The position numbers and the translations under genes are program-made. A stretch of 64,000 nucleotides of DNA from Thermoanaerobaculum sp. (GTDB taxonomy: Bacteria > Acidobacteriota > Thermoanaerobaculia > Multivoradales > UBA5704). The stretch covers positions 1 to 64,000 of the forward strand of contig JAJKHS010000133.1 in assembly GCA_021154885.1 (NCBI GenBank), given 5' to 3'. Shown here piece by piece: positions 1-64,000 of this stretch (its first letter is position 1; every line of letters starts with the position of its first letter). Under the pieces are notes generated by a model, which was not told the DNA's origin, made no database searches, and saw only the letters and a program-made list of their open reading frames with translations.

Positions 1-365
1 GCCACGGCGGCGATGGTGCCGGTCTGGATCACCAGGAACAGCGTCCAGCCGTAGAGGAACCCCCAGAGCGGCGAGAAGGCCTCGCGCAGGTAGACGTACT
101 GGCCGCCGGCCCGCGGCATCATCGCCGCCAACTCGCCGTAGGAGAGGGCGGCGGCCACGGTCAAGAGGCCCGTCACCACCCAGACCATGAGCAGCCAGCC
201 GGCCGAGCCCACCTGCCGGGCGATCTCGGCGGGGACGATGAAGATGCCCGAGCCGATCATCGAGCCGGCCACGATCATGGTCGAGTCGAGGAGGCCGAGC
301 TCGCGGACGAACCCGGTGGTTCCCGCGCCCGCGCCGGCCTTCCCGTTCTGAGCGCTCGTTTTCAT
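1..365 (-). CDS. APC-family amino acid permease, 5' part only (runs off window start)
   Basis: The first 121 codons of a membrane transporter lie here; the rest is outside the window. The start is the ATG at 363-365. After a short Ala/Gly-rich cytoplasmic leader the protein has the GSMIGSGIF motif of APC-superfamily TM1, then GELAAMMPRAGGQYVYLREA of TM2 and the following loop, then the start of TM3. These are substrate-binding and gating segments of amino acid/polyamine permeases. It is a close paralogue of the complete permease at 51879-53438: I count about 15 differences in roughly 105 aligned residues. It lies downstream of the GGDEF-EAL gene on the same strand, with an 89-bp gap. The substrate cannot be inferred. 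Confidence 0.9.
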   Translation of the reverse strand, partial: MKTSAQNGKAGAGAGTTGFVRELGLLDSTMIVAGSMIGSGIFIVPAEIARQVGSAGWLLMVWVVTGLLTVAAALSYGELAAMMPRAGGQYVYLREAFSPLWGFLYGWTLFLVIQTGTIAAV

Positions 366-454
366 GGCGTCGAGAATTCCTCCTGCGCAAGACTTTCCGT
401 CAGCTTGTCGGCGGTGAAGGATAGCAGAGAGGAAGGGGCGGGGCCTACCGGGGC

Positions 455-2248
455 CTACCGCCGTCCCGGCAGGGCCGCGGAGGCCAGGGGGCGGGGAGGG
501 CTGATCCAGTTCCCCTGGGCGAAGTCCACGCCCAGGAGGCGCAGGCGCTCCACCACGGCGGAGCTGGTCACCCCTTCGGCGATGGTGCGCACGCCCATCA
601 CGTGCCCCACCTGGTTGATCGACTCCACCATCGCCCGGTCGAGGGGATCGGTGACCACGTCCTTGATGAACTTGCCGTCGATCTTGAGAAAGGAGACGGG
701 CAGGTCCTTGAGGTAGCCATAGGACGACATGCCGGTGCCAAAGTCGTCGAGGGCGAAGCGCACGCCGCGGGCGGCGAGCCGCTCCATGAGGCGCTGGGCC
801 TGCGGGAGGCTCTCGATGGCCGTCGTCTCCGTGATCTCGAAACACAGCTTGCCGGGCGGCGCGCCGGAGGCGTCCAGCTCCTCCTCGACGAAGGCCAGCA
901 GCTCGTCGTCCCCCAGCGACACGGCCGAGAGATTGATGGAGCAGAGCTGGAGCAGGTCGAGGAACGGCGGCGGCTGACTCATCAGGGTCTGGATACAGCT
1001 CCGGATCACCCAGCGGTCGATCGACCGCATCAGGCCGTAGCGCTCGGCGGCGCGGATGAAGTCGCTGGGCAGGTGGACGCGGCCGTCGTCCTCCAGCATG
1101 CGCAGCAGCACCTCGAAGTAGAGCCCCGGCGCGGCGTGGGGGGAGAGGGGCTGGATCTGCTGCGAGAAGAGGCGGAAGCGGTCCTGCTCCAGCGTCTGCT
1201 GGATGCGCACCACCCAGTTCATCTCGCCGTGACGGCGGACGAAGGTGTCATCGTCCTCCTGGTAGACCTGGATGCGGTTGCGCCCCTTCTCCTTGGCGGC
1301 GTAGCAGGCGTGATCGGCGGCCGAGAGGAGGTGGGCCACGGTGCGGAACTCGCGGGTGATGGGCACCAGGCCGATCGAGGCGCCGATGGCGAAGGTCTTG
1401 TCCCGCCAGGTGAAGCGGAACTGCTGCAGGGCGCGGTGGAACTCCGTCACCTGGCGCTCGGCGCTCTCCAGGGAGCAGCGGGCGAGGAGCACGCCGAACT
1501 CGTCGCCCCCCAGGCGGGCCACCAGGTCGGTGTCGCGCATCGAGTCCTGGAGCAGGGCGGTGACCCGGCACAGCAGCTCGTCGCCGGCGAGGTGGCCGCA
1601 GGTGTCGTTGACCAGCTTGAACTGGTCGAGGTCCATGTAGCAGAGGGCATGGGTGTTGGAGAGGCTGCGGGCCTCCTCCAGGGCGCGTTGCAGGTGGCCG
1701 TCGAAGGCCTGGCGGTTGAGCAGCCCCGTCAGCTCGTCGTGGGTGGCCTGATGGGCGAGCTGGAGGGCCATGAGGCGCTTGTCCGAGACGTCCTGGAAGA
1801 CCAGCACGGCGCCGATGATGCGGCCGTCCAGGGCGCGGATGGGGGAGCAGGTGCTCTCGATGCCGTAGCGCCGGCCGTCGCGGCGCTCGAGGCTGACGCG
1901 GTCCGCCAGGCGGAAGCTCCGCCCCTCCTCCAGACAGTGGCGCAGCACGTCGTCGATCCGCTGCTCGCTCTCGGAGAGGTGGAAGATCTCGGGCAGGGGC
2001 TTGCCGAGCGCCTCGGCGCGCTCCCAGCCGGTGAGCTTCTCGGCGACGGGGTTCAGGTACTTGATCCGCCCCTCGCCATCGGTGGCCAGCACGCCGTCGC
2101 CGATCGAGGCGAGGGTGACCTGGGCCAGCTCCTTCTCGGCGTACAGCTCCGTCATCTGGCGCTCATAGGCCCGCGTCGTCTGCGTCAGCAGATTGCGCAG
2201 GATGGCATTGTCGAGACCGAGTGGATCGAGCTCGAGGGGACCGCTCAT
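455..2248 (-). CDS. PAS-GGDEF-EAL cyclic-di-GMP turnover protein
   Basis: A 597-residue cytoplasmic signalling protein with no membrane segments. After a short helical lead-in, a PAS domain (about 44-160) is followed by a diguanylate cyclase domain with an intact GGDEF motif (247-251) and an inhibitory I-site RxxD (238-241) at the canonical five-residue spacing. A phosphodiesterase domain starts near 345; its signature is EVL (379-381) instead of EAL, but the downstream DDFGTG motif and a KIDGKF segment are intact, so hydrolysis is possible. The start was set at ATG 2246-2248 because the upstream gene stops inside it (ATGA overlap) and the longer open frame upstream is antisense-like low-complexity sequence. 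It is translationally coupled to the FIST sensor gene, which probably supplies the input. Which of the two activities dominates cannot be told. Confidence 0.93.
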   Translation of the reverse strand: MSGPLELDPLGLDNAILRNLLTQTTRAYERQMTELYAEKELAQVTLASIGDGVLATDGEGRIKYLNPVAEKLTGWERAEALGKPLPEIFHLSESEQRIDDVLRHCLEEGRSFRLADRVSLERRDGRRYGIESTCSPIRALDGRIIGAVLVFQDVSDKRLMALQLAHQATHDELTGLLNRQAFDGHLQRALEEARSLSNTHALCYMDLDQFKLVNDTCGHLAGDELLCRVTALLQDSMRDTDLVARLGGDEFGVLLARCSLESAERQVTEFHRALQQFRFTWRDKTFAIGASIGLVPITREFRTVAHLLSAADHACYAAKEKGRNRIQVYQEDDDTFVRRHGEMNWVVRIQQTLEQDRFRLFSQQIQPLSPHAAPGLYFEVLLRMLEDDGRVHLPSDFIRAAERYGLMRSIDRWVIRSCIQTLMSQPPPFLDLLQLCSINLSAVSLGDDELLAFVEEELDASGAPPGKLCFEITETTAIESLPQAQRLMERLAARGVRFALDDFGTGMSSYGYLKDLPVSFLKIDGKFIKDVVTDPLDRAMVESINQVGHVMGVRTIAEGVTSSAVVERLRLLGVDFAQGNWISPPRPLASAALPGRR

Positions 2249-3381
2249 GGACCGACCTCGCGGAGGAGCACCAGGATGGCCGTGTGGTTGTAGTAGGCGA
2301 GGTCGCCCCGGGGTGTGGGGCCGATCTCCCCGAAGGTAAGGAAGCCCGAGAGGGCGGCGCCACCCAGCGCGCCATGGACGGCGGCGACCTCCTGGCAGCC
2401 CTGCTCGCCCATCACCAGTCCGCGGCCGATGCAGGAGCAGACCACCGCGGCCTCCGGCGGCGGCCCGGGCAGCTCCGCGGCCAGGCTCGCCAGAGAGGCG
2501 TCGTTGCCCAGCCCCAACCGCACGTGGTCCCCCGCCTCCAGGTCGCCCCAGAAGGTGACGGCGCCGGGTGGCTGGTCGAAGAAGCGCAGGGTGCGATAGA
2601 GCCCCTGGCGTTCCGGACGCGGTCCCTCGACGAGGAGGGGGAAGCGGTAGGCCGCCGTGGGCATGGGGGCGAGCTCGCCGCCGACGGTGAAGAAACGCCG
2701 GTACCAGTCGGTGGCCGGCTCGCCGTCGATCTCCCGGACGATGCACCCCTCCGCCCGCGTCACCGTGTAGACGGGGGAGGCCGGGCTCCAGCCACGCACC
2801 ACCTCGACCTGCATGGCGATGCCCTGCAGGGTCAGCACCAGGCAGGCCGAGGGCAGCACCCGCTCGCCCACGAACACCCGGGCCCCGGCGCGGGTCACCG
2901 GCTCAGACTGCGAGGCCAGTCCGCCGGCCACCGGCGCCTGCAGCCCCCGCAGGCTCCGCCGCAGGTCGGCGAGGAAGCGCTCGGCGGGGAAGCGCAGGCC
3001 ATCCATCAGCAGCAGGGTGCCGTCCGCGGCGACGACGCGCCGGGCCACGCTCTCGACCCGCTGCAGGGGCGGCGGCGAGCCATGAGTGCCGGGGACGACC
3101 TCGATCCAGGCATGATGACGCTGCGGGTCGTCGAGCCAGAAGAGCTGGACGGTCCCCTGGCGGGTAACCTCCCCGTCCGCGACCTGCGTCACCGCCTCGC
3201 AGCCAAAGCGGAGGGCGTCCGGCCACGCCAGGGTCATGGCGGCGAGGACATCGCGCAGATTCTCCTCGGGCGGCAGGAACGCCAGGACGAAGTCGGGCTG
3301 CCGCCCCACCTCATCGGCCGCCGCGATGAGCTTGTCGCGGGAGGGCGTCCCCCCGGACAGATGAACCGTTCGGCTCCGCAT
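2245..3381 (-). CDS. FIST-domain sensory protein
   Basis: A 378-residue soluble protein with the layout of FIST N plus FIST C domains, a ligand-sensing module found next to signal-transduction outputs. Recognisable elements are the early PDFVLAFL strand, the Gly-rich AGGLAS turn in the middle, and the C-terminal CSCIGRGLVMGEQGCQE and GFLTFGEIGP segments characteristic of FIST C. It is the first gene of a two-gene operon: its stop codon overlaps the start of the GGDEF-EAL gene by 4 bp, so the pair is probably a split receptor/output for cyclic-di-GMP signalling. The ligand is unknown; small molecules such as amino acids have been proposed for the family. Confidence 0.85.
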   Translation of the reverse strand: MRSRTVHLSGGTPSRDKLIAAADEVGRQPDFVLAFLPPEENLRDVLAAMTLAWPDALRFGCEAVTQVADGEVTRQGTVQLFWLDDPQRHHAWIEVVPGTHGSPPPLQRVESVARRVVAADGTLLLMDGLRFPAERFLADLRRSLRGLQAPVAGGLASQSEPVTRAGARVFVGERVLPSACLVLTLQGIAMQVEVVRGWSPASPVYTVTRAEGCIVREIDGEPATDWYRRFFTVGGELAPMPTAAYRFPLLVEGPRPERQGLYRTLRFFDQPPGAVTFWGDLEAGDHVRLGLGNDASLASLAAELPGPPPEAAVVCSCIGRGLVMGEQGCQEVAAVHGALGGAALSGFLTFGEIGPTPRGDLAYYNHTAILVLLREVGP

Positions 3382-3589
3382 GACGAGATGTGAGATCGCG
3401 CGGCGAGCCGGCGTCTCCCCCCAATGAATTAAAACATGTGCGGGCGGATTCTACGCCGCTGAGAGGGGATGGGGGAAGGGCGGGGATTGGAGCTTTATCC
3501 CCGGCTCGTGGGCACGTCTCCTGGAGATCCAAGAAGTTGTGCCGGACCGTGTCACCTGCCACGGCCGGTCGCCGGAAAGCGTTCCAGGC

Positions 3590-5221
3590 CTACTCCAGGT
3601 CCGTCTCTCGATACTCGCCGTAGACCTGCCGCAGCGCATCCGAGATCTCTCCGAGCGTCACGGCGGCGCGGACGCAGTCGAGGATGGACGGCATGAGGTT
3701 GCGGTCCTCTTGCGCCGCGGTGGTGAGGGCCGCGAGAGTGGCGGCGGCTTTCTCCCCGTTCCGCCGCTCGCGCAGCGCACGGACGCGCTCCACCTGCTCC
3801 TGCTCGGCGGCGGGGTCGATGCGCAGGATCTCCCGTGGCACCTCCTGCTCGGACTGGAAGACGTTGACCCCGACGACCAGCTCCCGCTTGTCCTCGACCG
3901 CCATCTGGAAGCGATAGGCCGCCTCGGCGATCTCCCGCTGCTGGAACCCCCGCTCCAGGGCCGCCAGGGCGCCGCCCATCTCGTCGATCCTGCGCACGTA
4001 GTCCCGGGCCCGCTGGACGATCTCCTCCGTCCAGGCCTCGACCACGTACGAGCCGCCCAGGGGATCGGCCACGCCGGCGATGCCGCTCTCGTGGGCGATC
4101 ACCTGCTGGGTGCGCAGGGCGAGGCCCGCCGCCTCTTCGGTGGGAAGGCCCAGCGCCTCGTCGAGGGCGTTGGTGTGCAGCGACTGGGTACCGCCGCAGA
4201 CCGCTGCCAGGGCCTGGATCGCCACCCGCACCACGTTGTTCATGGGTTGCTGGGCGGTGAGCGTCGAGCCCGCCGTCTGGGTGTGGAAGCGCAGCCAGAG
4301 CGACCGCGGGTCCTGCGGCGCGAAGCGTTCCTGCATCAGCTCGGCCCACAGCCTCCGGGCGGCCCGGAACTTCGCCACCTCTTCCAGGAAATTGTTGTGA
4401 GCGTTGAAGAAGAAGGAGAGGCGCGGCGCGAACTCGTCGACGGCGAGGCCGCGGTCGAGGGCCGCCCGCACGTAGGCGAGGCCGTTGGCGAGGGTGAAGG
4501 CCACCTCCTGCACGGCCGTCGAGCCCGCCTCCCGCATGTGATAGCCGGAGATGGAGATGGTGTTCCACTTCGGCACCCGGTCGGCGCAGAAGGCGATGAC
4601 GTCGGTCACCAGTTTGAGCGACGGCCCGGGGGGATAGATGTAGGTGCCGCGGGCGGCGTACTCCTTGAGGATGTCGTTCTGGACCGTGCCGCCCACCCGT
4701 TCCCAGGGCACCCCCTGTTCCTCGGCCACCGCCAGGTAGAGGGAGAGGAGGATGGCGGCCGTGGCATTGATGGTCATCGAGGTCGTGACGCGGTCGAGGG
4801 GGATGTCGTCGAAGAGGCGGCGCATGTCCTCGATCGAGTCGATGGCGACCCCCACGCGGCCGACCTCGCCGCGGGCCAGGGCGTTGTCCGAGTCGTAGCC
4901 GATCTGGGTGGGGAGGTCGAAGGCCACGGAGAGGCCCGTGGTGCCCTGCGAAAGGAGGTACCGGTAGCGCCGGTTGGATTCGGCGGCGGAGGAGTAGCCC
5001 GCGTACTGGCGCATGGTCCAGAGGCGCTGGCGGTACATGTCGGCATAGAGCCCGCGGGTGAACGGGTACGTCCCCGGATCGCCCACCTTCTGCTCGTAGG
5101 GGATGCCCGCCACGTCGTCCGGCCGGTAGAAACGGCGGACGGGGATCTCGGAGGAGGTCTGCCGCGAGGCGTCCGCGGGGGCCGCGGCGGCGGGGCGCTC
5201 GGTCTTCGTCTCGATGGCCAT
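3590..5221 (-). CDS. methylmalonyl-CoA mutase large subunit (catalytic TIM-barrel domain)
   Basis: A 543-residue protein covering the acyl-CoA-binding TIM-barrel half of methylmalonyl-CoA mutase, which interconverts methylmalonyl-CoA and succinyl-CoA with adenosylcobalamin. The signature [20 protein letters not shown] carries the tyrosine typical of methylmalonyl-CoA rather than isobutyryl-CoA mutases, and [12 protein letters not shown] keeps the substrate-carboxylate arginine. [17 protein letters not shown] and [12 protein letters not shown] are also intact. The protein ends at about 543 residues without a B12-binding DxHxxG domain, so a separate small subunit is needed; none is in the window. 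The start at ATG 5219-5221 follows a TACAAT -10-like box by 6 nt with no Shine-Dalgarno site, suggesting a leaderless message. Confidence 0.93.
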
Positions 5222-5227
5222 GCACCC

Positions 5228-5233
5228 ATTGTA
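5228..5233 (-). promoter_or_regulatory. -10 box (TACAAT) of the methylmalonyl-CoA mutase gene
   Basis: Read on the minus strand, GTTACAAT ends 6 nt before the ATG. No purine-rich ribosome site intervenes, so the transcript would start at or next to the start codon. No good -35 hexamer is visible. Confidence 0.5.
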
Positions 5234-5250
5234 ACGGGATACGCCTCCCG

Positions 5251-5346
5251 GGATCTGAGCCGCGTACATGCGGCCACGAGATGCAAAAATCAAGGTCTAT
5301 GCCGCATGTGTCGAGGTCTGAGCCGTTCAAACCGAGGTCGGAGCCG
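5251..5346. repeat. degenerate 21-bp spaced repeat in a gene-poor stretch
   Basis: The region 5234-5686 holds no convincing gene and looks lower in GC than its surroundings. Within it, aggtctatgccg (5293-5304), aggtctgagccg (5314-5325) and aggtcggagccg (5335-5346) repeat at exactly 21-bp spacing. A further tctgagccg at 5254-5262 lies three periods upstream of the second copy. The open frames across it have unusual composition and resemble no family I know. It could be decayed coding DNA, a structured RNA or a protein-binding array. Confidence 0.45.
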
Positions 5347-5686
5347 CAGCTTCGGCTTGGCGAGGCACTCCCAAAATGTCTGTTGTGGCTCTGGCCGATG
5401 TCGGAGTTGCGAAAGCCGGACTTGCCGATGCAACTATCCGGAAAGCAGATGCGTAGATTCCGATAGGAGAGGCGACTTGACCCTAAGTTGCGGCACAATT
5501 CGAGGCTACGGTGACTCGCGCCACGCAGGAGGCGGCTGCGATCCGGAGGCGGGCTCCCGATGAGCCGAAGTTTGCAGCAAAGAAGCGCGCAGTGGCGGCT
5601 CACGCCGTGGTGGAAGCGGCAGATTAGGAAGTATACGCGGCTCAACCCTCAACGTTTGCGGCAGGCCAGCGCTCCCCGAGTCCTGC

Positions 5687-5692
5687 TACAGT
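5687..5692 (+). promoter_or_regulatory. -10 box (TACAGT) before the small protein gene at 5700
   Basis: TACAGT ends 7 nt before the ATG at 5700, with no Shine-Dalgarno sequence between. This is the same leaderless arrangement as at 5228-5233, 55062-55067 and 63657-63662. Confidence 0.4.
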
Positions 5693-5699
5693 TTCGGAC

Positions 5700-5903
5700 A
5701 TGAAGATCCTCTCCTTCGACGGCGATGCCGCCACGGTGCAACTGAAGGCGCTGGAGATCCGCACACTGCGCAACGCCGTGCGGGAGGCGCTACGCGGGCC
5801 GGGCGATGCGGAGGAGCGGTTCGGCGCTCCCCGTGAGATGGTGGAAGGGCTGCGGGACACCCTCGACGCCGTTTTCGATCAGGTGGACCCCGGAGACATC
5901 TAG
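5700..5903 (+). CDS. small acidic conserved-looking protein of unknown function
   Basis: 67 residues, beginning MKILSFDGDAATVQL and continuing with an amphipathic helical middle and a second helix (REMVEGLRDTLDAVF). There are no Cys residues, no membrane segment and no signal peptide. The layout (short beta start with an SFDGD-like turn, then two helices) resembles small uncharacterised proteins that open MKI..., but I cannot name a family. A -10-like TACAGT lies 7 nt before the ATG. It stands alone, 120 bp ahead of the ComEA-like gene. Function unknown. Confidence 0.6.
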   Translation: MKILSFDGDAATVQLKALEIRTLRNAVREALRGPGDAEERFGAPREMVEGLRDTLDAVFDQVDPGDI

Positions 5904-6023
5904 GAGCCCCGGCGGTCCACCTGTAATCCAGGACGTAATGCTACCCTCATACTCTGCGGGCTCCAGAGTCGAAGAGGGGCGATGTCCCTCTGCCACCCAA
6001 GAGACCCAGAAAGGAAATCCAGA

Positions 6024-6590
6024 ATGTCATTCAGCAGAGCTCGAACGATGTCGTTGCTCGCCCTGTCGGCGCTGCTCGCCCTGGCCCTCCCGGCCGGGGC
6101 GGCGGCGGCCAAGGCCAAGACCGCGGCGGCCGCCGCCGGTCCGGTGGACCTCAATACGGCGACCCAGGCGCAGTTGGAGGCCCTCCCCAGCGTGGGAGTC
6201 GCGACGGCGAAGAAGATCATCGCCGGGCGTCCCTATGCCTCCGTGCAGGACCTGTCGAAGGCCGGCGTCTCGGCCAAGACCATCGCCGCCATCACCCCCC
6301 TGGTGACGGTGACCGCGGCGGCGGCGGCTCCGGCGGCGGCTCCCGTTCCCGCTCCGGCGCCCGCCCCCAGGCCGTCGACCGCGCCCTCCAAGGCGGCTTC
6401 GTCGGCCCCGGCCACGGCCCAGGTCCCGCCCGCGCCCGGCATGGTGTGGGTCAACCTGGACACCAGGATCTTCCACCGCCAGGGCGACCACTGGTACGGC
6501 AACACCAAGCACGGCCAGTTCATGACCGAGGCCGCCGCCCTCCAGGCCGGCTACCGCGAGGCGAAGAAGGGCGGCAAGCCCAAGCCGTAG
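6024..6590 (+). CDS. secreted ComEA-like helix-hairpin-helix protein
   Basis: 188 residues. An N-terminal signal peptide (SLLALSALLALALPAGAAAA) is followed by a single HhH unit, VDLNTATQAQLEALPSVGV...IIAGRPY, of the ComEA/competence type that binds DNA non-specifically. Next come an Ala/Pro-rich linker of about 50 residues and a C-terminal module (about 145-188) with WVNLDTRIFHRQGDHWYG and MTEAAALQAGYREAKKG, which I recognise as a short unnamed domain common at the ends of such proteins. The start ATG 6024 was chosen because it directly precedes the signal peptide, with AAGGAAA about 10 nt upstream. It is probably extracytoplasmic. A role in DNA uptake is possible but not shown: no other competence genes are nearby. 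Confidence 0.85.
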   Translation: MSFSRARTMSLLALSALLALALPAGAAAAKAKTAAAAAGPVDLNTATQAQLEALPSVGVATAKKIIAGRPYASVQDLSKAGVSAKTIAAITPLVTVTAAAAAPAAAPVPAPAPAPRPSTAPSKAASSAPATAQVPPAPGMVWVNLDTRIFHRQGDHWYGNTKHGQFMTEAAALQAGYREAKKGGKPKP

Positions 6591-6610
6591 GCGATCACCT
6601 CTGCCGTTCT

Positions 6611-6637
6611 CCCTCCTCTCCCTCCGGGAGAGGAGGG
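6611..6637. terminator. bidirectional hairpin between convergent genes
   Basis: A perfect 12-bp inverted repeat (CCCTCCTCTCCC / GGGAGAGGAGGG) with a 3-nt loop lies between the plus-strand ComEA-like gene and the minus-strand retropepsin remnant. There is no T tract, so it may act as a Rho-assisted or GC-only terminator. Confidence 0.6.
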
Positions 6638-6660
6638 TCGGGGCATGTCGATCGCAGTCG

Positions 6661-6840
6661 CTAGAACGCTAAGGTGAAGGTCTTAGCGCTGCCGTTGTAG
6701 GCGAAGAGACACTGGTCCAAGATGTCCCTCCCAATGAGGGCGTCGATCCCTTGGATCGCCAGCTCCGACGCGATCACCGGAATTGTCTGAAAGATCAGCG
6801 GAGGGCTGTTCGAGGCAGGAATCAGCAAAGCGACATCGAA
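6661..6840 (-). pseudogene. retropepsin-like aspartic protease, C-terminal remnant
   Basis: Reading minus-strand from 6840 to the TAG at 6661-6663 gives about 59 residues ending IGRDILDQCLFAYNG...FTLAF. The (L/I)IGRDxL followed by FxYNG is the C-terminal hallmark of bacterial retropepsin-like clan AA proteases. The frame is closed by a TGA just upstream of 6840, and the N-terminal half with the catalytic D-T/S-G motif is absent, so the gene is truncated or frameshifted. Its 5' end overlaps the 3' end of the small gene at 6822-7103 in a different frame. An intact relative would be expected to follow that gene directly. Confidence 0.7.
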
Positions 6841-7103
6841 CTGTCATGGACGCAAGCCGATCGCCTGAGTACGCACGGATCCACTAGGCGTGAGATGAAC
6901 TGTGCCTGCTCAAAGGCTTGGATCTTCTTCACTAAGAACGGCGCCAAGCCGAATCGAGCATAGCCGTCCTTGATTGCATCCTCATAGCTGCTGAAAAAAT
7001 CAACGACATGCTCGCCGTGGATCAAGACGAATTTACCCTCGTGCTCACCCTTCAGCTCCGAGAGCTTGCTCCTGAAGGTCTCCAGTTCTCTTTCCAGGGC
7101 CAT
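6822..7103 (-). CDS. small conserved protein, partner of retropepsin-like genes
   Basis: 93 residues starting at ATG 7101-7103, preceded by a strong GGAGGAGG ribosome site. The body, with segments GKFVLIHGEHVVDFFSSYED and YARFGLAPFLVKKIQ, matches my memory of a small uncharacterised family usually encoded just ahead of a retropepsin-like protease. The conserved part seems to end near VDPC; the last 15 or so residues look like read-through into sequence altered when the downstream protease gene was truncated. It is cytoplasmic, with no catalytic motif. Function unknown. Confidence 0.7.
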   Translation of the reverse strand: MALERELETFRSKLSELKGEHEGKFVLIHGEHVVDFFSSYEDAIKDGYARFGLAPFLVKKIQAFEQAQFISRLVDPCVLRRSACVHDSSMSLC

Positions 7104-7217
7104 GTCCCGCCACCTCCTCCCATCCAAAGGGTTGCGCCATAGTCCGAGCACCCTTGCCCAGAGTATACACAAGCAACGAGGGTCAACGGACAGCGACAGC
7201 GCAGCTTGACCTGGCTC

Positions 7218-10200
7218 CTAAGTGTGCCCCGACCACACCGTCAGATCCCCCGATTCGAAGCCGTCCTTGAAGATCTGGCTGCCCACTTTCGTGGTCAGGC
7301 TCGCGGTGTCGTTGGCGCCGTTCGGATCCGTGGTGCCGGCCGGCGGGGTCACCGTCGCCGAGTCGGTGATCGACGGCGGCGGCGTCGCGGCGACCTGTCC
7401 CGTGATGGTGAAGGTGACAGAGCCGCCCGCGGCCACGTTGACCAGCGCGTTGAGGTCGCCGCCTCCCGTGCCGGCCGGACAGGCGGAGCCGGGTGTCGCG
7501 GCGCAGGTCCAGACGGGCGCCGTGAAGGCGGCCGGGAAGGTGTCGGTCACCCGGGCACCGGTGGCGTTGGCCGGGCCGGCGTTGGTCACCGTCAGGGTGT
7601 AGACGAGGTTGTTGCCGGGTTGGGCCAGGATCTGGTCGGCGGTGAGGGTGACGCCGAGGTCGGAGACGGGTGCGATGGTGTCCGAGTCGGTCGCCTGGTT
7701 GTTGGCCGCGACCGGGTCGGTGGTGCCGGCCGGGACCGTCGCCGTGGCGGTCGTGACCACGGTGCCGGTGGTGCCTTGGACCACGGTCGCCGCCAAGTGG
7801 TAGGTCAGCGTGCCGCCGACCGGCAGGCTCACCGTATCCAGGACGTCGCCGGTGCCGGTGGCCTGGCAGACGGCTCCCGCGGAGGGGGTGCAGATCCAGG
7901 TGACGCCGGTCAGCGAGGCCGGCCGGACGTCGGTCACCGCGGCGCCGGTGACGTTGCTGGGGCCGAGGTTGCTCACCACGAGTGTATAGGCCAGGGCGTC
8001 GCCGGGCGAGACCGTGGTGCGGCCGTCGGTCAGGGTGACGGCGAGGTCGGCCCGGCGGCTCAGGGTGTCCGAGTCGCTGGCGGTGTTGTTGCCGGGCGTC
8101 GGGTCGGTCACCCCGGCCGGCACGGCCACCGTGGCCTGGTTGGTCAGCGTGCCGGTGGCGGCGGGATTGAGGGTGGCGGTCAGGCGATAGGTGACGGTGG
8201 CGCCCGCCGGCAGGTCGGCGGCGTCGGCGATGCCGCCCGTCCCCGTGGCCGTGCAGTGGGCGCCGGCCGATGCCGTGCAGGTCCACGAGGCCGCCGTCAC
8301 CGCCGCTGGCGGCGAGTCGGTCACCGTGGCGCCGGCGACGTTGCTGGGCCCATTGCTCGTGACGGTGAGGACCCAGGTCACCTGGCCGCCCGGCGTGGCG
8401 GTGGTCACGCCGTCGTCCTTGGCGATGGCGAGGTCGGCCTGGGGCGTCAGGGTGTCGGTGTCGGTGGCCGAGTTGTTGTTGGGGTTGGGATCGGTCACCC
8501 CGGCCGGCGCCGTGACGGTGGCGGTGTTGACCAGCGGCTGCGAGGCGCCCGGATCGAGCACGCCGGTGGCGGTGTAGACGGCCGTGCCGCCGGCCACGAG
8601 GTCGATGGTGTCGAGGATCTGTCCGGGGCCGCCGGTGGCGCAGTGCGAGCCGGCGCTGGCGACGCAGGTCCAGGTGACGCTGGAGAGCGCCGCCGGGAAG
8701 GGGTCCGCCACGGTGATCCCGGCCGCGTTGCTGGGGCCGTTGTTGGTGACGGTGATGGTGTAGGTCACGGGCTTGCCCGGCACGGCGGTGGTCTGGCCGT
8801 CGGTCTTGGTGATGGCGAGGTCGGCCTGGGGCGTCAGGGTGTCCGTGTCGGTGGCGCTGTTGTTGCCGGGCACCGGGTCGGGCACGGCCGCCGGCGCCTG
8901 GACCACGGCGGTGTTGGCCAGGGTGCCGGTGGCGGCGGGGGAGATGGTGCCGGTGGCGGTGTAGGTGACCGTGCCGTTGGCGAGGAGGTTGACCGTGCGG
9001 TCGACGTTCCCCGTCCCCGCCGCGCCGCCGGCACAGCTCGAGCCGGCGGAGGCGGCGCAGGTCCAGCTCACGCCGCTGAGGATCGCCGGGAAGGTGTCGG
9101 TCACGCGGGCCCCGGCCGAGTCGCTGGGGCCGTGGTTGGTGACGGTGATGGTGTAGGTCACCGGCCGGCCGGGGGCGATCTGGGTCACGCCGTCGCTCTT
9201 GGCGATCTCGAGGTCGGCCTGGACGAAGGTCGTCGAGCTCGCCTGGGAGGAGTTGTTGCCCGGTTTCGGGTCGGCCGAAGCCGTGGCCACGGAGGCCGTG
9301 TTGGTGATCGTGGTCCCGGCGGCGAGGCTCGAAGCGGTGCGGAAGGTGGCCGTCACCGCCACCGCCGAGCCCGCCGGGAGGTCGCCCAGGTTGCAGGGGA
9401 AGCCGCCGGCGCAGGGGAAGGTGGCGGCGACGAACGTCGTGCCCGCCGGCGCCGGGTCGCCGAGGACGGTCGCGAGGGCCGTGCCGGGTCCGAGGTTGCG
9501 CACCACGAGGGTCGCCGTCAGCAGGTCGCCGGCCGCCACCTGGGCGGGGGCGGTCTTCACCACCTCCAGGTCGGCCGACGGGTGCCCCACGCCGGTGGTG
9601 GCGGTGGCGCTGTCGTTGGCGGCGACGCCGTCCGGCTCGTTGGCGCTCGCCGAGGCGGTGTTGACGATGGGGTCGGCCCCGGCGTAGTTGGCGGGGACGT
9701 GGAAGGTCGCCTGCACGGTCGCCGTCTGGCCCGCCGCCAGGGTGTCGAGGAAGCAGGGGAAGCCGCCCGCGCAGGGCGCCGTGGCGGTGGCGAAGGTGAG
9801 GCCGGCCGGCGTCGGATCGGCCAGGAAGACGCTGGTGGCCGTGGCCGGCCCGTGGTTGGTCACCTGCAGGGTGTAGACGAGGTCCTGGCCCTTGGCCACC
9901 GAGACGGGAGCGCGCTTGACCACCTCCAGGTCGATCGCCGAGGCCACCAGGCTGGTGATGGCGTTCGCGGTGTTGTTCCCCGTCGCCGGATCGGCCGTCG
10001 TGGCGTTGACCGAGGCGGTGTTGACGATCAGGCTCGGGCCCGAGTAGCCCGCGGGGATCGAGAGGGTGACGTCGACCGCGCGGCTGGCGCCGGCGTTGAG
10101 GGTGCCCAGGGCGCAGTCGAAGCCCGTCTGGCAGGGGGCCGTGGCGGCGACGAAGCTTAAGCCCGCGGGGACCGACTCGGAGAGGACCACGCCCTGGGCG

Positions 10201-13200
10201 TCGTCCGGGCCGTTGTTGGTCACCGTCAGGCGGTAGGTGACGGTCGAGCCCACGGAGGCCACGGCGGGCGCCGTCTTGGCCACGGCGAGGTCGGCCTGGG
10301 GCGCGCGGGCCACGGCGGTGGCCGAGCGGGCCGTGTCGTCCGCCGGGTGCGGATCGGAGGCGTCGCTCTGCACCGCGGCCACGTTGACGATGGGGTCCGG
10401 CCCGGCGTAGGCCGCGGGCACCGTCCAGGTGGCCGTGAAGGTGAGGGAGGCGCCGGCCGCGATCGTCCCGAGGTTGCACGGGAAGCCGGCGGCGCAGGGG
10501 GAGTCCGCGGCGGCGAAGGCGAGGCCCGGGGGCGTTGGATCGGTGAGCGTGACCGCGGCGTCCGAGGGGCCGGCGTTGGCGACGGTGAAGGTGTAGGTCA
10601 GCGCGGCGCCGCGCTCCACCCGTCCCGGGCCCAGCTTGGTCAGCGCCAGGTCGGCCACCCGGGTGAGGGGCTCGGCGTCGGTGGCGGAGTTGTTCCCCAG
10701 GTTGGGATCGAAGATCGTGGGCGGCGCGGTGACCGTGGCCGTGTTGCTCAGGGTGCCGGTGGCGGAGGGGGAGACGGTGGCGGTGACGGTGTAGGTCACG
10801 GCGCCGCCGGCCGGCAGGGTGGGGGAGTCGGTCAGGGTGCTGCCCGTGCCGGAGGTCGCGCCGCAGGCGGCGCCGCCGGTGGCGGCACAGGTCCACGCCG
10901 GGCTCTGGAGGGCGGCGGGCAGCCCATCCTGCACGGTGGCGCCGGTGACGTTGCTGGGCCCGAGGTTGGTCACCACGATCGAGTAGGTGAGCGGCTGGCC
11001 GGGCACGGCGGCGGTGAGGCCGTCGGTCTTGGAGATGGCGAGGTCGGCCTTCGGCGTCACGCCGTCCGAATCGGTGGCGGTGTTGTTGCCGGGCACCGGG
11101 TCCGTCACCCCGGCCGGCGGCGACACCGAGGCCTGGTTGACCACGGCGCTCTGGGCCGCGGGGTCGACGGTGGCGGTGAGCGTGTAGGTCGCCGAACCCC
11201 CCACGGGGAGCGAGGGCGTGGCGGCGATGGCGCCGCTGCCCGCCGCGGTGCCGCAGCTCGCGCCGCCCGCGGCCACGCAGGTCCACTGCACGTTCTGGAG
11301 CAGGGCCGGAGGGTTGTCGGCGACGCTGGCGCCCACGGCGTTGCTGGGGCCGGCGTTGGTCACCACGATGGTGTAGGTCACGGGGTCGCCCGGCACCACG
11401 GTGTTCTTGCCGTCGGTCTTGGTGATCCCCAGGTTGGCGGTGAAGACCACCGGCGTCGAGGCGGTGGCGGAGTTGTTGACGGTGCTGCTCTCGGGGCTCG
11501 ACGTGGAGGCGCTCGCCGTGTTGAGGATCGGGTTGGGCGCCGTGTAGCCCGCGGGCACGGCGTAGGTGACCATCACCTGGGTGGACTGGCCAGCCGCGAG
11601 GTCAGCCAGCGCGCAGGGGAAGCCCGCGGCGCAGGGCGCGGCGGCCGAGACGAAGACGAGCCCCGGCGGCGTCGGGTCGGCGAGCACCACGGAGGTGGCG
11701 GCGCCGGTCCCCTGGTTCTTCACGGTGACGGTATAGGTGACGTTGGTCCCCGCGGTCGCCGAGGCCGGGCCGGTCTTGGTGACGGTGAGGTCGGCCGGCT
11801 GCACCACGGCGTCCGTGTCGGTGGCGCTGTTGTTGCCGGCGACCGGGTCCTGCACGCCGGCGGGCACGGCCGCGGTGGCCGTGTTGGCGAGGCTGCCGCT
11901 GGCCCCGGCGGCCACCGTGGCGCTCAGCGTGTAGGTGGCGGCCGAGCCGGCGGCTAGGTTCACCGTGTCGTTGATGCTGCCGCTGCCCGACGCCGTGCAG
12001 CTCGCGCCGGCGCCGGCGGCGCAGGTCCAGGTGGCCCCGGTGAGCGCCGCGGGGAGGATGTTGTCGGTGACGGTGGCGCCGGCCACGTCGCTGGGACCGT
12101 TGTTGGTCACCACCACGGTATAGGTCAACCCCAGGCCCGGCGAGGTCTGGGCCACGCCGTCGGTCTTGGTGACGGCGAGGTCGGAGACGTAGACGACGGT
12201 GGTGGAGGCCGAGGCGGCGTTGTCGCCCGGGTTGGGGTCGACGTCGCCGCTGGTCACCGACGCGTTGTCGACCAGGGGGTTGGGCGAGACGTGGTTGGGC
12301 CGCACGTCGTAGCTGACGCCGATCGCTTCGGTGTGGCCGGCCGGCAGGTTGCCCAGGGCGCAGGGGAAGCCGGAGGCGCAGGGGGCCGTGGCGCCGCGGA
12401 AGATCAGGTTGGCCGGCGTGGATTCGGCGAGCGAGACGCCGTGGGCCGTGGCCGGGCCTTTATTGGTCACCAGCAGGACGTAGCCGAGCCGGCTGCCGGC
12501 CGCCACCTGGCCCGGACCCGTCTTGACCAGCGTCAGGTCCACTGCATCGGCGCCGATGCCGGTGAACGCCGTGGCCGAGTTATCCGCCGGCGCCCCTTCG
12601 GGAGTGTCGGAGACCACGGTCGCCACGTTGGCGAAGGGGTTGGTCCCCGAGTAGGCGGAGGGCACCCGGAAGGTCGCCTTGACGGCGACGCTCTGGCCCG
12701 CGGCCAGGGTGCCGAGGCTGCACGGGAAGCCCGCGGCGCACGGCGGATCGGCGGCGCCGAAGGTGAGCCCGGCGGGCGTGGGGTCGCGGAGCTGCACGCC
12801 GGTGGCGGCGGCAGGGCCGTGGTTGGTCACCACCAGGGTGTAGGTGACGTCCGTTCCCAGGCCGGCCGCGGTCGGTCCGGTCTTGGTCATCGTCAGGTCC
12901 GCGGTGTCCGCGCCCAGCGGCACGGTGGCGCTGGCGGAGTTGTTGCCGGGCGTGGGGTCCGCGGTCGAGCTGGAGACCGTGGCCGAGTAGGGGATGGGGT
13001 TGGCGCCGGCGTAGCCCGCGGGGATGCCGAAGGTCGCCTTCACCGTCACCGTGGCGCCGGCGTTGAGCGTCCCCAGCGCGCAGGGGAAGCCGCCGGCGCA
13101 GGGGGCCGTCGCGGCGACGAAGAACAGCCCGGCCGGCGGCGTGTGCTGGAGCGACACGGCCTGGGCGTCATGGGGGCCGAGGTTGGAGACGGCGATCGTG

Positions 13201-14765
13201 AAGGTCACCGTCGAGCTGCGCGCCGCCGAGGGCGGGCCGGTCACGGTCACCGCCAAGTCGGCGCTGGGGGTGCCCACCGGCGTGGTGGCGCGGGCGCTGT
13301 TGTTGGCGGGCACCGGGTCGCGCGAAGTGGTGGTGGCGGCGGCGAGGTTGACGATGGGGTCCGGTCCCAGGTACGGCGAGGGGAGGTTGAAGGTGGCGGT
13401 GACAGCCGTCTGGCCGCCGGCCGGGGTCGTCCCCAGGTTGCAGGGGAAGCCGCCGGCGCAGGGGGCGCTGGCCGCGGAGAAGGTGAGCCCCGGCGGCGTG
13501 GGGTCGGAGAGCGCGACGCCCTGGGCGTCCGACGGGCCGGCGTTCTTCACCGTCAGGGTGTAGGTCAGCGTCGGGCCGCTGCCGGCGCTCGCCGGGCCGG
13601 CCTTGGCCACCGCGAGGTCGGAGACCGGCGTCAGCGTATCGACGTCCGTGGCGCTGTCGTTGCCCGGGATGGGGTCGGTGCCGTGGGAGGGCAGGACGCG
13701 GGCGACGTTCTCCAGCGTGCCGGTGGCGGAGGGCGCGATGACGCCGGTGGCGGTGTAGGTGAGGAGGCCCCCCACCGGCAGGTTGATCGTGTCCATGAGG
13801 TCGCCGCTGCCGCTGGCGGTGCAGGAGCCGCCGCCCGTGGCCGCGCAGGTCCAGGTCACTCCCGTCAGCTCGGGCGGGAAGTCGTCCAGCACCATCGACC
13901 CGGCGGCCTGGCCGATGCCGAAGTTCCGCACCTGGAGGGTGTAGGTCACCGGCGTGCCCGGCACCGCCGTGGCGACGCCGTCGGTGAGGGTCACGCCGAG
14001 GTCGGGCACCCCCTGGGCCAGCCGCGCCGCGTAGTCCACCACGTTGACGGCGTAGGTGTTGGCGAACGCCGTCCGCGGCGGATCGGGGCCGAGGCCGGCC
14101 AGGAAGCCGTCGAGGGGGATCGTCGAGTAGAGGACGGCGCCGTTGCCGTAGGGGTAGAGGAAGGTGACGATCCTCTGCGGATCGGTGCGCGACAGGATCA
14201 GCTTGGTGCCCACCGGCAGCGAGCTGGCGTCGGCGTAGCCGTGGTCCGAGAAGTTGCCGTTGTCGAGCGAGGCGCTGGTCACCACACCGCCCGCGCCGTT
14301 GGTCACCGGCGTCGAGCCGTCGCGCACGTCGACGTTGTCCGGGTCCGAGAAGTCGCGCAGGATGACGAAGTTGGCGCCGCCGGGGAGGATGGACTTCGCT
14401 CCCTCGGTGCCGGCGTCGTTCAAGACGTAGCGGTCGTGGATGACGAGGATCAAGCCGTTGGCGACCGCCGTCTGGATGGCGGCGAGGCGGGAGAGGTACT
14501 CGGCGCCGTAGGAGCCATTCGACGGGTTTTGCACCACCAGGACCTTGACGCCCGCGAGGTCCACGGCCTGGAGGTCCGAGAGCGAGACCGCCGTCTGCCC
14601 GGCGGTGGTGATCGGCGTTACCTGGTTGGGATTACCGGTTCCCAGGCTCATGTCGTAGTAGCCGACGTTGACCGCCGCGGAAGCCGCGCCGGCTCCCGCC
14701 AGCACCGCCACGAGGAGGGCCGCCGCGGCCCTGCTCCATCCTTCCCTGGTTGACCAGCAAGACAT
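7218..14765 (-). CDS. giant secreted protein with 18 DUF11-type repeats
   Basis: 2515 residues. A signal peptide (1-30, ending AGAASA) is followed by a domain at about 31-250 with a Rossmann-like pattern (VKVLVVQNP, GLILVIHDRYV, GNGAVLYSTIPLDGFLAGLG) that resembles secreted glutamine-amidotransferase-like domains. From residue 254 run 18 repeats of about 120 residues of the DUF11 type, each opening near (A/S)DLxVxKT. They fall into two equal classes: nine with a WTCxA...GxxC pair and nine with APCAxGFPCxLGTL. The C terminus has the DGFESGDLTVWSG tail seen at the ends of many secreted proteins. GAGGGAGG precedes the ATG. It is probably a cell-surface or released fibre, transcribed divergently from the eCIS operon. 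The repeats appear free of frameshifts. Confidence 0.9.
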   Translation of the reverse strand: MSCWSTREGWSRAAAALLVAVLAGAGAASAAVNVGYYDMSLGTGNPNQVTPITTAGQTAVSLSDLQAVDLAGVKVLVVQNPSNGSYGAEYLSRLAAIQTAVANGLILVIHDRYVLNDAGTEGAKSILPGGANFVILRDFSDPDNVDVRDGSTPVTNGAGGVVTSASLDNGNFSDHGYADASSLPVGTKLILSRTDPQRIVTFLYPYGNGAVLYSTIPLDGFLAGLGPDPPRTAFANTYAVNVVDYAARLAQGVPDLGVTLTDGVATAVPGTPVTYTLQVRNFGIGQAAGSMVLDDFPPELTGVTWTCAATGGGSCTASGSGDLMDTINLPVGGLLTYTATGVIAPSATGTLENVARVLPSHGTDPIPGNDSATDVDTLTPVSDLAVAKAGPASAGSGPTLTYTLTVKNAGPSDAQGVALSDPTPPGLTFSAASAPCAGGFPCNLGTTPAGGQTAVTATFNLPSPYLGPDPIVNLAAATTTSRDPVPANNSARATTPVGTPSADLAVTVTGPPSAARSSTVTFTIAVSNLGPHDAQAVSLQHTPPAGLFFVAATAPCAGGFPCALGTLNAGATVTVKATFGIPAGYAGANPIPYSATVSSSTADPTPGNNSASATVPLGADTADLTMTKTGPTAAGLGTDVTYTLVVTNHGPAAATGVQLRDPTPAGLTFGAADPPCAAGFPCSLGTLAAGQSVAVKATFRVPSAYSGTNPFANVATVVSDTPEGAPADNSATAFTGIGADAVDLTLVKTGPGQVAAGSRLGYVLLVTNKGPATAHGVSLAESTPANLIFRGATAPCASGFPCALGNLPAGHTEAIGVSYDVRPNHVSPNPLVDNASVTSGDVDPNPGDNAASASTTVVYVSDLAVTKTDGVAQTSPGLGLTYTVVVTNNGPSDVAGATVTDNILPAALTGATWTCAAGAGASCTASGSGSINDTVNLAAGSAATYTLSATVAAGASGSLANTATAAVPAGVQDPVAGNNSATDTDAVVQPADLTVTKTGPASATAGTNVTYTVTVKNQGTGAATSVVLADPTPPGLVFVSAAAPCAAGFPCALADLAAGQSTQVMVTYAVPAGYTAPNPILNTASASTSSPESSTVNNSATASTPVVFTANLGITKTDGKNTVVPGDPVTYTIVVTNAGPSNAVGASVADNPPALLQNVQWTCVAAGGASCGTAAGSGAIAATPSLPVGGSATYTLTATVDPAAQSAVVNQASVSPPAGVTDPVPGNNTATDSDGVTPKADLAISKTDGLTAAVPGQPLTYSIVVTNLGPSNVTGATVQDGLPAALQSPAWTCAATGGAACGATSGTGSTLTDSPTLPAGGAVTYTVTATVSPSATGTLSNTATVTAPPTIFDPNLGNNSATDAEPLTRVADLALTKLGPGRVERGAALTYTFTVANAGPSDAAVTLTDPTPPGLAFAAADSPCAAGFPCNLGTIAAGASLTFTATWTVPAAYAGPDPIVNVAAVQSDASDPHPADDTARSATAVARAPQADLAVAKTAPAVASVGSTVTYRLTVTNNGPDDAQGVVLSESVPAGLSFVAATAPCQTGFDCALGTLNAGASRAVDVTLSIPAGYSGPSLIVNTASVNATTADPATGNNTANAITSLVASAIDLEVVKRAPVSVAKGQDLVYTLQVTNHGPATATSVFLADPTPAGLTFATATAPCAGGFPCFLDTLAAGQTATVQATFHVPANYAGADPIVNTASASANEPDGVAANDSATATTGVGHPSADLEVVKTAPAQVAAGDLLTATLVVRNLGPGTALATVLGDPAPAGTTFVAATFPCAGGFPCNLGDLPAGSAVAVTATFRTASSLAAGTTITNTASVATASADPKPGNNSSQASSTTFVQADLEIAKSDGVTQIAPGRPVTYTITVTNHGPSDSAGARVTDTFPAILSGVSWTCAASAGSSCAGGAAGTGNVDRTVNLLANGTVTYTATGTISPAATGTLANTAVVQAPAAVPDPVPGNNSATDTDTLTPQADLAITKTDGQTTAVPGKPVTYTITVTNNGPSNAAGITVADPFPAALSSVTWTCVASAGSHCATGGPGQILDTIDLVAGGTAVYTATGVLDPGASQPLVNTATVTAPAGVTDPNPNNNSATDTDTLTPQADLAIAKDDGVTTATPGGQVTWVLTVTSNGPSNVAGATVTDSPPAAVTAASWTCTASAGAHCTATGTGGIADAADLPAGATVTYRLTATLNPAATGTLTNQATVAVPAGVTDPTPGNNTASDSDTLSRRADLAVTLTDGRTTVSPGDALAYTLVVSNLGPSNVTGAAVTDVRPASLTGVTWICTPSAGAVCQATGTGDVLDTVSLPVGGTLTYHLAATVVQGTTGTVVTTATATVPAGTTDPVAANNQATDSDTIAPVSDLGVTLTADQILAQPGNNLVYTLTVTNAGPANATGARVTDTFPAAFTAPVWTCAATPGSACPAGTGGGDLNALVNVAAGGSVTFTITGQVAATPPPSITDSATVTPPAGTTDPNGANDTASLTTKVGSQIFKDGFESGDLTVWSGHT

Positions 14766-14794
14766 GACGCCTCCCTCGAGCTCGATGCTGCCGC

Positions 14795-14823
14795 TTGACA
14801 GCGCGGAATTCAGCTTGTAACTT
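14795..14823 (+). promoter_or_regulatory. sigma70-type promoter of the eCIS operon
   Basis: TTGACA (14795-14800), a 17-bp spacer and TAACTT (14818-14823) give a near-consensus promoter about 90 nt upstream of the sheath ATG. It lies back-to-back with the promoter of the DUF11 gene. Confidence 0.65.
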
Positions 14824-14836
14824 GTGGTTCAACGCA

Positions 14837-14865
14837 ACAGTAGCAGAAATAGCAAAACTGGGCAA
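14837..14865 (-). promoter_or_regulatory. candidate promoter of the DUF11-repeat gene
   Basis: On the minus strand TTGCCC (14865-14860), a 17-bp spacer and TACTGT (14842-14837) point toward the DUF11 gene, leaving a leader of about 65 nt. It is separated from the eCIS promoter by only 13 bp. Confidence 0.5.
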
Positions 14866-14916
14866 GCGAGCCGCTTCTCGCCCACGGCCCGGAATTCTCT
14901 GTTCAGGAGGCGTGCA

Positions 14917-16512
14917 ATGCCTGTCGCTCTAACCTACCCGGGCGTCTATATCGAGGAGATCCCGAGTGGCGTCCGGACCATCACCGGAGTGCCGACCTCG
15001 ATCACCGCCTTCATCGGCCGGGCGATCCGGGGGCCGGTCAACGATCCGGTCACCATCAACAACTATGGAGATTTCGAGCGCATCTTCGGCGGCCTGTGGG
15101 TGGGGAGCAGCCTGGGGTTCTCGGTGCAGGACTTCTTCCTCAACGGCGGCGGCCAGGCGATCATCGTGCGCGTCTTCGGCGGTCCGCCGGCGGCGGCGGG
15201 GATCGACGCCAAGGGGCTGAAGCTGCAGGCCGCGACATCGGGGGCCTGGGCCAACTCGCTCCGCGCCCGCATCGACTACCTCGACACGGCCGCCGACGCG
15301 GCGGTGATCGCGCAAACGGCGGCCAGCCTGGGGGTCACCGGGGCCGACCTCTTCAACCTCACCATCCACGACAACGGCACGGGGGAGACGGAGGTCATCC
15401 AGAACGTCACGGTGACCGAGAGCTCGCGCCGGGTGGACCGCATCCTGGAGACCTCCTCACGGCTGGTGCGGGCCGTGCAGCCGCTGCCTTCGGCGCGGCC
15501 GGGTGCCCACGCCCCGGCGGACGTCAGCGTCTGGACGACCGACACCGAGTCGAGCCCGGTCAATGCTCCGGGCACGGACGGCGCGGCGCTGACCACGGCG
15601 GACGTCCTCGGCACCCGCAGCGCCAAGACGGGGCTCTACGCCCTGGAGAACGCGGACCTGTTCAACCTGCTGGTCATCCCTCCCTACATCGTGGTGCCGC
15701 CCAAGCAGTTGCCGAGCGACATCGATCCCACTCCTGCGGCGCTGCTGCCCTTCGTCGCCGCCTACTGCGAGGAGCGGCGGGCGATGCTGATCGTCGATCC
15801 GCCGTCGGCCTGGACCTCCAAGGACCTCGCCAAGGCCGGGGTGACGGCCCTCAACCTCACCAGCAAGAACGCGGCCCTGTACTTCCCCCGTATCCGCCGC
15901 GTCAACCCGCTGCACGAGAACCGGGTGGAGGACTTCTCGCCCTCCGGCGCCATCGCCGGCGTCTTCTCCCGCATCGACTCCAGCCGCGGCGTGTGGAAGG
16001 CTCCGGCGGGGCTGGAGGCGACGCTCAACGGCGTGGTGCAGCTCAGCGTGCCGCTGACCGATCCGGAGAACGGCGAGCTCAACCCGCTGGGCGTCAACTG
16101 CCTGCGGGTGCGGCCCGCCGCCGGGCCGGTGATCTGGGGTGCGCGCACCCGCCAGGGCGACGACCGGCTGGCCTCGGAGTGGAAGTACGTGCCGGTGCGG
16201 CGCCTCGCCCTCTATCTCGAGGAGAGCCTCTACCGCGGCACCCAGTGGGTGGTCTTCGAGCCCAACGACGAGCCGCTGTGGGCGCAGATCCGGCTCAACG
16301 TCGGGGCCTTCCTGCAGACCCTCTTCCGCCAGGGCGCCTTCCAGGGGAGCACCCCCCAGCAGGCCTACTTCGTCAAGGTCGACCGCGAGACCACGACGCA
16401 GAATGACGTCGACCGCGGCATCGTCAACATCGTCGTCGGCTTCGCGCCGCTCAAGCCGGCCGAGTTCGTGGTCATCAGGCTCCAGCAGATCGCTGGACAG
16501 ATCCAGACCTAG
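14917..16512 (+). CDS. contractile injection system tail sheath protein
   Basis: 531 residues. The N terminus MPVALTYPGVYIEEIPSGVR is the standard opening of phage-tail and eCIS sheath proteins, followed by TSITAFIGRA and a YGDFERIFGG segment. The C-terminal half carries the conserved sheath handshake region (IWGARTR, WKYVPVRRLALYLEESL, FEPND). It polymerises around the tube and contracts to drive it into the target. The start at 14917 is supported by CAGGAGG seven nt upstream. This is the first gene of a 17-gene operon and the only sheath gene in it; Afp and PVC particles have three paralogues. Confidence 0.96.
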   Translation: MPVALTYPGVYIEEIPSGVRTITGVPTSITAFIGRAIRGPVNDPVTINNYGDFERIFGGLWVGSSLGFSVQDFFLNGGGQAIIVRVFGGPPAAAGIDAKGLKLQAATSGAWANSLRARIDYLDTAADAAVIAQTAASLGVTGADLFNLTIHDNGTGETEVIQNVTVTESSRRVDRILETSSRLVRAVQPLPSARPGAHAPADVSVWTTDTESSPVNAPGTDGAALTTADVLGTRSAKTGLYALENADLFNLLVIPPYIVVPPKQLPSDIDPTPAALLPFVAAYCEERRAMLIVDPPSAWTSKDLAKAGVTALNLTSKNAALYFPRIRRVNPLHENRVEDFSPSGAIAGVFSRIDSSRGVWKAPAGLEATLNGVVQLSVPLTDPENGELNPLGVNCLRVRPAAGPVIWGARTRQGDDRLASEWKYVPVRRLALYLEESLYRGTQWVVFEPNDEPLWAQIRLNVGAFLQTLFRQGAFQGSTPQQAYFVKVDRETTTQNDVDRGIVNIVVGFAPLKPAEFVVIRLQQIAGQIQT

Positions 16513-16523
16513 GGAGGTCCGAG

Positions 16524-17036
16524 ATGCAGTTCAGCGTCAACGCCCAACGGCTCGATCCGTACAAGAACTTCAAGTTCCGGGTGAAGTGGGACGGCCGGTA
16601 CGTCGCCGGCGTCAGCAAGGTGGGCGCTCTCAAGCGCACCATCGACGTCGTGGAGCATCGCGAGGGGGGCGACCCCTCGACGGTCAACAAGTCGCCGGGG
16701 CAGGCGAAGTTCGACCCCATCACGCTCGAGCGGGGGGTTACCCACGATCCCGAGTTCGAGAAGTGGGCCAACCGGGTGTGGAACTTCCACGCCGGCCTGG
16801 GGGCCGAGGTGTCGCTGGCCAACTTCCGCAAAGACGTCATTATCGAGATGTACAACGAGGCCGGCCAGCTCGCCAAGGCCTACAAGGTCTATCGCTGCTG
16901 GGTCTCGGAGTACCAGGCCCTGCCCGAGCTCGACGCCGGCGGCAACGCCGTGGCCATCGAGCAGATCACGCTCCAGCACGAGGGCTGGGAGCGCGACACG
17001 GCGGTGGTCGAGCCGAAGGAGCCCAGCTTCGGCTGA
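16524..17036 (+). CDS. contractile injection system tail tube protein (gp19 family)
   Basis: 170 residues, matching T4 gp19 / Afp1-like tube proteins. It opens with DPYKNFKFRVKWDGRYVAGVSKVG, here naming only the key KFRVKWDG and YVAGVSKV strands, then VEHREGGDPSTVNKSPG and an ITLERGVT motif. The C-terminal strand ITLQHEGWERD closes the tube beta-barrel. It forms the inner hexameric tube through which cargo is delivered. AGGGAGG precedes the ATG. It lies 11 bp behind the sheath gene and is the only tube gene in the operon, so the specialised initiator ring made by a second paralogue in PVC must come from another protein. Confidence 0.95.
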   Translation: MQFSVNAQRLDPYKNFKFRVKWDGRYVAGVSKVGALKRTIDVVEHREGGDPSTVNKSPGQAKFDPITLERGVTHDPEFEKWANRVWNFHAGLGAEVSLANFRKDVIIEMYNEAGQLAKAYKVYRCWVSEYQALPELDAGGNAVAIEQITLQHEGWERDTAVVEPKEPSFG

Positions 17037-17043
17037 GGCGGGC

Positions 17044-17790
17044 ATGCGCGCCCTGTCGGCCCGCGACCTCCTGCTCGTCTGGGAGCAGGCAGAGCGCCAG
17101 CGTCCCCAGGAGCGGGCGCTGGCGCTGCTCGCCGCCGGCTGGCCGGAGCCCGCGCCCGCAGCCGCCGAGCTGGCGGCGCTGTCCGTGGGCCGGCGGGACG
17201 CCCGGCTGCTGGCGCTCTATCGCCAGACCTTCGGCCCGGCCCTGGACCTCGTGGCCGAGTGCCCGGCCTGCCGCGAACCCTTGGAGCTCGCCCTCGACCT
17301 CGACGCGCTGGGGGTCGACGCCGAGGTCGCGGCGGCGGAGCCGGAGCCGGTGGAGATCCGCGAGGGCGGCCTCCGCCTCGTGGCCCGGCCGCCCACCGCC
17401 GCCGATCTGAATGCCGCCGCCGCCTGCGCCGGCGTGGCCGCGGCCCGGCGCCTGCTCGCCGCGCGCTGCGTCCTGGCGGCCGAGCGCGACGGCGAGCCCC
17501 TCCCTCCCGGAGCCTTGAGCGACGAAGAGATCGACCTCCTCTCCCGCCGCCTCGCGGCGAGCGATCCCCAGGCCGAGGTGCTGCTCGACCTCTCCTGCCC
17601 GGCCTGCGGCCACGCCTGGCAGGCCCTCCTCGACGCCGCAGGCTGCCTCTGGCACGAGGTGGACGCCGCCGCCCGCCGCCTGCTGCGGGAGGTCCACGTC
17701 CTGGCGCGCGGCTACGGCTGGCGCGAGGCCGATGTCCTGGCCCTGAGCGCCCGCCGCCGCCGCACCTACCTGGAGATGCTGGCAGGATGA
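17044..17790 (+). CDS. T4 gp26-like baseplate hub / hub assembly protein with two CPAC zinc knuckles
   Basis: 248 residues. N-terminal helices (about 5-65) are followed by CPAC (73-76). After a middle section beginning RPPTAADLNAAAAC comes a second CPAC (185-188) followed by GHAW, then a C-terminal helical segment LLREVHVLARGYGWREADVL. The two cysteine pairs probably co-ordinate one zinc ion. This matches the gp26-like hub-assembly proteins found beside sheath and tube genes in many eCIS loci. It starts 7 bp after the tube stop, and its own stop overlaps the next start by 4 bp. The role as hub component or assembly chaperone is inferred from family and position. Confidence 0.75.
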   Translation: MRALSARDLLLVWEQAERQRPQERALALLAAGWPEPAPAAAELAALSVGRRDARLLALYRQTFGPALDLVAECPACREPLELALDLDALGVDAEVAAAEPEPVEIREGGLRLVARPPTAADLNAAAACAGVAAARRLLAARCVLAAERDGEPLPPGALSDEEIDLLSRRLAASDPQAEVLLDLSCPACGHAWQALLDAAGCLWHEVDAAARRLLREVHVLARGYGWREADVLALSARRRRTYLEMLAG

Positions 17791-18719
17791 ACGACTTCCT
17801 CGGCCGCCTGGCGGCCCGCGCCCTGGGGGAGGCCCCGGTGGCGAGGCCACGGGTGCGCTCGCGGTACGAGCCCGGGGGGGCGCCGCAGGCCGGGGAGGCC
17901 GGGGAGGCCGGGGAGGCCGGGGAGGTGTCGGGCGAGGAGGTCGTGGAGGCGGCGGGCAGGAGGGACGAAAGGGACGGCAGGGACAGCAGGGACAGAAGGG
18001 AGGAGAGGGAGAGAAGGGGAGAAGAGGCTGGGGAGGCTGCAGTCCTGGAGGCTCCGCGGGAGCGGCGGCCGGCTCCGCGGGCGCCGGTGCCGGTGGGGAG
18101 GGGTTTCGAGCCGCGGGAGGCGGAGCCGCTGGCGGCCCGGCTCCCTGCCCGGCCCCCTGCCCGGCCGATGCCCCGGCCGATTCCGGAGCCTCCCCGGGCG
18201 GCGCCGGCTGGCGAGCCCGTGGCGGCGGCGGCCCGGCCCTGGACGGCCCCCCCTGCGGAGACGGCGCCTGCCGCGGCACCCGAGCCTCCCCCGCCCCCGC
18301 GCCGTGCAGAGCCGCGGATCTCGCGGCCGGAGCCGGCGGAGCCTTCCCGCGAGCCCGCTCCCAGGCTGGAGAGGCGGGGAGGGGAGCCGCCGCCCGACCT
18401 TGCCGCCCTGGCTCCGGTCCCGGCCCCGCCCGCGCCACCTCCCGTCGTCCGGGTGAGCCGTCCCATCGCGACCGCCGAGGAACCGCTCCCCACCGTCGGT
18501 CCCCGTCGGGAGGCGGTCCCGGCGGTGGGGGAGCCCGGGGAGCCCGAACCGGTCGAGCCGGTCGAACCGGTCGAGCCGGTATTGCGCGTCACCATCGGCC
18601 GCATCGACGTGCACGCCGGGCCGCCGGCCGCTCCGGAGCGCGCGCCGCGCCGGCCTGCGGGCCCCCGGCTCTCGCTCTCCGACTACCTCAAGGGTCGAAA
18701 CGAGAGGCGGCGGCGATGA
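17787..18719 (+). CDS. proline/arginine-rich disordered eCIS protein with conserved C-terminal motif
   Basis: 310 residues. After a short helix (MNDFLGRLAARALGE) nearly the whole protein is low-complexity: a GEA tripeptide run, an RD-rich charged stretch encoded by 9-bp DNA repeats, long Pro/Ala/Arg tracts, and an EPV repeat. Only the C-terminal 45 residues look folded or conserved: VLRVTIGRIDVHAG and, near the end, LSLSDYLKGRNE. I recall similar tails on hypothetical proteins at this place in other eCIS loci. It overlaps both neighbours by 4 bp. Possible roles are a flexible linker, cap partner or tube-length factor; none is demonstrated. Confidence 0.75.
   Translation: MNDFLGRLAARALGEAPVARPRVRSRYEPGGAPQAGEAGEAGEAGEVSGEEVVEAAGRRDERDGRDSRDRREERERRGEEAGEAAVLEAPRERRPAPRAPVPVGRGFEPREAEPLAARLPARPPARPMPRPIPEPPRAAPAGEPVAAAARPWTAPPAETAPAAAPEPPPPPRRAEPRISRPEPAEPSREPAPRLERRGGEPPPDLAALAPVPAPPAPPPVVRVSRPIATAEEPLPTVGPRREAVPAVGEPGEPEPVEPVEPVEPVLRVTIGRIDVHAGPPAAPERAPRRPAGPRLSLSDYLKGRNERRRR
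17892..17927 (+). repeat. 9-bp tandem repeat (GGGGAGGCC) x4 within a gene
   Basis: Three identical GGGGAGGCC units and a fourth variant lie in frame in the proline-rich eCIS gene and encode the GEA run. Slippage here would change protein length by three residues without a frameshift. Confidence 0.8.
17961..18005 (+). repeat. 9-bp tandem repeat (AGGGACnnn) x5 within a gene
   Basis: Five consecutive 9-mers share AGGGA(C/G), in frame, giving an RDx/REx run. The same 9-mer family makes up the intergenic inverted repeat at 53460-53532. Confidence 0.8.
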
Positions 18720-20017
18720 GCAACTTCCTGGCCATCGCCACGGTCACCGCCACCCTCCGCCGCATGCTCCAGGCGGTGGTTGCGGCCGAGATCAGCGGCG
18801 CCGCGGTGACCACGGTGCGGCCCGGCGGTCCCGGCGGCGGGCTGCCTCAGACCGGAGTCAACATCTTCCTTTATCAGGTGACGCCGAACCCCGACCTGCG
18901 CAACGCGGACCTGCCCACGCGGCGGCCCGACGGCAGCGCCGTGGACCGGCCGGTCGCCGCCGTCGACCTCCACTACCTCTTCAGCTTCTACGGCGACGAG
19001 AGCCTGCTCGAGCCGCACCGCCTGCTGGGTGGCACCCTGCGCGCCCTCCACGCCCGCCCCATCGTCACCCGCGAGGCGATCCACGAGACCCTGGCCGATC
19101 CCCAGTTCGGCTTCCTCGCCGGCTCGGACCTGGCGGACGACGTGGACGTCGTCCGCATCGTCCCCCTGGGGCTCAACCTGCAGGAGCTGTCGCAGCTCTG
19201 GATGGGGATCTTTTCCAAGACCGAGTACGCACTGTCCGTGGCCTACCGCGCCTCCGTGGTGCTGCTCACCGCGGACGAGCGGCCGTCGCCCTCCCTGCCA
19301 GTGCGCGAGCGGCGGCTGCTGGTGGAGGCCCTGCGCCAGCCGTCGATCGACGTGGTGACGGCGGCCGGTGGGCCGGGGGAGCCCATCGTCCTGGGGAGCA
19401 CCGTGCGGCTGGTGGGCCAACGGCTGCGGAGCGGGCTCACCCAGGTCCGCCTCGCCGGCCAGGAGGTCACGCCCACCGTGGTGAGCGACAACGAGATCCG
19501 CTTCCCCTTGAGCTCGCCGGCGATCGATACCGGGCCGCTGCGGGCGGGGCTCCTGGGAGCTCAGGTGCTCCACCCCTTCCTGGTGGGGACCCCGCCCGTC
19601 CCCCGCGCCGGGGTGGCGTCGAACGTGGCCCCCCTGCTGCTCCGGCCGGTGGTGACTACGATCGACGTCACCGGCGCGACGCTTGTGGGAGGGCTGACCA
19701 CGGCCACCCTGACCCTGTCGTTCGACCCCCTGCTCGGCGAGGCGCAGCGGGCCTTCCTGCTCCTCAACCCCGCCCCGGGCTCGGGCCTGTCCACCGCCTA
19801 CTCGTTCCCGGTGCCGCGGCAGACCGGCGACACCGACACGGTCGACGTGCCCGTCTCCGGCGTCGAGCCGGGCACCTACCTCGTCCGCCTCCAGTTCGAC
19901 GGCGCCGAGAGCCCGCTCACTTCGGACACCAATTCGGCGAGCCCCACCTTTGGCCAGTTCACGGGCCCCACGGCCAATCTGCGCGGCACCATCCCGCGGG
20001 GAGGGGTGGCGCGGTGA
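18716..20017 (+). CDS. DUF4255 / Pvc16-type tail terminator (cap) protein
   Basis: 433 residues. The N-terminal DUF4255 domain (about 1-190) has the typical TLRRML opening, the GVNIFLYQVTPNPDLRN strand, and the segments DLHYLFSFYGD and PHRLLGGTLRAL. These proteins cap the distal end of sheath and tube (Afp16/Pvc16). The C-terminal part (about 210-430) has two Ig/IPT-like beta domains (GSTVRLVGQRLRSGLTQVRL and ITTIDVTGATL-like strands), a common extension of the family. It overlaps the upstream and downstream genes by 4 bp each. It precedes the ATPase, the usual eCIS pairing. Confidence 0.9.
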   Translation: MSNFLAIATVTATLRRMLQAVVAAEISGAAVTTVRPGGPGGGLPQTGVNIFLYQVTPNPDLRNADLPTRRPDGSAVDRPVAAVDLHYLFSFYGDESLLEPHRLLGGTLRALHARPIVTREAIHETLADPQFGFLAGSDLADDVDVVRIVPLGLNLQELSQLWMGIFSKTEYALSVAYRASVVLLTADERPSPSLPVRERRLLVEALRQPSIDVVTAAGGPGEPIVLGSTVRLVGQRLRSGLTQVRLAGQEVTPTVVSDNEIRFPLSSPAIDTGPLRAGLLGAQVLHPFLVGTPPVPRAGVASNVAPLLLRPVVTTIDVTGATLVGGLTTATLTLSFDPLLGEAQRAFLLLNPAPGSGLSTAYSFPVPRQTGDTDTVDVPVSGVEPGTYLVRLQFDGAESPLTSDTNSASPTFGQFTGPTANLRGTIPRGGVAR

Positions 20018-21975
20018 GCTGGTACGCGGCCAACGACCGGCACGTGGAGCAGTCGCTCGCCCGCGTACGCCGGCTGCTGGAGCGACGGGCCGCCGGCTCC
20101 GCCGGGCCCGAATCGCCCGCGCCCGCCGTGGAGAGCTTCGAGATCGACGGCTATCCGCCGGCCCTGGAGGCCCTCGTCTCGGTCTTCGGCCTCTCCCCCT
20201 TCGAGCGCGACGTGGTGATGCTGGCGGCCGGCCCCGAGCTCGACGCCGCCTTCGGCGCCCTCTGCGCCGCCGCCCACGGGGACCCGCGCCGCACCTGGCC
20301 CACCTTTGCGCTCGCCCTGGCCGTCTTTCCCGAGCCCCACTGGAGCGCCATCTCGCCCCAGGGAGCGCTGCGCCACTGGCGGCTGCTCGAGGTCGGTGCG
20401 GGAGAGGGCCTGGCGTCGAGCCCGCTCCGCCTCGACGAGCGGGTGCTCCACTACCTGCGCGGCCTGGAGGCGACCGACGAGCGCCTGGCGGGGATCGTCG
20501 AGCCGCTGCCGGACGCTCGCGTCCTGGTGCCATCCCACCGCGCGCTGGCCGAGCGCCTGGCCCGCGCCTGGGCGCGGCCGGTGGCGGGCGTCCCCCCGCC
20601 CGTGGCGGAGCTCACCGGCGCCGAGCCGGAGGGGAAGCGGGAGGTCTTCGCCGCGGCGGCGGCGGCCCTGGGCCTCTCCGGGATGATCCTCCCCGCCGCC
20701 CTCCTCCCCGCGGCGCCCGCCGAGCTCGACGGCTTCGTGCGGCTCCTCGGCCGCGAGGCCGCCCTCGGCCACACCGCCCTGCTCGTCGACGCCCAGGAGC
20801 TCGACCCGGCCGATGCCGGTCATGCCGCCCGCGACGCCGCCATCAGCCGCCTGGCGGAGAGCTTCCGCGGCCCGCTGGCCGTGGCCACCAGGGACCGCCG
20901 CCGCCCGCTGCGGCGGACGGTGCTGCCGCTCGAGGTGGAGAAGCCCACGCCGCCCGAGCAGGGGGGCCTCTGGCGCGCCTTCCTCGGGGCCTCGGCGGCG
21001 GAGCTCAACGGCCACCTGGAGGGCCTCACCGCCCAGTTCGACCTCAGCGCCGCGGCCATCCGCGGCGCGGCAGCCGAGGTGCTCTCCCGCGAGGGAGAGC
21101 CTGGGCCAGCCGCCCTCAGTGATGCCCTTTGGCAAGCCTCCCTCGGGCACGCCCGGCCGCGCCTGGAGGCGCTCGCCCAGCGCCTGCGCCCGGCCGCCGG
21201 CTGGGACGACCTGGTGCTGCCCGAGCGGGAGCGGCAGATGCTCGCCGAGATGATCGTCCACGTCCGCCGGCGCAGCCGCGTCTACCAGGACTGGGGGTTC
21301 GCCGCCCGCTCCGGCCGCGGCCTGGGGGTGAGCGCTCTGTTCGCCGGCCCCAGCGGCACCGGCAAGACCATGGCCGCCGAGGTACTGGCCGAGGAGCTCC
21401 GGCTCGACCTCTTCCGCATCGACCTCTCCGCGGTGGTCAGCAAGTACATCGGCGAGACCGAGAAGAACCTGCGCCGGGTCTTCGACGCAGCCGAGGAGGG
21501 CGGCGCCATCCTCCTCTTCGACGAGGCCGACGCCTTGTTCGGCAAGCGCTCCGAGGTCAAGGACAGCCACGACCGTTACGCCAACATCGAGGTCGGCTAC
21601 CTGCTGCAGCGCATGGAGGCCTACCGCGGGCTCGCCATCCTCACCTCGAACCTGAAGAACAGCCTCGACCCGGCTTTCCTCCGCCGCCTGCGCTTCGTCG
21701 TCCAGTTCCCCTTCCCGGACACGCCGCTGCGCGAGGAGATCTGGCGCCGGGTCTTTCCGCGGGAGACGCCGCTCGACGGGCTCGACTACCCGGTGCTCGC
21801 CCGCCTCGGCGTGGCCGGCGGCAACATCCGCAACATCGCCCTTGCCGCCGCCTTCCTGGCCGCCGATGGCGGTGAGCCCGTGCGTATGGCCCACGTGCTG
21901 CGGGCGGCGAGGAGCGAGTACGCCAAGATCGAAAAGCCGCTGACCGCGGCGGAGACCACGGGATGGGAGGGATGA
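20014..21975 (+). CDS. eCIS-associated AAA+ ATPase (Afp15/Pvc15-like)
   Basis: 653 residues. An N-terminal helical region (about 1-400), rich in Ala and Leu and specific to eCIS ATPases, precedes one AAA+ module. Walker A is GPSGTGKT (about 445-452), Walker B is ILLFDEAD (about 499-506), sensor 1 is LTSN (about 543), and an arginine pair follows in FLRRLRF. Afp15/Pvc15 homologues are needed for particle assembly or cargo loading and act in the cytoplasm. It overlaps the cap gene by 4 bp. No residues essential for hydrolysis are missing. Confidence 0.93.
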   Translation: MSWYAANDRHVEQSLARVRRLLERRAAGSAGPESPAPAVESFEIDGYPPALEALVSVFGLSPFERDVVMLAAGPELDAAFGALCAAAHGDPRRTWPTFALALAVFPEPHWSAISPQGALRHWRLLEVGAGEGLASSPLRLDERVLHYLRGLEATDERLAGIVEPLPDARVLVPSHRALAERLARAWARPVAGVPPPVAELTGAEPEGKREVFAAAAAALGLSGMILPAALLPAAPAELDGFVRLLGREAALGHTALLVDAQELDPADAGHAARDAAISRLAESFRGPLAVATRDRRRPLRRTVLPLEVEKPTPPEQGGLWRAFLGASAAELNGHLEGLTAQFDLSAAAIRGAAAEVLSREGEPGPAALSDALWQASLGHARPRLEALAQRLRPAAGWDDLVLPERERQMLAEMIVHVRRRSRVYQDWGFAARSGRGLGVSALFAGPSGTGKTMAAEVLAEELRLDLFRIDLSAVVSKYIGETEKNLRRVFDAAEEGGAILLFDEADALFGKRSEVKDSHDRYANIEVGYLLQRMEAYRGLAILTSNLKNSLDPAFLRRLRFVVQFPFPDTPLREEIWRRVFPRETPLDGLDYPVLARLGVAGGNIRNIALAAAFLAADGGEPVRMAHVLRAARSEYAKIEKPLTAAETTGWEG

Positions 21976-21982
21976 GGCCGGT

Positions 21983-22174
21983 ATGAAAAAAGTGGAGATC
22001 GAGATCGAGCGCCTGGTGCTCCACGGCCAGCCGTCCGCCCGCGGCCGGGCCATGGCAGAGGCGGTCCGGCGCGAGCTGACGCGGCTCGCCGCAGCGGGCG
22101 GGATCGACGCCGGGAACGCCCGGCGGGAGATCGCGGCAGGAGTTGCCGGCGCGGTCCGGGGGACGAAGCGGTGA
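21983..22174 (+). CDS. small eCIS operon protein of unknown function
   Basis: 63 residues. It begins MKKVEIEIERLVLHG, a beta-strand-like start, followed by two basic helices (RGRAMAEAVRRELTRLA, NARREIAAGVAGAV). It sits 7 bp after the ATPase and overlaps the next gene by 4 bp, so it belongs to the operon. Codon usage agrees with its neighbours. I believe similar short proteins occur at this spot in other eCIS loci, but no function is known to me. There are no Cys residues and no membrane segment. Confidence 0.7.
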   Translation: MKKVEIEIERLVLHGQPSARGRAMAEAVRRELTRLAAAGGIDAGNARREIAAGVAGAVRGTKR

Positions 22175-22824
22175 GCACCTTCCCCGGCTCCCCGCGCCTG
22201 ACCAAGGGCGCCATCGTGGGCGTCGATCCGTTCAATCCGGTGGCGAGCGTCATCCTCTTCCAGTACAACCCGGAGACCATGACGCGCAGCCTCGAATCGC
22301 AGATCGGCAGCGACGGCGGCAGCCGTTCCGAGGTGCTCCGCTTGAAGGGCGCGCCCAAGGAGACGATCAGCGTCGACATCGAATTCGACGCCACCGACCA
22401 GCTCGAGAAGGCCGACCCGAAGGCCACCTCGATGGGGATCTACCCCCGTCTCTCGGCGCTCGAGATGCTGCTCTATCCCAAGACCAGCCTGGTGATCGCC
22501 AACACGGTGCTGATGGCCGTGGGGACGATCGAGGTGATCGCTCCCCAGGCGCCGCTCACCCTGTTCGTGTGGGGGGCGCGGCGGATCGTGCCGGTGGTCA
22601 TCAACTCTTTCAGCATCACCGAGGAGGCGTACGACGTGAAGCTGAACCCCATCCGTGCCAAGGTGTCGCTCAGCATGCGGGTCCTGACCTACGACGACTT
22701 CCCCCTCACCCATCCCGGCTATGGCCTCTTCCTGGCCCACCAGGCGGTCAAGGAGACGATGGCCACCCTGGGGAGCCTCGACAACCTGAACGCCGTCGCC
22801 TCGGGCGACGTGCAACTCGTCTGA
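22171..22824 (+). CDS. CIS tube-domain baseplate protein (Pvc7/gp53-like)
   Basis: 217 residues. The family signature is present: VILFQYNPETMTRSLESQ near the start, then IEFDATDQLEKAD, ALEMLLYPKTS and LFVWGARRIVPVVINSFSIT, with the C-terminal strand AKVSLSMRVLTYDD. This is the contractile injection system tube-N domain that, in Pvc7/Afp7, lies N-terminal to a LysM domain; here the LysM part is a separate downstream gene. It is expected at the hub-wedge interface of the baseplate. The start is GTG at 22171, overlapping the previous stop by 4 bp. Confidence 0.88.
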   Translation: MSTFPGSPRLTKGAIVGVDPFNPVASVILFQYNPETMTRSLESQIGSDGGSRSEVLRLKGAPKETISVDIEFDATDQLEKADPKATSMGIYPRLSALEMLLYPKTSLVIANTVLMAVGTIEVIAPQAPLTLFVWGARRIVPVVINSFSITEEAYDVKLNPIRAKVSLSMRVLTYDDFPLTHPGYGLFLAHQAVKETMATLGSLDNLNAVASGDVQLV

Positions 22825-22833
22825 GGTGCCCGT

Positions 22834-23142
22834 ATGTTCGATCCGGACAGCCGCTACGCCGACGTCGAGGAGGCCGTGATGGTGACGGCCGACGGCCGGG
22901 AGGTGAGCTACAAGCGCCGTCGCTTCCTCCCCCAGGGGGCCTCGCAGCCGCTCCTGGCGGAGGTCAAGGTGCGGGAGGGGGACCGGCTCGACCTGCTCAC
23001 CTACCGCACCCTGGGCGATGCCACCCAGTGGTGGCGCGTGGCTGACGCCAACGACGCCATGCACCCGCAGGACCTCACGGCCGAGCCCGGCCGCACGCTG
23101 CGGGTGCCGGTGCCGCAGCTCCCCGGAGGCTTCGGCCGGTGA
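22834..23142 (+). CDS. LysM-domain baseplate protein
   Basis: 102 residues. The C-terminal part (about 40-98) is a LysM/gpX-like fold with VREGDRLDLLTYRTLGDATQ, WWRVADAND and LRVPVPQ. The N terminus has a short arginine-rich strand (YKRRRFLPQ). In eCIS baseplates this module is usually fused to the preceding tube-domain protein, as in Afp7/Pvc7, and links hub to wedge. It lies 9 bp after the tube-domain gene and overlaps the hub gene by 4 bp. It is structural rather than a peptidoglycan binder. Confidence 0.88.
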   Translation: MFDPDSRYADVEEAVMVTADGREVSYKRRRFLPQGASQPLLAEVKVREGDRLDLLTYRTLGDATQWWRVADANDAMHPQDLTAEPGRTLRVPVPQLPGGFGR

Positions 23143-24281
23143 GCCTGCTGGGCGTCCATCTGACGCTGCTTCTCGGCCCCACCGTGGCGGTGCCGGCGCC
23201 GCTGACGCTCACCCAGCGGCTGGAGAGCGCCGAGGTGACCCACACCGACGAGGGGCGCTCGGGCTTCCAACTGGTCTTCCAGGCCGGCCGCTCGGGGCCG
23301 CTCGACATGCTGGAGGATCCGCTGCTCCTGAGCCCGCTCCTGAAGACGTTCAACCGGGTGATCCTGATCGTCATCTTCAACGTCCGGCCGCGGGTGCTGA
23401 TGGACGGCATCATCACCCACCAGGAGCTCTCCCCCAGCGACACGCCGGGGATGTCGAAGCTGACGGTGACGGGCGAGGACGTGAGCGTCATGATGGACCT
23501 GGAGGAGCGGTCGGTCGAGCATCCGGCGCAGCCGGACCTCGCCATCGTCGCCGGCCTGATCGCCCGCTATGCCAAGTACGGCATGGTGCCGGTGGTCATT
23601 CCGCCCAAGGTGATCGATCCGCCGCTGCCCATCGAGCGCATCCCGGTGCAGCGCGGCACCGACCTCGCCTACGTCGAGGAGCTGGCAAAGAGAAACGGCC
23701 ACGTCTTCTACGTCACGGCGGGGCCGCTGCCGTTCACCAACACGGCCTACTGGGGGCCGCCCAAGCGGGTGTCGGTGCCGCAGAAGGCGCTCACGGTCAA
23801 CGCCGGCTCGTCGACCAACGTCGACTCCATCAGCTTCCAGCAGGACGCCATGGCGCCGGAGCTGGTGACGGGGAAGGTCGAGGACCGGCGCACCAACCGC
23901 AAGCTGCCGGTGCGCACCTTCGCCAGCCTGCGCGTGCCGCTCTCGACCCGCCCCAACTGGCTGGTCAACCGCGCCAACACCCGCCAGGTGCTGTTCGACG
24001 AGCCGGCCGCGAGCTTCGTCTCCGCCTTCGGTCGCGCCCAGGCGCAGACCGACCTGTCCACCGACCGCACGGTGACGGCCTCCGGCGCGCTCGACGCGGC
24101 CCGCTACGGCGACATCCTGACCGCCCGCGGCCTGGTGGGGCTGCGCGGCGCCGGCTACAGCTACGACGGCCTCTACTACGTCAAGCAGGTATCGCACTCG
24201 ATCAAGCACGGGGCCTATACCCAGAGCTTCACCCTGACCCGCGACGGGCTGGGGTCGACCGTGCCGGTGGTGAGACCATGA
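23139..24281 (+). CDS. baseplate hub protein (gpD/gp27-like, Afp8 N-terminal part)
   Basis: 380 residues. Similar to the gpD/VgrG N-terminal hub: an early RSGFQLVFQAGR strand, DGIITHQELSPSD, LTVTGEDVSVMMDLEE, the helix-turn IVAGLIARYAKYGMVP, and AYVEELAKRNGHVFYV. The C terminus has LYYVKQVSHSIKHGAYTQSF, typical of the phage late control D family. It trimerises to adapt the hexameric tube to the trimeric spike. The spike needle is encoded separately by the next gene, whereas VgrG and Afp8 fuse the two. The start is GTG, with 4-bp overlaps at both ends. Confidence 0.88.
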   Translation: MSLLGVHLTLLLGPTVAVPAPLTLTQRLESAEVTHTDEGRSGFQLVFQAGRSGPLDMLEDPLLLSPLLKTFNRVILIVIFNVRPRVLMDGIITHQELSPSDTPGMSKLTVTGEDVSVMMDLEERSVEHPAQPDLAIVAGLIARYAKYGMVPVVIPPKVIDPPLPIERIPVQRGTDLAYVEELAKRNGHVFYVTAGPLPFTNTAYWGPPKRVSVPQKALTVNAGSSTNVDSISFQQDAMAPELVTGKVEDRRTNRKLPVRTFASLRVPLSTRPNWLVNRANTRQVLFDEPAASFVSAFGRAQAQTDLSTDRTVTASGALDAARYGDILTARGLVGLRGAGYSYDGLYYVKQVSHSIKHGAYTQSFTLTRDGLGSTVPVVRP

Positions 24282-24775
24282 AACCGTACTTCGGCAAGTA
24301 TCGCGGCAAGGTGAGCAACAACGTCGACCCCCTCCAGCTCGGCCGCATGCAGGTGGAGGTGCCGGAGGTGCTGGGCGACGGGCGGCTGTCCTGGGCCATG
24401 CCGTGCGTCCCCTTCGCCGGCCCCGGCGTCGGCTTCTTCGCCCTGCCGCCGCTCGACGCCAACGTCTGGGTGGAGTTCGAGCGGGGCGACCCCGATTATC
24501 CCATCTGGACCGGCTGCTTCTGGGACCCCGGCCAGTTGCCGGTCAAGCCGGCGACGCCGTTCGTGGTGGGGCTCAAGACCAAGAGCATCACTCTCAGCCT
24601 GGTGGACCTGCCGGGCGCCGGCGGCTTCACCCTGGAGGTCAAGCCGCCGGCCGTGGCGACGCCGCTCAAGCTCGCCTTCACCTCGGCGGGCATCGAGATC
24701 AGCAACGGCAAGAACAGCATCAAGCTCTCCGCCATCAGCGTCAACGTCAACGACGGCGCCCTGGAGATCATCTGA
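24278..24775 (+). CDS. gp5/VgrG OB-fold spike protein
   Basis: 165 residues. An OB-fold (about 1-90), with FGKYRGKVSNNVDPLQLGRM, VPEVLGDGRLSWAMPC, and VWVEFERGDPDYPIWTGCFW, is the gp5 N-terminal domain of spike proteins. The remaining 75 residues (LEVKPPAV..., IEISNGKNSIKLS, VNVNDGALEI) form a short beta-helix-like stalk. With the hub protein and the PAAR-like tip it builds the piercing spike. It overlaps the hub gene by 4 bp and the tip gene by 1 bp (TGATG). There is no lysozyme domain. Confidence 0.9.
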   Translation: MKPYFGKYRGKVSNNVDPLQLGRMQVEVPEVLGDGRLSWAMPCVPFAGPGVGFFALPPLDANVWVEFERGDPDYPIWTGCFWDPGQLPVKPATPFVVGLKTKSITLSLVDLPGAGGFTLEVKPPAVATPLKLAFTSAGIEISNGKNSIKLSAISVNVNDGALEII

Positions 24776-25098
24776 TGCCCGGCTACCTCCTGCACGTCGG
24801 CGCCCTCGTCCAGTGCGCGCACATGGGGATGGCCCAGCCGACGCTCAGAAACCCGCGGGTCAAGGTGATGGGACAGATGATCGTCACCCGGGTCAGCGTC
24901 TACACGATCTCCGGCTGCACGCTGCCGCCGCCGACCGCCGGCAACGGCCCGTGCGTCATGGCGCAGTGGCTCACCTCGGCGGTGCGGGTGCGGGCCAACG
25001 GCCTGCCGGTGCTGCTCTCCGACAGCCAGGCGCTGTGCAATCCCACCGGCACGCCGCTCTCCATCAAGGTGACCCAGCTCCGGGTCAAGGGGACCTGA
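24775..25098 (+). CDS. PAAR-like spike tip protein
   Basis: 107 residues. It opens MPGYLLHVGALVQCAHMG, giving a Cys-x-His pair, and has further cysteines in SGCTLPPP, GPCVMAQW and ALCNPTG. The His/Cys pattern fits a zinc-stabilised PAAR-like cone that sharpens the spike, as Pvc10/Afp10-type tips do. It sits directly between the OB-fold spike gene and gp25, with 1-bp overlaps (TGATG) on both sides. The exact metal ligands cannot be fixed by eye. Confidence 0.8.
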   Translation: MPGYLLHVGALVQCAHMGMAQPTLRNPRVKVMGQMIVTRVSVYTISGCTLPPPTAGNGPCVMAQWLTSAVRVRANGLPVLLSDSQALCNPTGTPLSIKVTQLRVKGT

Positions 25099-25460
25099 TG
25101 CAGATCGACTACCCGTTCCACGTCGACGACCGGCGGCGCACCGCGGAGACGGACGAGGAGGACCACGTGCGCGACCTGATCGAGCAGGTCCTCTTCACCA
25201 ATCCCGGCGAGCGGGTCAACCGCCCGGACTTCGGCGCCGGCCTCGATCAGCTCGTCTTCGGTCCCAACAGCCCGGAGATGGCGACCACGGTCCAGGCCCT
25301 CGCCCAGGGGGCGCTCCAGCAGTGGCTGGCGGACCGGGTGCGGGTGGACGCGGTGGAGGTCACCGCCGACGAGGGGGCGCTGCGCGTCACGGTGCGGTAC
25401 TCGCTGCTGCGCAACCTCGAGCGGCGGACGGCCGTCTTCTCGCGAGGGTCCGCCGGATGA
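25098..25460 (+). CDS. gp25-like baseplate wedge protein
   Basis: 120 residues of the gp25/GpW lysozyme-like family: MQIDYPFHVDDRRRTAETD, DHVRDLIEQVLFTNPGERVN, the EPR-type site replaced by NRPDFGAGL, then LVFGPNSPE and a VRVDAVEV strand. In contractile systems it joins the first sheath ring to the wedge (Pvc9/Afp9, TssE). It is not an active lysozyme. It overlaps the wedge gene downstream by 4 bp. Confidence 0.93.
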   Translation: MQIDYPFHVDDRRRTAETDEEDHVRDLIEQVLFTNPGERVNRPDFGAGLDQLVFGPNSPEMATTVQALAQGALQQWLADRVRVDAVEVTADEGALRVTVRYSLLRNLERRTAVFSRGSAG

Positions 25461-27943
25461 GCGACGCGGCCGACACCTTCCTGCGCCGGCGGCGGGCCGC
25501 GGTGGCGGCCCACGCGACCCAGATCGGGATCGACTTCGTCGAGGTCGTGACCGATCCGGTCGACGGCCAGCCGTACCGGCTCGTGCTGCACTGGATCCCC
25601 GCCGGCAGCCACCTGGCCAAGCACGGGGCGCTCGGCAGCCTGACGCGCGACAACCTCCGCTTCACGGCCGGCGGCGTGGCCGTGGACGGGCTCTTCACGC
25701 TCAAGAGCGACGCTGCCCACCTCCCCAATCCCCGGCATCCGTCGACCGACACCGACCTCGACCTGGTGACGATCGACGTCAGCTTCGCGAGCGACAGCGA
25801 CCTCGCCCACCGCCTCGGCCACGCGCCGGTCTTCACCCTGGAGCTGGTGGGGGTGGCGAACCTCGATCCGTTCTTCTCGCGGGTCGACTTCTCGCTCGAT
25901 CCCGCCTCTCCCCTGGACCTCGACTGCCAGCCGGCGTGCCCGCCGGCAGCCTCGGCGACGTCAGCGACGTCGGCATCAGGGCCGGCGCTGGCGAGCAACT
26001 ATCTGGCCAAGGACTACGCCAGCTTCCGCCAGCGCATGCTGGACGACCTCGCCCAGGCCCTGCCGGACTGGCAGGAGCGCAGCCCGGCCGACCTCCAGGT
26101 GGCGCTCGTCGAGCTGCTGGCCGACGCCGCCGACCAGGCGAGCTACTACCAGGACGCGGTGGCGACCGAGGCCTACCTGGGCACGGCGCGCCTGCGCATC
26201 TCGGCGCGCCGCCACGCCCGGCTGGTGGGCTATTCGATCGAAGATGGCAACAACGCCCGCACCTGGGCGCAGCTCAAGGCCAGCGCCACGGGCCCGGACG
26301 GCGTCTCCATTGCGCCGGGGACCCAGCTCCTCACCCGCGTGCCGGGAACCCCGGTCCTCCTCGCTCCCGGCTCCCCCGAGTACCTCCAGGCCCTGGCCGC
26401 GGGCCCCACGGTGTTCGAGACCCTGCAGCCGCTCCAGGTGTGGCGGGCCCACGACGCGATCCCCCTCTATGACTGGGGAGCGCCGGATTTCGCGCTGCCG
26501 GCGGGGGCCACCGGCGCCACGCTGAAGGGCGCCCTGCAGCACCTCGCGGCCGGCGACGTCCTGATCCTGGAGGAGCTGCGGGGGCTGGCGGCCGGGCAGG
26601 AGGCGCCCGATCCCGAGCACCGCCACGCCGTGCGTCTGACGCGGGTGCAGCCGGCCGCGGACCCCGTCGCCAGTCCCGACCCCGGCCCCCTGACCGCGGT
26701 CGAGTGGCAGGCGGACGACGCGCTGCCTTTCACCCTCCCCATTGCCACCCTGGCCGGCGGCACGCCGGTTTCCGGCCTGAGCATCGCCCGCGGCAACGTC
26801 GTCCTGGCCGACCACGGCCGCACGGTCGGCAGCGACGAGGCGCTGACGGCCACCGCCGGCCGCTTCCGTCCCCGGCTCGGGCGCACCGGGCTGACCCATC
26901 GCCAGCCCTACGACTACACCACCGCTGCCGCCCAGCCGGCGGCCGCGGCCCTCACCCAGTCCGCTGCCGCCGTCCTGCCGGTGATCGACCTGCACGACGA
27001 CGCGAACGCCTGGACACTGCGCGGCGACCTGCTGTCGAGCGACCGGTTCGCCCGTGACTACGTGGTCGAGATGGAGGACGACGGCTCTGCCGTGCTGCGC
27101 TTCGGCGACGGCGTTCTCGGCCTGCCGCCGGCGCCCGGCACCGTGCTGCACCCGGTCTATCGGGTGGGCAACGGCCGCGCCGGCAACCTCGGGCGCGACA
27201 GCCTCTACCACGTGGTGAGCGGCACGGCCGTGGCCGGGGTGCGCAATCCGCTGCCCGCCCTGGGGGGGGCCGACCCCGAGCCGCTCGACCGCATCCGGCT
27301 GGCGGCCCCGGGGACGCTACGGGCGCTCGCGGGGAGCACCAGCGAGCTGGACTTCGTCGAGCTGGCGATGACCCACCCGGAGGTCGAGCTGGCGACCGCC
27401 AGCCTGCGCTGGACCGGGAGCTGGTACGTCCTCGAGGTGGCGGTGCAGCGCCGGGGCGGGCTGCCGGTGGACGACGCATTCGCCGCTCGGCTGCGCGATT
27501 TTCTGGAGAGCTCCCGTCCCGCGGGCTGGGAGCTGGCCATCACCGGTCTCTCTTTCGTCGGGCTGGACATCGCCCTGACCGCCTTCCTCGACCCCCACGC
27601 CGCGGCGGGCGCCGTGGAGCAGGCGCTGCTGGCGGCGTTCAGCAACCGCGACCTGCCGGGCGGCGCCAAAGGGTTCTTCCATCCCGACAACTTCAGCTTC
27701 GGGCAGCCGGTCTACCTCAGCCGGATCGTCGCCGCCGCCCTGCAGGTGCCGGGCGTGGTGGCCGTCGACACCGACGACGCGCCGCCCAGCCCCAACCGCT
27801 TCCGGCGCTTCGGCGAGCCCTCCCGCGGTGAGTTGGACACCGGCCAGATCCGCCTGCGGGGGACCGAGATCGCCCGCGTCGACAACGACCCCGCGGCCCC
27901 CCAGAACGGCCGCATCCAATTCTTCCTGGAGGGTGGCCGATGA
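25457..27943 (+). CDS. baseplate wedge protein, J/gp6-like (Afp11/Pvc11)
   Basis: 828 residues. The N-terminal 160 residues contain beta-rich sequence (QPYRLVLHWIPAG, DLVTIDVSFASDSD). After an Ala/Ser linker comes the conserved wedge motif YLAKDYASFRQRMLDDL, with LPDWQERSPADL, SYYQDAVATEAYLGTARLR and RRHARLVGYSI. Further on, VEMEDDGSAVLRFGDGVLG and HPVYRVGNGRAGNLG mark the baseplate J core, and the C terminus has GGAKGFFHPDNFSFGQPVYLSR-type sequence, of which FHPDNFSFGQPVYLSR is the key part. It heterodimerises with the next protein to form the wedge triangle. It overlaps gp25 and the following gene by 4 bp. Confidence 0.92.
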   Translation: MSDAADTFLRRRRAAVAAHATQIGIDFVEVVTDPVDGQPYRLVLHWIPAGSHLAKHGALGSLTRDNLRFTAGGVAVDGLFTLKSDAAHLPNPRHPSTDTDLDLVTIDVSFASDSDLAHRLGHAPVFTLELVGVANLDPFFSRVDFSLDPASPLDLDCQPACPPAASATSATSASGPALASNYLAKDYASFRQRMLDDLAQALPDWQERSPADLQVALVELLADAADQASYYQDAVATEAYLGTARLRISARRHARLVGYSIEDGNNARTWAQLKASATGPDGVSIAPGTQLLTRVPGTPVLLAPGSPEYLQALAAGPTVFETLQPLQVWRAHDAIPLYDWGAPDFALPAGATGATLKGALQHLAAGDVLILEELRGLAAGQEAPDPEHRHAVRLTRVQPAADPVASPDPGPLTAVEWQADDALPFTLPIATLAGGTPVSGLSIARGNVVLADHGRTVGSDEALTATAGRFRPRLGRTGLTHRQPYDYTTAAAQPAAAALTQSAAAVLPVIDLHDDANAWTLRGDLLSSDRFARDYVVEMEDDGSAVLRFGDGVLGLPPAPGTVLHPVYRVGNGRAGNLGRDSLYHVVSGTAVAGVRNPLPALGGADPEPLDRIRLAAPGTLRALAGSTSELDFVELAMTHPEVELATASLRWTGSWYVLEVAVQRRGGLPVDDAFAARLRDFLESSRPAGWELAITGLSFVGLDIALTAFLDPHAAAGAVEQALLAAFSNRDLPGGAKGFFHPDNFSFGQPVYLSRIVAAALQVPGVVAVDTDDAPPSPNRFRRFGEPSRGELDTGQIRLRGTEIARVDNDPAAPQNGRIQFFLEGGR

Positions 27944-30528
27944 CCTCGCCGCGCGACGGGCTCGACGCCGGGCGCTGCCCGTCCCCGGAGAGCGCGGCGG
28001 CGCCGGCGGCCGTCTTCAATCCGCCGGGCCTCGCCGCCCTCGCCTACCGCATCGGCGTGCGGACGGATTTCCTGGCCCGCATGCTGGCCCTGCTCGCGAC
28101 CGCGACCCTGCCGGACGGCGACCACGCGGGGAGCCGGCCGCTCGCCAGCCTGGCGAGCCGGCACGGCGACGACCCGGCGGTGGCGCTGCTCGACGCCTGG
28201 GCCGACGTCGCCGACGTCCTCACCTTCTATCAGGAGCGGATCGCCGACGAGGGCTACCTGCGCACCGCCGCCGAGCGGCGGTCGGTCCTGGAGCTGGCCC
28301 GGCTGGTGGGGCAGGAGCTGGGGCCGGGGGTGGCCGCCAGCGCCTTCCTCGCCTTCACGGTCGACGACTCGCCGGGCTCCCCGGCCACGGTCCTCGTCCC
28401 GCAGGGGACGCAGGTGAAGAGCATCCCCGGCCAGGACGAGCTGCCGCAGACTTTCGAGACGGCGAGGGACTTCACCGCCCGGGCCGCGTGGAACGCCCTC
28501 GTGCCGCGCCGCGGCCGGCCGCAGGACCTCGCCGGCGCGCAGCAGGTGTTCCTCGCCGGCACCGACCTGCGGCTCGCGGCGGGAGACCTGCTGCTCCTGG
28601 TGGCCGCAGCACCCGGCCAGCCGTCGCTCCGGACGGTGGTCGGCCGGGTGGCGGCGACGACGGTGGACGCGGACCGCCTGCTCACCCGGGTGGCGCTCGA
28701 AAAACCGCTCGACCTCAGCGCCACGGACCTGAGCGTCGCGGGCGTGGAGGTCGCGGTCTTCGCCCTGCGCCAGCGCGCCGCCTTCTTCGGCCACAACGCC
28801 CCGCGGTGGGGGAGCCTGCCGCGCGGCGACGTAATGAAGGCCGACCCCTACAGCGAGAGCAGCGACGCCAACAATTGGGACCGCGGGCGGACCGTCTGGA
28901 CGGACTCGAAGGGGGTGCCGTACGCGAGCACCGGGCCGTCGGCCGTGTACCTCGATCAGAAGCTCCAGGACCTGGTCGCCCCGGGCTGGGCGGTGTTCGT
29001 GGGCCAGGACCTCGCGGGCCAGCCCCTGCCGGAGCAGGTCTACCTCGTCACCGGGCATTCCGAGGTCAGCCTGGCGGACTACGCGATCGCCGGCGAATCG
29101 ACCGGGCTGGCGCTGGCCACCGTGGCCGGCGACAGCCTGCCAGCCCGTCTGCCGGCGCTCGACGTCCGCCGCACCACGGTCTATCTGGGCAGCGAGCCGC
29201 TGCCGCGCGCCGACCAGCCGATCGACGCCCGCTATCCGTCGCCGGAGGCGGACGGCAACCTCGCCTCGCTGACGCTCGAAAGCTCCGTCGAGGACCTTCA
29301 ATCCGGTGTGCCGCTGGTCGTCGCCGGCCGGCTGAGCGACGGCAGCCTGCAGTCGCTCGTGGTCCTGTTGCAGGAGATCGACCAGGCGAGCGAGCCGGGC
29401 CACACCCGCCTGATCTTCCAGCAGCCGCTGCCGGCCGGGCTCCTCGACCGCGCCGCGGTGGTGATCAACGCCAACGTGGTGGTCGCCACCCACGGCGAGT
29501 CGGTCGCCGAGGTGCTGGGCAGTGGCGATACCAGCCGCAGCAACCAGCGCTTCACCCTCAGCCGGCCGCCGCTCACCTTCCTCTCGGCGCCGGTGCCGGG
29601 GGGGCGCGGCAGCAGCCTGGTGGTGCGGGTCGACGGCGTCGCCTGGCGCGAGGTGGACAGCCTCTACGGTGAGGATGGCAAGAGCCAGAGCTACATGGTG
29701 GAGATCGACGACGACGGCCGCGCCACCGTGCGCTTCGGCGACGGCCGCAACGGCGCGCGGCTGCCCACCGGCAACGAGAACGTCACCGCCGCCTACCGCA
29801 GCGGCGTCGGCCTCGCCGGCCGGGTGGGGGCGAACACGCTGCAACTGCTGGTCACCCGGCCGCTGGGCATCCGCGAGGTCACCAACCCGCTGCCGGCGGC
29901 GGGGGCCGCCGCTCCGGACACGGTGGCGCAGGCGCGCTCCGGCGGCGCGGTGGCGGCGCGCACCCTGGGCCGCATCGTGTCGCTGTCGGACTTCGAGGAC
30001 TTCGCCCGCACCTTCGCCGGCATCGCCAAGGTGGCCGCGGCGCCCATCGCCGGCGTGCACCTGACGGTGGCCGGGGTGGACGGCGACCCCGTCGATCCCG
30101 GCTCCGCGCTCTACACCAACCTGTTGCAGGCCCTCGAGGCGGCGCGCCTGCCGGGCCCGCCGGTGTCGCTGTCGTCCTACGAGCCGCTGCCGTTCCGGGT
30201 CGCCGCCCAGCTCGTGACCGATCCCCGCTACCGGCCCGAGGACGTGGCCGCGCGCGTCTCCGCCGCGCTGCTCGCGGCCTTCGCCTTCGACCGCCGCGAG
30301 CTGGCCGCGCCCGTCTACGCCTCCGACGTCGTGCGGCTGATCCAGTCCGTGGCCGGCGTGGCGGCGGTCGACCTCGACGCTCTCTACGTGGGGACGGGGA
30401 CGGCGGCGACGCTGGCGCCGGTGCTGACGGCGCAGCCGGCCCGCTTTGCCGGCGGCCGGGTGCTCCCCGCCCAGCTCCTCTACCTGCCGGCCGGCAGCAA
30501 CCTCAGCCTGAGGACGAGGACGCCATGA
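27940..30528 (+). CDS. baseplate wedge protein, gp6-like (Afp12/Pvc12)
   Basis: 862 residues. It opens with NPPGLAALAYRIGVRTDFL, then DAWADVADVLTFYQERIADE, GYLRTAAERRSVLELARLVG and LRPGV-like GPGVAASAFLAF, the usual start of putative baseplate assembly proteins in eCIS. The middle carries the variable domain; near residue 585 MVEIDDDGRATVRFGDGRNG and YRSGVGLAGRVG mark the J-like core. The C terminus has FAFDRRELAAPVYASDVVRL. It pairs with the preceding protein as the wedge core, which recruits fibres. It overlaps both neighbours by 4 bp. Confidence 0.92.
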   Translation: MTSPRDGLDAGRCPSPESAAAPAAVFNPPGLAALAYRIGVRTDFLARMLALLATATLPDGDHAGSRPLASLASRHGDDPAVALLDAWADVADVLTFYQERIADEGYLRTAAERRSVLELARLVGQELGPGVAASAFLAFTVDDSPGSPATVLVPQGTQVKSIPGQDELPQTFETARDFTARAAWNALVPRRGRPQDLAGAQQVFLAGTDLRLAAGDLLLLVAAAPGQPSLRTVVGRVAATTVDADRLLTRVALEKPLDLSATDLSVAGVEVAVFALRQRAAFFGHNAPRWGSLPRGDVMKADPYSESSDANNWDRGRTVWTDSKGVPYASTGPSAVYLDQKLQDLVAPGWAVFVGQDLAGQPLPEQVYLVTGHSEVSLADYAIAGESTGLALATVAGDSLPARLPALDVRRTTVYLGSEPLPRADQPIDARYPSPEADGNLASLTLESSVEDLQSGVPLVVAGRLSDGSLQSLVVLLQEIDQASEPGHTRLIFQQPLPAGLLDRAAVVINANVVVATHGESVAEVLGSGDTSRSNQRFTLSRPPLTFLSAPVPGGRGSSLVVRVDGVAWREVDSLYGEDGKSQSYMVEIDDDGRATVRFGDGRNGARLPTGNENVTAAYRSGVGLAGRVGANTLQLLVTRPLGIREVTNPLPAAGAAAPDTVAQARSGGAVAARTLGRIVSLSDFEDFARTFAGIAKVAAAPIAGVHLTVAGVDGDPVDPGSALYTNLLQALEAARLPGPPVSLSSYEPLPFRVAAQLVTDPRYRPEDVAARVSAALLAAFAFDRRELAAPVYASDVVRLIQSVAGVAAVDLDALYVGTGTAATLAPVLTAQPARFAGGRVLPAQLLYLPAGSNLSLRTRTP

Positions 30529-33500
30529 CCTGGTCGCGGGGAGAGCGCCTGTACCACCGGCTGCCGGAGGTCTACCGCCGGCGCGACCGCGAGCAGGGGG
30601 AGCCGTTGCGAGCCTTGCTGGCGGTGGTGGAGAGCCAGCTCGAAGCGCTCGAGGACGACGTCGCCGGCCTCTACGAGAACTGGTTCGTCGAGACCTGCCA
30701 GGACTGGGTGACGCCCTACCTCGCCGACCTGCTGGGGATCCAGGTGCTGGGCGACCCCGCCTATGCCGGCGCCCAGCCCCGGGCGCAGGTGGCCCGCGCC
30801 CTCGACTACCGCCGGCACAAGGGCACCCCGGCGGTACTGGAGCGCGTCGCGCGCGACGTCGTGGGTTGGCCGGCGCGGGCGGTGGAGATGTTCGCGCTCC
30901 TGGCCCACACCCAGAACGCCGGCCACGTGCGGCCGGGGCTGGGAGGCGTGCTCGACGTGCGGCGGCCGGAGGACGTGGCGGCGGCCGGCGACCCCTTCGC
31001 GCCGCCCACCCTGTTCCACTCCGTCGACCTGCGCCGGATCGCCTCGGGGCGCGGGCGCTTCAACGTCCCGGACCTCGCCCTCCACCTCTGGCGGCTCAGG
31101 TCGTACTTCATCGCCAGCAGCCCCGCCGCGCCGGCCCCGGAGACGCCGGTGGGCTTCCGCTTCGACCCGCTGGGGCGCGACCTGCGGCTGTTCAACCGGC
31201 TGGCTCCGGCCGCGGGCTCGACCCGCCAGGCGGCGGAGACCGACCTGCCGGTGCCGCTGCGGACCGCGGCGCTGGACCGCGACCTGCAAGCCTACAGGCA
31301 ACGCTTCGCCGCCGTACCCCCAAGCCTCCGCGCGCCGGCGAGCGGTTTCTACGGTCCCGGCCGTGCCCTCCTGGTGAGCAACGGCTTGGTGACCAGCGGC
31401 CAGAGCGCCCCGGTGTTCACGCCGTTCGACGTGGTGGCCCGCAACCTCGACGCCTGGGGCGCGGTGGGGCGGCTCTCCGGGCCGTTCGCCGCGTTCCCGA
31501 GCCTGACGGCCGCCCAGCCGGAGCTGAAGGTGACGCTGGGCGACGAAGGCCCCCACGTCGCGCGGCTGCGCACCCGGCCGGCCGACCTCGCCGGGGCGGC
31601 CGGCCTGCTCGAATTGGCTCTGCGCGGCGCCGATCCCAGCCCGCGTTTCGCCAACGCCCGCGTCTTCGTCGCCGGCAGCCGGCTGTACGTGGTGTCGGGC
31701 GAGCCGGGCGACCGGGTGGCCTTCGACGTCACCGAGAACGACGCCACCACCCTCGCCGAGCTGCATCTCACCAGCGCCGCGTCGGCGCCGGCCCCGGCCG
31801 CTGTCTCCGGCGTGCTCACCCCCTTCCCCGCGATCCCGGAGGCGGCCCCGCCCCTGCAGACCGGCAAGGTGGCCCTGGTGGTGGTCCACGGGCCGACCCG
31901 CACGGTGGTCAGGCTGCCGGCGGCACCGCGCGATCTGAAGCAGGCGCAGCAGGAGCTCTCAGCCGCGTTGCAGAGCACCACCGTCCACGTCTTCACCGCC
32001 GGCGGGCACCTGTTGCTGGTGGACGAGAACCCCGCCATGGCGGTGAGCGTGCAGCCGTCCACCGACGCAGGGGCCGTCGACCCGCTGACGGCGCCGCTCC
32101 TGGACCTGTCCTTCTCCGTGGCGATCGATCCCAAGCGGGGACGCCTCCTGCTCGCGCCCGGCGTGGTCCCGGCCGCCGCGGGGGTGCGGGTGGGCTACGC
32201 CTACGGCTTCGCCGCCGACCTGGGCGGCGGCCCCTACGACCGCCGCGCCACCCTGACCGATCCCGCCACGGCCGGGGCCACGCTCATCACCGTGACGAAG
32301 GCCGGCCCGGCCCCGGCCCTGCCGACCCTGGGGGCGGCGATCAACCAGTGGGCGGCGGGCGGGCGGCTGAGCACCGTCATCCGGATCGCCGACGACGAGC
32401 TCTATGCCGAAAGCCTCCCCGCCATCGCCGTGCCCGCCGGCCGGCGGCTGGCCATCGAGGCGGCCGACGGCATGCGCCCGGTGATCCGCCCGCTCAGCAC
32501 CTTCACGGTCGCCGGTCCCGGGGCCGTCACCCTCAACGGCCTGCTGCTCGACGGCGGTCTCGAGCTGGGCGCCGGGCTCGACCTCCTGCTCACCCACAGC
32601 ACGCTGGTGCCCCGGCCCGGGCAGGCGAGCCTGACCTTCAGGGCCGGGGACGACCCGGCCGAGCTGCGAGTGCGGGTGACCTTCTCCATCGTCGGCGCGC
32701 TGGGGCTGCCGGCGGACCTCGCTTCCCTGGAGCTCGCGGACAGCATCCTCGACGCCAGCGTGGCCGGCACCGGCGGCGAGCCGCTGCCGGCCCTCGTCTC
32801 GCTACCGCTCCCCGGGACCCTGGCGCTGAGCGCGCATCTGGAGGTGGGGGTCAAGCTGGGGAGCCAGGGACCGGTCTCCGCCCGGCTGCGCCAGGCCCCC
32901 GCCAAGCTCGCCGAGGCCCGGGACGCCCTCCAGGCCGCCATCCGCGCCGCGGGCACCGGCACCAGCTTCTCCGGCGCCCAGGTGGAGGTCGTGGGCAGCC
33001 GGCTGCTGGTGCGCTCCGGCGCCACGGCCGCCCCGCCCGAGCCGGTCGCCTTCTCCCCCACCACTGCCGACGCCACTACCGCCGGCGCGCTGCAACTGCT
33101 GGCGTCGCCGGCGGGGGCAGCGGAGAACCTCGCCGGCCGGCTGTCCGGCGACCTGTCGGTCTTCCCGGCCCTGGGCCGGCCGCAGGTGGGGGTCACCATC
33201 GGCGGCGACGGCCCCTGGATCGCCCTGCTCGACACCCTGCCGGTCGACCTCGATCAGGCCGCCAGGCTGTTGCAGGATGCCCTCCGCGCCGCCCGCGACC
33301 GGCCCGCCTTCGCCGCGGCCTCGGTTGAGTCCCTGGGCGACCATCTGCTGGTCCGGCCCGGGGTGGCGGCAGCCCTGGTGGACGTCGCCGCCACTCCGGC
33401 CGACACCTACACCGTGGCGGACCTCGGGTTCACGGGGCCGTTCACGCCCCCCGAGGGGACGTTTGTGCAGGGGGTCTTCTCCGCGCCGCTGTCGCCGTTC

Positions 33501-36500
33501 CCCTCCTTCCCGGGGCCGCAGTTGCAGGCCACCCTGGGCGGCATCACGCCCCCGCCCCTCAAGCTGACCGGCCCGGCGGCCACCCTCGCCGACGTCGCGG
33601 CCGCCCTGGGCACGGCCCTGCGCGCCGCCAACCCGGCCGCCATCTTCGCTTCCGCGAGCGTGCTGGCGCTCGGCGACCGCCTGCTGGCGCGCCCCGGCAC
33701 GCCGGGCGCGGCGGTGAGCTTCGCCGGCACCGGCCAGGACCCCAGGACCCTCGGCGACCTGGCCCTCGCGGCGCCGCCGGCCGAGGCCGTCGACGGTCTG
33801 CTCTCCAGCAGCCTAGCGAGCTTCCCCTCGTTCCTGCAGCCGCAGCTCCAGGTGACTCTGGGCGGCGAGGGGCCGCGTCTGGCGGTGCTCGCCGGCATCC
33901 CCATGAATGCGGGCAGCGCCCGCGAGCTGCTGCAGGCCGCGCTGCGCGCGGCGAGCACCACCGACGTGTTCAGGAAGGCCGAGGTCCTGCAATTGGGGAC
34001 CCGGCTGCTCGTGCGCTCCGGCGTCGCGGCCGTCGTCGTCGAGGCCGCGCCCGCCGACGCCAACACAGCCGGGGACCTGGGGCTGACCGTGCCGCAGGCC
34101 CGGCAGCTCCAGGGCCTGCTCTCGGGCCCGGTCTCGCCGTTCCCCACCTTCCCCGCCGCCCAGTTGAAGCTCGCCTTCGGCGGCACGGCGGCCCAGACGG
34201 CGACGCTCGCCGGGTTCCCCACCACCTCCACGGAAGCCCGGTCGCAGCTCGAGACGGCGATCCAGGCGGCCGGCACCACCCCCTCCTTCACCGGCGCCCG
34301 GGTGGGGCTGTTCCAGGACGCGGGCGGCCGCGACCGCCTGCTGGTGATCTCCGGCGTGGCCGGGGAGACGGTGCGGGCCGACGCCGCCGCCGACGATCCG
34401 CTGACGGTCGCCGACCTGGGGCTCGCGGCGCCCGGGCCCTTGACGCCCGGGGCCGTGCTGGTCAGCGGCCTGCTCTCGGGTGAGCTGTTCCCCTTCCCCA
34501 TCCTTTTCCAGCCGCAGGTCGCCGTGACCTTCGGCGCGCTCGGCCCCACGACGGCCGTGCTCGCCAGCGTGCCCGCCAGCCTGGCGGAAGCCGCCACCCT
34601 GCTCGCGGCGGCCCTGAAGGCGGCCAGCACCAATCCGCGCTTCGCCAAAGCCGGCGTGCTGGTGGGCGGCGACCGCCTGCTGGTCCTGCCGGGCCCCGGT
34701 GGCCAGCCGGCGACCTTCGCGGCGACGGCGGCCGATCCCAACACGGCGGAGAACCTGGCGCTGGTGCAGCCGCCGGCCCGCCCGGTCCAGGGGCTGCTGT
34801 CGGGCGACCTGGCGGCGTTCCCCATCTTCGCGCGGCCCCGGTTGCAGATCGCCATCGGCGCCTCGGGGCCCCTGCCCGCCGAGCTGGCCAGTTTTCCCGC
34901 CAGCCTGGCGGAGGCGGCGGCCGCGCTGCAGAGCGCGATCCGCGCCGCGAGCGCCAGCCCCGCCTTTACCGCGGCCACCGTCACCGCCTACAACGGCCGG
35001 CTGGTGATCCAGCCCGGCACCGCCGCGGGCGGCCCGGTGACCGTCACCGCCGCGCCGGCGCCCGACAATGCCACGGCCGGCGACCTGGCCCTCCTCCAGC
35101 CGCCGGCGGCGCCGGTGCTGGTCTCGGGGGACCTCGCGGCGTTCCCGGCCCTGCAGCTCCCCCAGGTCGCGGTCACCCTGGGGACCCGCGGGCCCGTCGC
35201 CGCCAGCCTCGCCGATCTGCCGGCCAGCCTCGACACCGCCCGCTCCCTGCTGGAGGCGGCCCTCCAGGCGGCCGATCCGAGCGCCACCTTCACCGGCGCA
35301 CGGGTCGTGAAGACGCTCGACGACCGCCTCCTCGTGCTCCCCGGCGTGGCCACGGACGGGGTCGCCATCGCCAATTCCGGGACCGATGTGACAGCCACCG
35401 AGCTCAAGCTCGCCACGGGTTCCGGCAAGGCGATCAACGGCCTCTTCTCCGGCTCGCTGGCGACCTTCCCTACCCTGACCTCGCCGGTCAAGGTCGACGC
35501 CAACTTCGGCGCCACGACGCGGACCGCCACCCTCAGCGGGGTGCCCACCGACCTCGCCACCGCCCGCAGTCTGCTGGAGACGGCGCTACGGGCCATCACC
35601 CCGGCCGCCGCCACCTTCACCGGCGCCCGGGTCCTGGTGGTGGGCAGCCAGCTCCTCGTCCTCCCCGGGGTGGAGACGGACGCGGTGAGCTTCGCTCTGT
35701 CCACCGGCTCCACGGCCGCCACCGACCTCAAGCTGACCGCCGCCGGCGCCACGGCCACCCAGGCCCTCCTCTCGGGAACGCTCAATCCGTTCCCGGCCCT
35801 CACCGTGGCTCCCGCGGCGACGGTGACGCTCGCCGGCAACGGCCGGCTTGCCATTCTCTCCTCGGTGCCGAAGACCCTGGCGGCGGCGGCGGCGGCCTTC
35901 CAGGCCGCGATCCAGGCGGCCGATCCCTCGACCCTCTTCACCGGCGCCACCGTGGAGGTGCTGGGCACCCGCCTGCTGGTCCGGCCGGGGGGCGCGGGCG
36001 GGAGCGTCCTGATCGCCGACGCCGGGAGCGGGCGCCCCGCCACGGCCACGGCGCTCCTGCTCAAGGCGGGCAGCGCCTCGACGGCGCTGCTCTCGGGCGA
36101 CCTCTCGACCTTCGGCGGGCTGTCGATCACGCCCCAGGTCCAGGTCACGATCGGCGCCACGGGTCCGTCCACCCTCCGCCTCGCCCGGGTGCCGGCCGAC
36201 CTCGGCGATGCCAGCGCCCTCCTCCAGTCGGCGTTGCAGAGCGGCACCGGCCCGGCTTTCACCGGCGCCACCGTCGAGCTCTTCGGCACCCGGCTGCTGG
36301 TGATTCCGGGCGCTCCGGGCGGCGGCGTCACCTTCGCCGACGCGCCGGTGGGCCCGCCGGTCGCGACCCGGCTGGCGCTGACCGCCGGCGTCGCCACGGC
36401 CGTCGACGGCCTGCTGTCGGGCAGCATCGCGTCGCCGTTGAAGATCACCCTGCCGCCGCTGGCCCTCGCGGCCACGATCGGCGCGACCACCCGCACCGTC

Positions 36501-39500
36501 GACCTGGGACAGGTCCCGGGCCAGCTCGGACAGGTGCCGGCGAACCTCGCGGACCTGGCGGGCAAGCTCCAGGTCCTGCTGCGGGCGGCCGGCGGCGGCC
36601 CCTCCTTCGCTCAGGCCCAGGTCCTGGTGATGGGCAACCAGGTCCTCGTCCTGCCGGGCACCGCCAACGATCAGGTGGCGTTCACGCCCGAGCCGGCCAG
36701 TCCGCAGGTCGTCACCATCCTCAAGCTGGACGCCGGCGCGGCGCGGACCACGCGGGGCCTGCTGACGACCGCTCTGAGCGCGCCGCTCGTCCTGCATATC
36801 GCGCCGTCGCTCAACGCCACGTTCGGCAGCGACTCGCACGGATTGCGCTTCACCGCGGCGCCGAAGAGCCTGCAGAAGGCGGCGGACCTGCTGCAGAGCG
36901 CGCTGCGGGCCGCGGCCACCACGACGACGTTCACCAACGCCGTGGTGCAGGTGCTGGGCAACCGGCTGGTGGTGACGCCCGGCACGGCCACGGATGCGGT
37001 CACCTTCGCCGAGGGCTCGTCAGGACCGCCGGCGATGAGCATGCTGGGTCTCAGCCCGGGCGTCGCGGTCGCCGCCACGGGCCTGCTCTCCGCTCCCTTC
37101 CCCGTGGTGCCGCTGGAGGCCGCGAGCCCCGAGGTGCAGGCGACCCTGGGCGGCACCACCGCGACCGCCCGCTTCACCGCCGTGCCGGCCGACCTGGCCA
37201 CCGCCCGCAGCGAGCTCGAGAAGGCCTTGCGCAACGCGAGCTCCGCCGCCACCTTCACCGGCGCGCGGGTCGACGTCGTCGACGGCAGCTCCCTGCTGGT
37301 ACGGCCCGGGGTGGCGACCGACGCCGTCGCCTTCGCCGCCACGGCCGCCGACCCCGACACGGCCGGCCAGCTCCGGCTCACGGCCGATCGCGCCCGTTCG
37401 GCCCGCGGCCTGCTGTCGGGATCGCTGACGCCGCCGGGATCGCTGACGCCGCTGCCCACCCTCACGCCCGGGCCGCGGGTCGCCGTGACCCTGGGCGCGG
37501 AGGGTCCCTTCACCGCCACCCTGGCGGGGGTTCCCGCCAGCCTCGGCGAAGCCCGCGACTTCCTGGAGACCGCCATCCAGAGCGCCCAGACCACGCCGGC
37601 CTTCACCGGCGCGCGGGTCCTGCTGGTGGGGGACCGGTTGCTGGTGCTGCCGGGAACGGCCGGCGCCGCCGTCACGGTCGCCAACGTGAGCGGCGGCCCG
37701 CTCACGGCGACGGAGCTGAAGCTGACCACGGTCCTGGGCGCGGCGACCACGGAAGGGCTGCTGTCCGGAGACGGGGTCGTGACGCCGGCCCTCCGCCTCG
37801 ACGCCACCCTGGCGGGCCTGCCCGGCCGCCTCACCCTTGGCGCCATCCCCACCGACCTCGGCCAGGCGCGGGACCTGCTGGAACGCGCCTTGCGGGCTGC
37901 CGCTCCCGACCGGGCCTTCCGCGACGCCACGGTCCGTGTGCTCGGCGACCGTCTCCTGGTACGGCCGGGCGGCCCCGGCCCCGCCCGGCTCTCGTTCTCC
38001 AACGCCCCCTTCGGTCCCGCCGCGGCGACCCTCCTGGGGCTCGCACCCGGCGAGCGCGGGGACGGGCTGCTGTCGGGACCGCTGCCCGGCTTCGCCGGGC
38101 TGACGATCGCCCGGCCGGCGGTCGAGGTGACCTTCGGCGACCAGGGACCGTACCCTGCGCGGCTGGACCGGGCGCCCGCCGACCTGGCCGACCTGAGCGG
38201 GCTGCTGCAGAGCGCCCTGCAGGCCGCGGCCGCGGCCGCCGCCGCCACCTTCACCGGCGCGCGGGTGCAGACGGTGGGCCAGCGGCTGCTGATCACTCCG
38301 GGCCGGCCCACCGACCGCGTGGTGTTCACGCCGGCATCGGACCGGCCCGAGGACCTCAGGCAACTGGGCCTCGACCGCCTGGAGCCGGCCGGCGGGCTGC
38401 TCTCGGCGGCGCTCCCACCCACCCTCAGCGTCCGTTCGCGTTCGCGGCTGGCGGTGCAGCTCGGCAGCGACGGGCCCCGCGTCATCGTGCTGTCGCACCC
38501 CCCCGCTGACCTCGCGGACGCCGCCAGCCTCCTCCAGCAGGCGTTGCGCGCGGCATCGGGCGGCGGCGCCGCCTTCCAGAACGCCACCGTCCGCGTCGTC
38601 GCCGCCAGCCGGCTGCTGGTCGGCGCGCCCGGCGTCACCGGCGACCAGATCGTCATCGGGCCTGTATCGGGCACCCCGGCCGATCCCAACACGGCGTTCC
38701 GGCTGCGGCTCGATACCGGCAGCTCGCTGCGCGCCGACGGCCTGCTCTCCGGCGACCTCGCGGTCCTGCCGCCCTTCGCGTTGCGGCCGATCGTCGACGT
38801 GACGATCGGCGACGAAGAGGCCTTCCCCGCCGAGCTGCCGTTCGTCCCCGCCACGCCGGCGGAGGCGCGCGAGGCGCTGGAGACGGCCCTCCACGCCGCC
38901 CGCAGCAGCCCGGCCTTCGCCCTCTCCCGGGTGGCGCTGTCCGACGACCAGCGGCTGATCGTCCTGCCCGGCAGCGCGGGACGGGTGACGATTGCGGCCG
39001 ATCCCGGCGATGCCAAAACGGCCGGGGAGCTGAAGCTGACGGACGCCGTGCGCCCGCAGGTGGGGGCCCTGCACGTGGGTGGCCTGCTCTCGGGTCCCCT
39101 GGCCCCCACCCTCTCCCTGCGCTCGCCGGCGCCCGAGCTGCGCGTCGTCTTCAGCGCGGGGAGCCCGGTGGTGGTCTCCCTCGGCGCCGCGCGGAAGCTC
39201 GCGGACGTCCGCGCGGCGCTCCAGGCCGCGCTGGCCGGGAGCGCCTTCGTGGTGGCGCGAGGGGACCGTCTGGCCATCGTGCCGGCGACCGACGGCGTCT
39301 CCGTGGGGGTCTCGGCCACCGCCAACGACGCCACCACGGCCGGCGACCTGGGGCTGGCGGTGGGGCGCGCCGTGGGCACCGGCACCACCGACGAGGAGGC
39401 CGGGCCTCCCCTGTCGCTCACCCGCACCACGGTCTTCGGCCGGGTGATCGTCCGCGAGCTGCCGTTCGCCTCGGAGGTGATCTTCGACGCGCCGGTGCAG

Positions 39501-39938
39501 GTGGAGCGGCGGCAGGCCGGCTGTGTCCGGTTCTGCTACCTGCCCGCGGGCTCCGAGGCGCCGCGCGGCTTCCGCTGCCAGCCGGACCTGGCCCTCGCCC
39601 AGGCGATGAGCCGGGCGGTCGAGGACCGCGCCCGCGAGCTCGGCCTGACCGCGGCGGACGAGCTGCCGGCCGCGGTGGCCGACGCCCTCGCGGCCAGCGC
39701 GCGGACGGCGGTGCTGACGCGCCTCCAGCCGCGCTTCACCTCCGAGCGCTACGGCGATCCCGGCTATGGCCAGCTCACCCTCGCCACCGCGCCGGAGATC
39801 CTGACGGGGGCCGAGAACGGCCTGGAAATGGGCGCCTTCCACCAGCTCCTGGAGCCCCTGCGCCGCCGCCAGCTCGCGACCCTGATCGCGGAGTACCTGC
39901 GCTTCGGGCTCGACGCCGGGACCTTCGACGTGACTTGA
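30525..39938 (+). CDS. 3137-residue eCIS baseplate protein (tail-protein-I-like) with about 22 internal tandem repeats
   Basis: Residues 1-120 are like phage tail protein I: ERLYHRLPEVYRRRD, CQDWVTPYLADLLGI, ALDYRRHKGTPAVLERVARD. A middle segment (about 522-763) includes GRLLLAPGVVP, YAYGFAADLGGGPYDRR, LTLNGLLLDGG-like NGLLLDGGLELG and LADSILDAS. The C terminus (about 2948-3137) has PLSLTRTTVFGRVIVREL, CVRFCYLPAGS, RCQPDLALAQ and LEMGAFHQLLEPLRRRQL. Those three parts alone would make the usual protein of about 700-900 residues. Inserted are two repeats at about 314-520 and some 20 more at about 764-2947, each about 100-115 residues and beginning GLLSGxLxxFP. It overlaps the wedge gene by 4 bp. 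It is a baseplate periphery component; the repeats may form arms or fibres. Confidence 0.88.
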   Translation: MTWSRGERLYHRLPEVYRRRDREQGEPLRALLAVVESQLEALEDDVAGLYENWFVETCQDWVTPYLADLLGIQVLGDPAYAGAQPRAQVARALDYRRHKGTPAVLERVARDVVGWPARAVEMFALLAHTQNAGHVRPGLGGVLDVRRPEDVAAAGDPFAPPTLFHSVDLRRIASGRGRFNVPDLALHLWRLRSYFIASSPAAPAPETPVGFRFDPLGRDLRLFNRLAPAAGSTRQAAETDLPVPLRTAALDRDLQAYRQRFAAVPPSLRAPASGFYGPGRALLVSNGLVTSGQSAPVFTPFDVVARNLDAWGAVGRLSGPFAAFPSLTAAQPELKVTLGDEGPHVARLRTRPADLAGAAGLLELALRGADPSPRFANARVFVAGSRLYVVSGEPGDRVAFDVTENDATTLAELHLTSAASAPAPAAVSGVLTPFPAIPEAAPPLQTGKVALVVVHGPTRTVVRLPAAPRDLKQAQQELSAALQSTTVHVFTAGGHLLLVDENPAMAVSVQPSTDAGAVDPLTAPLLDLSFSVAIDPKRGRLLLAPGVVPAAAGVRVGYAYGFAADLGGGPYDRRATLTDPATAGATLITVTKAGPAPALPTLGAAINQWAAGGRLSTVIRIADDELYAESLPAIAVPAGRRLAIEAADGMRPVIRPLSTFTVAGPGAVTLNGLLLDGGLELGAGLDLLLTHSTLVPRPGQASLTFRAGDDPAELRVRVTFSIVGALGLPADLASLELADSILDASVAGTGGEPLPALVSLPLPGTLALSAHLEVGVKLGSQGPVSARLRQAPAKLAEARDALQAAIRAAGTGTSFSGAQVEVVGSRLLVRSGATAAPPEPVAFSPTTADATTAGALQLLASPAGAAENLAGRLSGDLSVFPALGRPQVGVTIGGDGPWIALLDTLPVDLDQAARLLQDALRAARDRPAFAAASVESLGDHLLVRPGVAAALVDVAATPADTYTVADLGFTGPFTPPEGTFVQGVFSAPLSPFPSFPGPQLQATLGGITPPPLKLTGPAATLADVAAALGTALRAANPAAIFASASVLALGDRLLARPGTPGAAVSFAGTGQDPRTLGDLALAAPPAEAVDGLLSSSLASFPSFLQPQLQVTLGGEGPRLAVLAGIPMNAGSARELLQAALRAASTTDVFRKAEVLQLGTRLLVRSGVAAVVVEAAPADANTAGDLGLTVPQARQLQGLLSGPVSPFPTFPAAQLKLAFGGTAAQTATLAGFPTTSTEARSQLETAIQAAGTTPSFTGARVGLFQDAGGRDRLLVISGVAGETVRADAAADDPLTVADLGLAAPGPLTPGAVLVSGLLSGELFPFPILFQPQVAVTFGALGPTTAVLASVPASLAEAATLLAAALKAASTNPRFAKAGVLVGGDRLLVLPGPGGQPATFAATAADPNTAENLALVQPPARPVQGLLSGDLAAFPIFARPRLQIAIGASGPLPAELASFPASLAEAAAALQSAIRAASASPAFTAATVTAYNGRLVIQPGTAAGGPVTVTAAPAPDNATAGDLALLQPPAAPVLVSGDLAAFPALQLPQVAVTLGTRGPVAASLADLPASLDTARSLLEAALQAADPSATFTGARVVKTLDDRLLVLPGVATDGVAIANSGTDVTATELKLATGSGKAINGLFSGSLATFPTLTSPVKVDANFGATTRTATLSGVPTDLATARSLLETALRAITPAAATFTGARVLVVGSQLLVLPGVETDAVSFALSTGSTAATDLKLTAAGATATQALLSGTLNPFPALTVAPAATVTLAGNGRLAILSSVPKTLAAAAAAFQAAIQAADPSTLFTGATVEVLGTRLLVRPGGAGGSVLIADAGSGRPATATALLLKAGSASTALLSGDLSTFGGLSITPQVQVTIGATGPSTLRLARVPADLGDASALLQSALQSGTGPAFTGATVELFGTRLLVIPGAPGGGVTFADAPVGPPVATRLALTAGVATAVDGLLSGSIASPLKITLPPLALAATIGATTRTVDLGQVPGQLGQVPANLADLAGKLQVLLRAAGGGPSFAQAQVLVMGNQVLVLPGTANDQVAFTPEPASPQVVTILKLDAGAARTTRGLLTTALSAPLVLHIAPSLNATFGSDSHGLRFTAAPKSLQKAADLLQSALRAAATTTTFTNAVVQVLGNRLVVTPGTATDAVTFAEGSSGPPAMSMLGLSPGVAVAATGLLSAPFPVVPLEAASPEVQATLGGTTATARFTAVPADLATARSELEKALRNASSAATFTGARVDVVDGSSLLVRPGVATDAVAFAATAADPDTAGQLRLTADRARSARGLLSGSLTPPGSLTPLPTLTPGPRVAVTLGAEGPFTATLAGVPASLGEARDFLETAIQSAQTTPAFTGARVLLVGDRLLVLPGTAGAAVTVANVSGGPLTATELKLTTVLGAATTEGLLSGDGVVTPALRLDATLAGLPGRLTLGAIPTDLGQARDLLERALRAAAPDRAFRDATVRVLGDRLLVRPGGPGPARLSFSNAPFGPAAATLLGLAPGERGDGLLSGPLPGFAGLTIARPAVEVTFGDQGPYPARLDRAPADLADLSGLLQSALQAAAAAAAATFTGARVQTVGQRLLITPGRPTDRVVFTPASDRPEDLRQLGLDRLEPAGGLLSAALPPTLSVRSRSRLAVQLGSDGPRVIVLSHPPADLADAASLLQQALRAASGGGAAFQNATVRVVAASRLLVGAPGVTGDQIVIGPVSGTPADPNTAFRLRLDTGSSLRADGLLSGDLAVLPPFALRPIVDVTIGDEEAFPAELPFVPATPAEAREALETALHAARSSPAFALSRVALSDDQRLIVLPGSAGRVTIAADPGDAKTAGELKLTDAVRPQVGALHVGGLLSGPLAPTLSLRSPAPELRVVFSAGSPVVVSLGAARKLADVRAALQAALAGSAFVVARGDRLAIVPATDGVSVGVSATANDATTAGDLGLAVGRAVGTGTTDEEAGPPLSLTRTTVFGRVIVRELPFASEVIFDAPVQVERRQAGCVRFCYLPAGSEAPRGFRCQPDLALAQAMSRAVEDRARELGLTAADELPAAVADALAASARTAVLTRLQPRFTSERYGDPGYGQLTLATAPEILTGAENGLEMGAFHQLLEPLRRRQLATLIAEYLRFGLDAGTFDVT
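32815..39365 (+). repeat. protein-level tandem repeat array, about 20 units of roughly 330 bp
   Basis: Each unit encodes, in order: GLLSG-L--FP; an (Q/R)(V/L)xVTLGxxGPxxAxL strand; a VPASLAEARxLLxxALRAA helix; a FTGARVxVLGDRLLVxPG strand pair; and a VxFAxxxxDPxTAxxLxL segment. Units differ in most residues, so the array is old rather than a recent DNA amplification. Units 1 and 2 of the same family lie apart at about 31465-32085. Confidence 0.85.
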
Positions 39939-39959
39939 CGACCTCTGAGGAAGACGATC

Positions 39960-42080
39960 ATGAAAGGCGATTTCTCCCGTTTCACCTTCGACCGCACCAA
40001 GCGCTACGCGGGCGTGCGCATGCAGCAGGGCCGCGTCCAGCTCGACGCCGACTGGAACGAGCAGCTCGACATCGCGAGCTACCTGCGGCAGACGATCGCC
40101 GCCGACGTCATCGGCCCCTCCGGCGCGCCGCTGCGCAACGGCGGTTTCGAGGTGGGGTTGGGGAACGGCGAGCTGGTGCTCTCCCCGGGCCGCTACTACG
40201 TCGACGGCATCCTCTGCGAGAACGACGCGCAGACGTCGCTCAACCAGCAGCCCGACCTGCCCGGCCTCCCCGCGCCGTCCACCGGGGGCTGGTACCTGGT
40301 CTACCTCGACGTCTGGCAGCGCAGCGTCACGGCGCTGGAGGATGCGGACCTCCTGGAGCTGGCGCTCGGCGGACCGGACACCACCACCCGCATGCGCACG
40401 GTCTGGCAGGCGAAGCTCCTCCATCTGACGGCCGCCAACCCCGTCTGCGCCGACTTTCCCGCCGGCTGGCGTCCGCCCGAGCCCGCTCAGCCCGCGACGC
40501 CGAAGACGCCGCTGCTCGCCGCCCGCAGCGTCCGCGCGCCGCAGGAGAACCAGCTCTACCGCGTCGAGGTCCACGCCGGCGGCGGGCTCACCGGCGCCAA
40601 CGCGGCCACCTTCAAGTGGTCGCGCGACAACGCCGCCGTGGCCGCCCTCATCCGCAACCCCATCGAGACCAAGCAGGCCACCTTCTCCCAGATCGTCGTC
40701 ACCCGCCAGATCGGTCCGGACCAGGCCGGGGGGTTCGCCGTCGGCCAGTGGATCGAGGCCACGGACGAGAGCCGCATCCTCAAGGGCCAGCCCGGGATCT
40801 TCGCCCAGATCGCCGACGTCAAGGGTCAGGTGCTGCAGGTGGTCGGCTGGCCCCGTCCCGAGGACCCGGTGCCCGACCTGCCCACGCGCCCGATCATCCG
40901 CCGCTGGGACTCGGGCAACGCCGCCGCGATCACGGTTCCCGCGGCCAACGGCGGCTACCTCGCCCTCGAGGACGGCCTGGAGATCCGCTTCGGCGACGAC
41001 TCGAGCACCTGGTTTCACACCGGCGACCACTGGGTGATCCCCACCCGCGCCTCGGCAGGCGTGCTCTGGCCCCAGGACGCGGCCGGGCAGCCGGTCCAGC
41101 AGCCGCCTCTGGGCGTCGAGCACCACTTCGCGCCCCTGGGCCTGGTGGCCCTGGCCGGCAGCACCTGGGCCCTCGGCACCTCGTGCCGCAAAGTCTTCCA
41201 GCCCACCACGGTCATCCCCGGCAACGAGAAGCTCAATCGCGTCGGCCCCGACACCTTCACCGGCCAGCTCACCGTCGACGGCAACGTGATTGTCAAGGAC
41301 GCGCTGTCCGTCGGCGGCGCACCGGGAGCGAGCCTGACGATGGTCAACGCTCCCCTCGTGCCCTCCCTGGGCGACGACGCCGCGCACGGCATCCGCTTCC
41401 CCCCGGCCGGGGCCGGCACTGCCACCGGCTACCTGCGCTATCTCGACCTGTCGCCCAATCCAGCCAAGCTCGTCCTGGGGGCCGACGACCCCGCCGTCGT
41501 GGCGCTGCGCCAGGCGGGCGCCGACCGCCTGACGATCACCGGCGGCAAGGTGGGCGTCGGCCTCTCGAACCCCGCGGAAGCCCTGCACGTCCAGGGGAAT
41601 CTGCGCCTCGACGGCTCGCTCTCCGTGCGGGACGGCTCCCAGAAGGCGGGCCGGGTCCTCACCGCCGGCAACGACGGCCTCGCCACCTGGCAGGACCTGC
41701 CCACCCGCAGGCTGGGCTCGCCGGTCTTCCTGCCCCGCGCCGTCGCCATCGCCAACGGCGGCTCCGGCCAGACCGGCTGGAACACCTTCCCGCTGCCCAC
41801 CGACAAGATCCCCAGCGATGCCAGCGCCGTGCTGATCGAGGGGCAGGCCGCGATGGACCAGCCGGACGCGGGCGCCATCGACGCCATCATCGCTTTCCGC
41901 AAGGGTCCCGACGAGGAGGAATACACGCTGCTGCGCGGCCGCTCCGCGGCTGGCGGCGACTCCGTCGCCTGGGGGGGGCAGGGTCTGTTCCCCTTCCAGA
42001 ACAACTCCATCCAGTACATCGTCTCCGGCCCCGGCTTCAACTGGGGCTGGTGGATACGGCTCATCGGCTACTTCCCGTAG
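39960..42080 (+). CDS. DUF6519 protein with fibre-like C terminus
   Basis: 706 residues. The N terminus MKGDFSRFTFDRTKRYAGVR, then MQQGRVQLDADWNEQ, is the DUF6519 signature common at the end of eCIS operons, followed by SPGRYYVDGILCEN. A region at about 430-560 has phage-fibre character: TFTGQLTVDGNVIVKDALSVGG, in which TVDGNVIVKDALSVGG is the key part, and GKVGVGLSNPAEALHVQGNL, a variant of the VGIGT-x-P-x-x-LHV fibre motif. The last 120 residues (FPLPTDKIP, AIIAFRKGP, WGWWIRLIGYF) look like a folded tip. It probably makes the receptor-contacting fibre. GAGGAAG precedes the ATG; it lies 21 bp after the giant gene and is the last gene of the operon. Confidence 0.85.
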   Translation: MKGDFSRFTFDRTKRYAGVRMQQGRVQLDADWNEQLDIASYLRQTIAADVIGPSGAPLRNGGFEVGLGNGELVLSPGRYYVDGILCENDAQTSLNQQPDLPGLPAPSTGGWYLVYLDVWQRSVTALEDADLLELALGGPDTTTRMRTVWQAKLLHLTAANPVCADFPAGWRPPEPAQPATPKTPLLAARSVRAPQENQLYRVEVHAGGGLTGANAATFKWSRDNAAVAALIRNPIETKQATFSQIVVTRQIGPDQAGGFAVGQWIEATDESRILKGQPGIFAQIADVKGQVLQVVGWPRPEDPVPDLPTRPIIRRWDSGNAAAITVPAANGGYLALEDGLEIRFGDDSSTWFHTGDHWVIPTRASAGVLWPQDAAGQPVQQPPLGVEHHFAPLGLVALAGSTWALGTSCRKVFQPTTVIPGNEKLNRVGPDTFTGQLTVDGNVIVKDALSVGGAPGASLTMVNAPLVPSLGDDAAHGIRFPPAGAGTATGYLRYLDLSPNPAKLVLGADDPAVVALRQAGADRLTITGGKVGVGLSNPAEALHVQGNLRLDGSLSVRDGSQKAGRVLTAGNDGLATWQDLPTRRLGSPVFLPRAVAIANGGSGQTGWNTFPLPTDKIPSDASAVLIEGQAAMDQPDAGAIDAIIAFRKGPDEEEYTLLRGRSAAGGDSVAWGGQGLFPFQNNSIQYIVSGPGFNWGWWIRLIGYFP

Positions 42081-42117
42081 GAAAGGCACCGGCTTAGGCT
42101 GGACGTCCTTTGCAAAT

Positions 42118-42166
42118 GATTTCCACAGCCTCCCGGCTGACGCGGGCAAATCCGGCTGTGGAAATC
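42118..42166 (+). terminator. strong hairpin after the eCIS operon
   Basis: A perfect 13-bp inverted repeat (GATTTCCACAGCC / GGCTGTGGAAATC) encloses a 23-nt loop holding a smaller CCCG/CGGG stem, 38 bp past the last eCIS stop. No T run follows, so terminator function is probable but not certain. Confidence 0.6.
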
Positions 42167-42237
42167 CTGTCGGGAAGGTGCGGATTGTAAGTTCTTCCCG
42201 ATCTCGATCCCCCAGACTTGGGGCGGCTGTCTGTGAC

Positions 42238-42292
42238 AACCCCAACATCTTGTGGTTTCCCCCTTGACTCGCGCCAAAGGCAGGCGTAGCTT
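42238..42292 (+). promoter_or_regulatory. promoter and candidate NrdR box of the ribonucleotide reductase gene
   Basis: TTGACT (42264-42269), 17 bp, TAGCTT (42287-42292) form a likely promoter about 145 nt from the ATG. Just upstream, AACCCCAACATCTTGTGG (42238-42255) resembles NrdR repressor boxes, and a second copy-like AACCCCACATCTTGAGG lies at 42411-42427 next to the ribosome site. Together with the hairpin at 42118-42166 this accounts for the 351-bp gap. Confidence 0.45.
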
Positions 42293-42431
42293 TGGAGACG
42301 TTGGTCACAAAGGAACCCCGGTGCAAGACAGTATCCAGTCCCATCGTTCGCAGGTAACCGGCGTAGTGGGCGGGAGCCTGTCCCGGCGCTTCCGCAGCAG
42401 GACCACCTAGAACCCCACATCTTGAGGAGAG

Positions 42432-45272
<2,841 letters not shown>

Positions 45273-45302
45273 GCCCGAGGTGAGGGTCTTGGAGGGGACG
45301 GG

Positions 45303-45863
45303 GTGAGGTATGCTTACAGGGTCATGACGATCACGGCCCCCCTCCCCTCGCTCCGTGCCCGGCGCTCTGTCCTGGTGGCCGCCGTGGCCTGTTCCCTCCT
45401 GCTCCTGAGCTGCGGCGAGGGCTCCAGCGCGGCCCGTGGCGGCGGTGCCGCTGCACCTGTCAAGACCGATTTCCGCCTCAAGACCTTGGACGGCCGCTCT
45501 CTCGGTCCCAAGGATTTCGGGGGACAGGTGGTGGTGGTGGACTTCTGGGCCACTTGGTGCCTGCCGTGCCGGTTGCAGGCCGAGATCCTTGAGCCGGTCT
45601 ACCGGGACTACAAGGGACGCGGCGTTCAGTTCCTGGCCGCCAACGTGGGCGAGGAGACGGAGACCGTCAAGAAGTTCCTCCAGGAGAAGCCGTTTCCCTA
45701 CCCGGTGATCCTCGATCCCGAGCAGTCCGTGTCGAACGACCTCGGCGTGCTCGCCCTGCCCACCCTGCTGGTGATCGACAAGAAGGGGAAAGTCTCTTAC
45801 TTTCAATCCGGCGTTGCCGACGGCGACACCCTGCGCCAGCTCATCAAGAACGCCGGAGCGTAG
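45303..45863 (+). CDS. TlpA/ResA-like thioredoxin-fold lipoprotein
   Basis: 186 residues. A signal sequence ends in a lipobox (LLLLSC), so the protein is probably an outer-face lipoprotein. The thioredoxin fold follows: TDFRLKTLDGRSLGPKDFGG, VVVVDFWATWCLPCR with a WCLPC redox site, an ILDPEQSVSNDLGVLALPT segment giving the cis-proline, and LLVIDKKGKVSYFQSG. It reduces or transfers disulfides in the periplasm, for instance in cytochrome maturation. GTG at 45303 is taken as start because GGAGGGG lies 7 nt upstream; ATG 45324 is an alternative that also keeps the signal peptide. It lies 30 bp after nrdJ. Confidence 0.9.
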   Translation: MRYAYRVMTITAPLPSLRARRSVLVAAVACSLLLLSCGEGSSAARGGGAAAPVKTDFRLKTLDGRSLGPKDFGGQVVVVDFWATWCLPCRLQAEILEPVYRDYKGRGVQFLAANVGEETETVKKFLQEKPFPYPVILDPEQSVSNDLGVLALPTLLVIDKKGKVSYFQSGVADGDTLRQLIKNAGA

Positions 45864-45870
45864 CGGCGGG

Positions 45871-45897
45871 CCCTCACCCCTGTCCCGGAGGTGAGGG
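45871..45897. terminator. bidirectional hairpin between convergent genes
   Basis: CCCTCACC and GGTGAGGG, 8-bp arms with an 11-nt loop, lie between the TlpA-like gene and the OmpA-type gene. The left arm is part of a 17-mer, GCCCTCACCCCTGTCCC, found again at 48001-48017. Confidence 0.6.
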
Positions 45898-45925
45898 CCG
45901 GTGCCAGCGGCCGGTTACTGGCCGG

Positions 45926-46555
45926 TTACTGCAGCACCACCAGCGCCACGCGGCGGTTCTGGGAGCGCCCCGTACGGTTGCTGTTGTCGGCGACCGGAGC
46001 GGACTCGCCGTAGGAAATGACGTTGATGCGGTGCAGCGGGAAGGCGTGCTTCTGGTTCAGGTAGCGCCGCACGGACTCGGCCCGCAGCAGGCCCAGCTCC
46101 TCGTTGTACTTCTTCGAGCCCACGTTGTCGGTGTGGCCCTGGATCTCGACGTAGACGTTCTGGTTGTCCTGTTTGATCTTGCCGGCGAACTCGTCGAGAG
46201 CCGCCTGGGCCTCGGGCGACAGGTCGGCGGTGTCGAAGCCGAACTTCACCTTCTCGTCGGTCAGCACGGTCTCGTAGAGGAATTTGCCCTGGGCGAGCTT
46301 GCCCGCCTGCTGGGCGCGGTCGAGCGCTTCCTGGGCGGTCTTGGAGATGTCGCCGATCTGCTGCTCATGCTGGCCGAGCCGCGTCTCGTGAGTATTGAGG
46401 CGGTTCTGGGCCTGCTCGACCTGGCCCTGCACCTCGTCGACCCGGGTGTTGACCGTCCCGGTCTCCTGCTTGACGTACTTCTTGGTCGCGCAGCCGGTGG
46501 TGCCGACGAGGGCGGTGGCGAGCGCGAGTGCCACGATATACGGTTTGCTGGTCAT
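45926..46555 (-). CDS. OmpA-domain lipoprotein with N-terminal coiled coil
   Basis: 209 residues. The signal peptide ends in a lipobox (GTTGC), predicting outer-membrane lipidation. About 60 residues of heptad-like coiled coil follow (VDEVQGQVEQAQNRLNTHE...). An OmpA-like peptidoglycan-binding domain spans about 105-209: VKFGFDTADLSPEAQAALDE, VYVEIQGHTDNVG, YNEELGLLRAESVRRYL and the final GRSQNRRVALVVL, with the aspartate and arginine used to bind diaminopimelate. It anchors the envelope to the cell wall. Length and layout resemble Lpp-like/Pal hybrids. Monocistronic, minus strand. Confidence 0.93.
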   Translation of the reverse strand: MTSKPYIVALALATALVGTTGCATKKYVKQETGTVNTRVDEVQGQVEQAQNRLNTHETRLGQHEQQIGDISKTAQEALDRAQQAGKLAQGKFLYETVLTDEKVKFGFDTADLSPEAQAALDEFAGKIKQDNQNVYVEIQGHTDNVGSKKYNEELGLLRAESVRRYLNQKHAFPLHRINVISYGESAPVADNSNRTGRSQNRRVALVVLQ

Positions 46556-46610
46556 GGTCCATTCTCCTTGGCCATGGGACGCTCCTCCAATGAGGAGAAG
46601 CTCCCGCGAT

Positions 46611-47600
46611 TTAGCCGCCCGCGCGGGGTCCCGCGGGGGGTGTTCCCTTATAACCGCGCCGGAAGACGACGGTGCGGCGATCTTTTCCCTCGACCTCGAC
46701 CTGGATCTTGCGGAACTTGACGGCTCCGTCGCCGGTCGAGAACCCCAGGACGTACTGGTGGCGCACGTCGTCGAGGATGGCGGTGAGCGCCTTCTGGAGA
46801 TCCTCGGCGCTGTTGATGGAGTAATAGCGGCCGCCGGTCATGGCCGCGAGGAGATTGAGGACGTCGGCGTAACGATAGACCTTCTTCCCCTCGGGCGACA
46901 GCTCATAGGGGTTGCCCGCTCCCAGCCCCAGCACGTAGGTCGGGAGCTGCGCCTCCTGGACGATGGCCCGTGCCTGCTCGGGCGTCAGCTTGCTCGCGTT
47001 GTCCACGCCGTCCGTCACCAGTACGGCGAACCGTTTCGGGTTGTGACCCTCGACGGAGATCTGGGGCATGCGGGCCACGGCGTCGTGGAGGGCCGTGGTG
47101 CCGTAGGCCTCCCAGCCTTCGATGGCGTCGCGCAGGGTCGCCGTATTGGTGGTGAACGGCACCTCCACCTGGAGCCCTTCGGTGGCGAAGGTCGCCAGGG
47201 AGAACTCGTCGCCGGGGAGGGACTTGGTCAGAAAGAACCGCACCACGTCCCGGCTCTCCTCCAGGTGGTTGCCTGTGGCCATGCTGCCGGAGAGGTCCTG
47301 GAGGATCACGAGGCTCGCCGGCGCGTCAGAACGGCGCTCGAAGCTCTCGATCGTCACCCTCTGACCGTCTACCAGCAGCCGGAAGTCCTTGCTGTCCAGG
47401 TTCTTCGCGAACCCTGCGCCAGCGCGGACGACGACCGGCACGAGCACCAGGCCCACCGAGACCGAGTCCTGAAAGGCGGGGGTCTGCGAGGCCGGAGGCG
47501 CCTGCGGGGCCTGCGCCACGGCTGACAGTGCTGCAGGCAGGAGTCCCGCCACCAGGAAGAGGATGGCTCCGAGGCCTTGGCAACGCCCGACTCGTCTCAT
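46611..47600 (-). CDS. secreted VWFA-domain protein of the acidobacterial type
   Basis: 329 residues. A signal peptide (AILFLVAGLLPAALSAVAQA) and Pro/Gln-rich spacer are followed by an N-terminal beta domain (VLVPVVVRAGAGFAKNLDSK, DFRLLVDGQRVTIESFE) and a von Willebrand A domain with a full MIDAS start, DLSGSM, then TALHDAV and VLVTDGVDN. This matches the VWFA-related family described mainly from Acidobacteria, which bears on the lineage. The C terminus (RHQYVLGFSTGD, KIQVEVEGKDRRTVVFRRGY) is the usual end of the family. It probably mediates protein contacts outside the inner membrane. No operon partner. Confidence 0.92.
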   Translation of the reverse strand: MRRVGRCQGLGAILFLVAGLLPAALSAVAQAPQAPPASQTPAFQDSVSVGLVLVPVVVRAGAGFAKNLDSKDFRLLVDGQRVTIESFERRSDAPASLVILQDLSGSMATGNHLEESRDVVRFFLTKSLPGDEFSLATFATEGLQVEVPFTTNTATLRDAIEGWEAYGTTALHDAVARMPQISVEGHNPKRFAVLVTDGVDNASKLTPEQARAIVQEAQLPTYVLGLGAGNPYELSPEGKKVYRYADVLNLLAAMTGGRYYSINSAEDLQKALTAILDDVRHQYVLGFSTGDGAVKFRKIQVEVEGKDRRTVVFRRGYKGTPPAGPRAGG

Positions 47601-47662
47601 TGCGGGGCCAAATCGTGCAAAAGCCGGACCATCATGGCAAGATCTTCCGGCAGGAGGTTTTC

Positions 47663-47920
47663 ATGCCCGACGAGATCAACATCCGCAATATTTCAATCAA
47701 ATGCGGGAACTGCAACACTTACCAGACCCTGACCGCCTTCAGCCGGCGGGACGAGTGGAACATCTATACCTATGAGTGCGAGAACGACACCTGCGACCCC
47801 AGCGTGACCCGTACCCTCGTGGAGGTGCCGCGGGAGATGGACTCCTTTGCCCGACGCGATCCGGAATGGCGGGGAGGCGGCAAGCACGGCGAGATCGGGG
47901 ACGGGACGTTGGAGGAGTGA
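47663..47920 (+). CDS. small zinc-ribbon-like protein of unknown function
   Basis: 85 residues. CGNC near residue 14 and two later cysteines in YECENDTCDP give a four-cysteine pattern like a zinc ribbon. The rest is acidic with a basic/Gly-rich tail. CAGGAGG five nt before ATG 47663 is a strong ribosome site. There is no signal peptide. Codon usage fits neighbouring genes. I cannot name a family; binding of zinc is inferred from the cysteine spacing alone. Confidence 0.7.
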   Translation: MPDEINIRNISIKCGNCNTYQTLTAFSRRDEWNIYTYECENDTCDPSVTRTLVEVPREMDSFARRDPEWRGGGKHGEIGDGTLEE

Positions 47921-48000
47921 GAGGGGCATATAGAGACTTTACAATAAACGGAGTCGGATCCAATGGGGTGGAGGCTTCTCAGAGCGCCCCCCGCCCCGAA

Positions 48001-48124
48001 GCCCTCACCCCTGTCCCCTCTCCCGCCCCCTCCCACCCCCCTCCCCGGGAGAGGGGAACCCGGTTGGAGCAGTCTTGCTGGTCTCCCTCTTTTCCCGGGG
48101 AGGGGGGTGGGAGGGGGCGGGAGA
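48001..48124. repeat. 33-bp G-rich inverted repeat with 17-mer shared with another locus
   Basis: 48019-48051 and 48092-48124 are reverse complements at 32 of 33 positions, with a 40-nt spacer. The right arm reads GGGGAGGGGGGTGGGAGGGG, which could form a G-quadruplex. 48001-48017 repeats the 17-mer at 45870-45886. This element fills most of the 360-bp gap 47921-48280; the rest shows no gene, only a GAGGG ribosome site for the next one. Confidence 0.75.
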
Positions 48125-48280
48125 AGGAGAAGAGGGCCGGGGTGATGAGGGTCTTGGGAGGGGCTACGCCCGATCCCCTGTACGCTGCGGGCCTCCCCAT
48201 GGCACGCCCTGTGCTACTCTCCCCGCGGCTGTTGCTACTCCTGCGTTTCATCTAACAACCGCTATTTTCGTGAGGGAACC

Positions 48281-49345
48281 ATGAAGAAGATTGTCCACGT
48301 CGTGGGCACGGGCACGATTGGCGAGCCCCTGCTCGGCCTGTTCACCGACTTCCGGGACCGGATGGGGATCGACGAGGTCACCTTCCACAAGCGGACCCCC
48401 CTCGCCTCCGACCGGGCCAAGCTGAACCACCTGATCCGGCGTGGCGCCAAGCTGGCGGTCGACGAGGACGTGCGGCAAGAGTTCGAGAAGCTGGGTCACG
48501 AGGTGAGCCTCGAGTCCCGGGAAGCCCTGGAGCGGGCCACCGTGATTGTCGACTGCACGCCGGCGGGCAACGAGAACAAGGAGAAGTTCTACGAGAACCT
48601 CACCGGCCCCAAGGGCTTCCTCGCCCAGGGGAGCGAGTTCGGCTTCGGCAAGCCCTACGCCCGCGGCATCAACGAGGAGATCCTGGTGCCCGGCGAGGAC
48701 CGCTTCCTGCAGATCGTCTCCTGCAATACCCACAACATCTCGACCCTCATCAAGACCATCTGCCACGACGGCGGCCGCGACTTCTGCCTGGAGCGGGGCA
48801 CCTTCGTCTGCATGCGGCGGTCGAACGACGTCTCGCAGTCGGACAGCTACGTGCCGGCCCCCAACGTGGGCAAGCACGACGATCCCGACTTCGGCACCCA
48901 CCACGCGCGCGACGCCCACCACGTCTTCGAGACGCTGGACCTCGACCTCAACCTCTTCTCCAGCGCCACCAAGCTCAATACCCAGTACATGCATTCGATC
49001 TGGTTCAACCTCGACCTCAACCGCGACATCACGCTGGACGAGGTCAAGAAGCGCCTGCGCGAGAACCCCCTGGTGGCCACGACGGATAAGCGCTACGCCA
49101 ACCTGATCTTCAGCTTCGGCCGCGACCACGGCTACTACGGCCGCATCCTGTCGCAGACCGTGCTGGTGGCGCCGACTCTCGCCGTGCGCCGCAAGCGCGA
49201 GGTCTACGGCTTCTGCTTCACCCCCCAGGACGGCAACTCGCTGCTCTCGTCGGTCGCCGCCGCGCTGTGGCTCATCGAGCCGGACTGGGAGAGCGTCAAC
49301 ACCCGGATCTCCACCCTCAACCGCTGGTTGTACCGGGAGATCTGA
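48281..49345 (+). CDS. type II (archaeal-type) glyceraldehyde-3-phosphate dehydrogenase
   Basis: 354 residues. The Rossmann start KKIVHVVGTGTIGEPLLGLF, the IVDCTPAGNENKEKFYE segment, the catalytic VSCNT with cysteine near 148, then a region equivalent to the archaeal TxxMHxHxxxVxxD stretch (LNTQYMHSIWFNLDLN), follow the layout of archaeal GAPDH rather than bacterial GapA. It would oxidise glyceraldehyde-3-phosphate with NAD(P). TGAGGGAACC precedes the ATG. It stands alone. Alternatives are a related aldehyde or semialdehyde dehydrogenase of the same fold, since several surface motifs (RRSNDVSQSDSY) are unfamiliar. Confidence 0.7.
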   Translation: MKKIVHVVGTGTIGEPLLGLFTDFRDRMGIDEVTFHKRTPLASDRAKLNHLIRRGAKLAVDEDVRQEFEKLGHEVSLESREALERATVIVDCTPAGNENKEKFYENLTGPKGFLAQGSEFGFGKPYARGINEEILVPGEDRFLQIVSCNTHNISTLIKTICHDGGRDFCLERGTFVCMRRSNDVSQSDSYVPAPNVGKHDDPDFGTHHARDAHHVFETLDLDLNLFSSATKLNTQYMHSIWFNLDLNRDITLDEVKKRLRENPLVATTDKRYANLIFSFGRDHGYYGRILSQTVLVAPTLAVRRKREVYGFCFTPQDGNSLLSSVAAALWLIEPDWESVNTRISTLNRWLYREI

Positions 49346-49379
49346 TTCGGTCTCTGCGGCGTCCCCCCGTCGATCTGGC

Positions 49380-50216
49380 ATGCGACCCGTCGAGCTCCGT
49401 TTCGGTGATTTGCGCGTCGAGGGGTGGTCGCGGGCGGGGGATGACAACTGGTTCCGCGTCCATCCGCCCGGGCTCGCCCTGGACGTGGGGCGGGGCGCAC
49501 TCCAACTCGCGGGCGCTCAGGACGTTTTCCTCAGCCATGGTCACCTCGACCACGCCATGGGGCTCCCTTTCGTCCTCTCCCAGCGCTCCCTCCACCGGCT
49601 GGTCCACACCCGGGTGTTCTGTCCGCTGGAGATGGCGGAGCCCCTGGGTGCCTTCATCGCCGCCGCGGAGCGGATGGAGCGTGCGAAGTACCGCTACGAG
49701 ATCCTGCCCCTCGCTTCCGGCGACCGGGTGGAGGTGGGGCGGGGATTGCACGTCGAGGCCTTCGCCACCGACCACGTGGTGCCCACCCTGGGCTATCACC
49801 TCTGGCGGGGCCGCCGGCGCTTGGCGCCGGACTACACCGGGCTTCCCCGCGAGGAGCTCATCGCCCTGCGGGAGCGCGGCGTGGAGACCTCCGAGGTGGC
49901 GGAGGATCTCTGGCTCTCCTACTGCGCGGACACCGGGCCGGCGATCTTCGAGTGCGAGCCGCGGATCTTCGGCAGCCGGGTGCTGATGATGGAGTGCACC
50001 TTCCTGGGCGAGGAGCACCGCGACAAGGGGGAGCGCTTCAAGCACCTCCACCTGGGCGACATCGCGCAACGGGCGGGGGAGTTTCGCAACGAGGCGATCG
50101 TGCTGCACCACCTCTCCCGCCGCTTCCGGGTGGAGGACCTGCGCGCCGAGGTGAACCGGCGTCTGCCGGAGCTGGCGCTTCGCATTCACATCCTGGTGGA
50201 GGGAACGGCTGGATGA
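49380..50216 (+). CDS. metallo-beta-lactamase-fold hydrolase, RNase Z-like
   Basis: 278 residues. The zinc site LSHGHLDHAMG (HxHxDH) follows a DVGRGALQ strand; a later ECTF and LHHLSRRF supply further ligands. The size and short N terminus fit the RNase Z/ElaC branch that trims tRNA 3' ends, though insertion of a typical exosite is not clear. Its stop overlaps the start of an RNA-methyltransferase-like gene, so the pair may act together on RNA. Cytoplasmic; no signal peptide. Confidence 0.8.
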   Translation: MRPVELRFGDLRVEGWSRAGDDNWFRVHPPGLALDVGRGALQLAGAQDVFLSHGHLDHAMGLPFVLSQRSLHRLVHTRVFCPLEMAEPLGAFIAAAERMERAKYRYEILPLASGDRVEVGRGLHVEAFATDHVVPTLGYHLWRGRRRLAPDYTGLPREELIALRERGVETSEVAEDLWLSYCADTGPAIFECEPRIFGSRVLMMECTFLGEEHRDKGERFKHLHLGDIAQRAGEFRNEAIVLHHLSRRFRVEDLRAEVNRRLPELALRIHILVEGTAG

Positions 50217-51790
50217 GAGGACGACAAGGAGGACCGGGACGGCCGCCGGGCGGACGCGGCGAGGGCCGCGGGCCGGGAGGAGGACACGGTCCCGGCGGAC
50301 CGCCGCGCGGACCCGGCGGAGCGAGAGGCCCCGGAGGGCCACGCCGTCCGGCCGGGGGACCTCCCGGCGCGGGCCGTCCCGGCGGCCGGCCCGGCGCGGG
50401 CCCTCCCAGCGGTGGCCGCCCTGACCGTCCCTTCCGCCCTGGAGACGGCGGCCGCGGCCCGGCCCGGCCGCGGGAGGGCGGTCCGCGCCAGCCTCCACGG
50501 CGCCCGGACCGGGCGGCTGACGCATTCGAATACGCCAAGGGGGTCCTGGAGGGCCGGGTACCCCCGCCGCCGCCCCTGCTCCCGCGGCCGGCGCCGGTGG
50601 CCCCGCCCGCCGGGTCACGGCTGGTGGGGATCGACGAGCTCGAGCTGCGGGTGGAGAAGCTGGTGGCCGGCGGCGACGGCCTGGGCCGCTGGGAGGGCGT
50701 GCCGATCTTCATCCCCCGCTCGGCGCCGGGCGACCTCCTGAAGGTGCGCATCGTGGAGCGGCGGCCGGACTACGGCCGGGCCGAGATCGAGGAGATCCTG
50801 GAGCCGGGCCCGGCGCGCCGGCCCGATCCCGTGCCGGAGCTCTCCCGCTCCAGTATCTGCGACCTCCAGCACCTGGACGACCTCACCCAGGTGCTGCTCA
50901 AGGCGGGAGCGGTGAAGGAGACCCTGCAGCACATCGGCAAAGTGGAGATGCCCTTCGACCCCGAGCTGATCACCGGCGAGCCCTGGCACTATCGCCTGCG
51001 CACCCAGGTCCACACCGCCGTCGATCCGTTGACCGGCGGCGTGCAGGTCGGCTACCACGCGCGGGGGACCAACGACGTCATCCCCGTCTCCCGCTGTCCT
51101 CTGCTGGTCCCCGAGCTGGAGGCGTTCCTGGCCGAGATGCCGGCGCACCTGACGCCGGACTCTCCGCACCGGCTGGACTTGGCGGCGGGGGATGGCGGCG
51201 CCATCACCGTCTCGCCCATCGTGCCGGGCCTGCCGCACGGCGAGGTCTTCACCCGGGTGGGGGACTTCATCTACTTCTACGACGCGCGCTGCTTCTTCCA
51301 GGCCCACCGCGGCCTGCTGCCGAAGCTGGTGGCGGCCACCGTCGGACCCTGGGAGGGGGAGATGGCGGTCGATCTCTACGCCGGCGTCGGGCTCTTCAGC
51401 CTCCCTCTGTCGAACCGGTACAAGCGGGTGATCTCGATCGAGGGCGAACAGATCGGCTCGCGCTACGCGCGCCTGAACCTCAAGCGCAACCGCACGCCCA
51501 ACGTCGAGGCGATCAACAAGGCCGTCGAGAGCTGGGTCCCCGAGCTGCCGGAGGGGGTGGACCGGGTGGTGGTGGACCCGCCGCGCGGCGGCCTGTCGAA
51601 AGACGTGCGCACCGCCCTGCTGCTCCGCCGGCCGGCGCGCATCACCTACGTCTCCTGCCACCCCGCCGCTCTGGCCCGCGACCTCCGCGAGCTGCTCACC
51701 GATGTCTACCGCATCGAGCACCTCGCCTTCGTCGACCTCTTCCCCCAGACCGGCCACATGGAGGTCCTCGTGCAGCTCGTGGCGAAGTAG
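50213..51790 (+). CDS. TrmA/RlmD-type RNA (uracil-5-)methyltransferase with Gly/Pro/Arg-rich N-terminal extension
   Basis: 525 residues. The first 110 or so are a disordered GPGGPRR/RPGG-rich tail, likely RNA-binding. A TRAM-like domain (ELELRVEKLVAGGDGLGRWE...) follows. The catalytic domain has the AdoMet motif VDLYAGVGLFSLPL, VVVDPPRGGLSKDV, the nucleophile motif YVSCHPAALARDL and a final QTGHMEVLVQL carrying the general base glutamate. The Fe-S motif CxxxxxCGGCxxQH of RlmD is reduced to SRSSICDLQH: only the last cysteine remains. It methylates U in rRNA or tRNA. The start ATG 50213 overlaps the RNase Z-like gene by 4 bp. Confidence 0.88.
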   Translation: MRGRQGGPGRPPGGRGEGRGPGGGHGPGGPPRGPGGARGPGGPRRPAGGPPGAGRPGGRPGAGPPSGGRPDRPFRPGDGGRGPARPREGGPRQPPRRPDRAADAFEYAKGVLEGRVPPPPPLLPRPAPVAPPAGSRLVGIDELELRVEKLVAGGDGLGRWEGVPIFIPRSAPGDLLKVRIVERRPDYGRAEIEEILEPGPARRPDPVPELSRSSICDLQHLDDLTQVLLKAGAVKETLQHIGKVEMPFDPELITGEPWHYRLRTQVHTAVDPLTGGVQVGYHARGTNDVIPVSRCPLLVPELEAFLAEMPAHLTPDSPHRLDLAAGDGGAITVSPIVPGLPHGEVFTRVGDFIYFYDARCFFQAHRGLLPKLVAATVGPWEGEMAVDLYAGVGLFSLPLSNRYKRVISIEGEQIGSRYARLNLKRNRTPNVEAINKAVESWVPELPEGVDRVVVDPPRGGLSKDVRTALLLRRPARITYVSCHPAALARDLRELLTDVYRIEHLAFVDLFPQTGHMEVLVQLVAK

Positions 51791-51839
51791 GCCGGGAGCA
51801 GGTCCCCTGGGACCGCCGGCGCCCCGCCGGCCGGGAGGG

Positions 51840-51868
51840 TGACAACCCCTCCCTCCTTCCTCTATCTT
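51840..51868 (+). promoter_or_regulatory. promoter of the APC permease gene
   Basis: GTGACA/TGACAA at 51839-51845 and TATCTT at 51863-51868 are spaced 17-18 bp; the -10 box ends 10 nt before the ATG, with no Shine-Dalgarno sequence, so the message may be nearly leaderless. Confidence 0.45.
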
Positions 51869-51878
51869 TGTCGCCTCT

Positions 51879-53438
51879 ATGGCCGACACCTCCGTCCTGG
51901 AAGATCGAGGCGCCCAAGGGTTCGTCCGCGAGTTGGGCCTGCTCGACTCGGTGATGATCGTCACGGGGTCGATGATCGGCTCCGGGATCTTCATCGTCTC
52001 GGCCTACATCGCGCGACAGGTGGGCTCGGCGGGGTGGCTGCTGGCGGCGTGGATCGTCAGCGGGCTGCTGGTGATCGCGGCGGCGCTCTCCTTTGGTGAA
52101 CTGGCGGCCATGATGCCGCGGGTGGGCGGGCAGTACGTCTATCTGCGGGAGGCGTACTCGCCGCTGCTGGGGTTCCTCTACGGCTGGACCTTCTTCCTGG
52201 TTATCCAGACGGGCACCATCGCCGCCGTGGCCGTGGCGTTCGCGCGCTTCCTGGGCGTGATCGCGCCGGGTATCTCCTCTTCGACGTTCCTCGTCAAGCC
52301 CATCGACGTCTCCCCCGGGTACGCCGTCAGCCTCTCGGTCCAGCAGCTCGTGGCGATCACGCTCATCGTCCTGCTGAGTGTCGTGAACACCTTCGGCCTG
52401 CGGACGGGGAAGCTGATCCAGAACGTCCTGACGGCGGTGAAGACCCTGGCGCTGGCCGGGCTGATCGTGCTCGGCCTCCTGGTGGGACGCAACACCGTCG
52501 CCATCGCGGCCAACTTCTCCTCTTTCTCCGCGATGTGGACGCCCAGGGACGCCGTCACGATCACGCCGGACCTGCTGCCGGTGCCGCCGATCTCGGCGCA
52601 GCAGGGGGGGCTGGCGCTGTTGACGGTGTTCCTGATCGCTCTCGTGGGCCCGCTGTTTTCGGCCAGCGCCTGGAACGACGTCACCTTCGCGGCGGCCGAG
52701 ATCCGCAATCCCAAGCGCAACCTGCCGCTGGCGCTCGCCGCCGGGGTGGGACTGGTGAGCCTGCTCTACGTGCTCGCCAACCTGGCCTACCTGGTGACGC
52801 TGCCGCTGGCGGCCATCCGCTCGGCGCCCGAGGACCGGGTGGCCACGGCGGCGCTGCAGGCGATCCTCGGCGGCGGGGGAGCGTCGATCATGGCGGTGGC
52901 GATCATGATCTCCACCTTCGGCTGCAACAACGGGCTGATCCTCGCCGGCGCGCGGGTCTACTACGCCATGGCCCGGGATGGCCTCTTCTTCCGCGGCGCC
53001 GGCCGGCTCAACCGCTGGCGCGTGCCCGGCGTGGGCCTCGCGATCCAATGCGTCTGGACGTCGCTGCTGGTGATCCCGCGCACCCGGCTGCGCGACGCCT
53101 CCGGGCTGCTGGTCCTCGACAAGGCGACCGGCGCCCCGCAGTACGGCAACCTCTACACCAATCTGCTGGAATACGTGACCTTTGCCGTGCTCCTCTTCTA
53201 CGTCATCACGCTGCTCGGGCTGTTCATCCTGCGCCGCAAGCGGCCGAACGCCGAGCGCCCCTACCGGGTCTGGGGCTATCCCTGGGTGCCGCTCTTCTAC
53301 GTCGGGGGCGCGACCCTGGTGGTGCTCGCCCTGCTCGTCTACCGCACGCAAACCACCTGGCCGGGGCTGCTCTTCGTGCTGACGGGGATTCCGGTCTACT
53401 TTCTGTGGCGGCGGGTGGGTTTGCGCGACGGCGACTAG
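51879..53438 (+). CDS. APC-family amino acid permease
   Basis: 519 residues with about 12 hydrophobic segments. TM1 carries GSMIGSGIF, followed by GELAAMMPRVGGQYVYLREA and, in the TM6-TM7 region, ALVGPLFSASAWNDVTFAAAEIRNPKRNLP, of which SASAWNDVTFAAAEIRNP is the consensus part. An IRNPKRNLP-type motif is typical of L-type/APC transporters. It probably imports or exchanges amino acids at the inner membrane. It is nearly identical over its first 120 residues to the partial gene at the window's left edge, in opposite orientation. The downstream neighbour is convergent. Confidence 0.93.
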   Translation: MADTSVLEDRGAQGFVRELGLLDSVMIVTGSMIGSGIFIVSAYIARQVGSAGWLLAAWIVSGLLVIAAALSFGELAAMMPRVGGQYVYLREAYSPLLGFLYGWTFFLVIQTGTIAAVAVAFARFLGVIAPGISSSTFLVKPIDVSPGYAVSLSVQQLVAITLIVLLSVVNTFGLRTGKLIQNVLTAVKTLALAGLIVLGLLVGRNTVAIAANFSSFSAMWTPRDAVTITPDLLPVPPISAQQGGLALLTVFLIALVGPLFSASAWNDVTFAAAEIRNPKRNLPLALAAGVGLVSLLYVLANLAYLVTLPLAAIRSAPEDRVATAALQAILGGGGASIMAVAIMISTFGCNNGLILAGARVYYAMARDGLFFRGAGRLNRWRVPGVGLAIQCVWTSLLVIPRTRLRDASGLLVLDKATGAPQYGNLYTNLLEYVTFAVLLFYVITLLGLFILRRKRPNAERPYRVWGYPWVPLFYVGGATLVVLALLVYRTQTTWPGLLFVLTGIPVYFLWRRVGLRDGD

Positions 53439-53459
53439 CCCAAGGACGTCAGGGACTGC

Positions 53460-53532
53460 AAGGACTTCAGGGACAAAGAAGGACTCTTCAAGTTTTCAAG
53501 TCCCTGTTGTCCCTGTTGTCTCTGAAGTCCCT
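53460..53532. repeat. 9-bp repeat array forming an inverted repeat between convergent genes
   Basis: 53460-53476 and 53516-53532 pair at 15 of 17 positions. Each side is made of 9-mers (CAGGGACTG / CAAGGACTT / CAGGGACAA and AAGTCCCTG / TTGTCCCTG / TTGTCTCTG). It may act as a bidirectional terminator for the permease and ogt. The same 9-mer family is inside the gene at 17787-18719. Confidence 0.7.
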
Positions 53533-53543
53533 GCCTTCGAGCC

Positions 53544-54059
53544 CTACGCAGAAAACGGCAGCGACCTCCCCTCGAGCTCCAGCAGCCGGGCCTTGGCCGC
53601 CAGCCCGCCGCCGAAGCCGGTGAGGGAGCCGTTCGAGCCGATCACCCGGTGACAGGGGACGACGATGGGAATGGGATTGGCGCCGTTGGCCCGGCCCACG
53701 GCGCGGGTGGCGGCCGGTTTGCCGAGGGCGCGGGCGACGTCGGCGTAGCTGCGGGTCTCGCCGAAGGGGATGCGGCGCAGCTCCTCCCAGACCGACAGCT
53801 CGAACGGCGTGCCGCGAGGGGCGAGAGGGAGATCGAACTCCTGGCGCCGGCCCGCGAAGTACTCTTCGAGCTGGCGCCGGACCTCGGCGGTGTGGTCGGC
53901 GTCCTCCCTCACTTCGATACCCGGGGCCGGCGTCTTGTCCGTCATTTTTTGGGACTCCCGGCCATGGCCGAACTCAATACGGACGACCGCGCCGTCGTCG
54001 TCGACGACGCAGATCAGCGGGCCGCAGGGGCTGTCGACGGTGGTGGTATACCAGTTCAT
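53544..54059 (-). CDS. ogt: methylated-DNA--[protein]-cysteine S-methyltransferase
   Basis: 171 residues. It removes O6-methyl groups from guanine by suicidal transfer to its cysteine. The active site PIVVPCHRVIGSNGSLTGF is intact, with the conserved RAVGRANGANPIP loop and the DNA-binding helix segment RSYADVARALGKP upstream. The short N-terminal domain (YTTTVDSPCGPLICV) is typical of Ogt rather than Ada, and there is no AraC-like part. Its start overlaps the alkA stop by 4 bp (ATGA), giving a two-gene alkylation-repair operon. Confidence 0.95.
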   Translation of the reverse strand: MNWYTTTVDSPCGPLICVVDDDGAVVRIEFGHGRESQKMTDKTPAPGIEVREDADHTAEVRRQLEEYFAGRRQEFDLPLAPRGTPFELSVWEELRRIPFGETRSYADVARALGKPAATRAVGRANGANPIPIVVPCHRVIGSNGSLTGFGGGLAAKARLLELEGRSLPFSA

Positions 54060-54952
54060 GCCTCGTCTCCCAGGGTTTGCCAGAGGTGGAAGGTGGCCCA
54101 GCTCCGGTAGGGAGCGAAGGGCTTCATGAGCTCCCGCGTCACGGCGGCGTCCGGCCGCTCGGAGAGGGAGAAGAATTTCGCGAGGCCGCGCACCAGGCCG
54201 GAGTCGCCCACCGGCACGCAGTCCTCGAAGCCGAAGGCGCGCATCATCACGTAGTGGGCGGACCAGGGTCCGAGGCCGCGCACGGCGAGGAGCGCGGCCT
54301 CCACCTCGGCGGCCGGAGCCGTGGCCAGCCGGTCGAGGTCCAGCTCGCCCGCGACGATCCGCCGGGCGACGCCGATCAGGTACTCCGCCTTGCGCCGCGA
54401 GAACTGGAACCGGGCCAGCTCCTCGACCTCCAGATTGGCCACCGCCTCGGCACGGGGTGGAGCGAAGAGCCCGCCTGGAGCGGGGACGCCGGCCCGTTCC
54501 ACCAGCCGGCGGCGGAGGGTGAAGGCGAAGGCGAGGTTGATCTGCTGACCGAGGATCGCCCAGGTCAGGCCGTCGAAGGGATCGGGCGTCTGGAGGATGC
54601 GCCAGCCGCGCCGGCCACCGATCAGCGGCGCCAGCTCGGGGGAGGCCGAGACCTGGCGCTCGAAAGGGGCGGGATCGCGGTTGAGCCCCAGGAGGCGCCA
54701 GAGCTGATCGCGGGCCTGAATCCCGGCGTCGACCAGCGGCGCGCGGGCTTCGAGGGTGGCGCGGGCGCGCTTCGGCTTGAGATCGACCCGCAGGAGAGCC
54801 GGCACGCCGCCGATCCAGAGGCCGATCGCGAAGCTCGTCCCGTCGACCCGCGCCGTCAGGCTGTTGGGATCCCGGCCCAGATAGCCAAGGACCCGCGCGG
54901 CCGGATAGGCGGGCGGGAGGGCGAGATCGAAGGAGAGGGGCGCGGCGTGCAT
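54056..54952 (-). CDS. alkA: DNA-3-methyladenine glycosylase II
   Basis: 298 residues. It excises alkylated bases. The N-terminal TBP-like domain (about 1-115) is followed by DPFDGLTWAILGQQINLAFA, a HhH-GPD hallmark, and by the hairpin LLAVRGLGPWSAHYVMMRA with the catalytic aspartate in CVPVGDSGL. WATFHLWQTLGD near the end is standard for the family. It is the first gene of the operon with ogt. The AraC-type Ada regulator is not present nearby. The start, ATG 54950-54952, is followed by a good beta-strand beginning. Confidence 0.93.
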   Translation of the reverse strand: MHAAPLSFDLALPPAYPAARVLGYLGRDPNSLTARVDGTSFAIGLWIGGVPALLRVDLKPKRARATLEARAPLVDAGIQARDQLWRLLGLNRDPAPFERQVSASPELAPLIGGRRGWRILQTPDPFDGLTWAILGQQINLAFAFTLRRRLVERAGVPAPGGLFAPPRAEAVANLEVEELARFQFSRRKAEYLIGVARRIVAGELDLDRLATAPAAEVEAALLAVRGLGPWSAHYVMMRAFGFEDCVPVGDSGLVRGLAKFFSLSERPDAAVTRELMKPFAPYRSWATFHLWQTLGDEA

Positions 54953-55061
54953 GACGGGAATATAGCGGAGGGGTCCTCCCCCGATCTACCCGTTTTTTGC
55001 CTGGAAACCAAGCCCTGCAGCTTTGGGCGCGACCCGCCCTGCACGTCGAAATCGTCTCGGT

Positions 55062-55067
55062 TACAAT
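55062..55067 (+). promoter_or_regulatory. -10 box (TACAAT) of the RNase D gene
   Basis: GTTACAAT ends 8 nt before ATG 55076 without an intervening Shine-Dalgarno site, matching the arrangement upstream of the methylmalonyl-CoA mutase gene. Confidence 0.5.
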
Positions 55068-55075
55068 CCCCGCCC

Positions 55076-56254
55076 ATGACGGCCGACCCCAGGGCGTACC
55101 TCCCGATCGACACTGATGAAGGCTTGGCCGCGGCCGCGCGGTCGTGGGCCGAGGCGCCGCTCCTGGGCCTCGACACCGAGTTCATCCGCACCAACACGTT
55201 CTACCACCGCCTGGGGCTCATCCAGGTCTCGGACGGCCGCACCTCCTGGCTGGTCGATCCCCTGGCGGCGCGCGACCTCTCGCCCCTGGCCGGGGTCTTC
55301 CGCTCGCCGGGGATCAAGATCCTGCACTCGGCGAGCGAGGACATGGAGGTCTTCTACCGCGCTCTCGGCGTGCTGCCTGAGCCGCTCTTCGACACCCAGA
55401 TTGCGGGTGCCTTGGCCGGGGCTGGCGCGTTCCTCAGCTATCAGAAGCTTGTGGCCGCTTACCTGGGGGTCGAGCTGGCCAAGGAGGAGACCCGCACGGA
55501 CTGGCTGGCCCGCCCCCTCTCCGCCGCCCAGCTCGCCTACGCCGCCGAGGACGTGGCCTGGCTGATCCCTCTCTACGACAGGATCACGGCCGAGCTGGGA
55601 GAGCTCGGTCGCCTGTCCTGGGCTTTCGAGGACTCCGCGGCCCTACTGGACACCTCCCGTTTCGACGAGGACTCCGCGGCGGCCTACCTGCGGGTCAAAG
55701 GGGCCGGACGGCTCGATTGCCGGCAGCTCGCCGCCCTCCAGTCCCTGGCGGCCTGGCGGGATCGCGAGGCCCGGCGTCGCGACCTGCCGCGCAGCTTCGT
55801 GGTGAAGGACGACCTGCTCCTGGCTCTCGCCACCCGGCGGCCGAAGCACGCCCGGGACCTCCAGCGGCTGCCGTCCTGCGACGTCCGGCAGGCGGCGCGC
55901 GACGGCGACGTCTGGCTCCAGCTCCTGGAGGAGGCCGCGGCCCGGCCGGAGGAGGAGCTTCCTCCCCGCATCACCGGCAAGCCGCCATCGCCCGCCGTGC
56001 GCGACCTGGAGAACCGGCTGCGGGACCGGGTGCGGGAGAAGGCCGCGGCCTTGAACGTCCCGCCCGAGGTCCTGGCGCCCCGCCGCACCCTGGACGCCCT
56101 GCTGCGGCTGACGGTGGGGAAGCCCGATCCGCGGCTCCCCCGCGAGCTCCAGGGCTGGCGGCGGGAGGTGATCGGCGAGGACCTCCTGCGCGAGGCCCTC
56201 GCCGTGACGGCTTCAGAAGGCGAGCGTGTCGCCCGTGCTGGCGAAGCGCCCTGA
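55076..56254 (+). CDS. rnd: ribonuclease D
   Basis: 392 residues. The DEDDy exonuclease domain (about 1-190) has Exo I GLDTEFIRTNTFY, Exo II HSASEDMEVFYRAL and Exo III YAAEDVAWLIPLYDRI with its tyrosine. An HRDC domain follows (about 210-285: LAALQSLAAWRDREARRRD, FVVKDDLLLALATRRP) and a C-terminal second HRDC-like region. It trims the 3' ends of tRNA and other stable RNAs. The start at 55076 fits a leaderless message. The last 14 codons overlap, antisense, the end of the convergent exoprotein gene. Confidence 0.95.
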   Translation: MTADPRAYLPIDTDEGLAAAARSWAEAPLLGLDTEFIRTNTFYHRLGLIQVSDGRTSWLVDPLAARDLSPLAGVFRSPGIKILHSASEDMEVFYRALGVLPEPLFDTQIAGALAGAGAFLSYQKLVAAYLGVELAKEETRTDWLARPLSAAQLAYAAEDVAWLIPLYDRITAELGELGRLSWAFEDSAALLDTSRFDEDSAAAYLRVKGAGRLDCRQLAALQSLAAWRDREARRRDLPRSFVVKDDLLLALATRRPKHARDLQRLPSCDVRQAARDGDVWLQLLEEAAARPEEELPPRITGKPPSPAVRDLENRLRDRVREKAAALNVPPEVLAPRRTLDALLRLTVGKPDPRLPRELQGWRREVIGEDLLREALAVTASEGERVARAGEAP

Positions 56255-59200
56255 AGGGTTCTGATAGACCTTCACGTGGCCGGTCGTCGTGTCGGTCACC
56301 GTGAGCGTGTACTCGACGTTCGACAGGGCGCCGTAAAAGACCCAGAAATGGCCGTTCACCGTCGTGCCGTCCAGCACCTTGAGGACGGCCTCGACGTTGG
56401 CGGGATCGAAGAACCAGAAGTAGCCGGTGTCGCCGGTGAGCCCCACGGCCGTGCCCGCGCCGGTGCGGCCGGAGAAGTCCTTCCACGCCGCCTGGACGGC
56501 GAAGCGGCCGCCGTTCAGGCACAGCCGGCCGGCGGCGGGCACGCAGGTGCCGGTGGCGGCAGCCGGGTCGGTGCGCTCCGTGACCCGCGGCGGCGGGCCG
56601 GGAGCGGCGATGGACTTGTGGTCATAGGCGCCCAGGGGCCCGAAGCCGTGGGTGTCGCCGACGCTGGCGAACTGCCCCTGGGGATTGAAGTAGCGGCGGG
56701 CGAGGCCGGTCTGCGTGTCGGTCACCGTCAGCGAGTACTCGACGTTGGAGAGGGCGCCGTAGAACACCCAGACGTGGTCGTTGAGGCTGCGGCCGTCCAG
56801 CACCTTGAGGATGGCCTCGACGTTGGCGGGGCCGAAGAACCAGAAGTAGCCGGTGTCGGCGGAGAGGGGCACGGCGGTGCCGGCGCCTTCGTTGCCGTCG
56901 AGGGTCTTCCAGTGCGCCTCGACGCGGAAGCGGCTGCCGTTGAGGCACAACGCGGTGGACGTGGGCTGGCAGGCGGCGCCGGACAGAGGCAAAGCCCACA
57001 GCTCGTTGCCGGTGATGCCGTCGTCGGCGCTGAAGAAGAGGAGGTCGCCGGCGACGGTGAAGCCCGCGGGATAGGAGGAGGCGCCTTCCGGCGCGATGTC
57101 CTGGACGAGGCGGGTGCCCGCCGGCGTGCCGTCCGTGCGCCACAGCTCGAAGCCGTGACCGTCGTCGGCGGCGGCGAAGTAGAGCTGCCCGGCCGCGGCG
57201 GTGAAGCTCGTCACGCCCGAGCCGGTGGGCCCTGAGAAGACGTCGCGCAGCAGGGCGGTGCCGCCCGGGGTGCCGTCGCTGCTCCACGGCTCGCGGCCGT
57301 GGACGCCGTCGTCGACTGCGAAGGCGAGATGGGAGCCGACGACGGCGAGTGCGAGAGCCGGAGGCTCGCCGGAGGGATCCAAGGTTGGCTGCTTCGGAAA
57401 CTGGTGGACCACGACGGTGCCGCCGGGGGTGCCGTCGCTGCGCCACAAGGCCCGCTGGCCGTCCGGCAGGCTGGCGAAGAAGTAGAGGTTGCCCTGGAAG
57501 GCGGTCAGCTCCTTGGGGAGGCCGGGCACGGCGTTGGGGCCGGGGAAATCGGTGAAAATGCTCGTTCCCGCGTTGGTGCCATCGCTTTTCCAAAGCTGAT
57601 AGTCGCCGTCGAAGTGGCTCAAAGCCACGAAATAGACCCTCGAACCGATCTGCGTGAATTCCGGGTCACGGTCGGTGCGAGCGAAACCGAAATCGTAGAC
57701 CAGCGTGGTCCCCGCCGGAGTGCCGTCCGTGCGCCAAACCTGGTTAAGCTCATGCGTTTCTGGGCCGGCCAGGAACCATAGCTCGGAGCCCGCAACCTTC
57801 AGAAAGTCGAGGAAGGCCGCGCCAGGAACGTCGACGGCTTTGCGCGTACCCTGGACGGTGCCGTCGCTCGTCCACAGCTCATGCCTGTCGAGAAGGAAAT
57901 AAAGCTGGCCTCCATACGACACCGTGGAGGTGATGAAGCGATGGTTGCTCCAGTTGTTCAGCTCCTGCGTCTGGCCGTCATCCTGGACGCGCCAGAGCTG
58001 ATTGCCGAAGGGATCGTCCCCCCGGATGAGAAAGACCTTCCCACCGCCTGTGACGAGCCGCGATGTCCTGGCGGGGTCAAAGATGAAGGGGGCCGGCGAC
58101 TTCTGGGTGGCAGCCTCTGTGCCATCGGTGCGCCATACGTATCGCAGGTTGCTCTGTTCGTCGGAGGCGGTGAAGAACACGTGGTTTCCCGCGGCCACGA
58201 TATCTGAGACCTCCGAGCCTTTGCCGGCTCTGTTGATGTCGACCACCAGTCGCGTGCCCTCCGGGGTGCCGTCGCTCGACCACAGCTCCTGATCGCTGTG
58301 CTCGGAGTCGCCACTGTTGCCGGTCCAGGCGCCGGCGAGAACCTTGCTTCCCAGGATTGCGACGGAGATCGGAAGGCCGAAGAAGGATTTGGTCTCGATA
58401 GCGGCGAACAGCCGGGTGCCTTGTGGTGTGCCGTCGCTTGTCCACAGCGTCGAGCGGAGATCCCCGAGCCTGGAACCCTGGAAGAAAACTGCTCCCGGCA
58501 CGAGACCGAACTGATCCCCGCAGTCGGTGCACACTTGCGTGAGGAGCCTGGTCCCTTGGGGGGTACCGTCGGTGGCCCAGAGACCGGGGTCACTGAACCT
58601 CGGATAGGCGACAAAGACCAGCCTGCCGTTCAGCGGCTGGAGTCGCGTCTCCTGTCCGAATTCGCAATCGGAGCAGAGCGGAGCGGTGGACGAGACCGTG
58701 CCGAGGTTGGACCAGGGCTTGTAGCCGGTGATGCCGTCCGTGGCCCAGAAGATCAGCCGGTTGTCCAACTTTTCGAGCTGCCAGGAAAAGAGGCCGCCGT
58801 CGTGGATTTGATCGTCCCAGCCGAATGGGTTGTTGAAGCCGAAGTCGGTGATGCGGACGGTGCCGGCGGCAGTGCCGTCGCTGGCATAGACCTCCGCGCC
58901 GTGCGTGACGTCGTCGGCCACGAAGTAGACCTTGTCTCCCAGGGTCTTCAGGAAGTTGGTCTGCTGAAAGGGCTGCACCGCCTCGAAGCTCGTCAGGGCG
59001 AGCGTGCCCGCGGCCGTGCCGTCGCTCACCCAGAGCTCCTCGCCGGTCGCCGGGGCGGCGGCCGGGGCCAGGAAGAGCACCTTGCCCCCCAGGGCGGCCA
59101 GGTGGCGCGGGGAGCCGTTCGAGAACTGCTTGACCGGGGTGGTTCCCTCCGGCGTGCCGTCGCTCGTCCAGAGCTGCTGATAACTGGCGAAGAGCAGCCG

Positions 59201-59839
59201 GTTTCCCACCAGGGTGAGATCCGATGCGGAGCGGCCGTTCGGAAATTCGTGCAGCTCGGTCGTCCCCGCGGCCGTGCCGTCCGTCCGCCACACGCCGCAC
59301 TTCTCATGCGTGTTGTTGCAAGCCGCAAAGTACACAGCGTCAGAGGCGAGGACGACCGGCACCTGCGGGCCGTCGAAGGGGTCCGGGAATTGGGGCGTGA
59401 ACGTCAACAATACTTGATGGAGGGGGTCCGGCAGCAGAGGGAAGGTCCCTTCCCGGGTGCCATCCGAGCGCCAGAGATAGCCGAGCTCCTGATCGCCGGG
59501 GAAATCCGAGGGATGGAGGAAGGCGATGCCGAAGAGCAGGGAATGCGCCTCGCCGAGAGGCAGCGGCGCCGAGGAGCACGTGCCGGGACAGAAGTCGGCG
59601 AGCAGGCGCGTGCCGCTGCCGTTGCCGTCGGTGATCCAAAGCTCGCGGCCGGAGCTGGGCTCGCTGGCGGTGAAAACCACCTTGCCCTGGAAGCTCCAGA
59701 GCGAGTCAGGATTGGAGCCCGCGGGAACCTGGCTGCCGGGGGTGATGTCCTTCACCAGGTACGCGGTCTGCGCCGCGGCGGGCGGCGCCAGGGCGAGAGC
59801 CGCGAGGGCGAGGAGGACGCGGGCGGTGAGGTTCATCAT
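56213..59839 (-). CDS. secreted ELWxxDGT-repeat protein with paired C-terminal domain (downstream copy)
   Basis: 1208 residues. A signal peptide (ALAALALAPPAAAQ) is followed by about 16 ELWxxDGTxxGT-type motifs over residues 60-950, such as LWTSDGTPEGT and ELWVSDGTAAGT, probably forming one or more beta-propellers. The C terminus carries two copies of a domain of about 100 residues with CLNGxRFxVxxxWK, GYFWFFxxxNVE, KVLDG and WVFYGALSNVEY, ending FASxGDTxxF. It is a surface or extracellular protein of unknown ligand. Its start overlaps the stop of its paralogue by 4 bp, so the two are cotranscribed. Confidence 0.9.
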   Translation of the reverse strand: MMNLTARVLLALAALALAPPAAAQTAYLVKDITPGSQVPAGSNPDSLWSFQGKVVFTASEPSSGRELWITDGNGSGTRLLADFCPGTCSSAPLPLGEAHSLLFGIAFLHPSDFPGDQELGYLWRSDGTREGTFPLLPDPLHQVLLTFTPQFPDPFDGPQVPVVLASDAVYFAACNNTHEKCGVWRTDGTAAGTTELHEFPNGRSASDLTLVGNRLLFASYQQLWTSDGTPEGTTPVKQFSNGSPRHLAALGGKVLFLAPAAAPATGEELWVSDGTAAGTLALTSFEAVQPFQQTNFLKTLGDKVYFVADDVTHGAEVYASDGTAAGTVRITDFGFNNPFGWDDQIHDGGLFSWQLEKLDNRLIFWATDGITGYKPWSNLGTVSSTAPLCSDCEFGQETRLQPLNGRLVFVAYPRFSDPGLWATDGTPQGTRLLTQVCTDCGDQFGLVPGAVFFQGSRLGDLRSTLWTSDGTPQGTRLFAAIETKSFFGLPISVAILGSKVLAGAWTGNSGDSEHSDQELWSSDGTPEGTRLVVDINRAGKGSEVSDIVAAGNHVFFTASDEQSNLRYVWRTDGTEAATQKSPAPFIFDPARTSRLVTGGGKVFLIRGDDPFGNQLWRVQDDGQTQELNNWSNHRFITSTVSYGGQLYFLLDRHELWTSDGTVQGTRKAVDVPGAAFLDFLKVAGSELWFLAGPETHELNQVWRTDGTPAGTTLVYDFGFARTDRDPEFTQIGSRVYFVALSHFDGDYQLWKSDGTNAGTSIFTDFPGPNAVPGLPKELTAFQGNLYFFASLPDGQRALWRSDGTPGGTVVVHQFPKQPTLDPSGEPPALALAVVGSHLAFAVDDGVHGREPWSSDGTPGGTALLRDVFSGPTGSGVTSFTAAAGQLYFAAADDGHGFELWRTDGTPAGTRLVQDIAPEGASSYPAGFTVAGDLLFFSADDGITGNELWALPLSGAACQPTSTALCLNGSRFRVEAHWKTLDGNEGAGTAVPLSADTGYFWFFGPANVEAILKVLDGRSLNDHVWVFYGALSNVEYSLTVTDTQTGLARRYFNPQGQFASVGDTHGFGPLGAYDHKSIAAPGPPPRVTERTDPAAATGTCVPAAGRLCLNGGRFAVQAAWKDFSGRTGAGTAVGLTGDTGYFWFFDPANVEAVLKVLDGTTVNGHFWVFYGALSNVEYTLTVTDTTTGHVKVYQNPSGRFASTGDTLAF

Positions 59840-62800
59840 GGCTGGGCTCCTCCCGAAAAAGCCCCGACGTCGCCGACGCTGGCGAAGCGGCCCTTGGGGT
59901 TGGTGTAGGTCCTGACCGCGCCGGTCGTCGTATCAGTCACGGTGAGGTGGTATTCGACGTTGGACAGGGCGCCGTAGTAGACCCAGAAGTGGCCGTTGAC
60001 CGGCGTGCCGTCGAGCACCTTGAGGACGGCCTCGACGTTGGCGGGATCGAAGAACCAGAAGTACCCGGTGTCGCCGGTCAGAGAGACGGCCGTGCCCGTG
60101 CCGGTGTGGCCGGAGAAGTCCTGCCACGTCGCCTCGACGGCGAAGCGGCCGGCGTTCAAGCACAGCCGGCCGGCGGCGGGCACGCAGGTGCCGGTGGCCG
60201 CGGCGGCGTCGAGTCGCTCGGAGACGAAGGGCGCCGCCCCGCCGCCCGTGGCCGTCACCACGCTGGGCGCCGTGTCATGGGCGCCGAGGGGACCGAACCC
60301 CGCGGTGTCGCCGACGCTGGCGAAGGTCCCCGCAGGATTGAAGTACCGCCGGGCGAGGCCGGTCTGGGAATCGGTCACGGTCAGCGTGTACTCGACGTTG
60401 GAGAGCGCGCCGTAGAAGACCCAGTGGTGGCCGTTGAGCGAGGTGCCGTCGAGCACCTTGAGGATGCTCTCCACGTTGCTGGGAGCGAAGAACCAGAAGT
60501 AGCCGGTGTCGCCGGAGAGCGGCACGGCGGTGCCGGCGCCCGTGTGGCCGGCGAAGTCGCGCCAGGCGGCCGTGACCTGGAATCGGCCGCCGGAGAGGCA
60601 GAGGGCGGAGGCCGAGGGCTGGCAGGGTGGGCCGCTCAGGGGGAGCACCCAGAGCTCGTTGCCGGTGCTGCCGTCGTCGGCGGTGAAGAAGAGGCGGTCG
60701 CCCGCCGCGGTCAGCGCGCCGGGGTAGGAGGAGGCGCCTTCGGGCGCGATGTCCTGCACCAGGCGGGTGCCGGCGGCGGTGCCGTCGCTCTGCCACAGCT
60801 CGAAGCCGTGGACGCCGTCGTCGGCGGAGAAGAAGACCCGGCCGCCTGCCACCTGGAAGCCGTCGATGCCGGAGCCCCCGGAGCCCGGCGCGATGTCGCG
60901 CAGCAGGACGGTGCCGGCGGCGGTGCCGTCGCTGCGCCAGAGCTCGCGGCCGTGGACGCCGTCGTCGGCGACGAGGACGAGCCCCGAGGCCAGGGCCCGG
61001 AGATGGATCGGAGGAGGAGTCTCGGGGTATCTGACGCCCGGCACGAACTGCTTGAGCAGCACGGTACCGTCGGCCGTGCCGTCGCTGCGGAACAGCCCCC
61101 GATTGGGTGGCAGCTCGTCGGCGCTGTTGGCGATGAAGTAGATCGCGCCTTGGAAAGCGGTCAACTCGGCGACGTCCGGGCGGTCGGAGAAGATGCCGTG
61201 GGGCGGGTCGAGGTTGCGGACCAGGCTCGTTCCGGCCTGGGTGCCGTCGGTACGCCAGAGTTGCCCGTGATCCTGGTGGTCCGGCCCGACGAAGAAGACG
61301 GTGGCGCCCACGAGCGTGGGCTCGGGGTCTTCAAAAGAGAGATCCGGGCCAAAGCCGGCCACCTGCCGCGTATTGGCCTGGGTGCCATCGGTGCGCCAGA
61401 TCTCCTCGCCGTTGTTCGGCTGCGCCTGGAAGGCGGAGAACCAGATCTCTGAGCCCACGACCCGCGGATAGGAGATGAAGGTGAGGCTCGCCAGCAGGTC
61501 GACGACCTTGCCGGTCCCCTGCGCCGTGCCGTCGCTGCGCCAGATCTCGGAGGGCTGGGACTGGGCCGTCACGACGAAGTAGAGCCGGTCCGCCAGGACG
61601 ACGAGGTTGCCGATGAATTGACCCTTGGACATCTGGGTGATCTGCGCGATGCTGCCGTCGGGCGACATCCGCCAGAGCTGGTCGCGGTCGAACTGGCCGC
61701 GGACAAAGAGCATCGCTCCGCCGGCGCTGGCGCTCGACGGCCGGCCAGCGCCGCAGCCGACCAGCGGCCCGTGGTCCTCGATCGTGCTCCCGGCGGTGCC
61801 CTCGGAGTACCCGAACCGCCGGACGTTGACGTCGTCGCAGAGGCTGAAGAAGAGGTTGCGTCCCGCGGCGGTGAGGCCCTCGAAGGTGGTGGAGGCGTTG
61901 CCGCGAGCGACGTCGGTGACGAGGTGGGTGCCGGCGGGGGTGCCGTCGCTCGCCCAGAGCTCGGCACCATAGTCGTCGTCCGCGCCGGTGCCACCGTAGA
62001 AGACCGTCGAGCCGAGAGCGGCCATGCGCGGCGTGGTGAAAGAGGGCGAGGCGAAGAGCCGCGTGCCCGCGGCGGTGCCGTCGCTGCGCCACATCTCGGT
62101 TCGCCCCTGCCCGTGGACGGTGAAGAAACCCGAGCCGAGGACGAGCGTGGGCTCCAGGACGAAATTCTCGCAGCGGTTGGTGCACGCGGTATGCAGGAAG
62201 CTGGTGCCCTGGGGCGTGCCGTCCGTCGTCCAGACCTGAGCGGCTCCCTGCTGTGGCTCCACACCCGTGAATAGGAGATGGGAGCCCACCTTGACCAGGG
62301 CGGCCCGGGCGTTGGTGAACGAGCAGCCGGAGCAGAGGGGGGCCGTGGCGGCGCCCTGCGTCGACCAGGGCTGGAAGCCGTGGAGCCCGTCCGTGGCCCA
62401 GAAGACGAGCCGGTCGCCGAGCAGCTCGAGGTCCGTGTTGCGCAGACCGATCGGCTCTCCGGAGGAATCATCGCGGAATTGGAAGGGGTCGTGGAAGCCG
62501 ATGTCGGTCACCTGCCGGGTGCCCGCGGGCGTGCCGTCGGTGGCCCAGATCTCGGCACCGTGGAGCACGTCGTCGGCCACGAAGTAGACCTTGCCGCCCA
62601 TGGGCTTGAGCCAGAAGGTCTGCTGAAATGGCTCCGGCGCCGCGAAGCTGGTCAGCGCCCGGGTGCCTGCGGCCGTGCCGTCGCTCACCCACAGCTCCTG
62701 GCCGTCCGGCCCGCCGGCGATGAAGACGGCCCGGTCGCCCAGCGCCGCCATGAGGCTGGCCCCTTGGGGAAGGTCCGCGCCCGCCCGCGTGCCGCCCGGC

Positions 62801-63459
62801 GTGCCGTCCGAGACCCACAGAGCCCGGTCATGGAGGAAGAACAGGCGGCTGGCCGCAGCGGTGAGGCGGAAGGCCCCGCCGCTGGTCCCGAACCCGAAGG
62901 CCTCCACCACGCGGGTGCCCGCCGGCGTGCCGTCGCTGCGCCAGAGGCCGCAGCCCTGCTCGTGGTTGCAGCCGGAGAAGTAGAGGACGTCGCCCAGGAA
63001 GGCCGTCTGCACACCCAGGTCAAAACCGAAGTCCAGGATGGCGGGGTCGGCTGGGGAAGGAAGCAGGAAGGTCCCGTCCCGGGTGCCGTCCGAGCGCCAG
63101 AGCTGCACCAGCGGGTCGAACCCGGAACCGATCACGGTATAGCCGGCGACGGCCGTGGCGGTGGCGCCGAGAATCTGGGGAGAGGAATCGCAGCGGCCGG
63201 CGCAGAAGTCGGCCAGGAGGTGGGTGCCCCGGCCCTCGCCGTCGGAGACCCACAGCTCGCGACCGGAGCTGGGCTCGGTGGCGCTGAACAGGACCTTGCC
63301 GCGGAAGGCGAGCAGCTGCTCCGGCAGCGAATTCGGCGGCGAGGCCGCAGGCTTGGGGGAGAGGTCCGCCACCAGCGACGCGGTCTGCCCCTGGAGCGCC
63401 GCAGCAAAGGTGAACAGGCATGGAAGCACGAGGACCAGGACGACGAGGTGGTATCTCAT
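59836..63459 (-). CDS. secreted ELWxxDGT-repeat protein with paired C-terminal domain (upstream copy)
   Basis: 1207 residues, a tandem paralogue of the downstream gene with the same order of parts: signal peptide (VVLVLVLPCLFTFAAALQGQ), ELWxxDGT repeats, then two C-terminal GYFWFF...WVFYGALSNVEY domains (the second has WVYYGALSNVEY). Matching stretches such as FVADDVLHGAEIWATDGTPA versus FVADDVTHGAEVYASDGTAA show clear but old duplication. The start, ATG 63457-63459, was chosen because it directly precedes the signal peptide; GAGGG lies 9 nt upstream. It is the first gene of the pair and divergent from an XRE regulator. Confidence 0.9.
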   Translation of the reverse strand: MRYHLVVLVLVLPCLFTFAAALQGQTASLVADLSPKPAASPPNSLPEQLLAFRGKVLFSATEPSSGRELWVSDGEGRGTHLLADFCAGRCDSSPQILGATATAVAGYTVIGSGFDPLVQLWRSDGTRDGTFLLPSPADPAILDFGFDLGVQTAFLGDVLYFSGCNHEQGCGLWRSDGTPAGTRVVEAFGFGTSGGAFRLTAAASRLFFLHDRALWVSDGTPGGTRAGADLPQGASLMAALGDRAVFIAGGPDGQELWVSDGTAAGTRALTSFAAPEPFQQTFWLKPMGGKVYFVADDVLHGAEIWATDGTPAGTRQVTDIGFHDPFQFRDDSSGEPIGLRNTDLELLGDRLVFWATDGLHGFQPWSTQGAATAPLCSGCSFTNARAALVKVGSHLLFTGVEPQQGAAQVWTTDGTPQGTSFLHTACTNRCENFVLEPTLVLGSGFFTVHGQGRTEMWRSDGTAAGTRLFASPSFTTPRMAALGSTVFYGGTGADDDYGAELWASDGTPAGTHLVTDVARGNASTTFEGLTAAGRNLFFSLCDDVNVRRFGYSEGTAGSTIEDHGPLVGCGAGRPSSASAGGAMLFVRGQFDRDQLWRMSPDGSIAQITQMSKGQFIGNLVVLADRLYFVVTAQSQPSEIWRSDGTAQGTGKVVDLLASLTFISYPRVVGSEIWFSAFQAQPNNGEEIWRTDGTQANTRQVAGFGPDLSFEDPEPTLVGATVFFVGPDHQDHGQLWRTDGTQAGTSLVRNLDPPHGIFSDRPDVAELTAFQGAIYFIANSADELPPNRGLFRSDGTADGTVLLKQFVPGVRYPETPPPIHLRALASGLVLVADDGVHGRELWRSDGTAAGTVLLRDIAPGSGGSGIDGFQVAGGRVFFSADDGVHGFELWQSDGTAAGTRLVQDIAPEGASSYPGALTAAGDRLFFTADDGSTGNELWVLPLSGPPCQPSASALCLSGGRFQVTAAWRDFAGHTGAGTAVPLSGDTGYFWFFAPSNVESILKVLDGTSLNGHHWVFYGALSNVEYTLTVTDSQTGLARRYFNPAGTFASVGDTAGFGPLGAHDTAPSVVTATGGGAAPFVSERLDAAAATGTCVPAAGRLCLNAGRFAVEATWQDFSGHTGTGTAVSLTGDTGYFWFFDPANVEAVLKVLDGTPVNGHFWVYYGALSNVEYHLTVTDTTTGAVRTYTNPKGRFASVGDVGAFSGGAQP

Positions 63460-63634
63460 GGAAGACCCTCGAATCGACGGTTGCGCTCTCAACGAATCAG
63501 CTCGAAAGTATGGCAGACGATCTCTATCCATGATGCGTGATCGGCGGGGGAAATCCATTTCAGTTCCAGAGGGAAGCTCCGGGAATGATCGATGAATGTC
63601 AATGAATCTCTTTGCCGGTATTGTCTCCTCCTAT

Positions 63635-63662
63635 TTGGCGGAATGCTTGATTGCGTTACACT
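63635..63662 (+). promoter_or_regulatory. promoter of the XRE regulator gene
   Basis: TTGGCG (63635-63640), 16 bp, TACACT (63657-63662) end 6 nt before ATG 63669, again with no Shine-Dalgarno sequence. On the other strand, TTGACA at about 63591-63596 may be the -35 of the exoprotein operon, but its -10 is poor. Confidence 0.4.
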
Positions 63663-63668
63663 GATGTG

Positions 63669-64000
63669 ATGACCATCGATGACGAGGTGAGGCGGGCGAC
63701 GAAGCTGCTGGAGACCGTCATGCAGGCGGCCGGGCTGACGCGGAAGGATCTGGATCAGAAGCTCGGAGCGGGACCGGGGTACGTCAGCCAGGTGCTGACC
63801 GGCAGGATGGAGCTGAAGTTCCGGCACGTCCTCGCCATCCTGCGGGCCCTGGAAGTGGATCCCAGTGTCTTTTTCCAGACCCTGTACCCGGAGAACCGGC
63901 CGTCGACGGACGCGGTGGTGATGGAGGAGTTCCTCCGCCGGTTCCAGCGGCTGGGCTTCGGCTCCCAGCCGGTGCCGCCGGCTCCGGCGCTGGACACCGG
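63669..64000 (+). CDS. XRE-type helix-turn-helix regulator, 5' part (runs off window end)
   Basis: The first 110 codons are open to the window edge. The protein begins MTIDDEVRRATKLLE and has a Cro/C1-type helix-turn-helix at about 22-75: LTRKDLDQKLGAGPGYVSQV, LTGRMELKFRHVLAILRAL, EVDPSVFFQTLYP. A Pro-rich stretch follows at 100-110. It is divergent from the exoprotein pair, 209 bp away, and may control it; that is inference from position. ATG 63669 is the only in-frame start before the domain. Confidence 0.8.
   Translation, partial: MTIDDEVRRATKLLETVMQAAGLTRKDLDQKLGAGPGYVSQVLTGRMELKFRHVLAILRALEVDPSVFFQTLYPENRPSTDAVVMEEFLRRFQRLGFGSQPVPPAPALDT

Follow-up and report, generated by a model that had tools for sequence, protein, structure and literature searches.

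Why should one baseplate protein of an eCIS have reached 3137 residues, what has it been enlarged with, and what might the additional mass do on the particle? The window, as the whole stretch of 64,000 nucleotides that was analysed is called here, carries an ORF at 30525-39938 (+ strand, ATG start) coding for a product of 3137 aa and 316 kDa. The first-pass annotation had read this ORF as a gpI-like eCIS baseplate protein, of a kind that is normally well under 1000 residues. Both points hold: the protein matches Tail_P2_I (PF09684; 27.3 bits vs a cut-off of 20.6, aa 31-110) and is encoded within an eCIS operon (Table 1), and its ordinary homologues, which are present in the class of the source genome and in named genomes of many phyla, span 624-844 aa. 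The phage tail protein domain TIGR02242 was scored at 31.2 bits, below its cut-off of 51.85. Repeats have enlarged this gpI-like protein more than four-fold.

The operon

The genes for sheath, tube, cap, AAA+ ATPase, spike, gp25 and baseplate J proteins lie in one run, and no capsid, portal or terminase gene was found among the scanned subset of window ORFs. Judged by its gene content, the operon around the 3137-aa gene appears to be a complete-looking eCIS cluster.

Table 1. Features of the eCIS operon and parts of the 3137-residue protein, with positions in the window
Feature	Position	Strand	Evidence or remark
Tail sheath protein, 562 aa	14824..16512	+	PF04984, PF17482
Tail tube protein	16524..17036	+	PF06841
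T4 baseplate-type protein	17044..17790	+	PF12322
Cap protein (Pvc16_N)	18716..20017	+	PF14065
AAA+ ATPase, eCIS type	20014..21975	+	PF00004, PF22977
Spike (Phage_base_V / VgrG-like)	23018..24775	+	PF04717
gp25-like sheath initiator	24813..25460	+	PF04965
Baseplate J-like wedge protein 1	25322..27943	+	TIGR02243, 237 bits
Baseplate J-like wedge protein 2	27940..30528	+	TIGR02243, 228 bits
gpI-like (Tail_P2_I) eCIS baseplate wedge protein	30525..39938	+	3137 aa
N-terminal gpI / Tail_P2_I part, aa 1-315	30525..31469	+	PF09684; 69% identity with UBA5704
Site 1 insertion, repeats 1-2, aa 316-537	31470..32135	+	flanks DLDAWG / VAIDPKRGRL
Right-handed beta-helix (pectate-lyase-like, predicted), first part, aa 538-756	32136..32792	+	L088 model m5e2bb9f09328; blastp
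Site 2 insertion, 20 repeats (repeats 3-22), aa 757-2953	32793..39383	+	profile HMM
Last beta-helix coils (predicted) and C-terminal part, aa 2954-3137	39384..39935	+	normal homologues; L088 model
DUF6519 protein, conserved downstream neighbour	39960..42080	+	PF20129; syntenic in UBA5704

A search of a phage collection with the first 825 aa (tblastn) gave no match. Comparison with gp7/Tri2-type proteins, carried out with a structure model of a shorter homologue (L088, see below), gave a weak match to the diffocin triplex (8v3w_4; Z 8.1, 140 residues aligned, rmsd 11.9). Elsewhere in the window, a second giant repeat protein is encoded beside the eCIS, divergently from the adjoining sheath gene (7218-14765, - strand; 2515 aa, with 18 DUF11 stretches and a CARDB domain), and two overlapping ORFs on the - strand (56213-59839 and 59836-63558; 1208 and 1240 aa) are without Pfam match.

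The repeat array and its two insertion sites

A profile HMM resolves 22 diverged repeats of ≈ 108 aa each, two of them at aa 316-537 (site 1) and 20 at aa 757-2953 (site 2). The domain E-values of 21 of the 22 range from 7e-12 to 4e-39, the second repeat being the weakest (6.5e-6), and the repeats share 29-43% identity with repeat 1. The site 2 array alone comprises 2197 aa and 217 kDa, has not a single cysteine, and is bounded by SILDAS...PLPAL on one side and GTTDEEAGP-PLSLTRTTV on the other; the earlier reading of some 2180 residues of repeats between SILDAS and PLSLTRTTV, with two further repeats ahead of them, is thus borne out in both parts. Sequence searches of Pfam, PHROGs, NCBIfam and the PDB with the repeat returned stray matches and no convincing family.

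An assembly artefact, which the first-pass annotation had named as a way in which its reading could fail, and likewise a recent duplication, can be dismissed. DNA identity between the window copies does not exceed 64% (median 54%), a divergence at which Tandem Repeats Finder is blind to the array, and indeed it did not detect it; the repeats, moreover, follow the same order as those encoded by a syntenic gene of Holophagales bacterium UBA5704, which belongs to a different genus. GC3 is 0.95 throughout the array and matches the flanks. Identity at lag 1 equals that at lag 2 along the array, so that an odd/even alternation is not seen; the copy numbers found in gpI-like proteins (2, 18, 20) are all even, in cases that are not independent of one another.

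The insertion was assessed with 71 normal-length homologues (624-844 aa) having all three core parts. In these proteins the site 2 flanks, i.e., the SILDAS part and the SLTRTTVFG part, join directly or nearly so, as the first reading had stated: the offset is mostly ≤ 20 aa, in a few cases 22-52 aa, and at most 139 aa, the last in an archaeal protein with an unrelated insert. At site 1 the normal homologues, like UBA5704 (DLGGW to VAVDPERGRL), have a short linker only. Since the repeat is absent from all 71, it cannot be part of the core fold, the other circumstance that would have spoken against an insertion.

Smaller numbers of the same repeat do occur at these sites in related proteins. Exactly two are found at site 2 in gpI-like proteins of Chloroflexota (L099, L106, G534, G563, G564 and G607, the four G genomes belonging to the same class as L099), and two at each of sites 1 and 2 in a homologue from Anaerolineae (L088), while a gpI-like protein of Rhodothermales (L097) has at least one repeat before its contig ends. 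The 2521-aa frame of G607 is not a gene fusion, as gpI and DUF6519 are joined there via a masked stretch. An unrelated insert of ≈ 140 aa occupies the same beta-helix loop in a Thaumarchaeota archaeon (L122:9884-12508), and a gpI-like protein of Nostoc sp. WHI (L133:9899-14926; ≈ 1650 aa) carries other added domains, including FRSxNxGxxW (BNR-like) repeats. These sequences mark the gpI beta-helix loop at site 2 as an insertion hotspot.

Predicted beta-helix core and fold of the repeat

The architecture of the core could be approached through the L088 homologue (1155 aa), in whose model the beta-helix is mostly predicted with pLDDT > 90 (whole-model mean 74). A right-handed beta-helix of the pectate-lyase-like fold occupies residues 584-1125, with a PL6 alginate lyase as match (Z 21.8, 256 residues aligned), and this helix is interrupted at about residues 770-990 by the two repeats. 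According to the model, the array would thus exit and re-enter between neighbouring coils of a tailspike-like helix. As the two ends of the array come together at a single place on the helix, a loop or hairpin-like arm is to be expected and not a free tail; both the shape and the reach of the array are what we infer.

The first reading had proposed that two or three adjacent repeats be modelled. Repeats 8-10, predicted from a 12-row alignment (pLDDT 84.6), show the order beta-beta-alpha-alpha-beta-beta-beta-alpha in each unit. The best VIA-align matches are residues ≈ 87-211 of the sheath proteins of Pa193, XM1 and E217 (Z 13.0, 12.4 and 11.5, respectively); for the XM1-type sheath insertion domain the agreement reaches Z 12.4-13.0 with rmsd 2.0-2.3 over 104-113 residues. 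FliD and flagellin D2-D3 domains rank after the sheath domains, at Z 8-9. In this context it is of note that the authors of the XM1 structure likened its insertion domain (InD) to domain D3 of FliD (PMC10457771). The repeat is accordingly predicted to have a known type of fold, that of the sheath insertion and FliD/flagellin D2-D3 domains. Because a PDB sequence search (hmmsearch) gave no significant match to solved chains (best E 0.035, unrelated proteins), the relationship to these domains is one of predicted fold only. In the repeat, no binding site of a known type for sugars or receptors was recognised.

The same domain on sheath and cap proteins

The repeat profile also matches eCIS sheath proteins of relatives, G058 having three copies and G091 and G498 one each, with further matches in G507 and others; in these sheaths the repeat is an insert between the N-terminal and the subtilisin-like parts. 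Every strong profile match that was examined more closely belonged to an eCIS protein. Sheath proteins of 875 and 641 aa (L066:7844-10471 and L067:5345-7270) contain three repeats and one repeat, respectively, and a Pvc16-type cap protein in an eCIS operon (L207:10049-12202, G859) has two in its C-terminal part; the cap protein of G758 (L202) seems to have two as well. In the window itself, the repeat HMM was negative on both the sheath (562 aa) and the cap (Pvc16_N). Mutual exclusion between repeats on sheath and on gpI was not upheld, G498 having both, perhaps in different clusters. The occurrence of one and the same domain on sheath and cap elsewhere makes the repeat look like an exchangeable surface decoration. 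An adhesion aid has been proposed for the extra domains of phage tail sheaths (PMC9230969).

An orthologous array in another genus

In Holophagales bacterium UBA5704 (L075, contig DIHE01000109.1), the orthologous gene encodes 18 repeats at site 2 and lies in an operon that is syntenic with the window from cap to DUF6519. When all copies were placed in one tree, 13 window repeats and 13 UBA5704 repeats were each other's nearest neighbours, and all 13 pairs kept the same order, a result reached by 0 of 100,000 permutations; a larger repeat tree upholds 13 colinear pairs with UFBoot 94-100, its deep branches being poorly supported. The FastTree tree hinted that the array had grown from its last pair of repeats, which the larger tree did not uphold with confidence. 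The colinearity of the repeats shows the array to be older than the separation of the two genera, its units having been kept in place since then. Identity amounts to 46% for the array copies vs 50-64% for the core, the copies thus evolving slightly faster than the core.

Proposed role and alternative explanations

It can be rationalized that the N-terminal and probably also the C-terminal region of the protein would serve as the wedge part, with the right-handed beta-helix between them resembling a built-in tailspike, and that arrays of sheath-type surface domains would project outward from two loops, one between its coils and the other immediately ahead of the helix. In this gpI family, a decoration module that eCIS may place on sheath, cap or baseplate would have grown on the baseplate to 18-20 units, their order being kept thereafter. 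T4-like wedges contain one gp7-type copy each, six per particle. With the same stoichiometry, which we infer for this eCIS, 132 domains of together about 1.4 MDa would surround the baseplate. The likeliest role of long peripheral arms of this kind would be to hold on to a target surface through many weak contacts and to fix how far the beta-helix stands from that surface. Gp7-type wedge proteins are known to bind spikes or fibres and to be a hotspot of re-engineering (PMC10457771, PMC8894135). We favour, with moderate confidence, the reading that a surface-decoration module was amplified into long arms at the periphery of the baseplate, probably for adhesion or spacing. The wider proposal, that eCIS share a decoration module of sheath/flagellin-D2 fold which moves among their sheath, cap and baseplate wedge proteins, and that one Acidobacteriota family amplified it to a megadalton corona of ≈ 130 domains, we would give an even chance.

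Three other explanations have to be weighed against adhesive arms. The array might pack around the spike as a closed cage or skirt and serve as a gate, opened when the machine fires. It does exit from a baseplate protein, and the baseplate cage of AlgoCIS is known to open before sheath contraction, cage-like structures being present in MACs and T6SSiv as well (PMC8894135, PMC13314943). The AlgoCIS cage, however, consists of domain IV of the gp6-like Alg11 with its CBM-like modules (PMC8894135), whereas the repeats here reside in the gpI-like protein, the J-like proteins of the window are without array, and the fold differs; copy numbers of 2, 18 and 20 would also suit arms better than a closed cage of fixed size. 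A cage is therefore considered unlikely. We think it similarly improbable that the arms act as tethers, holding the machine at the envelope of the producer cell, or that they link particles into arrays as in MACs or T6SSiv. The superstructures of these two systems form at the gp7-like part (PMC8894135), and a large copy number with an order kept across genera would agree with a tether, but the array bears no sequence sign of a membrane or wall anchor.

The array could, finally, have arisen by near-neutral tandem expansion at a permissive loop, without specific function. The site 2 loop does accept an unrelated insert in the archaeal protein, and the slightly lower identity of the copies relative to the core would fit such an expansion. 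Yet the frame has stayed open over 2197 aa with the GC3 of the core, and the order of the repeats is the same in another genus; this conserved order renders neutral expansion less likely, and we regard it as quite improbable. Adhesive or spacing arms remain the preferred reading, in which sequence architecture, insertion points, synteny and colinearity are observed, the folds predicted, and surface position, arm shape and adhesive role proposed.

The gpI protein, the beta-helix and the sheath-insertion fold are all of known kinds. What was not found in the literature searched is such an array in an eCIS, an array of this size, and the occurrence of one module across sheath, cap and baseplate. 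An exchangeable surface domain would serve contractile injection systems on all three of these parts, and one baseplate protein was enlarged more than four-fold while the operon stayed intact. The natural series of copies at one site (0, 2, 18, 20) makes it possible to test how binding, spacing and firing depend on the size of the appendage. A corona of ≈ 130 domains, if true, would be a kind of appendage undescribed for any contractile injection system.

Comparison with known systems

The closest counterpart is the UBA5704 gene, with the same operon and the same order of repeats, which lacks the two site 1 repeats and partners for window repeats 16-17. The beta-helix gpI-like eCIS proteins of Chloroflexota, Cyanobacteria, Myxococcota, archaea and others (624-844 aa) share the N-terminal part, the beta-helix and the C-terminal part; unlike the window protein, they have no repeat, or exactly two per site in some Chloroflexota. 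The sheath InD of XM1, Pa193 and E217 and the D2-D3 domains of FliD and flagellin have the same predicted fold as the repeat, there as a single domain of a sheath or filament protein, in contrast to 22 copies in a baseplate protein, and without significant sequence match. The spike cage of AlgoCIS is likewise a large extra domain on an eCIS baseplate wedge protein, but on a gp6-like one, with a CBM-like fold and as one domain of ≈ 366 aa (PMC8894135). The multi-domain phage sheaths (type 3 of Evseev et al.), too, carry extra domains on a conserved core, at the outer face of a contractile tail; these domains are mostly Ig-like, few in number, and located in the sheath (PMC9230969), whereas the window protein places 22 copies of a sheath-insertion-type domain on the baseplate.
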